NCBI GenBank assembly: GCA_903824575.1
Contig: CAIJXJ010000224.1
Span: 1 to 64,000 of the forward strand
Reading direction: 5' to 3'
Length of the DNA stretch: 64,000 nucleotides
Origin: an uncultured Methylobacillus sp.
GTDB lineage: Bacteria; Pseudomonadota; Gammaproteobacteria; Burkholderiales; Methylophilaceae
The position numbers and the translations under genes are program-made. This document shows, one piece after another, positions 1 through 64,000 of this stretch (positions are counted from its first letter, which is position 1; the number at the start of each line of letters is the position of its first letter). Under the pieces are notes generated by a model. The model was not told the origin of the DNA, made no database searches, and saw only the letters and a program-made list of their open reading frames with translations.

Positions 1-14
1 ATTTCAAGGGAAAT

Positions 15-734
15 CTATTCCAGCCGGAACATGACCGGAACCGTGATGACAAAAGGGTGATGCCGCAGGGATTCTGGCGGCAGTGGTAATGGCGTTGCCT
101 TTTTGGCCATTTCGAGTGCCTGTTTGTCCAGAACATCAAAGCCGCTGGAGTCGCTGATTGTACTGGACGTTACCACTCCGCCGGCATCCACCTCGAGCTT
201 AACGCGTACGGTTCCCTGCCAGCCTCGTAACTGGGCAATGCGTGGATATTGTTTGTATTTGGCGAATTCGTATGCCAGTTGATTGCCATATTTTCCGAGT
301 TCTGCCTCCACATCCACGGCAGGTTCTACGGTGGCCTTTACCTCTGCAACGGGTGCCGGAACGACCAAGGTCGGCACTTGTCCTTGGGCCGGTGCTTGGC
401 TTAGGATCTGCGCAGGCGGAGTGACCGACGGTGGCGGTGGCGCAGGACGATCATCGTGTGGAACTGGCGGCGGTAGCGGTATCCTGACCGGTGGGGGCGG
501 AGCCTTGGTTGGAGTCGGCTTCGGCGGTTCAGGTTTTGGCGGCTCGTGTGGTGGTGGCGGAGGCGGCGGCTTGGGTGCTAGTAAGGTGACTTCCAATGGC
601 GGAAACAGGGGATCAGCGTCGGTCGGAAGCGGATGCACGAATGCCAGCACGAACAGGTGCAGCCCGAGGGAGATGAGTATCGCCGGCAACAGGGCGTTGT
701 CGAAGGTATAGTAGGTGGAGTCGCTATGCACCAT
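15..734 (-). CDS. TonB family energy-transducing protein
   Basis: Likely an inner-membrane TonB-type protein that transmits proton-motive force from ExbB/ExbD to outer-membrane receptors. The protein shows a short cytoplasmic N-terminus, one membrane helix at about residues 15-35, a proline-rich periplasmic spacer at about 45-110 (PKPPPPPPPHEPPKPEPPKP) and a C-terminal TonB domain with the YPRIAQLRGWQGTV signature and a closing PVMFRLE strand. At about 239 residues it has normal TonB length. I start it at the ATG at 734; a TTG three codons upstream is also in frame, and neither has a strong ribosome site. No exbB/exbD lies in the window, so its receptor partners are unknown. The family assignment is firm; whether it is the main TonB or a dedicated paralogue is open. 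Confidence 0.9.
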   Translation of the reverse strand: MVHSDSTYYTFDNALLPAILISLGLHLFVLAFVHPLPTDADPLFPPLEVTLLAPKPPPPPPPHEPPKPEPPKPTPTKAPPPPVRIPLPPPVPHDDRPAPPPPSVTPPAQILSQAPAQGQVPTLVVPAPVAEVKATVEPAVDVEAELGKYGNQLAYEFAKYKQYPRIAQLRGWQGTVRVKLEVDAGGVVTSSTISDSSGFDVLDKQALEMAKKATPLPLPPESLRHHPFVITVPVMFRLE

Positions 735-906
735 GGTTGCCAAACAGGCTGAATTTTTTCAAAAGGCTAGCATTGTAGCAGTTAAATTCCTGCAATCGGA
801 GCTGACCGAAGTCGGGTCCGCACTGTAATGCAGCAAGCTGCAATGGACTGCCGATAAACGCCGATAGTCGCAGGAAAAACAGGGCTGGCCGCTACCCGCC
901 CTGAAG

Positions 907-1818
907 TTACTCCCATTCGAGGCTTGGGAAAATGGTGTTGATGTTGCGACGGTTTATGATGTCGAACAGCAGCCATTGGCTGCGTTCATCTGGGTTGGCA
1001 GCATCCATAGTCTGTTCCATGGTATGACCCTGCGCGATGGCCGCGCGTACTTGATCTAGCAGGTTCGAGAGATAGCGTTGCTCCTTGTCCAGCGCCGCTT
1101 TCCAGTCCTCTGGTACCAGTCCGTGACCGGGAATGGCGCGTTTGGCATCGATCAGACGCAACGATGCGATGACATTCAGCCAGCCCTTTATGTCTCCGTC
1201 GATGGAGGGGGTGCGATCGACAAATAGCAGGTCGCCGGTCCATAGCGTGCCGGTATTGCTGTCCAGTACAGTGAGGTCGTTATTGGTATGCGCTGTAGGG
1301 TAAGCCCTCAATTGCAGCATGCGTCCACCCAAGTCCAGCGTCTGACGGTCCTTGACGGCAAGGGTGGGCGGAATGAGTTCACTGCCTGTGGCGTCTATTC
1401 CCACCCAGTCATTCTGGTGATGCAGATAAGAATCCTGCCGTTGCAGCATGGCTGCGGCAAGTCTCTCATGGCCAACGAAGATTGGATGGTCCTGCTTGAA
1501 GGCGGCGTTGCCGAAAATATGGTCGGGATGGACGTGGGTATTGATGACGTAGAGGATAGGTAATTGGGTCACCAGGCGAATGGCCTCTCGCAGTTGGCGG
1601 CCAATTTTTGGCGAGCCGCCACTGTCGATGACGGCAACACCTTGATCGCCGACAATGAAACCGATGTTGCAGATGTCGCCGCCATACTGGGTATCGATGT
1701 CGCGGTGCACGCCGTGGTGTACATAAATACCTGGCGCCGCCTGTTCAATTGGCAGAGGATCGGCAACAGCCAATACAGGCAGGAATAAAGCAAGCAAGGC
1801 AATGGTGCTATGGCGCAT
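907..1818 (-). CDS. Quinoprotein relay system zinc metallohydrolase (SoxH-like MBL fold)
   Basis: A secreted metallo-beta-lactamase-fold hydrolase. A signal peptide (MRHSTIALLALFLPVLAVA) precedes the domain; the zinc motif THVHPDH is present, followed by downstream metal ligands in AHTNND, the WTGDLLF aspartate and the IPGHG histidine. It resembles the SoxH-like proteins found beside PQQ-dependent dehydrogenases. The SoxYZ-like carrier about 0.9 kb away, also on the minus strand beyond the cytochrome gene, supports that assignment. The substrate is not established for the family; hydrolysis of a carrier-bound intermediate is a reasonable inference. The start at the ATG at 1818 is chosen because the signal peptide begins there and AAGAGA lies just upstream; the frame opens ten codons earlier. 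Confidence 0.85.
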   Translation of the reverse strand: MRHSTIALLALFLPVLAVADPLPIEQAAPGIYVHHGVHRDIDTQYGGDICNIGFIVGDQGVAVIDSGGSPKIGRQLREAIRLVTQLPILYVINTHVHPDHIFGNAAFKQDHPIFVGHERLAAAMLQRQDSYLHHQNDWVGIDATGSELIPPTLAVKDRQTLDLGGRMLQLRAYPTAHTNNDLTVLDSNTGTLWTGDLLFVDRTPSIDGDIKGWLNVIASLRLIDAKRAIPGHGLVPEDWKAALDKEQRYLSNLLDQVRAAIAQGHTMEQTMDAANPDERSQWLLFDIINRRNINTIFPSLEWE

Positions 1819-2025
1819 GGTAATCTCTTGGCCGAGTGAATCTTCCAAATTGTAGCGCTTATTGCCGGCTTTCTATAGTTGACTGACAATTGGCGCGAAC
1901 TTTGCAGGAAGCCTGCGGTCTCTACAGCCGGGTAGTGTTGATCTGCCTGCGTTCACTTGCGCGTGGGTGCATGGGTGCTGGAAAAAGTGTATATTTCAAC
2001 GGTTTTTAATTCTACGGGTGGAACA

Positions 2026-2625
2026 ATGAACGATACGATACAACGTTATAACAAGGTCACCATTATTTTGCATCTGGTCGTTGGTGCGCTTATTGTGGTC
2101 CTGTTCGGGCTAGGTTGGTTCATGACGGAACTGCCCAAGGACGCGCCCAAGGTGCCATCAGTGGATTTGTTCAATCTGGGGTTTTATAGTCTGCAGTTTG
2201 CCGAGCCGATGACCTTGCGTTCGTTTTATTTTAACCTGCACAAGTCCATAGGCATTACCGTGTTTGCCCTGATTCTGCTACGCCTTTACTGGCGCTTGAC
2301 GCATCTGCCGCCTGAATTTTTGACCAGCATGCAAGCGTGGGAGAAAAAACTGGCGGAGCTGACCCACAAGGCACTTTATCTGTTGATGCTGGCCGTGCCG
2401 GTGACTGGTTTGGCGATGGCAGCCTACAGCAAGTACGGGGTGGTCTGGTTCGGCGTGCATTTGCTCGCAGGTCACGACGACAAGGGCTTGCGCGATCTGT
2501 TCGAGGGAGCGCATGAGGTGGTCGGACTGGTGTTGTGCGGATTGGTTGCCCTGCATGTGCTAGCGGCCATCAAGCACAAAGTCGTGGACAAGGACAACGT
2601 GTTGCAACGCATGTCACTGCGCTAA
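2026..2625 (+). CDS. Cytochrome b561 family protein
   Basis: A small di-haem-type inner-membrane cytochrome of the bacterial b561 family, expected to pass electrons between quinol and periplasmic partners. Four hydrophobic helices are visible, with histidines in the first (VTIILHLVVG), in the segment before the second (NLHKSIGITVFA), in the third region (ELTHKALYLLML) and in the last (GLVALHVLAAIKH). These are the usual haem ligand places. Its 199 residues are a little longer than the usual 170-190 because of a loop containing PKDAPKVPSVDL. The ATG at 2026 follows a GGGTGG ribosome site; the longer in-frame start is not needed. It is divergent from the metallohydrolase gene, with a 207-bp shared upstream region. 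Confidence 0.88.
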   Translation: MNDTIQRYNKVTIILHLVVGALIVVLFGLGWFMTELPKDAPKVPSVDLFNLGFYSLQFAEPMTLRSFYFNLHKSIGITVFALILLRLYWRLTHLPPEFLTSMQAWEKKLAELTHKALYLLMLAVPVTGLAMAAYSKYGVVWFGVHLLAGHDDKGLRDLFEGAHEVVGLVLCGLVALHVLAAIKHKVVDKDNVLQRMSLR

Positions 2626-2655
2626 AATCAGGAACAAAAATAATTTTAGAAACAG

Positions 2656-2691
2656 ACAACAAAGGGCGCATTCGGTGCCCTTTGTTGTTTT
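2656..2691 (+). terminator. Rho-independent terminator after cytochrome b561
   Basis: A perfect 12-bp stem (ACAACAAAGGGC paired with GCCCTTTGTTGT) with a 9-base loop is followed by a T run. It lies 31 bases after the b561 stop codon and just before the end of the convergent SoxYZ-like gene, so it probably ends the plus-strand transcript. Confidence 0.85.
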
Positions 2692-2702
2692 CGGCCGCTG
2701 CT

Positions 2703-3500
2703 TCAGCCCTTGACCTCGACGGACTGGGTGAATGACTTGCCCTCGTTGTCTTCGGCCTTCACTTCCAGGACACCCGGCGCATCCGGTAGATAAAACAGGC
2801 GCAGGTAAGGGTCTTCTGCTATCGCCACGCCGACATCCACGCTCAGGACAGGGTGGCCGTTATAGGTGAAGGCCAACTTCTGGATATAGAACGCCGGCTT
2901 GTAACCGCCAGAGGCCAGATCGCGTTGCAGGCCGGTGAACATGGGGTGTTTGATCAGGAAGGTGGCAGTATTGGCTTCACCAAACTTGACCGGATTTTCC
3001 ACGCTCAGTTTGATCTTGCCGGAGGCGGCGCGAATGGCCGTGTCGTCGCCATCAACGGCTCCCCCACAGCCGCCGGCCGCACGAATTTCGATGGCCGTCA
3101 TGTAGAGCTTGCCGTCTGCCGTTTCGCCAATGGCACGCACATAGGAATCCGTTTCCATTCGGATGCGGGTGGCAATCTGTGTTTTTCCATTCAAGGGCGT
3201 CAAGTGGTACGTGGCGGCCAGCTTGATCGGATTGGCATCCACGATTAAATAGAGGGTCTTGATGGCGTCTGCTTCGGTCACGGCTTTGTCCACGCTAAGC
3301 GTGATCGGTACCTGAGCGCCGCTTTCTGCCCGTCGAGGGCCTTCCAGTTTGATGAAAGAGGCGGGTTCGATGGTTTTTCCGGCAAAGAAACTTTCTTTTA
3401 CGGCTGGCCACAGTTTTTCTGAGGCCTCTGCCCGGACACCACCACTGTAAACGAGAAGCAGAATGGTGAGCAAGGTGGCTGAGTGTTGGTTAATACGCAT
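2703..3500 (-). CDS. Quinoprotein dehydrogenase-associated SoxYZ-like carrier
   Basis: A periplasmic fusion of a SoxY-like carrier domain (about residues 40-160) and a SoxZ-like domain (about 165-265). The signal peptide ends near VRAEA. The carrier motif appears as AAGGCGGAV at the domain junction. In free SoxY the same GGCGG motif is the C-terminal swinging arm whose cysteine holds the substrate. Fused SoxYZ proteins of this type are associated with PQQ-dependent dehydrogenases rather than with thiosulfate oxidation. The nearby SoxH-like hydrolase fits that context. The start at 3500 has a strong GAGGAGA site; the frame opens 18 codons earlier. No dehydrogenase gene of the XoxF or MxaF type is in the window. 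Confidence 0.82.
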   Translation of the reverse strand: MRINQHSATLLTILLLVYSGGVRAEASEKLWPAVKESFFAGKTIEPASFIKLEGPRRAESGAQVPITLSVDKAVTEADAIKTLYLIVDANPIKLAATYHLTPLNGKTQIATRIRMETDSYVRAIGETADGKLYMTAIEIRAAGGCGGAVDGDDTAIRAASGKIKLSVENPVKFGEANTATFLIKHPMFTGLQRDLASGGYKPAFYIQKLAFTYNGHPVLSVDVGVAIAEDPYLRLFYLPDAPGVLEVKAEDNEGKSFTQSVEVKG

Positions 3501-3606
3501 GGCTCTCTCCTCAAACAAGTGATTTATCTTATTTTTCAAGTGCATATTTTTCAAGCCTTCAACCGCATTGGGCAGTTAAAAATCAGACAAGTTCAGTCAG
3601 TCCCGA

Positions 3607-5673
3607 TCAGCTGCCAACAGTTGCCACCACCCGTATCATGCGCCCGTCCGGCACTTCCGCATGTGACAGCACATGCAACTGGGGAATGGAGCGCCGCAGG
3701 AAGCGTGCCATCAGTGAGCGCATGGGTGCCGGTACCAGCAACACGGCAGGCATGCCTATCTTTTCCTGATTTTCGGCCGACTGATTGACGCCGCGCAATA
3801 ACTGGTCGGCGAGACCTGGTTCCAGTCCAGGGCCTTCAGCGCCGGGGGTTTGCGTGGCCTGCATCAGGATGTTTTCGAGTTGTGGTGCCAAGGCGATGAC
3901 CTGCATTTCCCCACTGCCGGGGAACAGGGTCTGGGTGATGGCGCGGCCCAATGCTGTTCTGACCACGGCTGTCAGTTGATCAATGTCTTGTGTGCGTGGA
4001 GCATGTTCGGCCAGCACCTCAATGATGGTGCGCATATCGCGGATGTGTACACCTTCTTGCAGCATGTTTTGCAGCACTTTTTGCAGTATGCCGAGAGCAA
4101 GCGTCTTAGGGACCAGGTCTTCCACCAGCTTGGGCGATTCACGGCCAATGCGTTCCAGCAGTTGCTGCGTTTCTTCGCGCCCCAGCAGTTCGGCGGCATG
4201 ACTCTGAATGATGTTGGAGAGGTGGGTTGCTACTACGGTGGAGGCATCGACCACGGTGTAACCGAAACTTTGCGCCTGCTCGCGCAGGCTGGCATCGACC
4301 CAGACTGCGGGGAGGCCAAAAGTGGGGTCCTGGGTGACGGTGCCGCTTAACTCACCCAGTACTCGTCCGGGATTAATGGCCAGGTACTGGCCGACGAAGG
4401 CCTCGCCCTGGCCGACCTCCACGCCTTTTAATGCTATTCGATAGGCATTGGGACGCAGTTCCAGATTGTCGCGAATATGGACTGCTGGCACCAGAAAGCC
4501 CATGTCTTGTGCAAATTTCTTGCGAATGCCGCGGATACGGCGCAGCAACTCGCCATCCTGCCCCCGATCCACTAGCGGGATGATGCGGTAGCCGACCTCA
4601 AGACCCAGTACATCCACCGGAGCCACATCATCCCAGCCTACTTCGACCGCTTCCGTTGGCGGCGTGACGGCCTCTTCCACTTTTTGCAGCGCCGCTACCT
4701 CCTGAGCCCGTGTTTCCATGAAATAGGCGGCGCTGCCAAGGATTGCGGCAAGCATCAGGAATGCAAGGTGCGGCATGCCCGGTATCATTCCGAGTGCAGC
4801 CAGCACGCCGGCGGTAATGTAGAGCACACGTGAATTGCTGAACATCTGACTGATCATTTGCTGACCGATGTCTTCTGCCTTGCCTACTCTTGTCACGACA
4901 ATACCCGCGGCCGTGGAAATGATCAGCGCAGGGATTTGAGCCACCAGGCCATCGCCTATGGTCAACAGGGTGTAATTGTTGACTGCGGTGGCGAAGTCCA
5001 GATTGTGCTGAAACAGCCCGACAGCGAGGCCGCCGACGATGTTGATTAGCATGATGAGGATGCCGGCAACGGCATCGCCGCGCACGAATTTGCTGGCACC
5101 GTCCATGGAGCCAAAGAATTCGGCTTCTTCGGCGATTTCGGTGCGGCGCCGGCGCGCATCGTCTTCACCGATGAGGCCTGCGTTAAGATCAGCGTCGATC
5201 GCCATTTGCTTGCCAGGCATGGCGTCCAGAGTAAAGCGTGCGCTAACTTCTGCAATGCGGCCCGCACCCTTGGTGATGACGACAAAGTTGATGATGACCA
5301 GGATGATGAAGACGACGATGCCGACGGCGTAATTCCCGCCCACCAGAAAGTGGCCAAAGGCTTCAATTACCTTGCCAGCGGCATCCGCTCCGTTATGTCC
5401 TTCCAGCAATACCACCCTGGATGAGGCAACGTTGAGCGACAGTCGCAGCAGCGTGGTGAGCAATAGCACGGTAGGAAAAGCGGCAAAATCGAGCGGCTTG
5501 ATGGTGTACATACTGACCATGATGACGATCATGGCCAACGCGATATTGAAGGTAAACAGCAGATCCAGCAGGAATGGTGGGATGGGCAGCACCATCATGC
5601 CCAAGATCATGATGATCAGGAGCGGTGCGGCTAATGCGCCCAAGCTGGCGCGGGAGGTTGCCATGACTGCCAT
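3607..5673 (-). CDS. flhA: Flagellar biosynthesis protein FlhA
   Basis: FlhA is the large export-gate membrane protein of the flagellar type III secretion apparatus. At 688 residues it has full family length. About eight hydrophobic segments fill the first 330 residues, with the conserved cytosolic FHIPEP-region sequence VSARFTLDAMPGKQMAIDAD between them. The soluble C-terminal export-substrate platform follows and ends in a typical RMIRVVATV segment. Its start codon overlaps the flhB stop by one base (TAATG), showing translational coupling. A second in-frame ATG three codons in is also possible. Downstream flhF, fleN and fliA, common followers of flhA, are absent here; the SoxYZ-like gene comes next after 106 bp. 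Confidence 0.97.
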   Translation of the reverse strand: MAVMATSRASLGALAAPLLIIMILGMMVLPIPPFLLDLLFTFNIALAMIVIMVSMYTIKPLDFAAFPTVLLLTTLLRLSLNVASSRVVLLEGHNGADAAGKVIEAFGHFLVGGNYAVGIVVFIILVIINFVVITKGAGRIAEVSARFTLDAMPGKQMAIDADLNAGLIGEDDARRRRTEIAEEAEFFGSMDGASKFVRGDAVAGILIMLINIVGGLAVGLFQHNLDFATAVNNYTLLTIGDGLVAQIPALIISTAAGIVVTRVGKAEDIGQQMISQMFSNSRVLYITAGVLAALGMIPGMPHLAFLMLAAILGSAAYFMETRAQEVAALQKVEEAVTPPTEAVEVGWDDVAPVDVLGLEVGYRIIPLVDRGQDGELLRRIRGIRKKFAQDMGFLVPAVHIRDNLELRPNAYRIALKGVEVGQGEAFVGQYLAINPGRVLGELSGTVTQDPTFGLPAVWVDASLREQAQSFGYTVVDASTVVATHLSNIIQSHAAELLGREETQQLLERIGRESPKLVEDLVPKTLALGILQKVLQNMLQEGVHIRDMRTIIEVLAEHAPRTQDIDQLTAVVRTALGRAITQTLFPGSGEMQVIALAPQLENILMQATQTPGAEGPGLEPGLADQLLRGVNQSAENQEKIGMPAVLLVPAPMRSLMARFLRRSIPQLHVLSHAEVPDGRMIRVVATVGS

Positions 5674-6815
5674 TAATTAGTTTCTTCCACGATATCCATG
5701 CCTTCTGGCACCGGCAGGGTTGCTGGCAATTCCGGCTTGACGCCACCACCAATATTATAACTGCGAAGCTGGTAAACATAGGCAAGCACTTCGGCCACGG
5801 CGGCGAACAGGGCGTTGGGAATTTCCTGATCCAGTTCGGCGTGTTTATAGAGTGCTCTTGCCAGGGGCGGGGTGCGCAGGATCATGACGCCGTTTTCTGC
5901 GCCCAGTTCACGAATGCGTTCGGCCAGCAAGTAGGAGCCTTTGGCCACCACGCGTGGCGCTCGCATCTCTTTTTCGTCGTAGCGCAGTGCCACGGCGTAA
6001 TGGGTAGGATTAGTCACAATGACGTCGGCCTTTGGCACCTCGGACATCATGCGGCGCCGGGCTGCCTCGCGCTGCATGGCACGGATGCGACTCTTGAGTT
6101 GGGGATCGCCTTCAGACTCCTTCATTTCCTGCCGTACTTCCTCTTTGGTCATGCGCAACTTGCGGCTGTATTCCCACAGTTGAAACGGCACGTCAATGGC
6201 AACAATCAGCAACATGCCTGAGGTGATGAGAATGAATGACAGGCTGAGCAGGTGCGCCAGATGGGCGGTGCCGCTAGATACAGACTCGGTGGCGAGAGAT
6301 AGCATCTGTTCCCAGTAATGCCATACCACCCAGTAGCCGATCAGGCCCACCACCAGCGACTTGGCGAGGGCCTTGCCCAGTTCCGCCAAGCTGGTCACTG
6401 AAAACAGGCGGCCCAGGCCCTTGAGGGGGTTGGTGCGACCAAAATCGGGCACCAGTGCCTCGGTGCTCAACATCCAGCCGCCAAGCAGGATGGGGGCGGC
6501 AAGGGCGGCGATAAGGAGTGCCAAGATGAGTGGATAAAACAGTAGCAGCATATCCAGCAGGGACTGCATCAGGATGCTCCACATCAGGCCTGGTGTGTTG
6601 AGGAGGGCGCGGTCAAAGGTCAGGCCTCCCTTCATCAGCCGCATCAAGCCTTGCGCCAGTGGTACACCCATGATGAACAATGTAGTGCCAGCGGTCATCA
6701 GAATGGCAAACGTATTCAACTCGCGCGAACGTGGAATGTTACCTTTGTTGCGCGCCTCTTCCAGACGCCTGGGGGAGGCGGGTTCGGTGCGTTCCAGATC
6801 GCTGTCTTCAGCCAT
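5673..6815 (-). CDS. flhB: Flagellar biosynthesis protein FlhB
   Basis: FlhB is the export-gate switch protein that changes secretion from hook to filament substrates. The 380-residue product has four hydrophobic segments (about residues 30-215) and a cytoplasmic domain containing the autocleavage motif NPTH within VTNPTHYAVAL. The charged N-terminus (DLERTEPASPRRLEEARNKG) is the family hallmark. It is first in a two-gene flhB-flhA unit. Upstream lies the long gene-poor stretch, so any promoter for this operon should sit in the 150 bp before the start. Confidence 0.97.
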   Translation of the reverse strand: MAEDSDLERTEPASPRRLEEARNKGNIPRSRELNTFAILMTAGTTLFIMGVPLAQGLMRLMKGGLTFDRALLNTPGLMWSILMQSLLDMLLLFYPLILALLIAALAAPILLGGWMLSTEALVPDFGRTNPLKGLGRLFSVTSLAELGKALAKSLVVGLIGYWVVWHYWEQMLSLATESVSSGTAHLAHLLSLSFILITSGMLLIVAIDVPFQLWEYSRKLRMTKEEVRQEMKESEGDPQLKSRIRAMQREAARRRMMSEVPKADVIVTNPTHYAVALRYDEKEMRAPRVVAKGSYLLAERIRELGAENGVMILRTPPLARALYKHAELDQEIPNALFAAVAEVLAYVYQLRSYNIGGGVKPELPATLPVPEGMDIVEETN

Positions 6816-6852
6816 GATGTTACGATTTTACTTGATTGAGGATCAGAAAAAA

Positions 6853-6871
6853 TGGCTAAGTTTATTCCGAT
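6853..6871 (-). promoter_or_regulatory. Weak sigma-54-like element upstream of flhBA
   Basis: On the minus strand the sequence CGGAATAAACTTAGCC has GG and GC spaced by ten bases, as in -24/-12 promoters, and lies about 40-50 bases before the flhB start. The flanking bases fit the TGGCAC/TTGCA consensus poorly, so this is only a possibility. Confidence 0.22.
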
Positions 6872-7218
6872 GATGGACACTTGGATAAACTTGGCTCTAA
6901 CAACATCTCAGAATTATGCCGTTTTACGCAAAACGTTAAAGTTGGCTAGCCCAGAAACTTGACAGCCCGTTTCATGCGTCCATGGTTGGAAAGCGAAATG
7001 CCAACGGCGGCAAAGCAAGCGAAAGTTGACCGTGGATGTAATATGAGGACGGTCGGTTGGCCATAACCGGGAATTGGAGCATGCTCCTCCATGGCTGACT
7101 TTATCAGGCGCGGCTTCCAGTTAGCTGCCGTTGAAGCGGCTCAGTCAAATTCATTGATTGGAAGGCAGGTTTGGAGACTTTTCGGATTTCCAGAAGTGAA
7201 GCCGATGATTTAGTTCTG

Positions 7219-7237
7219 GCTAAACTTAAAGTTTAGC
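7219..7237. repeat. Perfect palindrome GCTAAACT-TAA-AGTTTAGC
   Basis: Two 8-base arms around a 3-base centre, ten bases before a small ATG frame. It has no T run, so it is not a terminator. It could be an operator or a decayed repeat end. Confidence 0.4.
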
Positions 7238-7246
7238 AGGTGATTT

Positions 7247-7483
7247 ATGGTTTATCCAGATTGCACCCAATTAGTCGTACTGAGTAATGAGAAAGGGAAC
7301 TTGCAATATCCAGATATTAATATCAGAATGATCCGACATTTAATTTTTCTAAATTGGCAAAAGGGTTTCATCGCAAGATGGTGCGAAACACAAACAAGTC
7401 GAATCAAGCTATTTCTGGGTGGGTGCCTGCATGCCCAGCCACTTCCATTCCTTCATTTCCTCAATAAAAGCAAGGACTCGTGA
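7247..7483 (+). CDS. Doubtful small hypothetical protein
   Basis: A 78-codon frame beginning MVYPDCTQLVVLSNEKGN, with a modest AGGTGA ribosome site seven bases ahead of the ATG. The product shows no domain, signal peptide or membrane segment that I recognise, and its composition (scattered Cys, Trp, Phe and His) looks like random translation of AT-rich DNA. It lies in the decayed boundary stretch. I list it only because it is the single frame of any size there with a ribosome site. Confidence 0.15.
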   Translation: MVYPDCTQLVVLSNEKGNLQYPDINIRMIRHLIFLNWQKGFIARWCETQTSRIKLFLGGCLHAQPLPFLHFLNKSKDS

Positions 7484-7763
7484 GCCCCTTAACTCTTATG
7501 AAACAGAGCCTCAAGCGTTATTGCTGATAGACTAGGCACGCCGTTGCAATCAATAAACTAAAAGCTGAGAGGAATAAAAATGCAGCAGAGGTCGTCGGGC
7601 GGCATCTGATTCTGAGAAATACCCATGCCAAAATAGCCCATCAGCAAGCTGATAGATGCGACACCGGAAAAAATTGGACTTCTTTCTTTAAAACCCTAGC
7701 GGTCAGCGACCTTTAACCGCCAATAACTAACATTCTGAATATGTATAACTTGAAGTGACGCCA

Positions 7764-9269
7764 ATGATCTCAATAAAAGCAAGTGGAATTTTGCTTCATC
7801 CAACATCCCTACCGAGTCAGTTTGGTTCCGGAGATATTGGAAATGCTTCATATAAATTTGTAGATTGGCTGGTCAAAGTCGGCCAAACCTATTGGCAGAT
7901 GCTACCTGTTGGGGAAGTAGGTCCAAGTAATTCGCCTTATACAAGTTGCTCTGCCTTTGCAGGAAACCACTTGTTAATTGACTTGGAGGAATTGGCAAAG
8001 CAGGGTTGGCTGAAACCTAAAGAATTGATTCCAGATCCACAATTTAATTCCGGCCATGCTGATTTTGAAATAGTGAAGCCCTATCGGCTCCAAAAATTGC
8101 AACTTGCGGCAAAACGATTTTTTTCAAAGGCTGATAGCGTTAGTCGTTCCGAATACGTCGATTTTTGCCAATCAGAGCAACACTGGCTTGAGGATTTTGC
8201 ACTATTTAAGGCCATTGAACACCATGAACAAAATCGTGCGTGGAATCAGTGGCCGGAAAAATATGTCAACCGGCATCCGGAAACACTCTCGAAAGCAAAA
8301 AGTTTGTATGCAGACGAAGTTGATTTTTGTAAATTTTGCCAGTGGTGTTTCTACAGGCAATGGATGTTGCTGAAGAAATACGCAAATGACCGTGGCATTC
8401 AAATTGTCGGAGACGTCCCCATTTTTGTGTCATATCAAAGTGCTGACGTATGGGAACACCAAGAACTCTTTGAACTTGATGCTAGCGGAAATCCAATAAT
8501 AGTAGCTGGAGTGCCTCCAGATTTTTTCAGTGAATCAGGGCAGTTATGGGGCAATCCGCTCTACCGCTGGGACATTCATGAACGAACGAGCTATGCGTGG
8601 TGGACAGAAAGATTGAAGCACGCGATTCGGTTTTTTGACTTAGTTCGTATCGATCATTTTCGTGGCTTTGCTGGCTATTGGGCGATTCCTGCTGGTGCAC
8701 CCGACGCGAGGGTGGGGCAATGGATGCCTGGGCCTGGAAAGAAGTTGTTCAAGGCTTTTCAAAAAGTTTTTGACAATCTTCCCATTATCGCAGAAGACCT
8801 GGGCTTGATCACTCCTGACGTCATTGAGTTAAGGGATAGATTCAAAATGCCGGGCATGCGAATTTTGCAGTTCGCATTTGGAGGTAACGACAGCAACACT
8901 TACTTACCGCACCACTACATAGCCAATACTGTTGCTTATACCGGGACTCACGACAACGATACCACTGTAGGCTGGTGGAATTCAGCCCCAGAACATGAAA
9001 AAAACTATGCAAGATATTACCTAAGTACTGATGGACATGATATAAACTGGGCTGCTATCAGTGCGCTTTCAGCATCTAAAGCTAACACCGTGATTTTTCC
9101 ATTGCAGGATGTACTTGGCTTAAACAGCGACTCTCGTATGAATATTCCTGGCAAGGCGTGGGGAAATTGGGAGTGGCGTTTTTCATGGGAGCAGTTGCAA
9201 GATTCCTATACGGAAAGGTTTGAGCAGATAACAAACGTGAACAACCGTAATCCCAGAATCAAGAATTGA
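7764..9269 (+). CDS. malQ: 4-alpha-glucanotransferase (amylomaltase, GH77)
   Basis: MalQ transfers alpha-1,4-glucan segments between maltodextrins and releases glucose, recycling short chains from glycogen. The GH77 landmarks are all visible: ASGILLHPTSLPS at the N-terminus, GDVPIFVSYQSADVW, the nucleophile region VRIDHFRGF, the acid/base region IIAEDLG and the third carboxylate in YTGTHDNDT. The product is about 500 residues, the short bacterial/plant type rather than the 690-residue enterobacterial type. I prefer the ATG at 7764, which has GAAG eight bases upstream; a GTG three codons earlier is in frame. It precedes glgX by 73 bp on the same strand, so the two are probably co-transcribed. 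Codon use is visibly AT-richer than in the flagellar genes. Confidence 0.95.
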   Translation: MISIKASGILLHPTSLPSQFGSGDIGNASYKFVDWLVKVGQTYWQMLPVGEVGPSNSPYTSCSAFAGNHLLIDLEELAKQGWLKPKELIPDPQFNSGHADFEIVKPYRLQKLQLAAKRFFSKADSVSRSEYVDFCQSEQHWLEDFALFKAIEHHEQNRAWNQWPEKYVNRHPETLSKAKSLYADEVDFCKFCQWCFYRQWMLLKKYANDRGIQIVGDVPIFVSYQSADVWEHQELFELDASGNPIIVAGVPPDFFSESGQLWGNPLYRWDIHERTSYAWWTERLKHAIRFFDLVRIDHFRGFAGYWAIPAGAPDARVGQWMPGPGKKLFKAFQKVFDNLPIIAEDLGLITPDVIELRDRFKMPGMRILQFAFGGNDSNTYLPHHYIANTVAYTGTHDNDTTVGWWNSAPEHEKNYARYYLSTDGHDINWAAISALSASKANTVIFPLQDVLGLNSDSRMNIPGKAWGNWEWRFSWEQLQDSYTERFEQITNVNNRNPRIKN

Positions 9270-9342
9270 CTAAGGATTATTGTGAACTGAGTGAAATGCG
9301 GATAGTTTTCCACCCTTAATATATCGACTTCCGGTCCTATAA

Positions 9343-11442
9343 ATGTCAGAAATATTTTACAAAGTTCGTAATGGCTCGCGTTTTCCAGTAGGCATTAGCG
9401 TTACAAATGACGGTGTAAATTTTTGCATTTTTAGTAGACATGCGTCACAAGTTGAGCTACTCCTTTACGAAAATATCAATAGCCAACTCCCTTTCCAAAC
9501 GATAAAGCTGGATTCGGTCCACAATCACAGTTTCTTTTTCTGGCATGTCTTTGTTGAAAAACTTCCTACTGGAACTTGCTATACATGGAAGATGGATGGC
9601 CTCAAAGACACAACTGAAACAGGTCGGATGTTTTTTCCACATAAGGAACTTCTCGATCCTTGGGCGCTTTCGGTAAGCAACGTCGGTTGGAGCAGGCAAG
9701 TTGCCTGCCAAACTGAATCCTCTGGCGGGGGTATGCGAGCGATTGTGGTTGATCCCCCTTCATCGACAGAATCCACATCTTTGAACAGTTTGGATGGGGG
9801 TTGGATTGAAGGCGCGATTATCTATGAAATGCATGTTTCAGGATTTACGCTTCATCCAACATCCAATGTTCAACACCCGGGCACCTTCTCCGCATTGAAG
9901 GAGAAAATTCCTTATCTTAAGGAATTGGGGATCACTCATGTCGAACTGCTCCCTATTTCGGCATTCGACCCTCAGGACGTACCCAAAAATGTTGCCAGTA
10001 GAGGGTTGAGCAATTACTGGGGCTACAGCACCCACAGCTTTTGGGCCCCTCATCCGGACTATTGCGTGGACATTCTGCATGCTGTCAGTGAGTTCCGCGA
10101 AATGGTTGACGCATTCCACGATGCTGGAATAAAAGTCATTATGGATGTCGTCTTCAACCATACTGCCGAAGGTGGCAATGGTGGCCCGGTCATTAATTTC
10201 AAAGGCATGTTTAATGATATTTTTTACCATCTTGATGCTATTGATCGTAAGCGTTACCTCGATTTCACCGGTTGCGGTAACACCGTAAACTGTAATCACC
10301 CTATCGTTTCCTCATACATTGTGCAATGTTTGGAATACTGGGTGGAGACGATGGGTGTAGATGGGTTCCGTTTTGATCTGGCGAGTGTGTTTACCCGGGG
10401 TGAACTTGGGGTGCCAATGAGCACACCGCCGCTGCCTTGGGCCATCGAGTTTTCAAAGACTTTAGCTAACGCTCCCCTGATTGCCGAAGCATGGGATGCG
10501 GCCGGCCTCTATCACGTTGGTGCGTTCCCTGGGATGGCCTGGTCAGAATGGAATGGCCGCTACCGGGATATCATGAGAAGGTTTGTAAAAGGTGACCCTG
10601 GCTTAATTGGTGAAGTTGCTTCAAGGCTTACAGGAAGTGCTGATATGTACAAGAATGACTGTCGGACGCCCGCTAACAGTATCAACTTCATCACTTGCCA
10701 TGACGGGTTTACTTTGAATGATCTTGCGAGCTACAACCACAAGCATAATGAAGCCAATGGCGAAGATAACCTTGATGGATCCAATGACAACCATAGCTGG
10801 AATTGTGGTTGTGAAGGGGAAACCACTGATCCAGAGATCATTGAGCTTCGCCAACGGCAGGCAAAAAACGTCATCGCCATCCTCATGCTCTCGCGAGGCG
10901 TACCCATGCTACTTGCGGGGGATGAAGTACTAAGAAGTCAAAAGGGTAATAACAATGCGTATTGCCAGAATAATGAAATTTCGTGGTTCGATTGGAGCCT
11001 GACCAAGAAAAACAGCGGCATGTTGCGTTTCACTATAGAGATGATCGCGTTCCGCAAGCGCCATCCCAGCCTGACCTCGAACAGTTACTTTTCAGGAGAT
11101 GAATCACAATCAGCACATGGAATTACTGATATCACCTGGTACGATAAAGATCTCAAGACGCCAAATTGGAATGACCCTGAATCAAGAGTGCTGGTATTCA
11201 CTATTGCGAGGGTTTCTGCTGAAGAACAAGATTTGCACGTGATATTTAATATGTCAGAAACTGCGATCGAATTAAGAATACCGACGTTATCAGGTAACAC
11301 TTGGGAACTGGCCATAGACACGTCCCGGCCAAATCCGACAGACATCAAACCATACCCAACCAGCATTCCGGTTAATGATAGCTACAAAGTAGAAAAGAGA
11401 AGCATCGTAGTGCTTGAAAGTGTTGATACCATTCTTCAATAA
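9343..11442 (+). CDS. glgX: Glycogen debranching enzyme GlgX (isoamylase type, GH13)
   Basis: GlgX hydrolyses alpha-1,6 branch points of limit dextrins during glycogen breakdown. An N-terminal CBM48-like beta domain (about residues 10-110, VTNDGVNFCIFSRHASQVELLLYE) is followed by a GH13 barrel. Catalytic regions are the nucleophile GVDGFRFDLAS, the general acid in LIAEAWDAAG and the third carboxylate in FITCHDGFTLNDL. The adjacent loop YNHKHNEANGEDNLDGSNDN is diagnostic for GlgX/isoamylase. The 699-residue length is normal. It is convergent with glgA, with only 44 bp between the two stop codons. With MalQ it forms the degradation arm of this locus; no glycogen phosphorylase gene is in view. 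Confidence 0.95.
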   Translation: MSEIFYKVRNGSRFPVGISVTNDGVNFCIFSRHASQVELLLYENINSQLPFQTIKLDSVHNHSFFFWHVFVEKLPTGTCYTWKMDGLKDTTETGRMFFPHKELLDPWALSVSNVGWSRQVACQTESSGGGMRAIVVDPPSSTESTSLNSLDGGWIEGAIIYEMHVSGFTLHPTSNVQHPGTFSALKEKIPYLKELGITHVELLPISAFDPQDVPKNVASRGLSNYWGYSTHSFWAPHPDYCVDILHAVSEFREMVDAFHDAGIKVIMDVVFNHTAEGGNGGPVINFKGMFNDIFYHLDAIDRKRYLDFTGCGNTVNCNHPIVSSYIVQCLEYWVETMGVDGFRFDLASVFTRGELGVPMSTPPLPWAIEFSKTLANAPLIAEAWDAAGLYHVGAFPGMAWSEWNGRYRDIMRRFVKGDPGLIGEVASRLTGSADMYKNDCRTPANSINFITCHDGFTLNDLASYNHKHNEANGEDNLDGSNDNHSWNCGCEGETTDPEIIELRQRQAKNVIAILMLSRGVPMLLAGDEVLRSQKGNNNAYCQNNEISWFDWSLTKKNSGMLRFTIEMIAFRKRHPSLTSNSYFSGDESQSAHGITDITWYDKDLKTPNWNDPESRVLVFTIARVSAEEQDLHVIFNMSETAIELRIPTLSGNTWELAIDTSRPNPTDIKPYPTSIPVNDSYKVEKRSIVVLESVDTILQ

Positions 11443-11486
11443 ACGGGTTATTCAGCAACGAAGGTGTCGTTCAAGCATCTGTAACT

Positions 11487-12956
11487 TCAGGCACGAATAT
11501 GATTGAAGATGTTGATGTAGTCACCACCTGACTTATTCCACGAATAGTCCTGCCGCATACCATTCGTTGCGAGCTGATTGAAATAGCGAGGGTATTTGTA
11601 CCAGAGTCCAATGGCTCTTCCGAGGGCGCTGTCCAAAGCACCCTCACTGAAATCGTCAAAGGTAAAGCCTGTACGTTCCTCATACGGCTTGTTACTGTAG
11701 TTAGCATCGCACACCGTGTCGGCGAGCCCTCCCGTGGCTCTCACCACAGGAACTGTTCCGTATTTCATACCAATAATCTGGGTCAACCCACAAGGCTCGA
11801 ACGCACTTGGGATCACAATCATATCGGCACCAGCATAGATCATGTGGGAAAGCTCTTCGTTAAAGCTCAGTTCAATATGACAGTCCGGGTTGTCGTTAAA
11901 TCTCTGCTTGAGCGCCCAGAAATGGTCATTGATACTTTTCTCAGTCCCTGAACCTAGTAGTACAAACTGTGCGCCATTTGCCAAAGCATGGAACAAGGCA
12001 TGGCTGATGAGCTGGACACCTTTCTGCTGATCAAGTCGACTGACCACCGAAACGATCGGTTTGAATTTGTCCTGCAACAATAGCCTGTGGCGCAAAGCCT
12101 CCTTGTTGGCATACTTGTTGGAAAAATTATCGAATGAATAACGGTAGGGGATGAAGTTATCCACTTCAGGATTCCAGCTTCCATAATCGATCCCATTGAG
12201 CAACCCGCAAAACTTACCGGAATGCGCAGCCAAAGTGGCCTGCAAGCCATGTCCGAGCTCGGTATGCCGGATTTCATCGGCATAACGCGGGGAGACTGTC
12301 GTAATGAAGTTAGAGTAGACGATACCACCCTTCATAAGATTTGCAGCGCCAGGGTGACGCCCATCGCCAAGTTTGTCTAAATCCATCAGGTGCATACCTA
12401 ATCCGGATTGACGCAGTATATGGGGTCCGGTCAGTCCTTGATGGTGGACATTATGCAAGGTATAACAGATACGGCTATGCCCCATGCCTAGGGGCTGATA
12501 GATTTCAAAGAGCATAGGCGCAACCAGCCCCGTTTGCCAGTCATGGCAATGGATTATGTCTGGCCTACGGCCACTTTTATACATAAACTCCAACACTGCT
12601 CTTGAAAACAAGGCAAAGCGCGCGGCATCATCGTTGTGGCCATAATAAATGCCACGGTTAAAAAAGTTTTCCTTAGAGTGAGGTCTGAAGAAATAACAGG
12701 ACAGCCCATCCACTTCACCATGGAAGACTTCACAATGGCACCCCCCCTCGTAATACGGCACCCAAAGATCTGGCCAGTATTGCTTGAGGTTCGAGATACG
12801 TTCATATCGCATACAGTCATACATCGGGAGAAACACTTCGACCGACTGACCACGCAATTGCAGTTCGCGTGCAAGGCCGTGCACTACATCAGCTAAGCCA
12901 CCCACCTTGGCAGCGGGTGCGCATTCTGAAGCAACCATTGCGATATACATTTTCAT
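11487..12956 (-). CDS. glgA: Glycogen synthase (GT5)
   Basis: GlgA elongates alpha-1,4-glucan from a nucleotide-glucose donor, normally ADP-glucose in bacteria. The GT5 N-terminal motif is clear (ECAPAAKVGGLADVV). The C-terminal domain carries VSRLDQQKGVQL and the retaining-GT signature SAFEPCGLTQIIGMKYG followed by VRATGGLADTV. The 489 residues match the family (E. coli 477). It is the last gene of the minus-strand glucan unit, 39 bp after the GH57 branching enzyme, with an AGGGAAAGG site before its ATG. The gene for the donor-forming enzyme, glgC, is not in this window. Confidence 0.95.
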   Translation of the reverse strand: MKMYIAMVASECAPAAKVGGLADVVHGLARELQLRGQSVEVFLPMYDCMRYERISNLKQYWPDLWVPYYEGGCHCEVFHGEVDGLSCYFFRPHSKENFFNRGIYYGHNDDAARFALFSRAVLEFMYKSGRRPDIIHCHDWQTGLVAPMLFEIYQPLGMGHSRICYTLHNVHHQGLTGPHILRQSGLGMHLMDLDKLGDGRHPGAANLMKGGIVYSNFITTVSPRYADEIRHTELGHGLQATLAAHSGKFCGLLNGIDYGSWNPEVDNFIPYRYSFDNFSNKYANKEALRHRLLLQDKFKPIVSVVSRLDQQKGVQLISHALFHALANGAQFVLLGSGTEKSINDHFWALKQRFNDNPDCHIELSFNEELSHMIYAGADMIVIPSAFEPCGLTQIIGMKYGTVPVVRATGGLADTVCDANYSNKPYEERTGFTFDDFSEGALDSALGRAIGLWYKYPRYFNQLATNGMRQDYSWNKSGGDYINIFNHIRA

Positions 12957-12995
12957 CCTTTCCCTACTGGCATTAGTCTTGTTAGTATGTTTGGT

Positions 12996-14579
12996 TCATC
13001 TAAAAACCGCTGGATCAATATCAGGAAAAATCTGATCAATTATCTCGAGCGCTTGCAGGCGACGCTCATCAATAATACCGCTTATGCATTCTTCAAGGTA
13101 GAAGAAGCGTGCCAAATGATCCCGAGTACTACGCATGGCATAATCCGTGGCCGTTTGGGTTTTCATTATGAATGCCCAATCAGAAGCCTGAGCAAGCAGT
13201 AACGAACGCCCGGCTTGCTGCAAAGCACGAAAAAGCAAGCTTCCGGGCTTGGCTGTAGCATGCTTTCGCGCCATCTCTGACATTCTCCTCGCTGCCTCGT
13301 GCAATTCAGGGTAAATCCAGTCGTTGCCAGGGTTGAGCCAGAATGCATTGTAACCACCATCCCCCCAACTTGACGCCGAAGGCGTCGCCGCTTGCACTGT
13401 CTGGTTGCTGGAAAGATATGCCGAAGGAGTTGTTAACGCTGCTGCTTCATTATCTTCCGCCATGCGACGCACCACGGCTTCAAGCCATTGCGGTCCTTCG
13501 AACCACCAATGACCGAACAGTTCTGCATCATATGGTGAGACAATCAACGGGGCAGGCCCCCGGCGCTCTATATTACCGGAAATCTGCTGCCTGATGCGGG
13601 ATACGAAATCACTTGCATGCGCCGCCACACGTGTCGCAGCAGTATCGGGCTCATAGGGTAGCTTGTGGTCTGTCTTGCCTGTGATTCTGAAGTATTTGAA
13701 CCCCGTCAGGATTCTGGTATGTCCATCCAGAATATACGGTTTGATATAGTCAAAATCCAAGTCAAAACCGATGTCCCGATAAAAATCACGGTAAAAGTAA
13801 TCGCCCGGGTAGCCTTCGTCTCGACTCCAGACCCGACGCGAAGACTCCGGGTCACGACCAAACGCCACCAGGCCATTAGGACATCCTAGCGGGGCTGACA
13901 ATCCATAATAAGGCCGAGGCGTTGCATTCAGGATGGCATGCGAATCGACAAAAAAGTAACCAAAGCCGGCCTCTTCAAGAAAGCCTTCCAACCCTGGAAA
14001 ATAACTGCATTCCGGAAGCCATACCCCTTTAGCAGGGACCCCCACTAACGATTGAAAGGTTCTGGATCCAACCAGCAGTTGTGCGCGAACGGCCGATGGC
14101 TCTGCCTTCAGCAATGAAAGGTAACCATGGGTAGCCGATGAAGTGATCAGTTCCAAGATGCCATCTTGTTGAAGCTGGGCAAATGCAGCGACTAAGTTAC
14201 GTTGATAGCGGTGTTCGAAAACCTCGAAAGTCTCTTCCAGCTTTTCTTGATAGAGTCGGGCAAGACTAGAAAAAACAGGATCAGATCTTGTCCGGCGCAC
14301 TTCTTTGGCAGCCAGATGGCGCATCTTATCCAGGTGCGCGAGATACCGTTCCTGAAGAAAAGGGTCGAGCAACATCGTCAGCAGGGGTGGTGACAGTGAC
14401 ACTGTCATGCACTCTTTGAACCCGCTATCTCTTAACCGCTCAAGCACCAAAATAAGCGGTATGTAGGTTTCGGTAATCGCTTCGAACAGCCAGTTCTCTT
14501 CGAAAAAACTCTCGTACTCGGGATGACGAATATAGGGTAGATGTGCGTGTAGCACGAGGCACTGATAGCCTTTGGACAT
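12996..14579 (-). CDS. GH57 1,4-alpha-glucan branching enzyme
   Basis: A 527-residue GH57 branching enzyme of the archaeal/Thermus type, which makes alpha-1,6 branches with a fold unrelated to GlgB. The five GH57 motifs are recognisable: HAHLPYIRHPE at the start, a helical segment with SATHGYLSLL, the nucleophile Glu190 in GVWLPECSYFPG, the acid/base Asp351 in YDAELFGHWWFEG, and WGDGGYNAFWLNPGNDWIY. The C-terminal DUF1957-type helical region follows. A strong AAGGAG lies nine bases before the ATG, and the DUF4912 gene ends only six bases upstream, so the two are translated from one message. Its presence beside a GH13 glgB gives this locus two unrelated branching activities. Confidence 0.92.
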   Translation of the reverse strand: MSKGYQCLVLHAHLPYIRHPEYESFFEENWLFEAITETYIPLILVLERLRDSGFKECMTVSLSPPLLTMLLDPFLQERYLAHLDKMRHLAAKEVRRTRSDPVFSSLARLYQEKLEETFEVFEHRYQRNLVAAFAQLQQDGILELITSSATHGYLSLLKAEPSAVRAQLLVGSRTFQSLVGVPAKGVWLPECSYFPGLEGFLEEAGFGYFFVDSHAILNATPRPYYGLSAPLGCPNGLVAFGRDPESSRRVWSRDEGYPGDYFYRDFYRDIGFDLDFDYIKPYILDGHTRILTGFKYFRITGKTDHKLPYEPDTAATRVAAHASDFVSRIRQQISGNIERRGPAPLIVSPYDAELFGHWWFEGPQWLEAVVRRMAEDNEAAALTTPSAYLSSNQTVQAATPSASSWGDGGYNAFWLNPGNDWIYPELHEAARRMSEMARKHATAKPGSLLFRALQQAGRSLLLAQASDWAFIMKTQTATDYAMRSTRDHLARFFYLEECISGIIDERRLQALEIIDQIFPDIDPAVFR

Positions 14580-14585
14580 CAGTGA

Positions 14586-15842
14586 CTACTCCTTGATCTT
14601 TCTGCTGCTTACGCGATACATAAACTCTAACAGATCCGAATCTCGCTCCAGAAGCTGCTTTATGCAGAATGTGCCATCTGGCTCGACGTGGACTTTCTCG
14701 CCAAAGAGCAGCAGATGGGTGTCAGGTGGGCACTTCCCCTCAATCAGCAGATTCACTTCGATTTTGTAAGCGTCATCTGCGATCGAGGAAGATGAATCGG
14801 AATTACCCAAATACATTTCAAGCGCAACGAAACGATGGCCACGACTGCCTTCACGAATTTCGCTGTATCCTGGCTCGTCGCGATATTCTGCCGAAACATT
14901 GTCTGTTGCCGCTTTACGCGGATGCAACCCTTCATCTGACAGACTTGTGATGGGTATTGCCGACGGATGGACATCAAACTGAATACCTGCAGGAGCGACC
15001 ATTCCAGCCGGCGGCACTCCCAAGAAAGGAAGTTGGGTACCCGCCAAGAATTTTTCTCTCGACTTGCTGGTTAAAGTTCGGAATTTTTCTAATTCACGAT
15101 GGCCGAGCAGAGGAAAATCAGGATGCTCTTCTACATGTTCAGCCTCTGTTTCTTCCAACTCAGGCAATGCCAACTCATCAGGTGAGAGGATGAAGTTGCT
15201 ATGATCGATCCACGGGAACTCGCCCCCGGACGATAACCGCTGCGGAAATAGATTTCTTAAAAGATCATTATTGGACGCTCGGGGAATAATTCTGGCTGCC
15301 GGTTTTGGCATCGCTGGCGCATGTACATTAACCAGATAAAAATCCAAGTCTGCCGATTGATAAGCGCGAGGGGTGGAAATTTGATTTGAGGTTGCCAATG
15401 ACTCAAATGAACCGTCATCTGCTCTCAGCCCGATCTCGGCCGAATAATGCCTTCCATCAAGCCAGAGGTTGACATACCAATTGTGACTGTCTTCCGTGAC
15501 TTCAATATCAAACCGATCATGCACGCCATTTTGATCCTGCCTGGATGAAACGTCGTAAAAACGGAGCACCAATCTCGAACTCAATCCTTTGGCTTTCAGT
15601 CTGGTACGGCGTTTAGCCAAATCTGATGCCTGGATATGCCAATAAGCGTGAACATTCCAGGGGTCTATTTCCATCAGCACCAGGCGGTTAGATGCGGGGC
15701 GAGGGAATTCTCTGAGCGATATTTCCTCTGAAATTTGTCTCAATTCCTTCTCTGTGAATGGCTCAGAAATGCGCTTGCCCCGGCTTTTCTTCGGGACGCC
15801 TTGAGTACTATCCCTAAGTAGGGATAAACCTTGTTGTTTCAC
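14586..15842 (-). CDS. DUF4912 domain protein
   Basis: A 418-residue protein of unknown function. Residues about 45-150 match DUF4912: LVLMEIDPWNVHAYWHI, then LVLRFYDVSS and WYVNLWLDGRHYSAEIGL, a beta-rich pattern like carbohydrate-binding or immunoglobulin-like modules. The middle (about 180-330) is low in recognisable motifs. A second beta segment near the C-terminus (IEVNLLIEGKCPPDTHLLLF) resembles the first. DUF4912 proteins are often encoded next to GH57 branching enzymes, as here, with six bases between the two genes. A glucan-binding or scaffold role is therefore a fair inference, not a demonstrated one. Translation starts at a GTG with AGGA seven bases ahead. No signal peptide is seen, so it should be cytoplasmic like its neighbours. 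Confidence 0.8.
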   Translation of the reverse strand: MKQQGLSLLRDSTQGVPKKSRGKRISEPFTEKELRQISEEISLREFPRPASNRLVLMEIDPWNVHAYWHIQASDLAKRRTRLKAKGLSSRLVLRFYDVSSRQDQNGVHDRFDIEVTEDSHNWYVNLWLDGRHYSAEIGLRADDGSFESLATSNQISTPRAYQSADLDFYLVNVHAPAMPKPAARIIPRASNNDLLRNLFPQRLSSGGEFPWIDHSNFILSPDELALPELEETEAEHVEEHPDFPLLGHRELEKFRTLTSKSREKFLAGTQLPFLGVPPAGMVAPAGIQFDVHPSAIPITSLSDEGLHPRKAATDNVSAEYRDEPGYSEIREGSRGHRFVALEMYLGNSDSSSSIADDAYKIEVNLLIEGKCPPDTHLLLFGEKVHVEPDGTFCIKQLLERDSDLLEFMYRVSSRKIKE

Positions 15843-15953
15843 TTTTTTCCTGACGTTTTTTTTGCATTTTTGGCAAGGGTGATTCTGGCTTAATCACGAA
15901 CAAAAAAGGCCATTAGCATGAAATTAGTAAGCTTCGAGCTCATGCCAATAACC

Positions 15954-17339
15954 CTACTTTTTTGGAATTCTGTCTTTTGCAACAGTATTTTTCGCAGTTT
16001 GTTTTGAACTACTGGTTTTAGCCGGGGTCGTCTTTAAATCGGAATCGGAAGAAACTGCGCGAGCCTGATCCATGGTCTGTTTTTCTTTGGTTTTAGCTTG
16101 GACAGATTGAGGTACTTTCTTATTTGCCAAAGGTGCACTTTTTCTTGAGGGAGCAGCTGCGGCTTTTGTTGCATCCACCATTGGCGTTTTTGCTGATTCA
16201 TCTAACGATTTTGGAGCGATCAACTGTTCAGCCTGCTTTAACAAATCCATGACCTGAGTGATCCTTGATCCTTCCCCAAGCAAAAGTCCACTTTCCTCCG
16301 CCCGTAGCAGCAGAGTTCTTGCCTCAGTCAGGCTGGCTTTTCCAGACACGACTTCTGTTCCGGGCAAGCGTTTAACCCTGGCCCAATACATCGCTGCAAC
16401 CTCTGAGAGTTTCTTGTTTACACCCGGATTACCAGGAAATGTCTGCGAAGAGATTAATTCCGGCTTCAACAAGGCCTCCGTCTGGGCAGAGTAGCTTTCC
16501 AGATACTCAGTAATCGACACCGGTTGTATGGGAAATGCCCCTAATTCGCAGAACTCCATGTAAGGCGAGAAGAATGCCCCAAAAAACCCTTGCTCTTCAA
16601 AGGTACGGAACCATTCCCCATTCTCTCCATCCGACCAAGTTGTGAGAAGGTCAGGGGTAGAATTAGGTAAAGCAAGCATAACGCCATTTCGAACTTCATC
16701 GGCAAACCAAGGGGCTTCGAGTCCGTATTGCTGTGATTGCGAAAATCCTTCGTCTATTGGAACGACAGTAATGCTGACACCCTGATGGGAAAGCTTGAAA
16801 GGCCGGTAAGGATCGGCCCCACTACCATCCGGTAATTTAAGCATCTGAGCCGGTAATAGTAGGTATTCGTAACCCACCTCGACCAAGGCAGGAATCATTT
16901 CCAGACTAAAAAAATAGGAAGGGGGCAAGTACCCCTTTAAAACACGTCCAAATGTTCCGGATATGAGCTCACGTTCAAGGCGCAACTGCTCTTCCCAATC
17001 TTGCTGCGGAATGAATGGTAATGGTGCATGCCTGTATCCAGTACCGACAAACTCCACATTGGGGGCACTGCGCAGACTCTCCACTATAGAAGGGATATCT
17101 ACCAGTTCACGGCAGGCATTGACCAGCTTTGGGTCCTGCAGTTGTTCAAGCAGAACACACGAGAAAGCCACATGAATACGCGCAACCCCCGCATACTTGT
17201 GTGCAAAGCGGCCGATCCGTTCATAGCAAAGCAGGATGCGTCTGAGTTCCTCCGGGTTGTCCCGAAGGAGCACTTGAAGATTGTCAAGAGGCTGATACAG
17301 GTGTAGCCCGAGAGCATGCATGACAGGATTCATTGGCAC
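15954..17339 (-). CDS. GH57-family protein, probable catalytically inactive homologue
   Basis: A 461-residue GH57 homologue closely related to the third GH57 protein of this locus. Side-by-side reading shows two changed catalytic motifs. The first motif is LHLYQPLDNL (Tyr15), where the relative has LNLHQPAGNL (His14). The nucleophile motif is GYLPPSYFFS (Ser141), where the relative has GFWPPEMGFS (Glu141). The SDGENGEWF segment, equivalent to TDGDNGGWF, is kept. Loss of the nucleophile suggests a non-hydrolytic role such as glucan binding or partner regulation. Residues about 370-461 form a Lys/Ala/Ser/Thr-rich tail that looks disordered. Start is a GTG with AAAGG seven bases ahead; an ATG two codons later is possible. 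It lies between the DUF4912 gene and glgB in one minus-strand run. Confidence 0.85.
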   Translation of the reverse strand: MPMNPVMHALGLHLYQPLDNLQVLLRDNPEELRRILLCYERIGRFAHKYAGVARIHVAFSCVLLEQLQDPKLVNACRELVDIPSIVESLRSAPNVEFVGTGYRHAPLPFIPQQDWEEQLRLERELISGTFGRVLKGYLPPSYFFSLEMIPALVEVGYEYLLLPAQMLKLPDGSGADPYRPFKLSHQGVSITVVPIDEGFSQSQQYGLEAPWFADEVRNGVMLALPNSTPDLLTTWSDGENGEWFRTFEEQGFFGAFFSPYMEFCELGAFPIQPVSITEYLESYSAQTEALLKPELISSQTFPGNPGVNKKLSEVAAMYWARVKRLPGTEVVSGKASLTEARTLLLRAEESGLLLGEGSRITQVMDLLKQAEQLIAPKSLDESAKTPMVDATKAAAAPSRKSAPLANKKVPQSVQAKTKEKQTMDQARAVSSDSDLKTTPAKTSSSKQTAKNTVAKDRIPKK

Positions 17340-17403
17340 GGTGGAACCTTTCTACTCTTTATCCGTTCTATATTAAGCGATATGACAAATTCGATGGGGC
17401 GGG

Positions 17404-19626
17404 TTAATTTGCTTTTAATTTTTTAGATCGAGCTGGATTAGCCTGCTTAACTGGTTCAAGTCCTATGACGACAGCAGCTAATGGGGGTAGCGTTATTTCC
17501 AGAGAATAAGCACGGTTCATCCAAGGCTTCTCTTCCGCAACTATAGGCTGGGATCCATTATGAAGCCCACTCCCTCCATATTGCAACATGTCGCTGTTGA
17601 TCAGTTCCCGGTAGGTGCCGGATTGTGGAACTCCGATGCGAAAATTTTGACGCGGCACCGGCGTGAAGTTGAGCGCGACGACCACCGCTTCACCTTCATC
17701 ACCCTTGCGCAGAAAGACCAGAATGGATTTTTCCGCGTCATTGCAATCAATCCAGTCGAAACCTTGGTGATCGAATTCGTTGCGATGTAGCGCCGGGTTG
17801 CCGGTGTAGAGATGATTGAGGTCCTTCACAAGAGCCTGCAGCCCCTTGTGTAGTGGGTATTCCAATACATACCAGTCCAGAATCGCGGCACTGTTCCATT
17901 CTGTTCCCTGACCAAATTCGGTGCCCATGAACAGCAGCTTCTTTCCAGGATGCACATACTGATAAACATACAAAGCACGCAGGTTCGCATGACGCTGCCA
18001 CTCGTCCCCAGGCAATTTATTGAGCATTGAGTGCTTGCCGTGGACAACTTCGTCATGAGAAAAGGGCAACATGAAGTTTTCGCTGAAAGCGTACAACATG
18101 CTGAAGGTCAGCATGTCGTGATGGTACTTGCGGTGTATAGGCTCGTAAGCCATGTATTCCAGAGTGTCGTTCATCCACCCCATGTTCCACTTCAAATCGA
18201 ACCCCAGGCCGCCGTCATAGGTAGGACGACTGACTTTTGGGTACGACGTGGACTCTTCCGCCAGCATGAGAACACCCGGGCACTGGTCATGCACGGCAAC
18301 GTTGAGTTCCTTGATGAAGTCGATTGCCAACAGATTTTCCCGTCCGCCGTACTGGTTGGGAATCCACTCCCCTTCCTTGCGGGAATAGTCGAGGTACAGC
18401 ATTGAAGCTACGGCATCAACGCGCAGCCCGTCGATGTGCATGTCCTCCAACCAGAATATGGCGGATGACAGCAGGAAGTTCTTCACCTCATTGCGACCGA
18501 AGTTGAAAATCAGGGTCGACCAGTCCATGTGCTCGCCGAGCCTCGGGTCGGCATGCTCATACAAAGGGGTGCCGTCAAAGCGTGCAAGGCCGTGTGCATC
18601 CTTGGGAAAATGGGCAGGCACCCAGTCAAGGAGCACGCCGACGTTGTTCTGGTGCAGATAATCGACCAGATACCTGAAATCGTCGGGACTGCCGAAACGA
18701 CTCGTTGGTGCGAAATAACCAGTCGCCTGATAGCCCCAGGACAAGTCGTAGGGGTGCTCTGTAATCGGCATGAGTTCTACATGCGTAAATCCCATGAACT
18801 TCACATAATCCAAGAGGCGATGGGCAGCTTCAGGGTAGCTGAGAAATTCACCTTCGCTGCCACGCTGCCAGGAGCCTAAATGCACCTCATAAACCGTCAT
18901 GGGCGCATGCTGCCAGTCCCATTTGCGGCGACTTTCCATCCACTTTCCGTCACCCCAGGAATAATTGGTCTGACCAGCGATAATAGAACCCGTATTGGGG
19001 CGCAGTTCGTACTGTTTTGCGTAGGGGTCAGCCTTCAGTTGAATTGACCCACTTTCCCGGCTGCGTATCTCATACTTGTAGATATGCCCGGGTTCAAGGT
19101 CGGGAATGAATAGCTCCCAGACACCACTGCCGCCACGCACCCGCATTTGATGTCGACGTCCATCCCAGTGGTTGAAGTCGCCGACAACGCTGACCCGTTC
19201 CGCATTGGGCGCCCACACAGCAAACAACACCCCTCCGATGCCATCGATATCGACTTCCATTGAACCCAGGAAATTATAGGCATGACGATGTCGCCCCTCC
19301 CCAAACAAGTGAAGATCGAGATCACCGATCTGCGGTAGGAACGTGTAAGGGTCACGGGAATAGTGCTCACGATGCCCGTCGCTCCATATCAGGCTGTAAT
19401 GTGCGGGCAGCATGGACCCATCACCATGCCACTCAAAAAAATCGCTATCCGGCACACGATCCATCACTAAACCACCTTCAGCAATGGTGACCTTGGTGGC
19501 AAAAGGAATGAATGCACGCACTACGACACCACTGTTTTCTATGTGACGCCCCAGGACGCTGAATGGATCATGATGGCGAGCTTCGCTGACTCGTAAAAGC
19601 TCAGTGTTAAGGTGATTTTTTTTCAT
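17404..19626 (-). CDS. glgB: 1,4-alpha-glucan branching enzyme GlgB (GH13)
   Basis: GlgB transfers alpha-1,4 chains to form alpha-1,6 branches in glycogen. The 740-residue product has an N-terminal GlgB domain (about 15-100, DPFSVLGRH), a CBM48 domain (about 115-220, [18 protein letters not shown]) and the GH13 barrel. Catalytic residues sit in [20 protein letters not shown] and [12 protein letters not shown]. The C-terminal beta domain closes the protein. The ATG at 19626 has a good GAGG site five bases ahead; an in-frame TTG five codons upstream is less likely. A lysine-rich extension (ARSKKLKAN) ends the protein. Base composition here is closer to the rest of the genome than in malQ-glgX. 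Confidence 0.96.
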
Positions 19627-19791
19627 GTTTCCTCTATTCAATTTAAAGTGGAAAGCAGAAATCGTAGCTTGCCTGCATTCTCGATTTCATTGCCGGGGCC
19701 ACCAATATTCGTTAGGCCGTCACATCCTTTACTTGGAGCGTTCTTGACATACTCCTGACTGAAAGTGCAGCTTTAAAAACTCGTAGCAACT

Positions 19792-20982
19792 CTACTCCGT
19801 CTTAAGTTTTTCGCAAGCTTCATTGAGATACTGCCAGCACTTATCCAGATCGGCATGCGCGCGACCAACCCATTCTTCCCCCCAAAAGAAATTACAACTG
19901 GTTTCGGCACGCAGTAAATGCCACACCGCCTGCTCTAGCAGAAAATGTACGTGGGGATCATGGCAGTGACCTTCACCCGCAGTCCAGCGAGCCGCATGGA
20001 CTGCGGCACTCGTTTCCTGCAATCTTGCCAAGCCATCCCTCTGCGATTGCGAACCGGTCCATTGCACAAAGCCCTGGCCATGATGCCAACCAGTATTCCA
20101 GGCTCCTGTTGCAACACGCACCTCTCCGTGCACGCCATACTTGTCAAGGTAATCATCAATAAAGGTCGGCTTCATGATGCCGCTCTTTGTTCTGGATGAC
20201 TCAAGTATCTTGATGTATGCGCCCCAGAAGTTGGATTGCGCCTCAGGGTTTCTGAACCAGCCTCCATTATCTCCATCTGTTGCAGTTGTAATCAATGGGG
20301 GGAAATCGCAGCCTTTTGTCCTTGCCTGTGCTTCGCTCATGAACCATTCCACGTCAAAACCCGACTCCTGCGCATCAGAAAACTCCCGGTCGCGAACCAC
20401 CACGATGATTTCAGCACCCTCATGGCGCGCAATATGGGGACGGTAGCGTAGTTCTTGCCAAGACATTGGGGTCACGGCTTCAATGTTCTTACTATCCACC
20501 AGCACATAGCGGTATCCCAAGCGAGCCAGCAACGGGATCAATTCCATGCTGAACCCCATTTCCGGTGGCCAGAAACCTTGGAAATTCCTCCGCCAGAACA
20601 GATGACTGGCAATACCGAGCCAGCGCCGCAAATGTTCCTCCCGATCAGCTTCTGGAATGAGTGGGAGCACAGGATGGTAATAGCCGGTCCCCAAAATACG
20701 GAAAATATTGAGGTTATGAAAATGCCAGAGCAGGCTCCCGCAATCCACTGTCCCATAAACACGCGACTGAAAAGCGGGGTCAGACAGTGTCTCTAGCAGC
20801 GTGCCCGATAAGGACAGGTGAACCCTTGCGACATCTTCGTAGCCCCATAACGAGCGAGGAATCCTGTCCATCGCTAACAATATTTCATTGGGCTCCCAAG
20901 ATCCCTGGTCAAGCAGTTCTTGAAGATTTCCTGCAGGCTGGTGAAGATTCAAGACCAGTGCATGATGAATGTGATATTTCAT
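19792..20982 (-). CDS. GH57-family alpha-glucan hydrolase or transferase
   Basis: A 396-residue GH57 protein with catalytic residues in place: His14 in LNLHQPAGNL, the predicted nucleophile Glu141 in GFWPPEMGFS and an aspartate in TTATDGDNGGWF. It has no signal peptide and should act in the cytoplasm on alpha-glucan. The exact activity (amylase, 4-alpha-glucanotransferase or other) cannot be told from sequence. The start at 20982 is supported by GAGGA nine bases ahead, and the conserved fold begins right there; the frame opens 20 codons earlier without a ribosome site. It is the first gene of the minus-strand glucan unit and is divergent from the GWD gene across a 420-bp control region. Confidence 0.85.
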   Translation of the reverse strand: MKYHIHHALVLNLHQPAGNLQELLDQGSWEPNEILLAMDRIPRSLWGYEDVARVHLSLSGTLLETLSDPAFQSRVYGTVDCGSLLWHFHNLNIFRILGTGYYHPVLPLIPEADREEHLRRWLGIASHLFWRRNFQGFWPPEMGFSMELIPLLARLGYRYVLVDSKNIEAVTPMSWQELRYRPHIARHEGAEIIVVVRDREFSDAQESGFDVEWFMSEAQARTKGCDFPPLITTATDGDNGGWFRNPEAQSNFWGAYIKILESSRTKSGIMKPTFIDDYLDKYGVHGEVRVATGAWNTGWHHGQGFVQWTGSQSQRDGLARLQETSAAVHAARWTAGEGHCHDPHVHFLLEQAVWHLLRAETSCNFFWGEEWVGRAHADLDKCWQYLNEACEKLKTE

Positions 20983-21402
20983 TGTGGAGTCCTCGTTCAA
21001 GATTAATTTCTTATCAAGACTATCGTGTCGATATTCTGGCACTAAATTGTTTTGACTGTGCGATTAACCAGCGGGAAGGGTAATTGCATGTCATAATAAT
21101 ATCTCAATTTTATAATGATCTAGGGTTAAGCTACTGCCGCCAAGCCCCTTGCACAAGCGTCATGTTAACGGTTTTTCTACCGAAGACGTCTTCAGGTTGG
21201 CTGGAAGTCCCTGTCAGCCATGCGTTAGTAGTGGTCAACCTGCCCAACGAAGATGCTTTTTCGAGTACCCGTTAAGCGCATAAGCAGTATGTTAAGATTC
21301 GTCGGCATTCGTCCCTTTTGAGACTGCTTTCTGCATAGCAATTTTCTGACGATCCTCACCGAGAACTATTTACCACGTGACAATCCAACTAGAAGCGCAT
21401 TC
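20983..21402. other. Divergent intergenic region between GH57 and GWD genes
   Basis: These 420 bases separate the minus-strand glycogen-building unit from the plus-strand dikinase unit. They contain a good sigma-70-like promoter facing the dikinase genes. I see no gene and no clear operator repeat. Because both transcripts start here, it is the natural place for joint regulation of glucan synthesis and phosphorylation. Confidence 0.6.
21088..21116 (+). promoter_or_regulatory. Sigma-70-type promoter candidate for the dikinase genes
   Basis: A perfect TATAAT -10 box lies 17 bases after ATGTCA, which matches the -35 consensus at four of six positions. It points toward the GWD gene and leaves a leader of about 280 bases. 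Confidence 0.5.
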
Positions 21403-24400
21403 ATGACGGCAATACAAGAAAGTTTTTCTTTCGTTGCGGGAGACATTCCGCTCAAGATCTTCTTGACTCAAAAAGGTACGTGCCAAAATTTGAGACTGGA
21501 ACTCGCAACGGATGAAGCTTGTCGCCTCCACTGGGGGCTCGTTCGTCGCGGGGACTGGCATTGCCCACCAGAAACCTGCTGGCCTACGGGGACCGTGGCC
21601 TTCAATGAAAATGCTGTTGAGAGTCCTTTTAACAACGCAGAAGCGCGAATACCTTTCGTCGAAATCGATCTCGATTTGACACAGAATTGGCGCAGCCTGG
21701 CATTTGTCCTGCATTTCCCGGAAAAAAAGCGTTGGGTCAAAAACGGACAGAGTGATTTTCTGATTCCTTTATCGCGCCTGAACGGCCAGCCTTCAGCAAA
21801 AGAGGTGCTGACGGCCCACACCGGCGAAGGTGCATGGCAACGAGGGGAAATCGATCTCGGCCAAGGAGAGTTTCTGGCCACTGCGGTATTGGAAAACGAC
21901 GATCAAATCCACGCGCTACTGGCTTGTGATCTCGCATCTCCGCTGCTTCTTCATTGGGGAATCGCCGAACGATTCCAGGGCGAATGGCATCAGCCATCGG
22001 AGCCGATGTGGCCTGCAGGATCCGAAGCATTTGACGCAAAGGCCGTTCGCACCCCGTTTGGGGAGCGGGACGGCGTGCGGTGGCTTGAGATGCGATTTCC
22101 CAAACCCAAAGGCAAGGCGCATCTTCGTGGAATGGATTTCATCCTTTACCAACCAGTGGAAAATCTCTGGATCAAGGATCACGGGCGGGACATGCACCTG
22201 ACCTTGCTCAACCCAGGCGAACTTGATGGACAACCGTTGGCCTCAGAAACACAGCAAAGACTCACCGATGCAATTGTAGGTGCGGAATTGGGGAAAAGCT
22301 CCTGGACACTGATGCACCGGTTCAACCTCTGCCACGACCTGCTCGCTGGCGTACAGGAAGACCCCAAGGCCTTGGCTCTGCTGTTTATCTGGTTGCGTTT
22401 TTCCGCCATTCGCCAACTGGACTGGCAACGACACTTCAACACCAAGCCACGTGAGCTTGCCCATGCACAGACCCGCCTGACGGAGCGCCTTGCTGAAATT
22501 TATGCAAACCATCCGCCAAGCCGCCTCTGGGTGCGGCTGATGTTGAGCACCGTCGGGCAGGGTGGGAATCGTGGTCAGCAGGTTCGGGACGAGATCCTGG
22601 ACATCATGCACCATCACCACATCAAGGAGGTAGGGGGGCACTTCATGGAGGAGTGGCACCAGAAGCTTCACAACAACACGACCCCGGATGATGTCGCCAT
22701 CTGTCAGGCTTATCTCGCTTTTCTTTACAGTGACGGCAATCTCGATACCTTTTACAAGGTGCTAGGCGAGGCCGGCGTTACACGCGAACGTCTATGCAGC
22801 TTCGACCGCCCTATCAAGACTGATCCGGACTTTCACGGCGATAAAAAGCACGGACTGATCCACGCTTTTGAAAACTATTTGCGTATCCTCAAGGCCGTGC
22901 ATTCTGGGACAGACCTTGAGACCGCACTGACGGAGGCACGCGACACATTGGGGCAGGAACTTGGTCGAAAACTCGACGCCTTGTTCCAGCATGGTGTAGC
23001 ACCGCTGGATCGGGTGCGGATCATTGTCGATGTCCGCAAAGATCTTCACGACAGAATCGCAACTCTGTCAAACCTCGAATCGTTGCGGAAGCTCTTGTAT
23101 CTGGATCTGTCGCTTGAGGAAACCATGCGCGGCACGATCGAACAACTCAAGCTGGATTCCCTCTCGGAACGGGACATGCTGACGTTTACAGCACACGCTC
23201 TGGAAGGCTTGCGGCTTTCGGCCTTTTCGTCTGAGCTTGACCTGTGTGCGAAGCAATTCTACCTGCTGTTGGAGTCACAGAATAACAGCGCTGACTGGGC
23301 TTTGCGGGCGAAGAGCGTGACCGACCGTTTCAGCCGCGTGGTAGGCGAGTGGACAAACGCTTTGCTCACCCAATTGCAGCCTAATGCCGAGATTCTCGGC
23401 GGGGCATTTCATGCTGCGGAATGGACGATCGAATTGTTCGGCGAAGAAGTGATCAGGGGGGGCTCCGCCTTTACCGTGTCACGCTTGATGCGTCATCTCG
23501 ATCCCATGCTGCGTGAGCGTGCCGGTATCGGCGGCTGGCAGGTTCTGAGCCCGGCACAGGCCACCGGCAGAGTGCAGGTCGTCGGAAGCCTGATGTCCGT
23601 CCAAGGAGATGTTTTTAATGAGCCTACGGTGTTGATCGTAGACAAACTGTCAGGCGAAGAAGAATTTCCCGAGGGTGTCGTGGCCGTTCTCACATCGGAT
23701 ACCCCGGATCTAGTTGCGCATGTGGCGGTACGCGCCCGCAACGAGCGGGTGCTGCTCGCCACCTGCTTCGACGAAGAAACGTTCACAGACCTGAAGACTC
23801 ATGCAGGTCAAATCCTGATCTTCAGTGTAACGGGCGGTGCGGATATTCAATATGTTGAAGGCAAAGCTGCAGCCTTGGCAAAGGAGACAACCTCGGCGCA
23901 CGGCACATTGACGATCCGCCGCCGCAACTTTTCGCTCTGGGCGGTAGGTGCTGAGGCCTTTAGCCGGGAGATCGTCGGCGGCAAGTCCAACAACCTGATT
24001 GCCTTACGTGGCCAACTGTCTGATTGGATCAAGTTTCCGCGCTCCATGGCGCTGCCGTTCGGGGTTTTAGAAAAAACACTGGCTGCACCTGAAAATGCTT
24101 CCGTGGCGCTCAAACTCGACACCTTGTTGGCCGAAGTTACCCAAGATCCTGCCACCTGCCTGCACCAGATGCGTGAGGCTATTGGCGAACTTCAAGCGCC
24201 CGAGCCGCTGCGTCTGGAGATGCTGGAAATATGGAAAGAAACCGGGCTTGCCTCTGTGCCTTGGGACCAAGCCTGGCGAGCGATCACTCGGGTGTGGGCA
24301 TCCAAGTGGAACGACCGGGCCTATTTCTCCCGCACGGCGCGCGGTATTGCCCACGAAGATCTGAATATGGCCACATTGATACAGCAAGTGGTCAAGGCTG

Positions 24401-24879
24401 ACTATGCCTTTGTCATCCATACTGTCAATCCCGTGAGCGGAGATACCAATGAGATTTACGCCGAGTTGGTGCTCGGCATGGGCGAGACGCTGGTCGGCAA
24501 CTATCCGGGGCGAGCGATGAGCTTCGTTGTTAACAAGACTACTGGTAAAGTCACACTGACCGCTTATCCGAGCAAAGGCATCGGCCTGTACGGGAGTGGC
24601 GTCATTTTTCGCTCCGACTCGAATGGGGAGGATTTGGAAGGCTTCGCCGGTGCAGGGCTTTACGACAGCTTCCTCGCAGAAGAACCGGTACCTAGGCTGC
24701 TTGATTATATGGGAGCGCCTCTGTTTGAAGACCGAGACTTCGCCACGAGAATGTTTACCAAGATCGCGCAAATCGGTATTGAGGTCGAGCAGGCCTGCGG
24801 GTCGTCCCAGGATATTGAGGGCGCAGTCCAGGCTGGTGAATATTACGTGGTACAGACCCGACCCCAGGTTGGCTTATGA
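21403..24879 (+). CDS. Alpha-glucan water dikinase, GWD type
   Basis: This protein closely resembles plant GWD, which uses ATP and water to phosphorylate glucosyl residues (C6 in plants) with release of AMP and phosphate. Two CBM45-like starch-binding repeats open it: LHWGLVRRGDW near residue 44 and LHWGIAERFQGEW near residue 184, each followed by a WPxG...PF segment. The conserved GWD core EEWHQKLHNNTTPDDV lies near residue 420. The phosphohistidine is His773 in DLVAHVAVRARN. The nucleotide-binding domain has the GWD order, VWASKWNDRAYFS (about 964) before FRSDSNGEDLEGFAGAG (about 1070), and the protein ends IEGAVQAGEYYVVQTRPQ. The 1158 residues are shorter than plant GWD (about 1400), partly through lack of a transit peptide. 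It starts a three-gene plus-strand unit, 40 bp before the next gene. Family assignment is firm; the acceptor glucan is inferred. Confidence 0.93.
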   Translation: MTAIQESFSFVAGDIPLKIFLTQKGTCQNLRLELATDEACRLHWGLVRRGDWHCPPETCWPTGTVAFNENAVESPFNNAEARIPFVEIDLDLTQNWRSLAFVLHFPEKKRWVKNGQSDFLIPLSRLNGQPSAKEVLTAHTGEGAWQRGEIDLGQGEFLATAVLENDDQIHALLACDLASPLLLHWGIAERFQGEWHQPSEPMWPAGSEAFDAKAVRTPFGERDGVRWLEMRFPKPKGKAHLRGMDFILYQPVENLWIKDHGRDMHLTLLNPGELDGQPLASETQQRLTDAIVGAELGKSSWTLMHRFNLCHDLLAGVQEDPKALALLFIWLRFSAIRQLDWQRHFNTKPRELAHAQTRLTERLAEIYANHPPSRLWVRLMLSTVGQGGNRGQQVRDEILDIMHHHHIKEVGGHFMEEWHQKLHNNTTPDDVAICQAYLAFLYSDGNLDTFYKVLGEAGVTRERLCSFDRPIKTDPDFHGDKKHGLIHAFENYLRILKAVHSGTDLETALTEARDTLGQELGRKLDALFQHGVAPLDRVRIIVDVRKDLHDRIATLSNLESLRKLLYLDLSLEETMRGTIEQLKLDSLSERDMLTFTAHALEGLRLSAFSSELDLCAKQFYLLLESQNNSADWALRAKSVTDRFSRVVGEWTNALLTQLQPNAEILGGAFHAAEWTIELFGEEVIRGGSAFTVSRLMRHLDPMLRERAGIGGWQVLSPAQATGRVQVVGSLMSVQGDVFNEPTVLIVDKLSGEEEFPEGVVAVLTSDTPDLVAHVAVRARNERVLLATCFDEETFTDLKTHAGQILIFSVTGGADIQYVEGKAAALAKETTSAHGTLTIRRRNFSLWAVGAEAFSREIVGGKSNNLIALRGQLSDWIKFPRSMALPFGVLEKTLAAPENASVALKLDTLLAEVTQDPATCLHQMREAIGELQAPEPLRLEMLEIWKETGLASVPWDQAWRAITRVWASKWNDRAYFSRTARGIAHEDLNMATLIQQVVKADYAFVIHTVNPVSGDTNEIYAELVLGMGETLVGNYPGRAMSFVVNKTTGKVTLTAYPSKGIGLYGSGVIFRSDSNGEDLEGFAGAGLYDSFLAEEPVPRLLDYMGAPLFEDRDFATRMFTKIAQIGIEVEQACGSSQDIEGAVQAGEYYVVQTRPQVGL

Positions 24880-24919
24880 ACAGAAGTTTTGCCGCATACG
24901 AAACGTAGAATGAATCAAT

Positions 24920-27900
24920 ATGACCGAACGCATTCGGATCGGTAACCAAACCGCTTTTTCCGCCACAGAGTCCCTGGCCCCACTCGAGTTTGCCATTGCG
25001 CAGGGATTCGACGCCTTTGAGTGGTTTTCCGACAAAAAGTACTACGATGACGGAACCTCCAGAGGGTGGGATTTTTCTGACATGGGGCCTGAAGAGCGTA
25101 CCCGAATCGCCCTCATCGGTAAGGAACGGGACATCCTGTATACGGTGCACGTTCCCTGGCAGGCCAACCCCCTCTATCCGCAAGGTGAGGCCTTGTTGAT
25201 GGAGAGCGTCGACTTTGCGAAGGATATCGGAGCCGATCTGATCAACCTGCATTTGTATCCGGAACATGGTCCGGATGTCTTTTTGAAGCGGTTGGCCCCC
25301 GTCATCACCTATGCGATGGAACGCGGTGTAAGAATCGCGATCGAGAACACGCCTGAAACCTCTCCCAGCGATTTCAGGGAGTTTTTCGTGCACCTTGCGC
25401 AAAGCGAGTTCAAGAATGCGGCCGTAGGCATGTGCTTGGATATCGGGCATGCGAACCTGTATGAGAAAACGCACAACGATTTCATTCGTTTTATCGATGA
25501 ACTCGGATCTCAAGTGCCTATCATCCACGCGCACGTCCACGAAAACTACGGTGATGCTGACAGGCACATGCCTTTGTTCACCGGTCCGGCCAGGGAGAAC
25601 GACAGCGGCATTCGTGCTTTTACCGAACGCTTGGAGCATCGAAACTTTAAAGGCGTGATGGTCCTGGAGGTCTGGCCGCAACCGCCAGAGTTACTTACCC
25701 AAGCCGAGCAACGGCTGCGGGGGATGCTCCACATAAAGACGGATCAGCGCCAAGGCAAAGATAAAAAAAAAATACAGCAATCTCCTGATGAACGGGATCG
25801 ACCCAAACGAAAAACACGCAACCCGGTCGCGCCCCCCCCTCGGCCCGAGCGCGATGGCTTAAGCGCAGGCCCGACCACGGAACTGGGTGCCCTGCCTGAC
25901 TACGCCACGAAAGAGGATGAATTTACCCGCACCGTAGTCCTGGCTAATCAGCAATACCACAGTTGGCGAGAACGTCTTGGTTGGGTTCATGCAACCTTGG
26001 CCCACGCTGATTTCGATCCAGATCCGGAACACTTGGCCACGCTTGCTGTTTACCTCCGTTTTCTGGGTACTGGCGAGGTTGCTTGCGAAGAAGATGGCAG
26101 GCACTTTCGGCCCAATCACCATGCAAGTGCCGCCGCCGACATCGAAAATGTGCTCGAAAGGATTGCGAATGCGGAGAATGCCTGGATTCTTCGGAAAATC
26201 TATCCCTGGCTGCCCTCGTTCGCCGATGACTTCTGCCGGAGGGAACCGCTCACGCGTATTCGTGACATCGCGCATCGCAACGACATCCCGCACGACCTCA
26301 AGAACGAGATCAAACACCGATTGCAGAACAAGCTACATCGCTGCGCCGGTCCGGAGGACTTTCAGACATCCGAAGAAATTCTCAAACGTATCACCGCCCA
26401 GGGGGCAAACTATTCCGCTGAGTTTGTGCGGCAATTTGAAATTTTTCACCAGGAACTTGGCGAGTTCTTCAACGCATCTACGCTGGATGTGCGCTTGCGT
26501 GACATCCAATCGGGTCTTGATGCCAAAGAGGCTACGTTAGTAGAACGCTTGCTGACACTCAAGGCAAAACAGCAACGTAGCAATCAGGAGTTGCTCGCTC
26601 TGCTGGACGCGTTGACCGCCATACGTAACTTCATTGCGTTGCGACTGAAGTCAACGGAAGGGGCGCGACGACAACACCTGCGCAGCACCGATATCGCGCT
26701 GGAGGACTATGCTTTTGCGTTACTGAGTGAAGCTGCGAATCGTTTTGAGGCCTCAGCCACAACCGGAAGCTGGGATACCATGCTAAATCTACTGCAGCTG
26801 ACGCTGACGAACACAAGGCTGAGCATGATAGGACCCGAAGAGGCCGCAGTACTTGAGTCTGAACTGGCGGCCTGGACAGCGACACTCGCTGACAGCGCAT
26901 TCAATTCCGATCGTCTGGCCTTGTTGTGGTTCAAATCGACACTGGAGCGGGCTGAGCGTCTGGCTGAAGACTACACTGACCAGGTGCTTTCCTTGTTTCC
27001 GGGGCGTGTCACCAGCCTGGGCAAAGCGCTGAAGGTGCCCCAAAACTCCATCGCGTTGTTCTGTGAAGGGGACATCCGGGGCAATATCGTCTTTCAGCTT
27101 TCGAAACTGGTCGGCATACTGCGAAAAGGTGTCCGAAATGCCCTGTCACTTTCACCTTGGGAAACTGTTGTGCCGGCCGAGGCATATGGCCTGCTGGTTG
27201 AGGCCGACACCCTGTCGAGCCTGGAGGGAGGTTCCCCCGACCATCCGGTGATCGCTCTGATAAAAAAGGCTGCGGGTGACGAGGAAATCCCGACCGGCGT
27301 GCGTGGCATCCTTCTGGGGCATGCCATTCCACAACTTTCCCATCTCGGCGTTCGAGCCCGGCAGGCACGTATCGCCTTCGCTGCGACCGATGACCGGCAT
27401 CTGCTGGAAACCTGTAAGGATTTTCTGGGGAAAAACATGCATCTGCGTGTGGGCGCGGACGAGATGTCTTTGCAGGTCTCACAACGGTCTGGAGTTGCGG
27501 CTGATGAAGCACCTGCGCCTCGCAAAGTGGAACTGCCCGAAACTCGGCTCAGCCACGTATTGAGCTGGGTCCCAGCAGGAGCTGCAACGGATGAGACATG
27601 TGGTGCCAAGTCGGCGAGCGCTGGCCGCTTGCTTGCAATCGCTGAGGAATCAAACGGGTTGTTTGCTGCCCCAAGAGCGCTCGCCCTGCCTTTCGGTATC
27701 ATGGAGCACTGCCTGAAACTAATGCCTGGTTTAGAAAGTGAATATCGCACTCTGCAAAATCGCCTGTCTGAAACGTCTGATTCGCAGTTGGATGTGGTGC
27801 TGAAGGGTTTGCAAACCTTGATTGAGCGCATCGAAGTTCCTGGCGAGCTTGTGGCAGCCATCGCTGATGCCTTCGGCCAGGATACCAACCTCGCCGTACG

Positions 27901-28522
27901 TTCCAGTGCCAATGGCGAAGACTTGGAACAACTCTCTGGCGCAGGGCTCTACGATTCAGTGATCGGTGTCCGGCCCGAGGAATGCGCCGCCGCGATCCGC
28001 AGGGTCTGGGCCTCTATCTGGACGCGGCGCGCCACCTTGAGTCGAATTCAAGCAGGTATCCCGCATGAACATATCCACATGGCGGTGCTCGTTCAGGCCA
28101 TGATAGACCCCGCGATTTCCTTCGTCATGCACACCCTGGATCCTTCAACCAAAGACCCAGAAACTGCCTATGTAGAGCTTGCTTTCGGCCTTGGCGAAAC
28201 CCTGGCATCAGCTTCTCAGCCTGGCACGCCTTACCGGCTCAGATGTCATCGCACGTCAGGAGCAACGACTTTACTCAACTGCGCCAGCTTCAGCTACGCG
28301 CTAAGGCCTGGAGCCCACGGCGAGTCATTTAAGGAGCGCCTCAACTACAGCCTGAGCCCGCTAGCAGCCGATGCAGGGGCGCTCCAAGACTTGGGGGCGC
28401 GGTTCGCCAGTATTGCTGGGTTGCTGCAGCAGCGGCTCGGCTGCCCTCAGGACGTAGAAGGCATACTGACAAGCGATGACTGCCTCTACCTCGTGCAAAC
28501 AAGACCACAGCAAGGCATTTGA
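24920..28522 (+). CDS. TIM-barrel / phosphoglucan water dikinase (PWD) fusion
   Basis: A 1200-residue fusion. Residues 1-270 form a xylose-isomerase-like (AP endonuclease 2 family) TIM barrel with likely metal ligands in IAIENTPET, CLDIGHAN, HAHVHENYGDADRH and VLEVWPQP. A charged Lys/Pro/Arg linker (about 270-320) follows. The rest is a PWD: LTRIRDIAHRNDIPHDLKNE and NKLHRCAGPEDF near 444-475, and the phosphohistidine His808 in QLSHLGVRARQ. The nucleotide-binding part has the PWD/PPDK order, RSSANGEDLEQLSGAGLYDS (about 993) before VWASIWTRRATLSR (about 1028). Plant PWD phosphorylates C3 of glucan already phosphorylated by GWD and is targeted by a CBM20, which is absent here. The TIM barrel takes its place. 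The ribosome site before the ATG is weak. The next gene starts two bases after the stop. Confidence 0.92.
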   Translation: MTERIRIGNQTAFSATESLAPLEFAIAQGFDAFEWFSDKKYYDDGTSRGWDFSDMGPEERTRIALIGKERDILYTVHVPWQANPLYPQGEALLMESVDFAKDIGADLINLHLYPEHGPDVFLKRLAPVITYAMERGVRIAIENTPETSPSDFREFFVHLAQSEFKNAAVGMCLDIGHANLYEKTHNDFIRFIDELGSQVPIIHAHVHENYGDADRHMPLFTGPARENDSGIRAFTERLEHRNFKGVMVLEVWPQPPELLTQAEQRLRGMLHIKTDQRQGKDKKKIQQSPDERDRPKRKTRNPVAPPPRPERDGLSAGPTTELGALPDYATKEDEFTRTVVLANQQYHSWRERLGWVHATLAHADFDPDPEHLATLAVYLRFLGTGEVACEEDGRHFRPNHHASAAADIENVLERIANAENAWILRKIYPWLPSFADDFCRREPLTRIRDIAHRNDIPHDLKNEIKHRLQNKLHRCAGPEDFQTSEEILKRITAQGANYSAEFVRQFEIFHQELGEFFNASTLDVRLRDIQSGLDAKEATLVERLLTLKAKQQRSNQELLALLDALTAIRNFIALRLKSTEGARRQHLRSTDIALEDYAFALLSEAANRFEASATTGSWDTMLNLLQLTLTNTRLSMIGPEEAAVLESELAAWTATLADSAFNSDRLALLWFKSTLERAERLAEDYTDQVLSLFPGRVTSLGKALKVPQNSIALFCEGDIRGNIVFQLSKLVGILRKGVRNALSLSPWETVVPAEAYGLLVEADTLSSLEGGSPDHPVIALIKKAAGDEEIPTGVRGILLGHAIPQLSHLGVRARQARIAFAATDDRHLLETCKDFLGKNMHLRVGADEMSLQVSQRSGVAADEAPAPRKVELPETRLSHVLSWVPAGAATDETCGAKSASAGRLLAIAEESNGLFAAPRALALPFGIMEHCLKLMPGLESEYRTLQNRLSETSDSQLDVVLKGLQTLIERIEVPGELVAAIADAFGQDTNLAVRSSANGEDLEQLSGAGLYDSVIGVRPEECAAAIRRVWASIWTRRATLSRIQAGIPHEHIHMAVLVQAMIDPAISFVMHTLDPSTKDPETAYVELAFGLGETLASASQPGTPYRLRCHRTSGATTLLNCASFSYALRPGAHGESFKERLNYSLSPLAADAGALQDLGARFASIAGLLQQRLGCPQDVEGILTSDDCLYLVQTRPQQGI

Positions 28523-28523
28523 C

Positions 28524-29549
28524 ATGGCTCCCAAACTCCTATCGATCATGCACGTCCAGCCGCCCATTACGGGAGATATAGCCCTACTCCAGTTGGCACG
28601 CTTGCGCCTGCAAGAGGCTGGTCTTGGCGGAGAACTTTATCCGGGCAACCCCCAGCATCTGGATCTGCTGCTTCCATTTCGGACTGACCAATCATGTACC
28701 GCGCATTTGCCGCGCGACATCAACCTGCTGGATGAAAATGGACGGGACGCAGTGATTGCCTTTGCGCGGCGAGCTGCAGGCAAGTTCTACGGCTTGGTAG
28801 TCCATGATCATGGAAGTTTTGAAGGCAGGCTGGCGGAGGTTGTGGACGCCTTTCGTAGCCTTGACCATCGTCTGATTGAGATGAAGAATCCACCACTCGT
28901 ATTCGTGGAATATGCAGTCGGCCTCGAACTGGATTATTTCGCCAGCCTGTTCGAAAAGACCCGTGATCTCGCACACATGTGTGCCTGCATTGACATTGGT
29001 CATATGGGCATTTTCACTTGCAGACAACGCTTTGCCGCGCGGTTCAATGGCCGCAATGTTTGTAAACTACGTCCTGACACAGCTGATCTGCCCGAATGTA
29101 TCGAGGCTGTCCAGCAAGCCGTTCAAGAGACCACGCCCATCGTAGTTAATCTGGTTAGCCGATTGTCCTCGCTTGGCAAACCCATCCACTTTCACCTGCA
29201 CGACGGCCATCCTCTTTCCACCCTCAGCCAGTTCGGAGTGTCTGACCATTTGAGCTTCCTGCAACAGATTCATATTCCTTTCCCTTATGAGGGCCGACAA
29301 TTACTCGATGGGATTTATGGGCCAAGCGGATTGAGCAGGGTCATACGGGCAGCCTTGTCAGAATTGCCGGCGGAAAAACTCTCATTCATGCTGGAAATGC
29401 ATCCCCAGCCAGGGCGTACACCGCTCGACCGGCATGGCCACCTTTTCGAGCACTGGAAAGATAAAACGAATGCAGAGCAGATGAACTATTGGCTAGAAAA
29501 GCTAATCGAGAACAGCACATTGCTTCGCAACATCTGCCATCCAAGCTGA
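28524..29549 (+). CDS. Stand-alone xylose-isomerase-like TIM-barrel protein
   Basis: A 341-residue TIM-barrel protein distantly similar to the barrel fused to PWD. Matching blocks are CIDIGHMG (versus CLDIGHAN), HFHLHDGHP (versus HAHVHENYGD) and MLEMHPQP (versus VLEVWPQP), with an upstream glutamate in VFVEYAVG. These give the Glu-Asp-His-His-Glu type metal set expected of the sugar isomerase/epimerase and AP endonuclease superfamily. Its substrate is unknown. The ATG lies one base after the PWD stop codon, so expression is coupled to the dikinases, which points to a role in glucan phosphate metabolism. The in-frame codons inside the end of the PWD gene are not needed. There is no signal peptide. 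Confidence 0.82.
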   Translation: MAPKLLSIMHVQPPITGDIALLQLARLRLQEAGLGGELYPGNPQHLDLLLPFRTDQSCTAHLPRDINLLDENGRDAVIAFARRAAGKFYGLVVHDHGSFEGRLAEVVDAFRSLDHRLIEMKNPPLVFVEYAVGLELDYFASLFEKTRDLAHMCACIDIGHMGIFTCRQRFAARFNGRNVCKLRPDTADLPECIEAVQQAVQETTPIVVNLVSRLSSLGKPIHFHLHDGHPLSTLSQFGVSDHLSFLQQIHIPFPYEGRQLLDGIYGPSGLSRVIRAALSELPAEKLSFMLEMHPQPGRTPLDRHGHLFEHWKDKTNAEQMNYWLEKLIENSTLLRNICHPS

Positions 29550-29691
29550 TCGCTTAGGACGAGGTAGGAGTCTGCTATCCGCATTTTTAGATGAGCGAGA
29601 CAGCTTCGGCCATCACCGCCCTTCAAATTCAACCGCGGCACCAGATTTCACGGATTGACGAAGCCACCGGCAGTCGTAATTTTTTGAACTA

Positions 29692-31299
29692 TTAGCGATT
29701 GGCGACGGCCGGTTTCAGGTCGAAAGCCACACATACCCGATCTTCGTCTGAACTGAATGGTAGGGTGTGATGGAACAGCGAGGAGGGGAACAGCACGATA
29801 TCGCCCACCTCCTGTACCACGACTTCGGTGGGGAAGTCATCGTGTTGCTTTGGATAGCCGTCACCGTGCGTGCTGTAGGCAAAACCGGCATCCGTGATAT
29901 GGACTTTTTGCTTAGGTAGCTTGAGGTAAACGCAGCCGCTGATCCAGCCTTCCTCATGAATGTGTGAGCCAAGGTTGCCGCCCTTCTTCATCTTCAGGTA
30001 CCAGGAACTGCTGAAGTCGATGTCGGTCGGGAAAGAGCGTATCAGTTCGCAATTCTCGTCGGCAAAATGCTCGCAATATTCCGAGATCTTCTGCTTGACC
30101 AGCACCGCCAGTTGCTGGAATGCCGGTTCCGGGCGTTTGAGCAAGTTGCCTGCTGACTGCATGCCGGCGTAGAGTCGACCCTGCATGCGTGCGGCAATGG
30201 GTGTGCGGTCTATGGTTTCCAGCACTTCTTTGAGCAATGGACTGTCTGGTGCGCTCAGTTCGGGAATGTTGGTGTGCCAGGCAAAGCGCATCGGATCTGG
30301 ACAGAAGTTGTACTCGTCCACCACGCCGAAATTGGTGGCGTGGTGGGTGGACAGGGTGGCCAGCATCATCGATTTCTTGCCGGAATGCACCATGGTATTC
30401 AGTTTTTCGCGAAATTCATCAAAGCGCTCGGTCTTGTACAGACATTCCATGGCGCGCTCCTGGAAATCCTCGAAGCGGGAGCGCTCGAAATACGGGATGG
30501 CTTCCTTGTATTGCTTGGCCAGGCTGTGAAACTCGCCCATGTTGTAGTTAGCGTTGGGGTGGTCTGGATCAATGGCCATGGCGTTTTCATAGCATTGGAT
30601 GGCCTCGGTCATGTTGCCACGGTCGCGGAATATTTCACCTAGATTGTTGTGTGCGTCGGCATAGCTGGGGTGGATTTCCAGTGCCTTCAGGTAACTGTCC
30701 ATGGCCTCCTGATGTTTGCCTTCGTCGCGTAGTGCCGTTCCCAGGTTGAAGTAGCCGCGTGCGTCGGGCTGGATCGCCAGCGCCCGGTGATAGGTAGCAA
30801 TTGCCTGTTCCAGCTTGCCTTGTTTTTGCAGCACGGTGCCAAGGTTGCCAAGGGCTTCATAGAAGCCAGGTTCAAGAGCAATGGCGCGGCGGTAGGCGTC
30901 AACGGCCTCATCGAGGCGACCATGCTGCTGCAGGATGATGCCAAGATTAAAATGCGCGACGGCGAGGCCTGGTTTCAGCGCCACCGCCTGGCGGTAACTG
31001 GCAATCGCTTCCTCTACTTGATCCAGATGGCCTAACACCACGCCGAGGTTAAAATGGATTTCGGCGACCTTGGGGTCGATGGCGATCGCCCGGCGATAGG
31101 TTGCTGCAGCATCGAGAAATTTCTGCTGGCCTTCGAGGGCGACGCCCAGCACATTGTGCAGGATGAAAGCTTCGGGGTAAGTCCTGAGCAGACTGCGGGC
31201 AGAGGCCTCGGCCTGAGCCAGGCGGCCGCTGTTAAGCAGGTTGAGAAGCGGCTGGATTTCAGCCTGGCTGGGCGGTCTTGTGGCTTGTGCGGGCTTCAT
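29692..31299 (-). CDS. TPR protein with C-terminal 2OG-Fe(II) oxygenase-like domain
   Basis: A 535-residue cytoplasmic protein. Residues about 15-290 are consecutive tetratricopeptide repeats (for example AVAHFNLGIILQQHGRLDEA). The C-terminal 200 residues resemble a putative 2-oxoglutarate/iron(II) dioxygenase: SHIHEEGWISGCVYLKLP could give the first histidine and acidic ligand, SSLFHHTLPF the distal histidine, and DRVCVAFDLKP the arginine region that binds the cosubstrate. Such proteins are thought to hydroxylate peptides or act in sugar-nucleotide-linked pathways, but no substrate is known. The ATG at 31299 follows AAGGA by eight bases. It converges with the glucan dikinase unit and belongs to a different, GC-rich neighbourhood. 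Confidence 0.82.
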   Translation of the reverse strand: MKPAQATRPPSQAEIQPLLNLLNSGRLAQAEASARSLLRTYPEAFILHNVLGVALEGQQKFLDAAATYRRAIAIDPKVAEIHFNLGVVLGHLDQVEEAIASYRQAVALKPGLAVAHFNLGIILQQHGRLDEAVDAYRRAIALEPGFYEALGNLGTVLQKQGKLEQAIATYHRALAIQPDARGYFNLGTALRDEGKHQEAMDSYLKALEIHPSYADAHNNLGEIFRDRGNMTEAIQCYENAMAIDPDHPNANYNMGEFHSLAKQYKEAIPYFERSRFEDFQERAMECLYKTERFDEFREKLNTMVHSGKKSMMLATLSTHHATNFGVVDEYNFCPDPMRFAWHTNIPELSAPDSPLLKEVLETIDRTPIAARMQGRLYAGMQSAGNLLKRPEPAFQQLAVLVKQKISEYCEHFADENCELIRSFPTDIDFSSSWYLKMKKGGNLGSHIHEEGWISGCVYLKLPKQKVHITDAGFAYSTHGDGYPKQHDDFPTEVVVQEVGDIVLFPSSLFHHTLPFSSDEDRVCVAFDLKPAVANR

Positions 31300-31355
31300 A
31301 TCGAATTCCTTGATACACGACGTACTCAATGACGCCACATACTAATTCAAAATAG

Positions 31356-32057
31356 TCATTTGCGCAGCTTTTCCAGGTCGGCGTCCGTCAGCCAGCGCCA
31401 CTTACCGACCGGCAGATCTTTCGGTAGCACCAGGTCGCCGATGGCGATGCGGTTCAAGGCTTCGACCCGATTGCCGACGGCGGCGACCATGCGTTTGACC
31501 TGATGGTATTTGCCTTCGCCCAGCGTCAGGCGCATAACGTGAGTGCTCACCTGTGTGCAAGCCAGCGCCGCGACAGGAATTGGGTCGTCTGCCAACCGCA
31601 CGCCAGCAACCAGCGCGGCGGTCTGTTCGGCGTTGATGGCATGTTTGGCGGTGATCTCGTACACCTTGGGCACTTTCCACTTGGGCGAGCCCATGCGATG
31701 GATAAACACGCCATCATCGGAGAACAGCAACAGGCCGGTGGTGTCCTCGTCCAGGCGGCCAATGGTCTGCACGCCCCTTTCTCTTAACGGCGAGGGTAGC
31801 AGGGCATGGACGCCAGGATGGTGCTGGGGTTTCAGTGAGCATTCATAGCCGGCCGGTTTGTTCAGCATCAGATAGGTTTTTTCGCAGTAGGGCCAAGGTT
31901 CGCCATCCACGGTAAATTGCAGGTTGGCGGTGGAAAAATCCGTGAACGGATCGTCACACGGTTCGCCGTTGACCGTTACCCGGTCGGCGTGGACGAGAAT
32001 GCGACACAGCTTGCGGCTGCCAAAGCCCTGGGAATGGAGGATGCGTTCAAGTTGCAT
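31356..32057 (-). CDS. rsuA: 16S rRNA pseudouridine synthase RsuA family
   Basis: Converts uridine to pseudouridine, in E. coli at position 516 of 16S rRNA. An S4 RNA-binding domain (residues about 1-55, LERILHSQGFGSRKLCRILV) is followed by the catalytic domain with the aspartate in IGRLDEDTTGLLLFSDDG. KVYEI and YHQVKRMVAAVGNRVEALNR are family landmarks of the RsuA/RluB/RluE group. The 233 residues match RsuA (231). It lies 56 bp upstream of the TPR/oxygenase gene on the same strand and is divergent from the RNA methyltransferase gene. Confidence 0.9.
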   Translation of the reverse strand: MQLERILHSQGFGSRKLCRILVHADRVTVNGEPCDDPFTDFSTANLQFTVDGEPWPYCEKTYLMLNKPAGYECSLKPQHHPGVHALLPSPLRERGVQTIGRLDEDTTGLLLFSDDGVFIHRMGSPKWKVPKVYEITAKHAINAEQTAALVAGVRLADDPIPVAALACTQVSTHVMRLTLGEGKYHQVKRMVAAVGNRVEALNRIAIGDLVLPKDLPVGKWRWLTDADLEKLRK

Positions 32058-32143
32058 GGGGTTCTTTCAAGGCGTGAAAACTAAACTCAAGGACCCTATT
32101 TTAATAGGATAATGCGCGTTCTGGACCGCAAGCATGAGCCGCA

Positions 32144-32917
32144 ATGAAAACCATCCACTCTCGCGATAACCCTACATTCCGCCAATTGAAAAAACTGTCG
32201 GAGTCCGCACGCGAGCGCCGTAAAACGGGGCAGACCCTGCTCGATGGGGTGCACCTGATAGACGCCTGCCTGCAAGTCGGGCTGATGCCGGAAACACTGG
32301 TGCTGAGGGAGGATGCGGCGACCCATGCCGAGATGGCGTCCCTGCTGCAACGGGCGGTGAAAGCTAAAATCCTGATGTTGTCACCGGCGCTGTTCACCGA
32401 AATTTCACCGGTGGAAACACCGGTCGGCATTCTGGCCGTGATTAACATTCCACACGGCACCGTCGCTGAACCTCCTGAATTCGCTCTTCTGCTGGAAGAC
32501 CTGCAGGACCCTGGTAACCTTGGCTCGGTGCTGCGCTCGGCTGCCGCCGCCGGCGTACAGGTGGCGTGGCTGTCGACGGGCTGCGTCGATGCCTGGTCAC
32601 CCAAGGTTTTGCGTGCCGGCATGGGTGCACATTTTGTGTTGCCCATCGTGGAGCGGGCCGATCTCAATGCCCTGGTTGCGGGCTTCAATGGTGTGACACT
32701 GGCGGCCTGCCTCGCGGGTGAGTCGCTTTACGACCTTGACCTCAAGGTCCCGATTGCCTTCATGATAGGCAATGAGGGCGCAGGGTTGAGTCCTGCCCTG
32801 GTTGCAGCCGCCAGTCGGCGCTTCACCATCCCCATGCCGGGCGCGGTGGAGTCGCTCAATGCCGCCGCAGCAACAGCTATCTGCCTGTTCGAACGTGTGC
32901 GCCAAACACAATTTTAG
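32144..32917 (+). CDS. TrmH/SpoU-family RNA methyltransferase
   Basis: An S-adenosylmethionine-dependent 2'-O-ribose methyltransferase of the trefoil-knot SPOUT class. An N-terminal substrate-binding domain (about 1-100, HSRDNPTFRQLKKLSESARE) precedes the catalytic domain with the three motifs LLEDLQDPGNLGSVLRSAAA, IAFMIGNEGAGLSP and IPMPGAVESLNAAAATAI. The 257 residues are typical of the group annotated as 23S rRNA or tRNA methyltransferases; the exact target nucleotide cannot be read from sequence. Its stop overlaps the end of the convergent hslO gene by four bases. Confidence 0.9.
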   Translation: MKTIHSRDNPTFRQLKKLSESARERRKTGQTLLDGVHLIDACLQVGLMPETLVLREDAATHAEMASLLQRAVKAKILMLSPALFTEISPVETPVGILAVINIPHGTVAEPPEFALLLEDLQDPGNLGSVLRSAAAAGVQVAWLSTGCVDAWSPKVLRAGMGAHFVLPIVERADLNALVAGFNGVTLAACLAGESLYDLDLKVPIAFMIGNEGAGLSPALVAAASRRFTIPMPGAVESLNAAAATAICLFERVRQTQF

Positions 32918-33789
32918 TGCCGCGTATCGCTGCCGGGGGCTGACATCTCGCTGGAAAAAACCTGTTCGACATCGATTCTGTCGAAGGTGTAGCGCTGGTT
33001 GCAGAATTCGCAATGCACTTCCAATTGCCCCTGTTCAGCAATCACGCTTTTGGCCTCAATAGCCCCCAGCATTCGCAGCATGTTGGCCACGTTTGCTCGC
33101 GAGCAACTGCATTGAAACCTGACAGTGTCGGGTCCGAACAGGCGGACATCCTCCTGATGGAACAAGCGGTGTAGGATTTCCGGCGCTGGCAGTTCCAGTA
33201 GTTCCCTCGAAGTCAGTGTGGTTGCGAGCTGGTTGATGCGCGCCCAGGCATCCTCATCCTGGTCTTCCCGTTCCGGCAATTTCTGCAAAAGCATGCCTGC
33301 CGCCCGCGTGTCGTCTGACGCCAGGATCAGTTGCGTATCCAGCTGTTCCGAACGGGTCATGTAGTTCTGCAGCATGTCGGCCACACTGCTGCCTTCAATC
33401 GGAACAATGCCCTGATAGGTCTGTTTGCCATCCTTAGGGTCGAGCGTGATGACGAAACGGCCATCACCGACCATATCGGCCAGGCTGATTTCAGCCAGTT
33501 CGCCTTTCCATTTAGCTGTGGCTCGCATGGCAAGGTCACCGCTGCACTCGACCACCAGCAAGGATACCGGGCCGTTGCCCTGGATCTGCAGGATCAGTGC
33601 GCCTTGCAACTTGAGCGTCGCCGCCAGCAGGGCGGCAGCGGCCATCAATTCCCCCATCACACGCCGCAGCACGGTCGGATAATCATGATGCTCCAGCACC
33701 ATCTGCCAGGAGGCATCGAGATGAACGATTTCACCTCGGATGGCGGCATTTTCAAACAGGAAGCGTTGCAGCGTATCTCGGTGGCTCAC
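32914..33789 (-). CDS. hslO: Hsp33 redox-regulated chaperone
   Basis: Hsp33 is a cytosolic holdase switched on by oxidation of a zinc-bound cysteine cluster. The four cysteines are present as CSC (in FQCSCSRANVANML) and CEFC (in VHCEFCNQRYTF) near the C-terminus, and the N-terminal domain carries typical GPVSLLVVECSGDLAMRATA sequence. The 291 residues match the family. The start codon is a GTG with only a weak ribosome site. The gene is convergent with the RNA methyltransferase gene (4-bp overlap) and lies 164 bp from the divergent methyltransferase gene. Confidence 0.94.
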   Translation of the reverse strand: MSHRDTLQRFLFENAAIRGEIVHLDASWQMVLEHHDYPTVLRRVMGELMAAAALLAATLKLQGALILQIQGNGPVSLLVVECSGDLAMRATAKWKGELAEISLADMVGDGRFVITLDPKDGKQTYQGIVPIEGSSVADMLQNYMTRSEQLDTQLILASDDTRAAGMLLQKLPEREDQDEDAWARINQLATTLTSRELLELPAPEILHRLFHQEDVRLFGPDTVRFQCSCSRANVANMLRMLGAIEAKSVIAEQGQLEVHCEFCNQRYTFDRIDVEQVFSSEMSAPGSDTRH

Positions 33790-33953
33790 GACGATGCTCT
33801 AAGGGTTGCAGAGGGCGTCATGATACCATCGGCAACACTTGTTATCCTGATTGCTGTATGGGTAACTGCCAGTAGAATGATTGCTTGTCAGTCAGTTCTC
33901 GGCTGTAATAGTCGACGTTGCAGGAATATTTTATTCGTCATGGGGTAGCTGAA

Positions 33954-34643
33954 ATGAGATGTGGGGTTTGCGGCGGAACAAGCTTCAGAAGTACGGAGGT
34001 TCTGTGGGGGCAGTTAATTGATGATTGGCAACTTTCCCCGTCTGAGGTCGCTTATGTCGATCGCCAGCAAGGAACATGCTGTAATCAATGTGGTTCTAAC
34101 CTCAGGTCAATCGCATTGGCAAATGCCCTTCGTGCCTTTTTGGGGGCAGAGCAATTCTTGCTGGAAGTTGTGATTTCTGAACAGCTCAGTAAGCTGTCCG
34201 TTTTGGAAATCAACGAAGCTGGCATGTTATCTCCTCTGCTTCAGCAGTTCGGGGGATATGTCTACGCCGCTTACCCTGCGGTTGACATTCATGCGCTCCC
34301 TTATGAGGACTGCACATTTGACGTGGTTTTGCATTCTGATACGCTTGAACATGTTGAGAATCCGGTTCATGCACTGGTCGAGTGTCGCAGAGTTCTTAAA
34401 GCCGGGGGTGCCCTTTGCTTTACCGTTCCAACCATTGTCGGACGCATGTCACGTAGTCGCGAGGGGCTGCCAAAAAGCTTTCATGGGGCCGCCACAACGA
34501 CAGTGAACGATTATGTCGTGCAAACAGAATTTGGGGCAGATGTCTGGACTTACGTGCTGGAGGCCGGATTTTCTGAGGTTTCAATTCATTCCGTTGAATA
34601 TCCTGCTGGTATTGCTTTTCTGGCGCGAAAAACAGCTGGCTGA
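33954..34643 (+). CDS. Class I SAM-dependent methyltransferase with Cys-rich N-terminus
   Basis: A 229-residue protein with paired cysteines at both ends of its first 45 residues (MRCGVCGG and CCNQCG), probably a small zinc site. A Methyltransf_11-like Rossmann domain follows. Motif I is diverged (VLEINEAGM), but FDVVLHSDTLEHVENPVHAL and VLKAGGALCFTVP are typical. Proteins of this layout often modify sugars or lipids in surface polysaccharide loci; here there is no such context, so the substrate is unknown. The ATG at 33954 is the first ATG, and cysteine spacing supports it; the frame opens at a TTG twelve codons earlier. The gene appears to be transcribed alone. Confidence 0.78.
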   Translation: MRCGVCGGTSFRSTEVLWGQLIDDWQLSPSEVAYVDRQQGTCCNQCGSNLRSIALANALRAFLGAEQFLLEVVISEQLSKLSVLEINEAGMLSPLLQQFGGYVYAAYPAVDIHALPYEDCTFDVVLHSDTLEHVENPVHALVECRRVLKAGGALCFTVPTIVGRMSRSREGLPKSFHGAATTTVNDYVVQTEFGADVWTYVLEAGFSEVSIHSVEYPAGIAFLARKTAG

Positions 34644-34732
34644 CGATTTCCGGATTGGGCTGAAATCGAAATAGTCATGCCTGTTATCGCGCAATTACTT
34701 CCCTACTGCAGGCGTGTTGCGCTGGACCGCCA

Positions 34733-35623
34733 TTATTCATTCTGCTGCTTGATGCGTGGGACTGCGCCCAGATTCCAATGCTGGTGCGCCCATGCCCACA
34801 GGGAGTGGATGTCGGTGTGCCTCAGCTCAAGGGGTGGAGGATGACCCAGGAAAGTTAGTGCCTGCCACAACACAACAGCCGGTTGGATGAGGTCTAGGGC
34901 CATGGCCCGGGTCTGCTTGCTGAGTTTTTCGCCAACGCTATTGATTGCCACTGGCAGATGCGCGTAGCCTGGCGTGGCCAGCCCCAGACATCGTTGCAAA
35001 TAGATCTGGCGGGCAGTGGAATCCAGCAGGTCGGCGCCGCGTACGATATGGGTGATACCCTGCCAGGCGTCGTCCACGACTACCGCCAGTTGATAGGCAT
35101 AGAGGCCATCGGCACGCTTCAAGACGAAATCGCCGGCGTCTCGCTGCAGACACTGGGAGACCGGTCCTTGCACGTTATCATCGAAGGCGATGTCGGCGTC
35201 AGTGACTCTGACCCGCCAGGCGCGGGCGACTTTTCCCTCAACCAGTCCGTCACGGCAGGTGCCGGGATAGACCAGGTGTTCGCCACCACCCAGTGTTGAG
35301 TCGGCGATTTCACGTCGACTACAGCTACAGGGGAAGAGCAGGCCTTGTCGGGTCAGGGATTCCAGCGCTGATTCATAGGCGTCGTGGCGGTTACTCTGGT
35401 AGACCACCTCCCCATCCCATTCGAAACCATAGGCCGCGAGCGTTTTCAAAATGAGGTCGGCAGCACCCGGCATTTCGCGCGGTGGATCAAGGTCCTCGAT
35501 TCGTACCAGCCATTGCCCGTCATGGGATCTGGCGTCCAGATAGCTGCCGACGGCAGCAACCAGAGAGCCGAAATGCAACGGCCCGGTCGGGGAGGGTGCG
35601 AAGCGGCCGCAGTACGCAGCCAT
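34733..35623 (-). CDS. gluQRS: Glutamyl-Q tRNA(Asp) synthetase
   Basis: GluQ transfers glutamate onto the queuosine base at the anticodon wobble position of tRNA(Asp). It is a catalytic-core-only paralogue of glutamyl-tRNA synthetase: FAPSPTGPLHFGSLVAA is the HIGH-type motif, KLSKQ replaces KMSKS, and no anticodon-binding domain follows. A zinc-site pattern is visible (CSCSRRE followed by YPGTCR). The 296 residues are normal. It is the last gene of a long minus-strand run and follows the DUF3301 gene by three bases. Confidence 0.94.
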   Translation of the reverse strand: MAAYCGRFAPSPTGPLHFGSLVAAVGSYLDARSHDGQWLVRIEDLDPPREMPGAADLILKTLAAYGFEWDGEVVYQSNRHDAYESALESLTRQGLLFPCSCSRREIADSTLGGGEHLVYPGTCRDGLVEGKVARAWRVRVTDADIAFDDNVQGPVSQCLQRDAGDFVLKRADGLYAYQLAVVVDDAWQGITHIVRGADLLDSTARQIYLQRCLGLATPGYAHLPVAINSVGEKLSKQTRAMALDLIQPAVVLWQALTFLGHPPPLELRHTDIHSLWAWAHQHWNLGAVPRIKQQNE

Positions 35624-35626
35624 GAA

Positions 35627-35947
35627 TTAATGCAGCTGAACGACGTTGTCGCGATAGGGCGGCATGTCGATTTTCTCGACCCGATCGCCGAGCAGGGTCA
35701 GGCTGCAGGCCAGGCGTTCGCTGCCGGTATCGCTGACTTCGAAGCGGTAGGTGCGCAACAGGCGCATCTGGCCAGCACTATCACGGCCGAGCCATAGCTT
35801 GCTGCAGGCTACAGACTCGTCCAGGAACTGTAGTTCGCATTGTTCCGCCGCGCGTCGTCCTGCCAGGACCGCCAGTTCGCGCACGCGCAGGCTGTCGAGC
35901 CAGAACCAGGCAATGATGATGGCGGCTGCGAGCCATGCGAGTTCCAT
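35627..35947 (-). CDS. DUF3301 membrane-anchored small protein
   Basis: A 106-residue protein with one N-terminal membrane helix (MELAWLAAAIIIAWFWLDSL) and a soluble part with the family-typical RVRELAVLAGRRAAEQCELQ and LRTYRFEVSDTGSERLACSL. It matches the DUF3301 family, small proteins found in proteobacteria without an assigned function. The true start is the ATG just before the helix. It lies four bases after pilU and three before gluQRS, so the three are co-transcribed. Confidence 0.85.
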   Translation of the reverse strand: MELAWLAAAIIIAWFWLDSLRVRELAVLAGRRAAEQCELQFLDESVACSKLWLGRDSAGQMRLLRTYRFEVSDTGSERLACSLTLLGDRVEKIDMPPYRDNVVQLH

Positions 35948-35951
35948 CTGA

Positions 35952-37145
35952 TCAGGGCGCCTTGGTCGCCGGCTGGGCCAGAGGGTCTGATTCTTCTTCT
36001 TCGGGTTCATCTCCGTGCAACGATAGATGGTCGATGCGTGAACTGGCATCCTGAGCGGATGAATTTTTGCTGTGCAGCTTGAACTTGAGGCGCAACTCGT
36101 TGATCGAATCGGCGTTGCGCAGGGCATCGTCTTCGGTAATACGACCTTCCTCCGCCAGCACAAACAGCGCCTGGTCGAAGGTTTGCATGCCGAGTTCTAC
36201 CGACTTGGCCATCACTTCCTTGATCATGTTGGATTCACCCTTCAGGATCAAGTCGGCCACCAGGGGGGAATTGAGCAGGATCTCGATAGCTGCGCAGCGC
36301 CCCCCGCCCTTTTTTGGTACCAGGCGTTGCGAGACGAAGGCGCGCAGGTTGAGCGAGAGATCCATGTGCAATTGAGCGTGACGTTCTTCCGGGAAGAAGT
36401 TGACGATGCGATCTAGCGCCTGATTGGAGTTGTTGGCGTGAAGGGTCGCCATGCACAGGTGACCAGTTTCGGCGAAGGCGAGGGCAAATTCCATCGTCTC
36501 ACGGTCGCGGATTTCGCCGATCAGGATCACGTCAGGGGCCTGCCGCAAGGTGTTCTTTAGAGCCGGGAACCAGTCCAGTGTGTCGCGGCCGACCTCGCGG
36601 TGGGTGATCAGGCAGTTCTTGCTCTGATGCACATATTCCACCGGATCTTCGATGGTGATGATGTGGCCAAATGAGTGTTCATTGCGGTAATCGATAAGGG
36701 CTGCCAGGGTGGTGGATTTACCTGAGCCAGTGCCGCCTACCAGGATGATCAGGCCGCGCTTGGCCATCATCACTTCCTTCAGTTGTACGGGCAGTTCCAG
36801 TTCATCGAAATTGGGAATCTTGGTAGTGATGGTTCGAAGAACCATGCCGACCTGTTCCTGCTGCACGAACACATTGACGCGAAAACGGCCGATGTCAGCT
36901 GGTGCGATGGCGAAGTTGCACTCTTTTTCCACCTCGAAGCTGGTACGTTGTTTCTCGTTCATCAAGGCCTGGGCAAACGCCCGTGTATGGGCGCCGGTCA
37001 GTTTCTGCGGGGTGATCGGCGTCATCTTGCCATCAATCTTCATGGCGGGAGGGAAGTCGGCGGAAATGAACAGGTCGGAAGCACGCTTCTCCAGCATGCT
37101 GCGGAGAAGATTGTGCATGTAGCCAAGCGCCTGCTCGTGGTTCAA
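35952..37145 (-). CDS. pilU: Type IV pilus retraction-type ATPase PilU
   Basis: A hexameric secretion-type ATPase of the PilT/PilU group that assists pilus retraction for twitching. Visible elements are the N-terminal LLRSMLEKRASDLFISADFPPAMKIDG typical of PilU, Walker A GGTGSGKSTT, the Asp box, Walker B DVILIGEIRD and the His box TLHANNSNQALDRIV. A C-terminal acidic tail of about 40 residues extends beyond PilT length, as is common in PilU. The start is uncertain: a TTG overlapping the preceding stop codon (TTGA) gives an N-terminus that fits PilU (LNHEQALGYMHNLLR), while the first ATG after it is nine codons further on. No pilT is adjacent; the gene follows the chemotaxis genes. Confidence 0.9.
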   Translation of the reverse strand: MNHEQALGYMHNLLRSMLEKRASDLFISADFPPAMKIDGKMTPITPQKLTGAHTRAFAQALMNEKQRTSFEVEKECNFAIAPADIGRFRVNVFVQQEQVGMVLRTITTKIPNFDELELPVQLKEVMMAKRGLIILVGGTGSGKSTTLAALIDYRNEHSFGHIITIEDPVEYVHQSKNCLITHREVGRDTLDWFPALKNTLRQAPDVILIGEIRDRETMEFALAFAETGHLCMATLHANNSNQALDRIVNFFPEERHAQLHMDLSLNLRAFVSQRLVPKKGGGRCAAIEILLNSPLVADLILKGESNMIKEVMAKSVELGMQTFDQALFVLAEEGRITEDDALRNADSINELRLKFKLHSKNSSAQDASSRIDHLSLHGDEPEEEESDPLAQPATKAP

Positions 37146-38356
37146 AGTCCCAGGCCTTCCACCCATGCTAGTGCCGCGATATGGCAGTCATTGACTCGGC
37201 TGGGTTCGAACTGTAGTGAATCAGCCAGCATCTTGATCTTGTCGCGGTCGGCGTCTTCGCACGCTTCTGCCAATTGCAGAAATGGCCCGTAAATGCCCTC
37301 CTTGCTCAACAGGGCTTCGGTAACCGGGGTTGGCAAGCTGACCTTCTCCAGAACCTGCTCCATGGGCATTTCAAGCATCGCATCGAGCATTGAAAATACG
37401 CCGACGATAAACAGGTTGTCGCGTTCCGACTTCTCAAAATAGCTCTCGCCGAACAGTTCGGTGAGGCGACCGCGGGTAATGGCAGTCTTCATCAATGCCG
37501 GTGGAGCAGAATTTTCGCCGGCCGTCACCATCAACAGGGTGAGCCAGCGGTAGAGCTGTTTGGTGCCGAGGATGGACAAGGCATGGCGTATCGATTGGAT
37601 TTCGCAAGAAAGGCCGAAGCCTACCGAGTTGATGTAACGCAGCATCTTGAACGACAGCGCCGGGTCCCGTTTGAAGCCGTTTTCGATCAGCTTGGGCTCC
37701 GCGTCCTGACTCACCAGATTGAGCAGGTCGAGCACGCTGACGTAGGAGGAGTTGACGACCTTGGCAGACAGCGTTTCCGGATGTGCGAAGTAGTAGCCCT
37801 GGAAATAATCGAAGCCGATCTTGCGGCAGGCCTCGAATTGTTGATGGGTTTCCACTTTTTCCGCAATCATCTTGACTGGCAGTGACTTCAGCCGGGTGTA
37901 AATTTTTTCTGCCGTCTCCATCCCCAGACGCAGAATGTCGAGTTTGATGAAGTCGGCGCAATCGAATAACGGAGCGTGATCGTTGGTCGGAATCTGGCTA
38001 TCGAGCGCGATCAGAAAGCCATTTTTGCGCAACTCGCGGCAACGCTGGCGCACCGATTCTGTCGCGGGTACGGTTTCGAGTATTTCCAGCACGGTGCGTG
38101 AAGGCGGCAGCAGCTCCAACAGGTCGCTGTGCAGCATTTCTTCATTGACATTGATGAATGCCAATTTGTCACCCAACAGCCATTGCGCGCCCATTTCGGA
38201 CAGAGTATTGACCAGCACGCGGGCACAGGCCTTGAGGTCGTCCTCAAATACGGCGCCAGTGGCTGCTGCACTGTGACGGAACAGCAGCTCGTAACCTATG
38301 ATTTCCTGCTTCTTGTCGAGGATCGGCTGGCGCCCGATAAATACTTGATCTTGCAT
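37142..38356 (-). CDS. EAL-HDOD signalling protein (YuxH type)
   Basis: A 404-residue protein with a degenerate EAL domain (residues about 1-200) and a C-terminal HDOD domain (about 205-390). The EAL motif appears as YELLFR, INVN, LEILE and IKLD are kept, and so is IAEKVE. The DDFGTG loop needed for metal binding, however, reads LDSQIPTND, so cyclic di-GMP hydrolysis is doubtful. Such proteins usually bind the nucleotide or partner proteins. The HDOD part (DPALSFKMLRYINSVGFGL, IRHALSILGTKQLYRWLTLL) is a helical signalling module. It lies 41 bp downstream of cheA and overlaps the start of pilU by four bases, placing it between chemotaxis and pilus functions. Confidence 0.88.
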   Translation of the reverse strand: MQDQVFIGRQPILDKKQEIIGYELLFRHSAAATGAVFEDDLKACARVLVNTLSEMGAQWLLGDKLAFINVNEEMLHSDLLELLPPSRTVLEILETVPATESVRQRCRELRKNGFLIALDSQIPTNDHAPLFDCADFIKLDILRLGMETAEKIYTRLKSLPVKMIAEKVETHQQFEACRKIGFDYFQGYYFAHPETLSAKVVNSSYVSVLDLLNLVSQDAEPKLIENGFKRDPALSFKMLRYINSVGFGLSCEIQSIRHALSILGTKQLYRWLTLLMVTAGENSAPPALMKTAITRGRLTELFGESYFEKSERDNLFIVGVFSMLDAMLEMPMEQVLEKVSLPTPVTEALLSKEGIYGPFLQLAEACEDADRDKIKMLADSLQFEPSRVNDCHIAALAWVEGLGL

Positions 38357-38397
38357 AAAGTTCCGTAGAAAGGGGGAGGTGGCGGGCAGTTTCAGGC

Positions 38398-40266
38398 TTA
38401 GCCAAACAGGGCTGCGCGCGTATCCTGGGTTTGCATGCTAAGAAGTTCTTCCATGTCCAGTACCAGCACGATTGCACCGTCACCAGTCAGGGTCGCGCCG
38501 GCGATGCCTTTGGGCTTGATGTCGTGCAGCGGCTTGATCACTACGTCGGCCTGACCGATGAAGCTGTCGATGGCCAGGATGAAGGTCCGGTCTCCGCTTT
38601 GTAGCAGCACGCCGAAGGCCGGGACGGTGTTCTGTTCCCAGCCGATGAGGCTGGCCAGGGTACGGATCGGCAGCACTTCCTCGCGAACGATCATGGTGGC
38701 CTTGCCAGAAACGCGCTGCACGTCTTCCGGCCGGATCGGCAGGATTTCGCGCACCATCGACAATGGCACCGCAAATGGCTGATCTCCCAGACGCACCATC
38801 AACACTGGCAAGATGGCTAGTGTCAGTGGCAGCATGATGCGGAAGATGGAACCTTGGCCGACAACGGAAGTGACGTCGACGCGTCCGTTCAGATTCTGGA
38901 TGTTGGTCTTCACGACGTCCATGCCAACGCCGCGTCCGGATACATCGGAAATTGTGTCTTTGGTTGAGAACCCTGGCAAGAAAATCAGGTTCAGGCTCTG
39001 CCGTTCGTCCAGTGTGTTGGCTGTTTCAGCATCGATCAGGCCCTTTTCCAGCGCCTTCTGGCGAATGACATCGGCACGGATGCCGCGCCCGTCATCACTG
39101 ATTTCGATGACAATGTGATCGCCCACTTGCTCTGCTGTCAGGTGTACCAGACTCTTGGCCGGCTTGCCGGCCGCTGCGCGCTCTTCCGGGCTGTCGACAC
39201 CATGGTCGACAGCATTCCGAATCAGGTGGACTAGCGGATCGTTCAGATCCTCGATCATGGTCTTGTCGATTTCGGTTTCTTCGCCCGCCAGCACCAGTTC
39301 TACATCCTTGCCCAGTTGGCGCGCAACGTCGCGTGCGAGTCGGGGATATTTCTGGAACAGACGGCCGATCGGTTGCATGCGGGTCTTCATCACGGCGCTC
39401 TGCAGGTCACCCACCAGGAGATCAAGGTGACTGACGGCTTCATCCAGATCCTTGATCGTATCGGCGCCGATCTTGCCTTGCATGATGGCGGTGCGGATGC
39501 AGGTGAGACGATTCTTGGTCAGGCCGATTTCGCCGGAAAGATTGAGCACCTGATCCAGACGCGTCGTATCCACGCGGATGGTGGTGTCTTTGGTCGCGGC
39601 AGAAACGGCAGCACTGGTCGCCGGCGCCCTGTGCGCAGGAGCCGCTTTGGGCTCTTCGACCACCGCCACGGCCTCGAGCGACATGGCGGCGGGCGGTGCC
39701 ACTTGGGCACTGACCGGTTGGCTGGGGGCAGCGATCTCTCCGCCGACCAGGACATGATGCAATTGATTCCAATCCAGTTCGCCGCTCAGTTGCGGTGTTG
39801 CAACCGGGTTGGGCATTGACGGCGCCAGCGGATCGGCCACGGGCGCGGCTGTGACGATGGGCGCTACTACCGGTTTTCCTTCCAGCATGTTATCGAGGGC
39901 GGCAAGCATGGCAGGATCGGCGGGCGAAGGCTGCTTGCCCTGACGCAACTCGCCGAACATGTCACGCACGATGCCGGTTGAGGCCATGATGACATCCATG
40001 ATGGTGGGGTCAAGCGTCAACTGGAAGTTACGCAGCTTGTCGAACAGATTTTCCGTACGGTGGCAAAGCTTGACCATTTCCGTCGCATTGAGAAAGCCGG
40101 CACCACCCTTGATGGTGTGAAAGCCGCGAAAAATTTCGTTCAGCAGTTCCTTGTCGTTAGGTCGCTTTTCCAGATCGACCAGCTTGTTATCTACTCCCGA
40201 CAGGAGATCTGACGCCTCGGTCAGAAAGTCCTGCAACATGTCTTCCATGCCGTCGAAATCACTCAT
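38398..40266 (-). CDS. cheA: Chemotaxis histidine kinase CheA
   Basis: CheA autophosphorylates in response to receptors and passes phosphate to CheY and CheV. Domains in order: HPt (about 1-110) with phospho-His50 in FRGFHTIKGGAGF; an Ala/Pro-rich linker (about 125-215) in place of a clear CheY-binding P2 domain; a P3 dimerisation helix pair (about 225-290); an HATPase (about 290-470) with LIRNAVDHG, DDGRGI and GRGVGMDVV; and a CheW-like P5 domain at the C-terminus. The 622 residues are a normal length. It sits 32 bp after cheZ in a unit that contains neither cheW nor cheR/cheB within this window. Confidence 0.95.
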   Translation of the reverse strand: MSDFDGMEDMLQDFLTEASDLLSGVDNKLVDLEKRPNDKELLNEIFRGFHTIKGGAGFLNATEMVKLCHRTENLFDKLRNFQLTLDPTIMDVIMASTGIVRDMFGELRQGKQPSPADPAMLAALDNMLEGKPVVAPIVTAAPVADPLAPSMPNPVATPQLSGELDWNQLHHVLVGGEIAAPSQPVSAQVAPPAAMSLEAVAVVEEPKAAPAHRAPATSAAVSAATKDTTIRVDTTRLDQVLNLSGEIGLTKNRLTCIRTAIMQGKIGADTIKDLDEAVSHLDLLVGDLQSAVMKTRMQPIGRLFQKYPRLARDVARQLGKDVELVLAGEETEIDKTMIEDLNDPLVHLIRNAVDHGVDSPEERAAAGKPAKSLVHLTAEQVGDHIVIEISDDGRGIRADVIRQKALEKGLIDAETANTLDERQSLNLIFLPGFSTKDTISDVSGRGVGMDVVKTNIQNLNGRVDVTSVVGQGSIFRIMLPLTLAILPVLMVRLGDQPFAVPLSMVREILPIRPEDVQRVSGKATMIVREEVLPIRTLASLIGWEQNTVPAFGVLLQSGDRTFILAIDSFIGQADVVIKPLHDIKPKGIAGATLTGDGAIVLVLDMEELLSMQTQDTRAALFG

Positions 40267-40298
40267 GATAAATCCCTTGCATTCTTAAAATCCGCGTT

Positions 40299-41078
40299 CT
40301 AAAAACCCAGGCTTTCCAGCAGCTCATCGACTTGTGCCTGGCTGGTGACGACATCAGAGCGTCCGTCGCTCTTGATGACAGGACCGTTGAGCAGGGAGTT
40401 GTCCATTTCCTTCTTCTTTTCATTCGGCATGCTTGCGATCAATAGGGAAACCAGTTGGTCTTCCAATTGCTGCACGGTGTCCGCCAGTTTTTTCAGGACT
40501 TGTCCGGTGAGATCCTGATAATCCTGAGCCACCACGATGTCCATCAGCTTGGCATTGGTGGCCTTGGTGTTGAGGGGGACATCGCCAAGATAGTTGCGAG
40601 TCTGGTGTACCAGGGTCTTGAACTGTTCGGTATCCAGTTGGCGCTCAAACAATGCCTGCCATTGGGTTGACAGTTCGGTGGCGCCGGCTTCCAGTTTTTG
40701 CTGCAAGGGTTTTGCATCTTCAACCGCGTTGAGCGTCTTGACGGCGGCTTGTTCGGTCAACTGCGAAATATAGTTAAGGCGATCACGCGTGTCGGGTATC
40801 TTGCCAACCGCGCGTTCCAGCGTCTTGTCATAACCAAGCTCGCGCATGGTGTCGTGTAGGGCGCGGGTCAGGTGCCCGATCTGGGAATGAATGCCGTTCT
40901 GCTCGGTTGCCACTGCGGCGACAGGTGCTGGCGTCGGCAGCGGCGCCAACGTAACGGGGGGCGCGGGAATCTCTATCGGCGCCGGTTCAGGTGCGGGTGC
41001 AGGCTTTTCGGCGTGAGCCTCGAGTATGCTATCGAATAATGCTTCGAGATCGTCGGAATCGCCAGACTCAGTGCTCAC
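40299..41078 (-). CDS. cheZ: CheY-P phosphatase CheZ
   Basis: CheZ removes phosphate from CheY-P. The helical body contains the catalytic-loop sequence DIVVAQDYQDLTGQVLKKL with the conserved Asp-x-x-Gln (QDYQDLTGQ), and the extreme C-terminus QAQVDELLESLGF is the CheY-binding helix. An Ala/Pro-rich stretch (about 20-60) precedes the helices. The 259 residues are longer than the E. coli protein (214) because of that stretch. Translation starts at a GTG with a strong AAGGAG seven bases ahead. It follows cheY by 11 bp. Confidence 0.94.
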   Translation of the reverse strand: MSTESGDSDDLEALFDSILEAHAEKPAPAPEPAPIEIPAPPVTLAPLPTPAPVAAVATEQNGIHSQIGHLTRALHDTMRELGYDKTLERAVGKIPDTRDRLNYISQLTEQAAVKTLNAVEDAKPLQQKLEAGATELSTQWQALFERQLDTEQFKTLVHQTRNYLGDVPLNTKATNAKLMDIVVAQDYQDLTGQVLKKLADTVQQLEDQLVSLLIASMPNEKKKEMDNSLLNGPVIKSDGRSDVVTSQAQVDELLESLGF

Positions 41079-41089
41079 GTTTCATCTCC

Positions 41090-41482
41090 TTACAAACCAT
41101 GTTTTTCAAAGACTTTGTTTAGTTTTTCTTCCAGCGTGGCCGAAGTGAAAGGCTTGACCACGTATCCGCTGGCCCCCGCCTGCGCGGCCTCGATAATGTT
41201 TTCCTTCTTGGCCTCGGCCGTCACCATCAGCACTGGCAGATGTTTGAGATCGGCGTCGGCACGGATATGTCGCAGCAACTCGACCCCTGTCATGTTGGGC
41301 ATGTTCCAGTCGCTGACGACAAATTGAAAATTATTGCTGGATTTGAGTTTTTGCAATGCAATGACGCCGTCTTCGGCTTCGTCGCAGTTGGTATATCCCA
41401 GTTCCTTCAGCAGATTGCGTACGATGCGACGCATGGTCGAAAAGTCGTCTACGATCAGGATTTTCAGATTTTTATCCGCCAT
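41090..41482 (-). CDS. cheY: Chemotaxis response regulator CheY
   Basis: A single-domain receiver of 130 residues that binds the flagellar switch when phosphorylated. The acidic pair is at Asp12-Asp13 ([12 protein letters not shown]), the phosphoacceptor is Asp58 in [12 protein letters not shown], and the threonine ([10 protein letters not shown]) and lysine ([13 protein letters not shown]) are in their usual places. The start at MADKNLKIL gives the standard CheY length; the frame opens 31 codons earlier without support. It lies between cheV and cheZ. Confidence 0.96.
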
Positions 41483-41510
41483 GTATGGCTCCGTTACTTT
41501 AAATGTTTGA

Positions 41511-42446
41511 TTAGACCAGCAGTGGGCGCAAGGTTTCGGAAAGGACGATTGCGTCAAATTTTGGTACATAGGCATCCACTCCGGCCTGCATGCCCATGGT
41601 TCTGTTGGCCTGAGAAGACAAGGACGAGTGCATCACGATTGGGATGCCGTCGAAGCGGCGGTCATTCTTGATATTCTTGGTCAACACGTAACCGTCCATT
41701 TCTGGCATTTCAGCATCGGTCAGGATCAGGCGCAAGGTTTCGTGCAGCGGCCTGTCATCCTGCTGCGCACGTGCTGCGAGGCTTTTGAGTTTGTCCCAAG
41801 CCTCCAGTCCGTTGTTGGCTTGCTGGTACTTGATGCTCATGCGATCGAGTACAGAAACAATATTTTTGCGTGCCACTTGCGAATCATCGGCAAAGAAGAT
41901 GTAGCGATCCGCGCCCTCGTTGAGGCGGACCAATTCCGGAATCGGCGATTCGCCCAGAGCGGAGGCCAGCAATTGTTCCACATCCAGGATGGAAATCAGG
42001 CGGCCATCGGGCAATTCGGTAATGGCGGTTATCAGACCCTCGTTGCCGGCCAGCATGTCCTGCGGCGGCTTCACCTTGTCCCAGTCGACCCGGATGATGC
42101 GATCTACGCTATGCACCAAGAAGCCCTGTGTATGGCGACTGAATTCGGTGACGATCAGCGTTTCATCGGAGGAAATGGAAGATTCGCCGGCGTTGATGAA
42201 ATTAGCCAGTGCAATGACCGGGATGATGTTGCCGCGCAAGGAGATGAAACCTTGTACCCCGTTCGGCACATTTGGCGTCTTGGTGATCTTGGGGGTATTG
42301 GTGACTTCTCGTACCTTGAATACGTTGATGCCGAAAATTTCATGGCCACCCAGCGAAAATAGCAGGATCTCCATTTTGTTGGAGCCGGCCAGCTTGGTGC
42401 GGGCATCAATGGCATCGAGCAAGTTTGAGTTGTTCTCGGCTGACAT
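41511..42446 (-). CDS. cheV: Chemotaxis coupling protein CheV (copy 1)
   Basis: CheV joins a CheW-like coupling domain (about 15-170: [41 protein letters not shown]) to a receiver domain (about 185-310) with phosphoacceptor region [15 protein letters not shown] and lysine region [14 protein letters not shown]. It couples receptors to CheA and may act as a phosphate sink for adaptation. The ATG at [10 protein letters not shown] fits family length (311 residues). A close paralogue lies 19 bp upstream in the same unit, from which it has diverged considerably. Confidence 0.94.
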
Positions 42447-42465
42447 ATTGAGCTTTCCCTCGTCA

Positions 42466-43422
42466 TTAAGCGGGTTTGTCGGCGGACAGCAGGCGCGACA
42501 GCACCTCCGCCAGTTTGATCGGTTCGAATTTTGGTACGTATTCATCCACACCGACAGATTTGCCCATTTGCTGGTTTGCATCACTGGACAGGGACGAGTG
42601 CATCAGTACTGGTATGCCGGCGAAACGCGCGTCGCTCTTGATGTGGCGGGTGAGAACGTATCCATCCATTTCCGGCATTTCTACATCGGTCAGGATAAGT
42701 TGGATGAAATTTTTGACCGGTTGGTGTTGGGCATCAGCCCGCGCTGCCAACTTTCCCAGTTCCTGCCAGGCTTCCCGGCCGTTGGTGGCGAACATCGACT
42801 TGAGCCCCAATGCTTCCAGTGTCTTCTGAATCTGTTTTCTCGCCACTACCGAATCGTCGGTGAAGAATACGGTCTTGTCGCCGACATCGAGCGGAGGCAG
42901 GGTCGCGATGGCTGCGTCATCGGCATAGTTTGAAGTCTCGGCCAGGATCTTTTCCACGTCCATCATCATCACGATGCGGCCATCTTTCAGTTCGGTCACG
43001 GCCGTGATCAGGCCGCCCATCTGCACCGTCAGCATTTCGGGTGGAACCTTCATGGCTGACCAGTCGATACGTAGAATGGTGTCCACGCTCTCCACCAGAA
43101 ACCCTTGTGTGTGGCCGTTGTATTCGGTGACGATCATGATTTCGGGCTTGGTGTCATTCTGGATGCCGACATATTTGATCAGGTCTATCACCGGCACCAA
43201 GCTGCCGCGCAGGCTGACCATGCCCTCTACCGAGGCCGGCATGTCGGGCGCGCGGGTGATTTCCGGTATGCGCATGACTTCACGCACCTTGAATACATTG
43301 ATGCCGAAAGTTTCCTGGCGTCCTCCACGTTGGTCTGCTCCCAGAGAGAACAGTAGCATCTCCAATTTATTGGAGCCGGCCAGTTTGGTGCGGGCATCTA
43401 TTCGTTTTAATAATTCTGACAT
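42466..43422 (-). CDS. cheV: Chemotaxis coupling protein CheV (copy 2)
   Basis: A second CheV of 318 residues with the same layout: CheW-like domain (LFSLGADQRGGRQETFGINV, GMVSLRGSLVPVIDLIKYVG) and receiver ([34 protein letters not shown]). It differs from copy 1 by a short insert after the first strand (GADQRGGRQETFG) and by a different switch loop, so the two may couple different receptor sets. It lies between the MCP gene and copy 1. The start ATG follows a GGAG site. Confidence 0.94.
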   Translation of the reverse strand: MSELLKRIDARTKLAGSNKLEMLLFSLGADQRGGRQETFGINVFKVREVMRIPEITRAPDMPASVEGMVSLRGSLVPVIDLIKYVGIQNDTKPEIMIVTEYNGHTQGFLVESVDTILRIDWSAMKVPPEMLTVQMGGLITAVTELKDGRIVMMMDVEKILAETSNYADDAAIATLPPLDVGDKTVFFTDDSVVARKQIQKTLEALGLKSMFATNGREAWQELGKLAARADAQHQPVKNFIQLILTDVEMPEMDGYVLTRHIKSDARFAGIPVLMHSSLSSDANQQMGKSVGVDEYVPKFEPIKLAEVLSRLLSADKPA

Positions 43423-43468
43423 GATCTTTCGAGCTCCATTGCTGAGCGGGGAACTTTAAACTATTGAA

Positions 43469-44596
43469 TTATGCACTGGAATGACATAACAATGAATGGT
43501 CATGTTCGCCGCTTGCGGCCATATGGTCAAGTTCTTGCAATACTTGCATGCTGGCAGCCTCCATTTTTTGTATGTTTTCAAGAGCAAGGGCGTTATCGCC
43601 ATGATTAAAGTTGTCGATGGCGGTAATGCCGTGTTTATGCACCGCCGTATGCGGGGATTCAATTTCCCGGTATCCGGGCAACTGTGAGAAGCAGGCTCTA
43701 CCATCGCCCTCGTAATACCACTTGCCCAGGCGGCAGGCGGTATGACTGCTGAAGTCCTTGCCTTTTTTGTCGGAAATTCCCATGAACACCTTGTAGACCT
43801 CGAATTTGTAAACCAGGTGATCCACTTTTGCCAGTTCCACAAAACCGCGTAGCGCGCTGGCAGCGATCGCACCCTCCATCTTGTTGGATAATGCCAGCAG
43901 TTCTTCCATGCTGCGGGTGGCGATTTCCCCCTCCAGACTGAATTGTTCGGCCTCTTTTGCATTGTGTTCCATCTCATCCCGGGAACGGCTGGTTTCGCTC
44001 TGAATGCTGGTGACCAGAGAGGAGATCTCATTGGTGGCCTGAGCGGTGCGCTCGGCCAACTTACGCACCTCATCCGCGACCACGGCAAAGCCTCGGCCCT
44101 GTTCGCCGGCGCGAGCTGCCTCAATGGCGGCATTGAGCGCCAGCAGATTGGTCTGGTCGGCAATTTCCTTGATTAGCTTGACGATGCCGCCAATCTGGTC
44201 TGCGCGCAAGCTGAGTTGATCTACGCCATGAGCGGTGTCCTGAGTTTTTTTTGCCATCAGGGCCAGATTCTTTGAGATTTGTTCCATGGCACTTCGACTC
44301 TTGCCGGAAGTGCTGGCAGCGCCCTGCGCATGGTCTTTTTCGTCTGCCAGATTGGTCGCCAGATTGAGCAGGGATGTTTGAAATTCACCGAAAGACAGGC
44401 CGAAAGATTGCATATTGTGGAACATGCCGGCATGGAGGGTGGCAGCATCTGTCAGGCTGGAGTATTGGTCGTCCCGGGCGTTGACCCGGGTCACCAAGGC
44501 GTCACGTTCGCCAGTCACCTGCTGGAACTTGGACTCCAGATCATTGATGCGGCTCTTTAGCGCAGACATTTCTTTTTTGTTGTGGCCAAACAGCAT
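43469..44596 (-). CDS. Soluble methyl-accepting chemotaxis protein with zinc-binding CZB domain
   Basis: A 375-residue chemoreceptor without any membrane segment. Residues about 1-50 form a coiled coil ([20 protein letters not shown]); the signalling hairpin (about 100-240) carries the conserved tip [20 protein letters not shown] followed by [18 protein letters not shown]. The C-terminal 130 residues are a chemoreceptor zinc-binding (CZB) domain: [37 protein letters not shown] domains bind zinc and have been linked to sensing of oxidants or metals. It is the first gene of the large chemotaxis unit and is divergent from flrB, with 109 bp between them. Confidence 0.92.
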
Positions 44597-44680
44597 TCCG
44601 CCCTCTCAAAATTCAAATACTAACATAACCATAGGGTTCTAATTTCGCACTATACTTGAGGCATCTTCAAAAATGTAGTG

Positions 44681-44688
44681 TTATCGGC
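44681..44688 (-). promoter_or_regulatory. FliA (sigma-28)-like -10 element ahead of the chemotaxis unit
   Basis: The minus strand carries GCCGATAA, the exact sigma-28 -10 consensus, about 85 bases before the MCP start codon. The -35 region at the right distance is only a poor match to TAAA, so this is a moderate candidate. Confidence 0.42.
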
Positions 44689-44705
44689 GCAACTTCATAC
44701 AGCTC

Positions 44706-45866
44706 ATGGCATCCAAGCAAACGAATTCTCCCTCTTCGCCGGAAGATTTGCAGCAGGCGTTCACTCTTTTTAATCAGGTTTCCGAACAGCTGACGGGCGC
44801 TTACATGGACTTGCAGAAGCAGGTCGAGCAGTTGACCCATGAGCTGGCGGTGACCAATGGCGAGTTGCGCCGGCAGCTTGAAGAAAAGGCCAACTTGTCG
44901 CAACGCCTGCGGCGGCTGCTGGAGGCCTTGCCTGGTGGTGTGGTGGTGCTGGATGCTGATGGCCACATCGATGAGGCCAATCCGGTGGCATTTTCCCTGT
45001 TGGGTCAGCCCTTGGCCGGCGAAGCGTGGACTGTTGTTTGTAGTCGCGAACTTAAGCCCACTAGCGCGCCTGGCGAATGGCTGGTAGGCGATGGCAGTCG
45101 TCGCGTGGCGATCTCTTCCAGTCATTTGGGCGAACAGGTGGGTGAGATCCTTTTGCTGCAGGATGTCACTGAGGCGTATCAGATGCAGGATCAATTGCAG
45201 CGACACAAGCGCTTGTCTTCCATGGGGGAAATGGTGGCGGGCCTGGCCCACCAGTTGCGCACGCCGCTGGCCGCTGCCCTGTTGTATACCTCGCATTTGC
45301 GTGGCGATCTGACGGCCGAGGACAGGTTGCGTTTCGCCGACAAGGCGCTGGCACGCCTGCGTTCGCTGGAGCGTCTGATCAAGGAAATGTTGATTTTCGT
45401 CCGTGGCGGCAAGGGCGCGCAGGAGCGCATACCAGCGCAGGCACTGTTGTCCGAGGTGCAGCAGGTGATGGAGCCCCAGATGGCACAGCATGGACTGATT
45501 TTCGAGATGGAAGATGCCTGTGCTGGCGCCTGTGTCATGGGCAGTCGTGAGGCCCTGTCAGGTGCGCTCCTCAATCTGCTGGCCAATGCCATGCAGGCGA
45601 GCGAACCGGGGGGGCGAATCCAGCTTCGCGGAGAGATGGAGGCTGCCTGGTTGACGTTTTCCATCAGCGATAGCGGGCGCGGCATCCCACAAGCCTTGCA
45701 GGAGCGTTTGTTTGAGCCATTCTTTACCACCCGCTCTGAAGGCACTGGCCTCGGTTTGGCCATCGTGCGTGAAGTGACACAGATGCATGGTGGTGAAATT
45801 TCAGTACAATCAGTGGAAGGACAGGGCAGTACTTTCTGCCTGCGATTGCCGGTAGCCCCTTTATGA
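44706..45866 (+). CDS. flrB: Sensor histidine kinase FlrB/FleS type
   Basis: The cytoplasmic kinase of the two-component pair that controls class III flagellar genes. It has an N-terminal coiled coil (about 15-65), a PAS domain (about 70-150, ALPGGVVVLDADGHIDEANP), a HisKA domain with the phosphohistidine in AGLAHQLRTPLAAALL, and an HATPase with NLLANAMQAS, DSGRGI and TRSEGTGLGLAIV. No membrane segments are present, as usual for FleS/FlrB. Its stop overlaps the flrC start by four bases (ATGA). The downstream flrC and fliE genes support the assignment over a generic kinase. Confidence 0.88.
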   Translation: MASKQTNSPSSPEDLQQAFTLFNQVSEQLTGAYMDLQKQVEQLTHELAVTNGELRRQLEEKANLSQRLRRLLEALPGGVVVLDADGHIDEANPVAFSLLGQPLAGEAWTVVCSRELKPTSAPGEWLVGDGSRRVAISSSHLGEQVGEILLLQDVTEAYQMQDQLQRHKRLSSMGEMVAGLAHQLRTPLAAALLYTSHLRGDLTAEDRLRFADKALARLRSLERLIKEMLIFVRGGKGAQERIPAQALLSEVQQVMEPQMAQHGLIFEMEDACAGACVMGSREALSGALLNLLANAMQASEPGGRIQLRGEMEAAWLTFSISDSGRGIPQALQERLFEPFFTTRSEGTGLGLAIVREVTQMHGGEISVQSVEGQGSTFCLRLPVAPL

Positions 45867-47191
45867 CAACGAAAACATTACCCATCCTGATCGTGGAAGA
45901 CGATCCTGACCTGCGTGAAGCACTCTCTGACACGCTTGCGCTGTCGCGTTATCGCGTGCTGATCGCTGTGGACGGGCAACATGCATTGCAGGTGTTGCAG
46001 GAAAACGCAGTGGGCCTCGTCATTACCGACGTGCAGATGCCCAATATGAACGGCTTGGCGCTATTGCACGCCATCAAATCCAGCCAGCCTCATTTGCCGG
46101 TATTGTTGATGACGGCCTATGGCGTCATCACCCAGGCGGTGGAGGCGATGCGTGAGGGCGCCTGTAACTATCTGGTTAAACCGTTCGAGGTGAGTGAATT
46201 GTTGGCCCAGGTGGCACGCTACATGCTCCCCGCCAGTTTTTCTAATCACAGCGATGCGGTGATGGATGACCCGCGCAGCCGTGAGTTGTTTGCCCTCGCC
46301 CTGCGGGTCGCCGGTACGCCTGCCACCGTCCTGATTTCCGGCGAAAGTGGTACCGGCAAGGAGGTGTTGGCGCGTTTCATTCATCGCCATTCCCCACGTT
46401 CCGAACAGCCTTTCGTGGCCATCAATTGCGCGGCCATTCCAGATAACCTGCTTGAGGCGACCATGTTTGGTCATGAAAAAGGCGCCTTTACTGGCGCTAC
46501 CCAGAGCCAGGCCGGCAAGTTCGAGCAGGCGCAGGGTGGAACGCTGTTGCTGGACGAGATTTCGGAAATGCCACTTGCGTTACAGGCCAAGCTGTTGCGC
46601 GTGTTGCAGGAGCGCGAGGTGGAACGGGTCGGCAGTCACAAGGCCATCGCTCTTGACGTGCGGGTCATCGCCACCACTAATCGAGACATGCTGGGTGAGG
46701 TGGCCGCCGGCAAGTTTCGCGAGGATTTGTATTACCGGCTCAATGTGTTTCCTTTGCAAATCCCGCCGTTGCGGGAGCGCAAGCAAGATATTCTGCCACT
46801 GGCGCTACGCTTTCTGGCTGACATGGCCGTCGCCATGGGGCGATCAGGTATGCGCATGGACAGTGCGTCCGAACAGGCTTTACTGGATTACGACTGGCCC
46901 GGCAACGTGCGCGAGATGGAAAATATCATCCAGCGCGCCGTGATCCTGGCCCCGGCTGAGATCATTCGTCCGGAGCATCTGTATTTGCCGTCGCGCCCGG
47001 TCATCGAGCAGTGGGAGGCGCCGGGCGAGGACATCAATGACTTGAAATCTTTGGAAAAAGCGCACATCATGACGATACTTGCATCTGTCAATGGTTCGCG
47101 TAAATTGGCGGCACAAAAGCTCTGCATGAGCGAGCGCACGCTACGCCATAAGTTGCAGCAATATCGCGAGACCGGGGATGATCAGGCATGA
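45863..47191 (+). CDS. flrC: Sigma-54-dependent flagellar response regulator FlrC/FleR type
   Basis: An enhancer-binding activator that, once phosphorylated by FlrB, drives sigma-54 promoters of basal body and hook genes. The receiver (about 1-120) has its phosphoacceptor in [13 protein letters not shown]. The AAA+ domain (about 135-370) shows Walker [10 protein letters not shown], the sigma-54 contact loop [10 protein letters not shown], and the Walker B region [11 protein letters not shown] Fis-type helix-turn-helix ends the protein ([20 protein letters not shown]). Length 442. The final codons overlap a good sigma-54 site for fliE, so the regulator gene itself carries its target promoter. 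Confidence 0.92.
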
Positions 47192-47199
47192 GAATTGCT
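47183..47199 (+). promoter_or_regulatory. Sigma-54 promoter candidate for fliE
   Basis: CAGGCATGAGAATTGCT has GGCA and TTGCT elements with the exact GG-N10-GC spacing of -24/-12 promoters. It overlaps the flrC stop codon and lies about 100 bases before fliE, a classic sigma-54 target controlled by FlrC. Confidence 0.62.
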
Positions 47200-47300
47200 T
47201 GATCTGAAGGAGGCAGAATACTTTATCTTAAAGTTTTCGCGCCAAGTTACGATATAGAACTTGCATGACGCGCGCCGGATAGCGGCATTAAGAGGCCAGC

Positions 47301-47618
47301 ATGGATATCACAGGAATCGACCAGTTACTCAGTCAGCTTAACGCCACCTCGGCGTTGGCTTCCGGCAATAGTTCGTCGGCGGCAGGGGCGGGCACGGCAA
47401 ATTTTGCCGACATGCTGAAAAGTGCGGTGAGTGAAGTCAATAATGCCCAACAGGGGGCGGACAAACTGGCACAGGCTTTTCAACTCGGCCAGCCGGATGC
47501 CAACATCCAGGACGTGATGATTTCCCTGCAGAAGGCTAATCTTTCCTTCCAGACCATGGTACAGGTTCGCAATAAGCTTGCGACAGCCTATCAAGACGTC
47601 ATGAGCATGCAGGTCTAG
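47301..47618 (+). CDS. fliE: Flagellar hook-basal body protein FliE
   Basis: FliE links the MS ring to the proximal rod and is the first rod-type substrate exported. The 105-residue product has the low-complexity N-terminal part (ATSALASGNSSSAAGAGTAN) and the conserved helical C-terminus IQDVMISLQKANLSFQTMVQ ending in AYQDVMSMQV. An AGAGG site precedes the ATG by five bases. fliE usually heads a fliEFGHIJ operon; here no fliF follows, and a sensor kinase gene comes next after about 300 bp. The remaining basal-body genes must therefore lie elsewhere. Confidence 0.95.
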   Translation: MDITGIDQLLSQLNATSALASGNSSSAAGAGTANFADMLKSAVSEVNNAQQGADKLAQAFQLGQPDANIQDVMISLQKANLSFQTMVQVRNKLATAYQDVMSMQV

Positions 47619-47914
47619 CGCGTAACTCTTCTTAACCGGCGAGATCACGCCGTCGAATCCTAGCTACACCGAATTTCAGAATATGTGCGCCACGTTGCGA
47701 TGTATGCCCTGTTTTGGCAATGTGACCTGTTTCAACATGCTGGCAATTCCGAACGAAACGTCCGTGTCGATTGAATGACTGGTCGTTCGCGGATTTCAGA
47801 CATGCACCCATTAAAGCCCCAGCGCTAGTGCGTTCCATCAAGATGCCGCATTGACGCCGTTGTTGATTGCAGGTCCTCTCATCACCTGACCCTCAAGCTA
47901 CGGGAGGATGCAAA

Positions 47915-50368
47915 ATGATCGGCGCTTTGAAAAAAATCAAATTTTTTCAGCTTTGGTTTTTCGCCATGGTGATTTCGGTCACCATGACAGAGTTGATTGT
48001 CTGTGGCATGGAGATGCTACTGAAGGGGGCCATCACCAATGACTTCCTGCTGACGGGTCTTGTTGCGTCCTTTTTCGTTGCGGCTCTCGTGGTCAGCGCC
48101 CTGACTTTTCTCCTCTCAGAGATGAAAAAAAGTGAGGCGGCGTTGCGTCTGCAAAGTAGCATCACGGCAAATGCTGCTGAAGCCATAGTGTTGGCCAGTT
48201 CCGTTGATGGCAAGATCCTCTATGCCAACCGGCGGTTCGAGGAGATGTTCGGTTACGCTACGGGTGCATTTGCCAACCAGAACATCATGGCAGGGGAGGC
48301 TTCGGCCGGTGTTATTCCTGCCGAGATTTCCTCCGGGGTGATTGCGTCCCTGGCAAACAATGGATTCTGGAGTGGCGAAATACCAAGCTGGAAAATAGAC
48401 GGTTCAGCGTTCTGGACGTCTGCTCAAGTTTCCGTTTTCGAGAGTGAGGAATTCGGCAGTCTCTGGCTGGTTTATCTATCGGACATCACAGCGCGGATAC
48501 AGGCTGAATTGAAGTTGCGCATTGTGGCAACGGCTTTTCAGTCTTGCGAAGGCATGTTCATTACTGATCACAATAGCGTAATTCAGGAGGTGAACCGTGC
48601 CTTCATCGAAGTCACAGGTTACAGCGCGGAGGACGCCATCGGCCAGACTCCACGCCTGTTCCGTTCGGGGCGGCATGATGCAGACTTTTACGCCTCGATG
48701 TGGGCGTGCATTAATTTGCAAGGCCATTGGCAGGGTGAAATCTGGAATCGTCGCAAGAATGGCGAAGTCTATCCGCAAGGCCTTACCATCACGGCGGTGA
48801 CAGGTAATGACGGGGCTGTGTGTAATTACGTGGCGACCTTGATGGATGTCACTGCGCGCAAGCGTGCGGAAGTTGCACTGAGTCGCAGCCAGGATAGACT
48901 GATGCTTGCCACGCAGGCGGGCGGGGTGGGCATCTGGGATTGGGATGTGCGCCAGGACGTTCTGACGTGGGATGCCAGGATGTTCGTGCTCTACGGCATG
49001 GCTCAGAATCAGGATGCAAGCTACGCGATCTGGAAGGCAGGCGTGCATCCGGAAGATAGGCAGCAAAGCGATGCTGAACTCCAGATGGCACTGCGTGGCG
49101 AAAAAGTGTTTGATACCGAATTTCGGGTGATCTGGCCGGATGGGTCGATCCATAACCTCCGTGCGTTGGCCCAGGTCAATATCGACGCCGCCGGTCAACC
49201 GTTGCGCATGATTGGAACCAATTGGGACATCACCGAGCAAAAGCGGGTAGAGCAGGATCTGATCGCTGCGCGTAGCGCTGCCGATCAGGCCAATAACGCC
49301 AAGTCGCGTTTTCTCGCTGCGGCCAGCCATGACTTGCGGCAACCGCTTACCGCACTCTCGCTGTATGTGGAGACGCTGGTTCAAGGCGAACTGGCGGGCA
49401 ACCGTGAGCTGGGGGAGAAAATCCAGAGCTGCGTCCTCAGTCTGGGTGAATTGCTTGACGGGCTGCTTGATCTGAGCAAGCTAGATGCGGGCATCGTGAC
49501 ACCCAGACTGTCGGATTTCCATGTCAATGAACTGCTGCAGGCCATCGTGACCAGGCATGCCCCCGAGGCGATGCTGAAAGGCTTGAGCCTGCGTGCAAGA
49601 GCGGCCCAAGTGATCGTGCACAGCGATCCGCATCTGTTGGAGCGGATATTGGGCAATCTGGTCTCCAATGCCGTTCGTTATACGGAGCAGGGCGGTGTGC
49701 TGATTGCGTGCAGTCGCCATCAGGAGAAATTATGGCTTGAGGTCTGGGATACCGGCATCGGCATCCCGGAGGATATGAGCGCATACATCTTTGAAGAGTT
49801 CAGTCAGCTGGGGGATGATAGTCGCAGCCGAGGCAGCGGCCTTGGTCTTTCCATCGTGGCCAAGATCGCCGCCTTGTTGCAGCTGCAGATTCGCCTGCGC
49901 TCCAGACCGGGCCGTGGTTCCATGTTCGCCATAGAACTACCTCCAGGACAAGCGGTTCCGGTAGAGGTATCAGTACCGCCAATACTAGCTGCAAGAAATT
50001 TCAGGATTGGTTTGGTGGACGACAACGTCGAGGTCCTCAATGCATTTTCTTTTGCGCTTGAATTCTTCGGGCATGGAATCGTCGTGGCCACGGACGGGGA
50101 GGCCTTGTTTGAGTCTATGGGAGGCGTGGCACCAGATATCCTGATCTCGGATTATCGTCTTGCCCATGGCCAGAACGGCTTTGATGTGATTGCGAAGGCA
50201 AGGCTGCTGTGGGGCGATCAACTGCCGGCGATAGTCATTACTGGCGATACCGACCCGAAATTGCTGCGCATCATGGCGGGGCATGGCATCACGGTATGTC
50301 ACAAGCCGGTGAAGCTTGCCACTCTGGATGCCTTGATACGAGCCGCGTTGGAGCAGAAGTCAGTCTGA
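47915..50368 (+). CDS. Membrane-anchored PAS hybrid histidine kinase
   Basis: An 817-residue orphan hybrid kinase. Two membrane helices lie at the N-terminus (about 10-35 and 42-65). Three PAS domains follow (about 80-185, 200-310, 325-445), the second with FQSCEGMFITDHNSVIQEVN and the third with a PAC-like FRVIWPDGSIHNLRAL. The HisKA domain has its phosphohistidine in LAAASHDLRQPLTALSLY, the HATPase shows NLVSNAVRYTEQGG and GSGLGLSIVAKIA, and a receiver domain ends the protein (GLVDDNVEVLNAFS, LISDYRLAHGQNGFD, CHKPVKLATL). The start at MIGALKKIKFF has a strong GGGAGG site; the frame opens 16 codons earlier. There is no adjacent regulator gene. Confidence 0.88.
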   Translation: MIGALKKIKFFQLWFFAMVISVTMTELIVCGMEMLLKGAITNDFLLTGLVASFFVAALVVSALTFLLSEMKKSEAALRLQSSITANAAEAIVLASSVDGKILYANRRFEEMFGYATGAFANQNIMAGEASAGVIPAEISSGVIASLANNGFWSGEIPSWKIDGSAFWTSAQVSVFESEEFGSLWLVYLSDITARIQAELKLRIVATAFQSCEGMFITDHNSVIQEVNRAFIEVTGYSAEDAIGQTPRLFRSGRHDADFYASMWACINLQGHWQGEIWNRRKNGEVYPQGLTITAVTGNDGAVCNYVATLMDVTARKRAEVALSRSQDRLMLATQAGGVGIWDWDVRQDVLTWDARMFVLYGMAQNQDASYAIWKAGVHPEDRQQSDAELQMALRGEKVFDTEFRVIWPDGSIHNLRALAQVNIDAAGQPLRMIGTNWDITEQKRVEQDLIAARSAADQANNAKSRFLAAASHDLRQPLTALSLYVETLVQGELAGNRELGEKIQSCVLSLGELLDGLLDLSKLDAGIVTPRLSDFHVNELLQAIVTRHAPEAMLKGLSLRARAAQVIVHSDPHLLERILGNLVSNAVRYTEQGGVLIACSRHQEKLWLEVWDTGIGIPEDMSAYIFEEFSQLGDDSRSRGSGLGLSIVAKIAALLQLQIRLRSRPGRGSMFAIELPPGQAVPVEVSVPPILAARNFRIGLVDDNVEVLNAFSFALEFFGHGIVVATDGEALFESMGGVAPDILISDYRLAHGQNGFDVIAKARLLWGDQLPAIVITGDTDPKLLRIMAGHGITVCHKPVKLATLDALIRAALEQKSV

Positions 50369-50445
50369 GCTTGAATGATGCAGGGCGCTTGCCGCCGCTG
50401 GTATCTTTGAGATAATTGATCAAATCGATCAGGAGTCAGGTCTGC

Positions 50446-51312
50446 CTAATCGACAGCATTCAATTGCTTGAAAATCTGGACAATGGCTCTCAGGGAAAGC
50501 CAGTGGCCGGCGACATCAAAGCCGGTGAGAAAGTATTTTGGCGAAGCATATAATTGATCAATTTCTGTTGCAATGTCGGCAAATTGAGGCCGGTGTTTTG
50601 CCTTGACGAAGAAGGCATTGGCGCCCGTGATGTTGCAGCAGGCGAGAAAATAGCCATGCGCTTCAAATAACTCGACAAAGGTAGCGAGGCTGGCACCAAA
50701 GTAATCACTGCCATCCCAGGTGTGATTGTCGTCGTATTCAATCTTGAATTTTATCGGGGGCCTGAATTTTGCGTTATATTCGACGATGAACACCTCGGGG
50801 TGTGCGCCCGAGGATAGCAGGGCCTCGACAAAATAGTAATCATTGCCATCCAGATCCAGTGAAATCAGATCGCATTGCTTACGTTTGATGGCCGCCAAAC
50901 CATTGTTGTAGAGCTCGACAATATTTGATTGTTTGATCCAGTGTTTCTGGTAATGGAAATTTAAGGTTGTCGCCTGCAGGGGATTAAAGTCAAATGCCAG
51001 GTCTTCGCCACCCACCCAGAAACCGCTCCAGCCGGCGGCAGCGAGAGCGAGGGTGTTGTTTTCCGTGCCGTTGCCAACGCCGAACTCGGCAAATACTCCA
51101 TTGACAATGCCGATGCGTCTTAGAATCTCGAAGCTGATGCCATCCTCGTCATTCTGGGAATAAACCTTGCCGCCGCAGTTGGTCAGGGGATTTACGTGAT
51201 TCTGCAAAGAGGCATTGCCGGAGGATCTCAAGAGTTGGGCGGTGGCACGCACTGATGGGAAAAAATTCGCTAAATAATCCTGGTAAATCTGAAGTTTTGA
51301 TACGTCCTGCAT
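50446..51312 (-). CDS. FkbM/methyltransferase-like Rossmann protein of unknown function
   Basis: A 288-residue protein containing [39 protein letters not shown] and [20 protein letters not shown]. This pattern occurs in uncharacterised proteins related to FkbM-type methyltransferases, with the [10 protein letters not shown] segment in the place of the SAM-binding loop. The acceptor is unknown; related genes are common in surface-sugar loci. It is a single gene between the hybrid kinase and purL, divergent from purL, with AAGGA before its ATG. Confidence 0.68.
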
Positions 51313-51453
51313 GATTCGATCCTTGAAGCCACAAATTTATTGTTCGAGCGAGGCTACTCCGCTCCAGGAATTTTAACAAGGCGCTACGGAGCTTGGACCT
51401 CCAGAGAGCGGCTTTCTGCTAAAATCTTGCTTTTTATCCGTGCCAAATCCACC

Positions 51454-54400
51454 ATGCTCCGTTTCCGTGGCAGTGCCGCTCTTTCCCCGTTTCGTCTCGA
51501 CAAGATTCTGGCCGCGCTGAAGACCGCTGCACCACGCATCTCTTACCTCTATGCCGAGTTCTGGCATTTCGCCTGGAGCGAGGGTGAACTGACCGTGGCG
51601 CAACAGGACACTCTGCTGCAGATCCTTACCTACGGGCCAAAAATGGCAGTGGAGTCGCCCCGGGGTGAGTTGTTCCTGGTGATTCCGCGCCCCGGCACAA
51701 TTTCGCCATGGTCATCACGCGCCACCGACATTGCACGCCATTGCGGGCTTGAATCCGTGCTGCGCCTCGAGCGTGGAGTGGTTTATTATGCCGTCACTAG
51801 TGACGGTAGTCTGCTCACGATTGAGGAGCGAAAAATTCTTCATGCGCTGATCCATGACCGCATGACCGAAGCGGTGTTTGGCAGTATCGACGACGCGGCA
51901 CAGCTGTACCACACGGCCACACCGGCAGCTCTTTCCACGGTGGACGTCATGCAAGGGGGTCGCGCCGCGCTAGTTACGGCCAATGCCGACATGGGCCTCG
52001 CACTGTCGCCGGATGAGATCGATTATCTGGTGGAAAATTTTACTCGCATCAAACGCAATCCGACCGACGTTGAGCTGATGATGTTCGCCCAAGCTAATTC
52101 CGAGCATTGCCGCCACAAGATATTCAATGCTGACTGGGTGATAGACGGCGTGGCACAGGCCAAGAGCCTGTTTGGCATGATCCGCAACACGCACCAACTG
52201 CATCCGGGTAAGACGGTGGTGGCTTATTCCGACAATGCATCGGTGGTACAGGGTGAGGTGACCGGCCGTTTTTATCCGCAGGCCGATGGCCGTTATGGCT
52301 ACATCAGTGAGGAAATGCACTTCCTGATGAAGGTGGAGACGCACAATCACCCAACCGCCATTTCACCGTTTGCCGGGGCCGCTACCGGCGCCGGCGGCGA
52401 GATTCGGGACGAGGGTGCGACCGGTTCCGGTTCCAAACCCAAGGCCGGGTTGACCGGATTTTCTGTGTCCAACCTGAATATTCCAGGCTTTGTTCAGCCC
52501 TGGGAAGCGCATTACGGTAAGCCCGGGCGCATTGCCTCGGCCCTGCAGATCATGGTCGATGGCCCATTGGGTGGCGCCGCCTATAACAACGAGTTTGGTC
52601 GCCCTAATATTGCCGGCTATTTTCGCACGTTGGAATTGGAGTCCGCCGGTGAAGTGCGTGGTTATCACAAGCCCATCATGCTGGCGGGCGGCGTCGGTAA
52701 TATTTCGGCGCAGCATTCGTTCAAACAGCGTATTCCGATAGGCGCCATGCTGATCCAGTTGGGCGGATCGGCCATGCTGATCGGCTTGGGTGGTAGCGCC
52801 GCGTCCAGTATGGATACCGGCGCCAACACCGAAAATCTGGACTTTGATTCGGTGCAGCGTGGCAACCCGGAACTGGAGCGGCGCGTGCAGGAGGTGATCG
52901 ACCGCTGCTGGCAGCTGGGCGATGCCAACCCCATCCTGGCCATCCATGATGTCGGTGCCGGTGGCCTGTCTAATGCCTTCCCGGAACTGGTGAATGACGC
53001 GGAACGTGGCGCCATATTTGAATTGCGCGACATTCACAACGAGGAGCTGGGCATGAGTCCGCGCGAGCTCTGGTGCAACGAGGCGCAGGAGCGCTATGTG
53101 TTGGCCGTGACGCCGGAAGATTTGCCGCGTTTCATTGCCATCTGCGAGCGTGAACGCTGTCCTTATGCCGTGGTCGGGGAGGCGACCGAGGCTCGTCAGC
53201 TGACGGTTGCGGATTCGTATTTTGGAGTCAAGCCGGTGGACATGGATCTGTCGGTGCTGCTCGGCAAGCCGCCCAAGATGACGCGTGACGTGACCCATCT
53301 GCCGCGTAAATTGACGCCTTTTGACGCGTCGAACATTGATCTCACGGATGCCGTTAATCGCCTGCTGCATCTGCCGGGCGTCGCCGACAAGACCTTTCTG
53401 ATCACGATTGGCGACCGCAGTGTGACGGGACTGATTGCGCGCGATCAGATGGTCGGTCCCTGGCAGGTGCCGGTGGCCGATGTGGCGGTGACCCTGGCGG
53501 GTTTCGAGACCTATGCCGGCGAGGCCTTTGCTCTCGGAGAAAAGGCACCGCTGGCCCTAGTAGACGCCCCGGCCTCGGGTCGTATGGCGATAGGGGAAGC
53601 CATCACCAATATTGCCGCAGCCGCCATCAATGACCTTTCCGAACTGAAACTCTCCGCCAACTGGATGTCTCCTGCCGGGCATCCGGGCGAGGACGCCGCC
53701 CTCTACGACACGGTGCGGGCGGTCGGCATGGAGTTGTGTCCGCAACTTGGCATCAGTATTCCAGTCGGCAAGGATTCGATGTCGATGAAGACGGTGTGGG
53801 TTGATGACGGCGAACAGAAGGCGGTCATTGCGCCGATTTCCCTGGTGATTACCGCGTTCGCGCCGACTCCTGACGCACGCCGCACTCTGACTCCACAATT
53901 ACGGTCAGACCTTGGTCCCACACAGTTGATCCTGATCGATCTGGGGCAGGGTAAAAACCGTCTCGGCGGCTCGGCCCTGGCCCAGGTTTATGGCGCGGTA
54001 GGCACTCAGGCGCCGGACGTGAATGATGCCGGGCAACTCAAGACTTTTTTCAACAGCGTGCAGCAATTGAATCGTCTGGGCCAATTGCTGGCTTATCATG
54101 ACCGCTCCGATGGGGGGCTGCTGCTGACTCTGGTCGAGATGGCCTTTGCCGGCCGTTGTGGCCTCGACATCGATCTTGGTCAGTTGCCAGGCACCCCCTC
54201 AGAAATCCTGTTCAATGAGGAGTTGGGCGCCGTGTTGCAGGTACGTGAGGCTGACTCGGCAGCACTGGTGGCGAAGCTTAATGCCGCCGGCTTGCAGGGC
54301 TGCGTGTATGTGATCGGCCAGCCAGCCGGTCATGGATCGATCAACATCCTTCATGGGGTTGACACGGTGTTTGCCGATACGCGGGTCAATCTTCACCGCG

Positions 54401-55338
54401 CCTGGTCGGCAACCACCTATCAGATGCAGAGTCTGCGTGACAACCCGGTTTGTGCAGTCCAAGAATATGACCGGTTGCTGGACCTGACAGACCCCGGTAT
54501 GCATGTCACCCTGAGTTTTGATCAGAATGATAACGTGGCAGCACCCTTCATTCATACGGGAATGCGACCCCGTATGGCCATCTTGCGTGAACAGGGCGTG
54601 AACGGTCAGGTGGAAATGGCGGCGGCATTTGATAGGGCAGGTTTTGAGGCGATTGACGTGCACATGAGCGACATTATCAAGGGTCGCATCAAGCTCGGTG
54701 ATGTTCAGGGTCTGGTCGCTTGCGGTGGCTTTTCCTATGGCGACGTTTTGGGCGCGGGCGAGGGCTGGGCCAAGTCCATCCTGCATAACGCTCGTGCGCG
54801 CGATGAGTTCAGTGCCTTTTTTGAGCGTGGTGACAGTTTTGCCCTGGGCGTGTGCAATGGCTGCCAGATGATGAGCAACCTGCATTCCATCATTCCGGGT
54901 GCCGAACACTGGCCACATTTCGTGCGCAACCGTTCCGAGCAGTTTGAAGCGCGTTACAGCATGGTCGAGGTGCTGCAGTCTCCTTCCCTGTTCTTCGCTG
55001 GCATGGCCGGTAGCCGCATGCCGATTGCCGTGGCACATGGTGAAGGTTTTGCGGAATTTTCTGAGCCAAGTGCGGTCGAAGCCCTGCTTGCCGACAAACT
55101 GATCAGTCTGCGTTTCGTGGATAACCGAGGGACGGCGACGGAAACCTATCCGTTTAATCCCAATGGTTCCCCGCAGGGCGTCACCGGACTCACGACAAAG
55201 GACGGCCGTTTCAGTATCATGATGCCGCATCCGGAACGGGTTTTCCGCGCCGTGCAACATTCGTGGCATCCTGATGGCTGGAGTGAAGATGGACCGTGGA
55301 TGCGGATGTTCCGTAACGCGCGCAAGTTTGTAGCATAA
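51454..55338 (+). CDS. purL: Phosphoribosylformylglycinamidine synthase (large type)
   Basis: PurL catalyses the fourth step of purine synthesis, turning FGAR into FGAM with ATP and glutamine. The single-chain proteobacterial form is recognised at once: 1294 residues (E. coli 1295). An N-terminal PurS-like domain is followed by the two synthetase halves, with [19 protein letters not shown] in the first active site and [10 protein letters not shown] in the second. The C-terminal class I glutamine amidotransferase has its nucleophile in [12 protein letters not shown] and the His-Glu pair in MPHPERVFR. The start at [18 protein letters not shown] fits the family; the frame opens 38 codons earlier over the promoter region. 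Confidence 0.97.
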
Positions 55339-55377
55339 TCAATCGGGCAGTGCCCTTATAACCATGGAGAAGATATA

Positions 55378-55869
55378 GTGAACTTGATCAAGGCAATACT
55401 GCTGGCCGCACTGCTGGCTGTCTCAACGACTACTTTCGCGATTACGGATGACGAATCCGTTGCCTACGCCACGGCCTTGCAGGAGGGCGATGTTGCTTTC
55501 ATCAAGAAGACGCTCGATAGCGGCGGTGTAAGTGTAGATGAGCGTCGTGCGTTCTTTGGCTGGTCGGCCTTGCAAATCGCCGCTAATCGCGGGCAGTTGG
55601 CGGCGGTCAAGGTGCTAGTCGAGCACAAGGCCAATCTGAATTTTCAGCATGAAATGACCAAAAATACCGCCTTGCACCTGGCCGCGCTGAATGGCTTCAC
55701 CGATGTGGTGCAATACCTGGCCGATGCCGGTGCTGACGTCAACCTGAAGATGCGTGGCGATGTTGCATTACTGCGTGTGGTGCGCGACATGGGCAATACC
55801 AAGATGATCGACCTCTTGGTGAAGCTCGGTGCCAAGGATGACGGTTGCCAGGAAGAAAAGTGCTTCTAA
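55378..55869 (+). CDS. Exported ankyrin-repeat protein
   Basis: A 163-residue protein with a clear signal peptide (MNLIKAILLAALLAVSTTTFA) and about four ankyrin repeats (for example KNTALHLAALNGFTDVVQYLADAGADVNLK). It should be periplasmic and mediate protein contacts; the partner is unknown. Similar small exported ankyrin proteins accompany catalases in pseudomonads, but no catalase is present here. The C-terminus contains two cysteines (DDGCQEEKCF). The start is a GTG with GGAG eight bases ahead, 39 bp after purL. Confidence 0.85.
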   Translation: MNLIKAILLAALLAVSTTTFAITDDESVAYATALQEGDVAFIKKTLDSGGVSVDERRAFFGWSALQIAANRGQLAAVKVLVEHKANLNFQHEMTKNTALHLAALNGFTDVVQYLADAGADVNLKMRGDVALLRVVRDMGNTKMIDLLVKLGAKDDGCQEEKCF

Positions 55870-55915
55870 TCGGAATGCATAGGGCGGATTAATCATCTGC
55901 AGGTGTTTGTTTAGC

Positions 55916-55980
55916 GGCGCAATAAATACGGCGCAATGGGCTGCGCCTTTCGATTGAGCTCAGGACAAGCTTATTGCGCC
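55916..55980. repeat. Inverted-repeat extragenic element
   Basis: Perfect 10-base arms GGCGCAATAA and TTATTGCGCC enclose 45 bases that hold a second GGCGCA...GCGCC hairpin. The flanks (AGGGCGGATTAAT on the left, CCTACGGG on the right) look like the ends of common small palindromic repeats. It fills the gap between the ankyrin gene and the cytochrome gene. Confidence 0.55.
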
Positions 55981-56010
55981 CTACGGGCTGGCTACTGGCG
56001 GGAGAATTGA

Positions 56011-56331
56011 ATGCGCTGTTTGCTGGTAATTTTTCTGGCCTTGCCCATGACGACCTGGGCGGATGCGCATATTCGCGTTCTGGCGGCCTCCTGCGCGGCC
56101 TGCCACGGTGCCAATGGCAACAGCGTCGGCGGCACGCCGGTTCTGGCGGGGTTGGAGCGCAATCATTTCGTGTTGCAGATGCAGGCTTTCAAGAGCGGTG
56201 TGCGCGCGTCGACGGTGATGCATCACCATGCCAAGGGCTTGAATGAGGCCGAGATTGATCAGTTAGCCGATTTTTTTGCGGTTCAGACGCGTGTGACGTC
56301 ATCCTCGCCGATGCCGCTGGGAAGTCTCTAG
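56011..56331 (+). CDS. Class I c-type cytochrome, FccA-like
   Basis: A 106-residue periplasmic monohaem cytochrome. After a signal peptide (MRCLLVIFLALPMTTWADA) come the haem-binding CAACH and a distal methionine region (STVMHHHAKGLNEAEIDQLADFFA). It directly precedes fccB, with its stop codon adjacent to the fccB start codon, so it is the likely electron-accepting subunit of flavocytochrome c sulfide dehydrogenase. The strong GGGAG site supports the start. FccA proteins can be mono- or dihaem; this is the small monohaem kind. Confidence 0.85.
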   Translation: MRCLLVIFLALPMTTWADAHIRVLAASCAACHGANGNSVGGTPVLAGLERNHFVLQMQAFKSGVRASTVMHHHAKGLNEAEIDQLADFFAVQTRVTSSSPMPLGSL

Positions 56332-57588
56332 ATGTTGCGCCGCGAGTTCATCAAACGGCTGGCAGCAGGCGTTGCCATCGGCACTTGGCCGGCGATGGCC
56401 CAAGCCGCCGGTGCATCGGGGCGGGTCATTATCGTCGGTGGTGGTTATGCCGGCGCCACGGCAGCCAAGTACTTACGGCTGTGGGGTGGTGATGGGATCG
56501 AGATCATCCTGGTCGAAAAAAACACGACCTTCGTCTCCTGCCCGTTGTCCAACCTGGTGCTAGGTGGCAGCAAGCAGATCGGTGACCTCACCTTCAATTT
56601 TTCCGGGCTGGATCGCTACAATATCAAGCGTCTGCATGAGGAAGTGACTGGCATTGACGCCAATGGCCGGTGCATCTTGCTGGAAGATGGCGATCATCTC
56701 GATTACGACCGATTGATCATCGCGCCCGGCATCGATTTTATTTATGACGCCTACCCCATGCTGGAGCGCGCGAGCGCACAAGAGCAGATTCCACACGCCT
56801 GGCGTGCCGGGCCGCAAACGGTCAATCTGCGCCGCCAGTTGGAGGCGATGCCGGATGGTGGCGTGTTCGTTATCAGTATTCCCAAGGCGCCCTACCGTTG
56901 CCCGCCAGGCCCTTACGAGCGTGTCTGCCAGGTGGCTTTTTATCTGAAACGCGCCAAGCCGAAATCCAAGCTGCTGGTGCTCGATGCTAATCCTGAAATC
57001 GTTTCCAAGAAAGCCTTGTTCACCCGCGCCTGGGCCGAATTGTATCCGGGTCTGGTGGAGTACCGCGCCGACAGCCACGTGCTTGAGGTGGACGTGGCTG
57101 CACGTCAGGTCAAGACCGAGTTTGAGTCCGTTAAGGCCGATGTGCTCAACGTCATCCCGCCGCAGCGTGCCGGAAAACTGGCACAACTGGCAGGCGTCGC
57201 CAATGTGGATGCGCGCTGGTGCGAAGTGGATTTCCTGACTTACGAGTCGAAGTTGTTGCCAGGCATTCATGTCATTGGCGATGCGGTGTCGAGCGCCCTG
57301 CCGAAATCTGCCCACATGGCGACTTCCCAGGCCAAGGTCTGCGCCTCTGCCATCGTTGCCCGGTTGGTGGGGGAGGCGCCTGATCCGCAGCCGGTATTCG
57401 CCAATACCTGTTACAGCTTCGTCTCCGACAAGCAGGCGATGCATGTGGCCAACGTCTATCGTTATGACGCGGCCAAGAAAATAATGCTGCCGGAGGCCGG
57501 AGGCGGCGTGTCAGACAAGCCCAGCGAGCAGGAGGGCAATTACGCCCAGTGGTGGGCGAAAAACATCTGGAGCGACGTGCTGAGTTGA
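56332..57588 (+). CDS. fccB: Flavocytochrome c sulfide dehydrogenase, flavoprotein subunit
   Basis: FccB oxidises sulfide in the periplasm and reduces its cytochrome partner. The 418-residue protein begins with a twin-arginine-like leader (MLRREFIKRLAAGVAIGTWP). The FAD-binding motif follows as VIIVGGGYAGATAAKYL; the redox-active cysteines are in FVSCPLSNLVLGG and APYRCPPGPYERVCQ, and the C-terminal FCSD flavin-binding segment contains NTCYSFVSDKQAMHVANVY. It starts directly after the cytochrome gene and its stop overlaps the start of the next gene (TGATG), showing a tight operon. Some homologues act on other sulfur compounds, so the substrate is probable rather than certain. Confidence 0.9.
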   Translation: MLRREFIKRLAAGVAIGTWPAMAQAAGASGRVIIVGGGYAGATAAKYLRLWGGDGIEIILVEKNTTFVSCPLSNLVLGGSKQIGDLTFNFSGLDRYNIKRLHEEVTGIDANGRCILLEDGDHLDYDRLIIAPGIDFIYDAYPMLERASAQEQIPHAWRAGPQTVNLRRQLEAMPDGGVFVISIPKAPYRCPPGPYERVCQVAFYLKRAKPKSKLLVLDANPEIVSKKALFTRAWAELYPGLVEYRADSHVLEVDVAARQVKTEFESVKADVLNVIPPQRAGKLAQLAGVANVDARWCEVDFLTYESKLLPGIHVIGDAVSSALPKSAHMATSQAKVCASAIVARLVGEAPDPQPVFANTCYSFVSDKQAMHVANVYRYDAAKKIMLPEAGGGVSDKPSEQEGNYAQWWAKNIWSDVLS

Positions 57589-58793
57589 TGCACAAAACGC
57601 TGCTGGCATTGTTGTTTGCTTTCTGCTTTGCTGAAGCTGCCGCCGACATGGCACCGGTGCTGCCGATTCCGGAAAACCCGGCGCAGTCTCTGCGTGTGCC
57701 GGCGGGTTTCAGCATTTCGGTATTTGCCCGACTGCCAGCGGCCGGTGCCGTCATGTTTCACGGGCCGCGTTTCATGGCATTCGGCCCGGATGGAAATTTG
57801 TATGTTTCCCTCGGTTTTGATCACAAGGTGGTCATGCTGGTCGATCGCAGGCACAACGGTCGAGCCGACGAGGTAGTGGTCGTGGCTGACCGGCTGAATG
57901 CGCCACAGGGAATGGTCTTTGTCGATGGCCAGTTGTTGGTCGCGAATCAGGATGGCGTGGTCAGACTGGAGCAACAAGACGGTCAATGGCCAGCCGCTCG
58001 TGCCGTCCCTGTCATCTTGGGTCTGCCGGCCGGTGGCCACGCCATGAAAAGCCTGAAATTGGGGCCGGATGGATACCTCTATCTCAATGTCGGATCAAGT
58101 TGCAATGTGTGTGTGGAATTAGACCCGTTGCGTGCCACCTTGTTGCGTTATACGGTTGATGGACAACCGGCCGGCGCCTTGCCAAGCGTTGGCCGGCATC
58201 CGACGTCACCAGTGTGGGCCACTGGTCTCCGCAACACGCAGGGCTTCGCCTGGCAGCCATTGATGGGCACCCTGTTCGGTACCAACGATGGTGCCGATAT
58301 GCGGGCGGGGTCTAAAGGTGGCGTGGCGCTGGATAACTTGCCGCCTGAAGCGTTGAATCATATTGAACCCGGTCAGAATTATGGTTGGCCGCATTGCTGG
58401 GGTGCAAGAGTTATTGACCAGAATTTCCTGGCGCCGACAGGATTCTGTGCGTCGATGACGGCTCCGGCCATCACCTTTGCGGCTCATAGCACGCCGATTG
58501 GCATCACTTTCCTTGATAAGACGAATTTTCCGACAGAGTATCGGGGTGACGCGCTGGTCGCGTTGCATGGCTCATGGAATCGTCAGGACCCGGTTGGCTA
58601 CAAGGTCGTCAGAGTGCATTTCGAGGGCGGAGTGCCAACAGCTGTTAGCGACTTCATCAGCGGATGGCTCGAGGGTGGGCAGGCCTGGGGCCGGCCGGTA
58701 GATGTTATCGTCGGTCCCGATGGGGCGGTCTATATTTCGGATGATAGGGGGGGTATGATTTATCGCGTTAGCTATCGGAGTTCAATGAAATGA
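57588..58793 (+). CDS. PQQ-dependent sugar dehydrogenase-like exported beta-propeller
   Basis: A 401-residue exported protein of the soluble glucose/sorbosone dehydrogenase family, a six-bladed propeller that binds PQQ in characterised members. A signal peptide (MHKTLLALLFAFCFAEAAA) is followed by PAGFSISVFARLPAAGAVMF, GPDGYLYLNVGSSCNVC and NHIEPGQNYGWPHCWG, all typical of the family. The last blade carries VGPDGAVYISDDRGGMIYRV. The CNVC pair is not a haem site. Its start codon shares a base with the fccB stop, and its end overlaps the next start by four bases. Whether it is a working dehydrogenase cannot be judged by eye. Confidence 0.85.
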   Translation: MHKTLLALLFAFCFAEAAADMAPVLPIPENPAQSLRVPAGFSISVFARLPAAGAVMFHGPRFMAFGPDGNLYVSLGFDHKVVMLVDRRHNGRADEVVVVADRLNAPQGMVFVDGQLLVANQDGVVRLEQQDGQWPAARAVPVILGLPAGGHAMKSLKLGPDGYLYLNVGSSCNVCVELDPLRATLLRYTVDGQPAGALPSVGRHPTSPVWATGLRNTQGFAWQPLMGTLFGTNDGADMRAGSKGGVALDNLPPEALNHIEPGQNYGWPHCWGARVIDQNFLAPTGFCASMTAPAITFAAHSTPIGITFLDKTNFPTEYRGDALVALHGSWNRQDPVGYKVVRVHFEGGVPTAVSDFISGWLEGGQAWGRPVDVIVGPDGAVYISDDRGGMIYRVSYRSSMK

Positions 58794-59365
58794 AACTCAA
58801 CAGATTTTTTTTAACAACTGTCCTTGCATTTGTGCTGGTGACCGTGACCGTGGCAGCCCAGGCTGCAGAAGCCGCCCGGGCGCTTATCTACATTGGCCCG
58901 CAGCATTATGCGCATGAGACGCTGCTCCGGCATTACTACCTCCATTACTGGTTCAGCCAAGGTGAGGTGTTGGAGCCGATTGCGCTCGAAGCGCTGAAGC
59001 CTGTTCTCGGCAAGACTGCCATGTGCCAGGATAACAGCGCGGCGGATGTGGTGGTGATGCTCACGCCGAAAATGTTTTACAACCCGTACGCCTCTATTTT
59101 TTACGGGAAAATTTCAGCCCGGGTGTTTTCTGGCGGCGGCAGCGCGATTGCAAACTATCAAGCCAAAGTCGAGCAATGGGGTTTTTTGGATGTCCTGCCG
59201 GAACAGCCTATCAAGGCCACCTATCGGGCTGCCATGGCTGATATCGTGCGCCAGATGCAGCTTGATCCTGGATTGCAAACTCTGTTGGCGCAAGGCTTGG
59301 CGGACGGGGAAACGAGAATGCCTTGTGGACTGATAGCAGCGCTGCCGGCGCAAAAACAGGACTAA
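58790..59365 (+). CDS. Exported protein of unknown function
   Basis: A 191-residue protein I do not recognise. The signal peptide (MKLNRFFLTTVLAFVLVTVT...AAQA) indicates export. The mature part has YIGPQHYAHETLLRHYYLHY, a mid-protein CQDNSAADVVVMLTPKMFYN and a late cysteine (MPCGLIAALP), so the two cysteines may form a disulfide. There is no haem motif or lipobox. ATGA overlap with the upstream propeller gene makes it part of the fcc-propeller unit and suggests a shared periplasmic role. The stop codon lies inside a heptad-repeat element. Confidence 0.7.
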   Translation: MKLNRFFLTTVLAFVLVTVTVAAQAAEAARALIYIGPQHYAHETLLRHYYLHYWFSQGEVLEPIALEALKPVLGKTAMCQDNSAADVVVMLTPKMFYNPYASIFYGKISARVFSGGGSAIANYQAKVEQWGFLDVLPEQPIKATYRAAMADIVRQMQLDPGLQTLLAQGLADGETRMPCGLIAALPAQKQD

Positions 59366-59437
59366 GGACTAGGGACTTAAAAACCAGGGCTAAGATGCCG
59401 TTTTTTCTTTGTCCTCAGTCGTGAGTCCTGAGTCCTG
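59357..59437. repeat. Heptad-repeat inverted element 1
   Basis: The left arm CAGGACTAAGGACT and the right arm AGTCCTGAGTCCTG pair at 13 of 14 positions. Both are built from GGACTNA heptads. The left arm provides the TAA stop codon of the preceding gene. T-rich sequence lies between the arms. Confidence 0.75.
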
Positions 59438-59456
59438 ATTTTATAAAGGAATTGAC

Positions 59457-60305
59457 ATGAATATTTCGATGCGGTGCTGGCTGTTTGCTTGTGGATTGAT
59501 GGTGGGAGGGTTGGTGTACGCAGATTCGCCGTCGGTGGTGACGGGGCTCAAGAACCCGGAATCCGTTCTGGTCGGTCCGGACGGGCGTATCTATGTGTCT
59601 GAAATTGGCGAATTCGGTACCGATGGCGACGGTCAGATCAGCGTCATCCGGCATGACGGCAAGCGACAAGTATTCGCCATCGGCATGGATGATCCAAAGG
59701 GCCTGACGGTGTCGGGCAATAGCCTGTATGTGGCCGACAAGACGCGCGTGCTGAAGATCGGCAAGGATGGCAAATGGACGGTGTTTGCCGCAGCAAGTGC
59801 CTTTCCTGTGATGCCGCAGTTCTTGAACGATCTGGTGTCGGATGCCGCAGGCAATATTTACGTGTCAGACACAGGCGACCTCAAGGGTATGGGCGGTGCG
59901 GTTTATCGCATCAGCAAGAATGGCCGGGTTAAGCTGATTACCAATGGCGACAAGGATGCCCGCGTGCTGGGCCCTAATGGCCTGATCATGGATGGACCTG
60001 GCCACTTGCTGGAGGTGGACTTCGTCTCCGGCACGCTGTACCGCATCGGCATCAGGAACGGTGACCTGGAAAAAGTCGCCGAGGGTTTTGGTGGCGGAGA
60101 CGGCCTGATACGCGGCGCCAAGGGCGTACTGTATGTCAGCGACTGGAAGAATGGACGTGTTTTTGTCGTCAGTCGGCAGGGTGAAGTAACGTTGCTGAAA
60201 GACGGTTATCAATCTGCAGCCGACATCGGAATGGCGCGTGACGGCAAGACCATTCTGGTGCCTGACATGAAAGCCGGTGAACTGCATTGGTTGAAAACAG
60301 ACTAG
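59457..60305 (+). CDS. Exported SMP-30/NHL-type beta-propeller
   Basis: A 282-residue exported propeller of the SMP-30/gluconolactonase or NHL superfamily. After the signal peptide (ending near VYADS), repeating blades are seen: VLVGPDGRIYVSEIGEFG, LYVADKTRVLKIGKDGKW, DAAGNIYVSDTGDLKGMGG and VLYVSDWKNGRVFVVSRQGE. It could be a lactonase, but many members only bind partners. It follows the exported unknown by about 90 bp that contain a heptad-repeat element, and has a strong AAGGA site. Context suggests a periplasmic function with the PQQ-type propeller upstream, where a sugar dehydrogenase and a lactonase would make a logical pair. Confidence 0.8.
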   Translation: MNISMRCWLFACGLMVGGLVYADSPSVVTGLKNPESVLVGPDGRIYVSEIGEFGTDGDGQISVIRHDGKRQVFAIGMDDPKGLTVSGNSLYVADKTRVLKIGKDGKWTVFAAASAFPVMPQFLNDLVSDAAGNIYVSDTGDLKGMGGAVYRISKNGRVKLITNGDKDARVLGPNGLIMDGPGHLLEVDFVSGTLYRIGIRNGDLEKVAEGFGGGDGLIRGAKGVLYVSDWKNGRVFVVSRQGEVTLLKDGYQSAADIGMARDGKTILVPDMKAGELHWLKTD

Positions 60306-60376
60306 GGGCTAGGGACTGGGGACTAGGGACTAGGGACTAGGGAAAACCCCCAACGCTACGTGCCCCTAGCCCCTAA
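60302..60376. repeat. Heptad-repeat inverted element 2
   Basis: Four to five GGGACT(A/G) heptads follow the arm TAGGGGCTAGGG, which pairs perfectly over 12 bases with CCCTAGCCCCTA on the right. The TAG stop codon of the propeller gene is part of the left arm. The element fills the gap between two convergent genes and may also end transcription. Confidence 0.75.
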
Positions 60377-60379
60377 CAT

Positions 60380-61063
60380 TCAAAAATAAACCTCTACCAC
60401 TCCATCGCCTTTGGCGATGCCTTTGATAATCTGGCCCGAGCGGGTCTTGACGGAAACGACTTGGCCGGCCTTGGCGTTGTTCATAGCCTGGCCCTCGGAA
60501 GAAACTCGGAAGCCGGCACCTTGCGCCAACAGCTTGACACTCTGCCCTTGTGCGATGACATCGGCCATGCGCAACAACTCTGAGCGCAGGATGGTGCCGC
60601 TCGATACCTGCGTTGCGACAATTTTGTCGATGGCCTGGGCGGGTGACGTGAGCACGCTACCGGCGATGTTTGTGATATCGCGCGACTGCAATTGCACATC
60701 ATCTGCCTGTACCGGCTGGCCATTGGCGATCGGGCGCACTGCTACCAGCACGTTGTTGGTGACCTTGATGCTGACCTGGACGTAGAGTGACCAGGGGGTG
60801 GGCGCAAGGCAACGTACGCCGATGCTGATGCTTCCCCACAGATGACTGCCGACGGGTTGATAGGGTTCGAGTTGCTCGCATCTTGCCAGCTTCAGCCTGG
60901 AGTCGACGTGGTTCACCGTGATCGTGTAATGCCCCGGCTGGGACGCGACTTTTTCCTCGACAAAGGCCCCTACTGCAGCATGGATCGCCGGCAGCGATTG
61001 CCACTCGGTGGCGCCGGCCGTGGTACAGCAGAACAGTAGGAGGAAATAACAGAGGCGCTTCAT
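60380..61063 (-). CDS. flgA: Flagellar P-ring assembly chaperone FlgA
   Basis: FlgA is a periplasmic chaperone needed to assemble the FlgI P ring. The 227-residue protein has a signal peptide (MKRLCYFLLLFCCTTAGA), an N-terminal domain with two conserved cysteines (LARCEQLEP, GVRCLAPTPW) and a SAF domain (VLVAVRPIANGQPVQADDVQ). It ends in the family signature GQVVSVKTRSGQIIKGIAKG. The ATG at the signal peptide is chosen; the frame opens 33 codons earlier without support. It is divergent from the diguanylate cyclase gene, 74 bp away. Confidence 0.94.
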   Translation of the reverse strand: MKRLCYFLLLFCCTTAGATEWQSLPAIHAAVGAFVEEKVASQPGHYTITVNHVDSRLKLARCEQLEPYQPVGSHLWGSISIGVRCLAPTPWSLYVQVSIKVTNNVLVAVRPIANGQPVQADDVQLQSRDITNIAGSVLTSPAQAIDKIVATQVSSGTILRSELLRMADVIAQGQSVKLLAQGAGFRVSSEGQAMNNAKAGQVVSVKTRSGQIIKGIAKGDGVVEVYF

Positions 61064-61137
61064 TGGAACATTGGCCGTTTCACCATAAAGTGGATAGAAT
61101 CTGAACGACCAGACAATTTTAATTGAATTCACAGGCC

Positions 61138-62922
61138 ATGAATACCGAAAATCCCAGCACACCGATCGACATCGCCCGACAGGCGCTCAAGCAACTTGCC
61201 TTACGGAAAGTTCCGCCAACACCAGATAATTTCCATGCCGCCTATGATGAAATCGCTGGCGCCAAATCGGAAGATGGCTCGACCGGCATGGCACGGGTTC
61301 TGGAAAAGGTGCTGCGTGAAGCTGGAAAAGGCCGTCCCAAGTTTCTGGCGGCGGCCAAGACCATTTCTGGATTAGCTGAGAAACGAGACTGGGCCGCGGT
61401 AGAGGCGCAGTTGCGTGGTCTGCTGCTGGCAACTCGGAGCGATGGTGGTGCGCACAGTTGGTCTACGGTGCTGCGTAACTTGATACGCCAGCTCGAGGTC
61501 AGCCACAAGGGCTTGACCTCAAACAAGAAGAAGGAAGGCCTGGAGCGGGTTCTTACCAATTTTGAAAAGGATCCTGAGCAACTGGCACAGAAAATCCAGG
61601 CGTTGGTGGCGTCGTGGGGGAGCGGCGTCTCAACGCCTCTGGTCGATGAGGTTGTCGCGCCAGTGACTGCGGTTGCCTCGGCTGTCACGGAGCCGGCAAA
61701 GTCCACCTTGGAGGCGGGTGCGCTGGCCCTGCTGTGGCGTGACATCCTGATTCGGACGTTGGAGATGGGGTGTGTGGCTCAGCTCAAGGATATTCCGTCC
61801 ATTGCGCGCCAGGGGCAGGCTTTGTTGGAACAGGCGCGCAGCGCCCGTACCGAGCCGGAAGTCGTCAAATTGAGCGAAGCCTTGAAGCCATTCTGGTATG
61901 CGCTGGAAATGAATCAGGATGCGCAACATCGTTTGCAGGAGGAGCTGATGCATTTGCTGCGCCTGCTGGTGGACAACATGAGTGAACTGGTGGTGGATGA
62001 TAAATGGCTGTTTGGTCAGACCGCCATCATCCGCGACATCATCTCGAAACCCATAGACATTGACGTGCTTTACGACGCGGAAAGCAGCCTCAAGGAGCTC
62101 ATTTTCAAGCAGGGCAAGCTCAAGCATGGCTTGGTAGAAGCCAAGGACACCCTCAAGCAGATGGCGGCGACCTTTATCAGTAGTTTGGCCGGGATGACGG
62201 AGACTACCGGTGAATATCACAAGAAGATTGAGACCTATCGGCTGCAGATCAGCTCGACCGAGGATATTACCGAGCTTAATGTGATCTTGGATAAGCTGAT
62301 GGGGGATACCAAGGCCATGCAGCTCGATGCGCTGCGTTCACACGAGGATCTGAAGGCGGCTCAGATTAAGGTGGTCGATGCAGAGCAACGCATTGAGGCG
62401 CTGACGACGGAACTTGATCACGTCAGCGAAATGGCGCATGAGGACTACCTGACCGGAGCACTTAATCGACGTGGCATGGATGCGGCGCTGGAGCGAGAAT
62501 TCAGCCGTTCTGATCGTTTTGACACCAGGATCTGCGTGGCGATGATGGATATTGACCACTTTAAACGGCTGAACGACACCCTGGGGCACGATACCGGCGA
62601 CGTGGCCTTGGCGCATCTGGCCAAGGTGACCAAGGCAGCCTTGCGTCCAACCGATGTTCTGGCCCGTTTTGGTGGAGAGGAATTCATCATCATCCTGCCC
62701 GAGACTGAGATGGAAGAAGCCATGCAGGTCATGACCCGGGTGCAGCGCGACTTGACCCGGCAATTTTTCCTGCACAACAATGAGCGCGTACTGATGACCT
62801 TCAGTGCCGGTGTGGCGCAACGTCAGGCTGGAGAGGATTCCGGCAGCGTGATGAAACGCGCAGACTTGGCCCTCTATCAAGCCAAGCAGACTGGGCGCAA
62901 TCGCGTGATCTCCGCCGACTGA
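61138..62922 (+). CDS. GGDEF diguanylate cyclase with long helical N-terminus
   Basis: A 594-residue cytoplasmic protein that should make cyclic di-GMP. The C-terminal 170 residues form an intact GGDEF domain: DYLTGALNRRGMDAALEREF, MDIDHFKRLNDTLGHDTGD and the active-site GGEEF. RPTD lies exactly five residues before it, the inhibitory RxxD I-site. The first 400 residues have no domain I recognise, are rich in helix-forming sequence and start with IDIARQALKQLALRKVPPTP; such N-termini occur in polar-localised cyclases of beta- and gammaproteobacteria. It lies between flgA and flgB, so a role in the motile-sessile switch is likely. The start ATG has a weak ribosome site. Confidence 0.9.
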   Translation: MNTENPSTPIDIARQALKQLALRKVPPTPDNFHAAYDEIAGAKSEDGSTGMARVLEKVLREAGKGRPKFLAAAKTISGLAEKRDWAAVEAQLRGLLLATRSDGGAHSWSTVLRNLIRQLEVSHKGLTSNKKKEGLERVLTNFEKDPEQLAQKIQALVASWGSGVSTPLVDEVVAPVTAVASAVTEPAKSTLEAGALALLWRDILIRTLEMGCVAQLKDIPSIARQGQALLEQARSARTEPEVVKLSEALKPFWYALEMNQDAQHRLQEELMHLLRLLVDNMSELVVDDKWLFGQTAIIRDIISKPIDIDVLYDAESSLKELIFKQGKLKHGLVEAKDTLKQMAATFISSLAGMTETTGEYHKKIETYRLQISSTEDITELNVILDKLMGDTKAMQLDALRSHEDLKAAQIKVVDAEQRIEALTTELDHVSEMAHEDYLTGALNRRGMDAALEREFSRSDRFDTRICVAMMDIDHFKRLNDTLGHDTGDVALAHLAKVTKAALRPTDVLARFGGEEFIIILPETEMEEAMQVMTRVQRDLTRQFFLHNNERVLMTFSAGVAQRQAGEDSGSVMKRADLALYQAKQTGRNRVISAD

Positions 62923-62933
62923 TCGAAATATCT

Positions 62934-63071
62934 GGGGGCTAGGGACTACGCTTTGAGCCTTGGCTCTTAACCCTAGTCCCCAGTCCCCAGTCCCCAGTCC
63001 CCAGTCCCCAGTCCCCAGTCCCCAGTCCCCAGTCCCCAGTCCCCAGTCCCCAGTCCCCAGTCCCCAGTCCC
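62934..63071. repeat. Tandem CCCCAGT heptad array (element 3)
   Basis: Thirteen uninterrupted copies of CCCCAGT occupy 62978-63068, preceded by one CCCTAGT copy. A short inverted GGGGGCTAGGGACT copy sits at 62934-62947, so the whole can fold back. On the other strand the unit is GGGGACT, the same family as the two upstream elements. No plausible protein is encoded by it. Confidence 0.95.
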
Positions 63072-63166
63072 TCCTTGCCGCGACACGGCAAACTCTTGCC
63101 GTCCGGATGACTATTCAGGCCATCAATTTCAGCCTGATTCCTGATGCCATAGCTGTTTGCAATTGG

Positions 63167-63182
63167 TGGCATGCTTTCTGCT
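63167..63182 (+). promoter_or_regulatory. Sigma-54 promoter candidate for the flgB operon
   Basis: TGGCATGCTTTCTGCT matches the -24 (TGGCA) and -12 (TGCT) elements with exact GG-N10-GC spacing. It lies about 40 bases before the flgB start. flgBCDE operons are typical sigma-54/FlrC targets. Confidence 0.68.
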
Positions 63183-63220
63183 TTAACTGACCTGACAATG
63201 GCGTTAAGGGAATTGATGGC

Positions 63221-63625
63221 ATGACCAGCAGTATCGACAAGGCGTTCGCATTTCAGGAAAAAGCCCTGAGCCTGCGCGGTTATCGCCAGCAGGTGCTGGC
63301 GTCCAATATTGCCAATGCCGATACCCCCAATTACAAGGCCATGGACATCAATTTCGCCAGTGCCATGCGCCTGGCGCAGAGTGCAACAGCTGGCGTGAGT
63401 CTGGCCAAGACCGCCGTCGGTCACATGGATGGCAAGAACAATGGCCTGATGGCGGGTGTCGCGCCGCTCTATCGCACTTCGGTGCAGCCGAGTATCGATG
63501 GCAATACGGTGGACAGCAATATTGAGCAGGCTCAGTTCTCCCAGAATTCGCTGCAATTCATGTCCACCTTGCAATTCATCAACGGCAATATTCGCGATAT
63601 CACGCTGGCGTTGAAAGGTAACTGA
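63221..63625 (+). CDS. flgB: Flagellar basal-body rod protein FlgB
   Basis: FlgB is a proximal rod subunit exported through the flagellar gate. The 134-residue product has the rod/hook N-terminal signature ([20 protein letters not shown]) and a typical C-terminal helix ([20 protein letters not shown]). Its length is normal. The stop overlaps the flgC start by one base (TGATG). It heads the flg operon behind a sigma-54-like site and the heptad array. Confidence 0.96.
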
Positions 63626-64000
63626 TGGCGCTGTTTAACGTATTTGATATTGCCGGGTCCGCCATGACGGCACAGTCCATGCGGCTCAATGTGACGGCAA
63701 GCAACATGGCGAATGCCGATAGCGTGGCAGGCCCTGATGGCAAGCCCTATCGCGCCAAGCAGGTGGTGTTTCAGGCCAAGCCGCTCAATTCCGCCATGGC
63801 CAAGGGCACGAGTGGTGTGGTAGTGGCCAAGGTAGTGGATGATCCTTCACCGATGAAGCTGATCTACGATCCCAAGAGTCCGTATGCCAATGCACAAGGC
63901 TACGTGACCATGCCGAACGTCAATGTGGTCGAAGAAATGACCAACATGATTTCAGCCTCCCGTTCGTATCAGGCGAACGTGGAAATGATGAATACGGCCA
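63625..64000 (+). CDS. flgC: Flagellar basal-body rod protein FlgC, 3' end outside the window
   Basis: The first 125 codons of flgC are present. They read [20 protein letters not shown] with the rod motif [20 protein letters not shown] and continue to [20 protein letters not shown] and [14 protein letters not shown], where the window ends. FlgC is usually 134-140 residues, so only the last dozen or so codons are missing. It shares a base with the flgB stop codon. Confidence 0.96.

Follow-up and report, generated by a model that had tools for sequence, protein, structure and literature searches.

A gene array of GWD, a TIM-PWD fusion and a TIM barrel beside alpha-glucan genes: a candidate bacterial glucan phosphorylation-dephosphorylation cycle

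The window analyzed here is a stretch of 64,000 nucleotides from an uncultured Methylobacillus sp. (assembly GCA_903824575.1, contig CAIJXJ010000224.1, positions 1 to 64,000). At positions 21403-29549 it carries an array of three genes, situated beside an alpha-glucan gene cluster. The features are as follows.

7755-9269, plus strand: 4-alpha-glucanotransferase MalQ (GH77), by profile matches
9343-11442, plus strand: glycogen debranching enzyme GlgX, above the TIGR02100 cut-off
11487-12956, minus strand: glycogen/starch synthase GlgA (Pfam search)
12996-14579, minus strand: GH57 branching enzyme, Glyco_hydro_57 and BE_C (Pfam search)
14586-15842, minus strand: DUF4912 protein (Pfam search)
15954-17339, minus strand: GH57 family protein (Pfam search)
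17404-19641, minus strand: GH13 branching enzyme GlgB (Pfam search)
19792-21042, minus strand: GH57 family protein adjoining GWD and divergently transcribed (Pfam search)
21403-24879, plus strand: GWD-type alpha-glucan water dikinase, 1158 aa
24920-28522, plus strand: TIM-PWD fusion, 1200 aa
28524-29549, plus strand: TIM3, a stand-alone diverged TIM barrel, 341 aa

The three genes of the array are co-directional, and both the ORF coordinates and the domain matches bear out the preliminary description, which had placed GWD, TIM-PWD and a TIM barrel in a row with gaps of 40 bp and 1 bp. The TIM3 ORF has an alternative in-frame ATG at 28476, and a start there would make it overlap the dikinase ORF; in two other bacterial loci (L004 and L028), the longest TIM3 ORF starts just about 1 residue ahead of the position equivalent to 28524. 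A tRNA scan found none, and promoter and terminator scans gave the same counts as in shuffled sequences. The same gene order was seen again in other phyla, so we regard the array as more than chance, and with its recurrence in other bacterial loci it is neither a singular curiosity nor the product of faulty gene calling.

Plant GWD is a C6 dikinase and plant PWD (EC 2.7.9.5) a C3 dikinase. The first gene of the array shares the domain set, catalytic His and GWD motif order of the plant enzyme. Its Pfam matches, all above cut-offs, are to Ig_N_CWD1 (two stretches, 2.7e-38), GWD1_pHisD (3.2e-37) and PPDK_N (1.7e-25), and they are laid out as two N-terminal Ig-like Ig_N_CWD1 domains, a core, a phosphohistidine domain (23533-23862, with His773) and a C-terminal ATP-binding domain in GWD motif order. 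The protein matches the solved plant GWD chain 9ha9_A (E 6.4e-84) and is 42-44% identical to part of potato GWD, with His773 aligned to the His of that part. Unlike plant GWD, it is bacterial and has a PWD-type gene as well as TIM barrels next to it in the array, and the first Cys of the plant redox motif CFATC is replaced (LLATC).

The second gene encodes a fusion. Pfam matches were obtained to AP_endonuc_2 (PF01261; residues 24-263, 8.2e-23, positions 24989-25708), GWD1_pHisD (residues 747-855, 1.6e-21, positions 27158-27484) and PPDK_N (residues 893-1198, 9.2e-39, about 27596-28513), with the PWD-type core lying between the TIM barrel and the phosphohistidine domain. The fusion has the phosphohistidine and ATP domains of plant PWD in the same motif order, and it is 34% identical to part of Arabidopsis PWD over 446 residues, scoring higher than it does against potato GWD. 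Arabidopsis PWD is described as carrying CBM20 at its N-terminus (PMC11986951), whereas a Pfam search of the TIM-PWD N-terminus found no CBM20 at E<=0.1 and placed PF01261 there instead. The fusion is not universal: L072 encodes TIM and PWD in two ORFs, and in L043, L046 and L047 TIM is paired with the PWD middle region without the phosphohistidine and ATP domains. Judged by the C6 and C3 dikinases of plants to which they are homologous, both GWD and the core of PWD type would use ATP via a phosphohistidine to place phosphate monoesters on a glycogen-like glucan of the cell.

The association of TIM barrels with dikinases was surveyed in one scan, in which the best 80 of 134 GWD relatives were taken, giving 80 bacterial loci from nine phyla by record title. 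Among these best 80 of 134, TIM was found within the locus in 53/80 and elsewhere in the genome for 18 of the remaining 27, and it lay within 300 bp of GWD in 49 of the 71 loci with room. At the genome level, TIM was present in 11/13 GWD-positive versus 0/185 GWD-negative Nitrospirota (Fisher p 2e-16) and in 1/1 versus 0/397 genomes of the window's phylum, where the genome sets behind the GWD and TIM counts per phylum were taken as identical (equal in size and, where listed, in members) and one genome with a GWD match below the cut-off (G380) was counted as GWD-negative. Co-occurrence in other genomes, on which the preliminary description had staked its reading beforehand, is thus observed. 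Two of the 13 Nitrospirota GWD genomes lack TIM, and a genome-wide search at E<=1e-20 found no TIM for six loci with room downstream of GWD (L018, L056, L062, L064, L067 and L082); TIM is therefore not obligatory. Four of these six belong to one Nitrospirota clade of a tree in which eight rows, including those of the window and the plant, carry no taxonomic group.

A complete stand-alone TIM with no PWD in the locus was found in 20 of the same best 80 of 134, leaving out two loci cut by a contig end (L015, L070) and three with PWD as a separate ORF (L023, L061, L072), which rules out TIM as merely a domain of PWD. TIM3, on the other hand, was found only with PWD (18/18 TIM3 loci among the best 80 of 134). 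TIM is the companion of GWD, TIM3 that of PWD. Against the second pairing, TIM3 is absent from some PWD genomes; it is present in just 2/5 Nitrospirota genomes having a second phosphohistidine domain.

The TIM of TIM-PWD exceeds the PF01261 gathering score (81.8 bits vs 31.1), and its model has a TIM fold (pLDDT 94.1). Each of the nine zinc-ligand positions of endonuclease IV (EndoIV, Nfo) is invariant in 52/52 rows of the TIM alignment, which left out L031 (its GWD being identical to that of L032) and the partial TIMs of L015 and L021. In the alignment with Nfo, eight ligands are paired and the invariant E250 lies one column off Nfo E261. As a control, 29 of 66 PF01261 matches in three genomes were compared with 20 of the 52 TIM rows, after removal of L116, itself a TIM-PWD; only eight of the nine positions are informative in this control (Nfo itself scores eight) because the H77/H69 column is misplaced. 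Eight ligands were kept by 3/29 control proteins, namely two EndoIV above the TIGR00587 cut-off and one CbiR-like protein, and the remaining 26 kept six or fewer. Since TIM keeps the EndoIV ligands and most of the PF01261 controls do not, it resembles a metal-dependent phosphoesterase more than an epimerase; roughly half of these ligands are found in epimerases too, so the argument rests on the remaining ones.

Profile searches placed TIM near characterised EndoIV (5zhz, 3.9e-6; 1qtw, 0.0058), and at E<=0.01 returned only EndoIV and two uncharacterised proteins, with no epimerase among them. TIM shares its fold with Nfo as well as the nine positions but falls far under the TIGR00587 cut-off. 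The TIM-PWD protein gave no match to TIGR00587 or PRK01060 at E<=0.01, and the TIM of L022 scored 23.5 bits against the endonuclease IV cut-off of 129.65. Similarly, CbiR is a member of the same superfamily, and its model (NF041277) is the one in NCBIfam to which the TIM part comes closest, but the match of 48.9 bits misses the cut-off of 105. Unlike EndoIV and CbiR, TIM has alpha-glucan genes as neighbours. The cobamide phosphodiesterase CbiR is described as sensitive to metal inhibitors, and phosphodiesters as substrates of both CbiR and EndoIV (PMC7733943). The closest structural match of TIM was MJ1311, of unknown function (Z 26.1), followed by the AP endonuclease AsfvAP (25.1), D-tagatose 3-epimerase (23.1) and E. 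coli EndoIV (22.4).

TIM3 is more diverged. The copy in the window matched nothing in Pfam at E<=0.1, the PF01261 gathering score was missed by all six TIM3 proteins that were scanned (best 19.6 vs 31.1), and searches against solved-structure sequences yielded two chance-level matches in one case and none in another. Its AlphaFold model is a confident TIM barrel (pLDDT 92.5), with epimerase/isomerase-kind TIM barrels as best solved matches (Z up to 20.1, with 3.0 A over 238 residues); we relate TIM3 to PF01261 because of this fold and of the hhalign probability of 94.2 with TIM. H61, H94, E129, D157, H160, H224, D241, H242 and E291 are invariant. H61 and D241 are not paired with Nfo H69 and D229 in the alignment with Nfo, and H61 pairs with TIM H77 in the TIM3-TIM comparison. 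The D-H pair is adjacent in TIM3, in contrast to D-x-H in EndoIV.

The fold by itself does not tell whether TIM and TIM3 belong with the phosphoesterases or with the epimerases. The barrels could be isomerases or epimerases of sugars or sugar phosphates, acting on small phosphorylated sugars freed from the phosphorylated glucan: epimerases have the same fold and are among the best structural matches of TIM and TIM3, and the EndoIV set is incomplete in most PF01261 controls, which makes isomerases the more frequent outcome in the superfamily. We nevertheless find this unlikely, as the invariance of all nine ligands in TIM sets it apart from the controls except for three, themselves EndoIV or CbiR-like, and no epimerase appears among the TIM profile matches at E<=0.01. 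Still less credible to us is a non-catalytic TIM that recognizes phosphoglucan and steers PWD to pre-phosphorylated chains in CBM20's stead. Its N-terminal site, that of CBM20 in Arabidopsis PWD, and the three proteins joining TIM to the PWD middle region would suit such a role, but the 20 loci with stand-alone TIM and no PWD argue against it, and nine metal ligands are more than binding should need. Another phosphoester of the pathway as the target of TIM and TIM3, either a glucan phosphodiester or a dikinase by-product, would accord with the phosphodiester substrates of CbiR and EndoIV, but seems equally improbable given that dikinases are expected to yield monoesters and that the barrels are linked and fused to glucan-acting enzymes, although the sequences are compatible with it.

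All known glucan phosphatases are reported to belong to the dual-specificity phosphatase (DSP) family (PMC13011383), with SEX4, LSF2 and laforin described as cysteine DSPs (PMC12892837 and PMC13011383). The preliminary description saw no phosphatase of the SEX4 or LSF2 kind here, and the lack of a plant- or animal-type phosphatase holds genome-wide: DSPc has no match in the host genome at E<=1e-3, and none in the GWD, TIM-PWD and TIM3 proteins. As far as the DSPc family is concerned, a DSP elsewhere in the host is thereby ruled out as the remover, though a phosphatase of some other family might do it. Among 27 GWD genomes, DSPc above the cut-off was absent from 15 and present in 12.

Overall, we favour, with some reserve, a bacterial alpha-glucan phosphorylation-dephosphorylation cycle with a new candidate class of phosphatase. 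The TIM barrels had been put forward as candidates for the removal or processing step, and an active site pointing to phosphoester chemistry supports this. What we observe is the gene content and order, the co-occurrence, the conserved metal ligands and the absence of a DSPc match in the host; the phosphatase activity, its substrate and the direction of use are inferred. TIM would then remove glucan phosphate as SEX4, LSF2 and laforin do, but as an unrelated, metal-based class. More doubtful is a wider proposal, in which about nine bacterial phyla would possess a full cycle of two kinases and two phosphatases: TIM would take off the phosphate that GWD places at C6, and TIM3 the one that PWD places at C3, both through a metal-based chemistry with no kinship to known glucan phosphatases. 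Plant GWD and PWD would, on this proposal, descend from such a system. Against its bacterial origin, red-algal GWD and PWD are assigned to the eukaryotic host in trees that included bacteria (PMC8703398). The absence of TIM3 from some genomes with a second phosphohistidine domain makes the proposal less likely still.

The conserved GWD-TIM-PWD-TIM3 array offers what may be a new class of enzymes to edit the phosphate of starch and glycogen, bears on the origin of plant starch phosphorylation, and makes a bacterial glucan phosphate cycle directly testable. Bacteria have so far been taken to lack such a cycle. Among the matches listed in the open-licence literature, no paper dealt with GWD or PWD of bacteria or with a glucan phosphatase built on a TIM barrel, and further reports may exist outside them; the available part of PMC11046441 mentions neither 'dikinase' nor 'GWD', and that of PMC3578206 concerns the pyruvate enzyme only.

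A GH13 protein directly follows, or is fused to, TIM or TIM3 in 16/80 loci (best 80 of 134), and a TIM3-GH13 fusion exists among bacterial GWD loci; the sole relative of that GH13 protein in the host genome is a GlgE-like protein (28%). DUF4912, encoded between two GH57 genes in the window, is found again near bacterial GWD in 8/80 loci (best 80 of 134).

The GWD and TIM genes of the window very probably belong to a conserved dikinase-TIM system working in alpha-glucan metabolism. The trio proposed in the preliminary description, a GWD, a TIM-dikinase fusion and a separate TIM barrel, was borne out by Pfam and structure prediction:

21403-24879: GWD, with two Ig_N_CWD1 stretches, a GWD phosphohistidine domain and PPDK_N (Pfam)
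24920-28522: TIM-PWD, with an N-terminal PF01261 TIM barrel ahead of a second dikinase core (Pfam)
28524-29549: TIM3, a TIM barrel by confident structure prediction

A Pfam scan of TIM3 returned no match. GWD matched a solved plant GWD chain at E 6.4e-84, and its C-terminal part shares 42-44% identity with potato GWD. On its opposite flank lie, in order, GH57, GlgB, GH57, DUF4912, a GH57 branching enzyme, GlgA, GlgX and MalQ.

In GWD, the motifs WASKW and GETL come first and RSDSNGEDL after, and in the second dikinase RSSANGEDL comes first, followed by WASIW and GETL; the plant GWD and PWD sequences used for comparison have these two orders, respectively. The second dikinase matched a plant PWD part at 34% over 446 residues (221 bits) and potato GWD at 27% over 650 residues with a lower score (176 bits). 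Because motif order and the higher score match PWD, we call it a putative PWD-type enzyme. No CBM20 was found in it by Pfam scan.

A scan of the genome collection with GWD as query returned 134 relatives, and loci were counted among the best 80 of these. TIM was present in 53 of the best 80; where at least 850 bp lay 3' of GWD (71 loci), TIM was downstream in 51 and within 300 bp in 49. For the 28 of the best 80 that lack a TIM ORF, whole-genome searches located TIM elsewhere in 18. Among the ten loci left, L021 has a TIM start at the contig end, and in L036, L050 and L083 the contig stops within 70 bp past GWD, the genome search showing no TIM. Six have room after GWD, yet TIM is absent in whole-genome search (L018, L056, L062, L064, L067 and L082), so certain lineages seem to do without it. 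L056, L062, L064, L067 and L082 are Nitrospirota loci, and since the first four form a single clade on a quick GWD tree, loss or replacement of TIM may have occurred there. A GH13 gene lies immediately 3' of GWD in L062, L064 and L082. In the phylum of another scanned locus, L022, GWD exceeded the cut-off in 13 of 198 genomes, 11 of them with TIM, and none of the 185 genomes without GWD carried TIM (Fisher 2e-16). Similarly, TIM occurs in 1 of 398 genomes of the window's phylum, the sole GWD genome.

TIM tracks GWD, and TIM3 tracks PWD. Among the best 80 of 134, a complete stand-alone TIM occurs in 20 loci without PWD, and TIM is fused to PWD in 27 loci, besides the window. TIM3 was found in 18 of the best 80, all with PWD. 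Of the 19 PWD loci whose contig runs on for 1000 bp or more past PWD, 17 have TIM3 as the next gene, the exceptions being L033 and L037. In a pair test on the quick GWD tree (43 rows, median p 0.016), eight independent pairs differed in PWD; TIM3 was concordant in 7.3 on average and opposite in none. Five genomes of the L022 phylum carry a second phosphohistidine domain: the two that have TIM3, and three without it (G547, G710, G730; TIM3 in 2/5). Three proteins comprise TIM and the PWD middle region, ending before the phosphohistidine domain (L043:13449-15518, L046:3509-5593, L047:12756-15131), with 821, 910 and 189 bp of contig, respectively, beyond the stop. TIM can therefore occur in a polypeptide that includes no kinase; as the loci are closely related, these forms probably reflect one event.

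In the TIM and TIM3 models, the conserved residues sit at the C-terminal tip of a barrel strand, just past it, or in the loop that comes next. Nine TIM residues (H77, H111, E142, D174, H177, H205, D214, H216, E250) do not vary across the 52 rows and align with the zinc ligands of E. coli endonuclease IV, also nine, E250 being one column off. TIM3 conserves H61, H94, E129, D157, H160, H224, D241, H242 and E291 throughout its 18 rows, with a contiguous D-H in place of the D-x-H of endonuclease IV. As a control, the TIM ligand columns were scored in 29 of the 66 PF01261 matches that three GWD genomes gave, with an expected maximum of eight because the H77 column was misaligned. Eight ligands were kept in three, namely two endonucleases IV (TIGR00587) and one CbiR-like protein, and six or fewer in 26. 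This set of ligands is therefore a mark of the phosphoesterase branch. In agreement, the TIM profile retrieved, among solved structures at E<=0.01, two uncharacterised proteins, MJ1311 and TTHB071, together with entries for endonuclease IV, and no epimerases.

DSPc, the domain of known cysteine glucan phosphatases, had no match at E<=1e-3 in the host genome (99.33% complete). It exceeded the cut-off in 12 of 27 GWD genomes and was absent over it in 15; the same search was positive in 7 of 14 controls, including E. coli, so its presence tells little about glucan. The only PF01261 match in the host genome is TIM-PWD, and no endonuclease IV was seen there. We lean modestly towards the TIM barrels being metal-dependent phosphoglucan phosphatases. 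Going by gene linkage, a division of labour in which TIM would act at C6 and TIM3 at C3 is attractive.

In 16 of the best 80 of 134 loci, a GH13 protein of ~430 aa either lies 3' of TIM or TIM3 or forms a single protein with it; L052 and L058 encode TIM3-GH13 fusions. Nine further short loci were retrieved for TIMs off the GWD contig or stretch: GH13 adjoins TIM in four (L085, L088, L090, L099), TIM-PWD is present in four (L089, L091, L092, L093), and in L086 TIM adjoins further GWD sequence. No close copy of this GH13 was found in the host genome.

The GWD phosphohistidine domain exceeded the cut-off in 1 of 150 genomes of the window's order and 1 of 398 of its phylum, in both cases the window's own. 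By record title, 74 of the best 80 of 134 GWD loci were assigned to nine phyla: Nitrospirota (31), Planctomycetota (10), Verrucomicrobiota (9), Thermodesulfobacteriota (8), Pseudomonadota (7), Myxococcota (6) and three others (1 each). On the quick tree, the window GWD clusters with Gammaproteobacteria (97% SH-aLRT); the tree is unrooted, its single plant sequence sits on a long branch, and the direction of bacteria-plant transfer is not readable from it. The GWD at L080:6089-9568 has a very long branch (1.22) and is perhaps a diverged dikinase. Red-algal GWD and PWD are attributed to the eukaryotic host in one study (PMC8703398).

Some minor features were also observed. A relative of the DUF4912 protein (14586-15842, within the alpha-glucan cluster) is present in 8 of the best 80 of 134 GWD loci. 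Part of this cluster (8001-16000) has a GC content of 0.46-0.49 vs 0.53-0.58 across most of the window, and is perhaps an acquired stretch. Convergent to TIM3, 29692-31338 encodes a protein that combines TPR repeats and a 2OG-Fe(II) oxygenase domain. Finally, a SoxY-SoxZ fusion (2703-3554) suggests that the host is a sulfur oxidiser.
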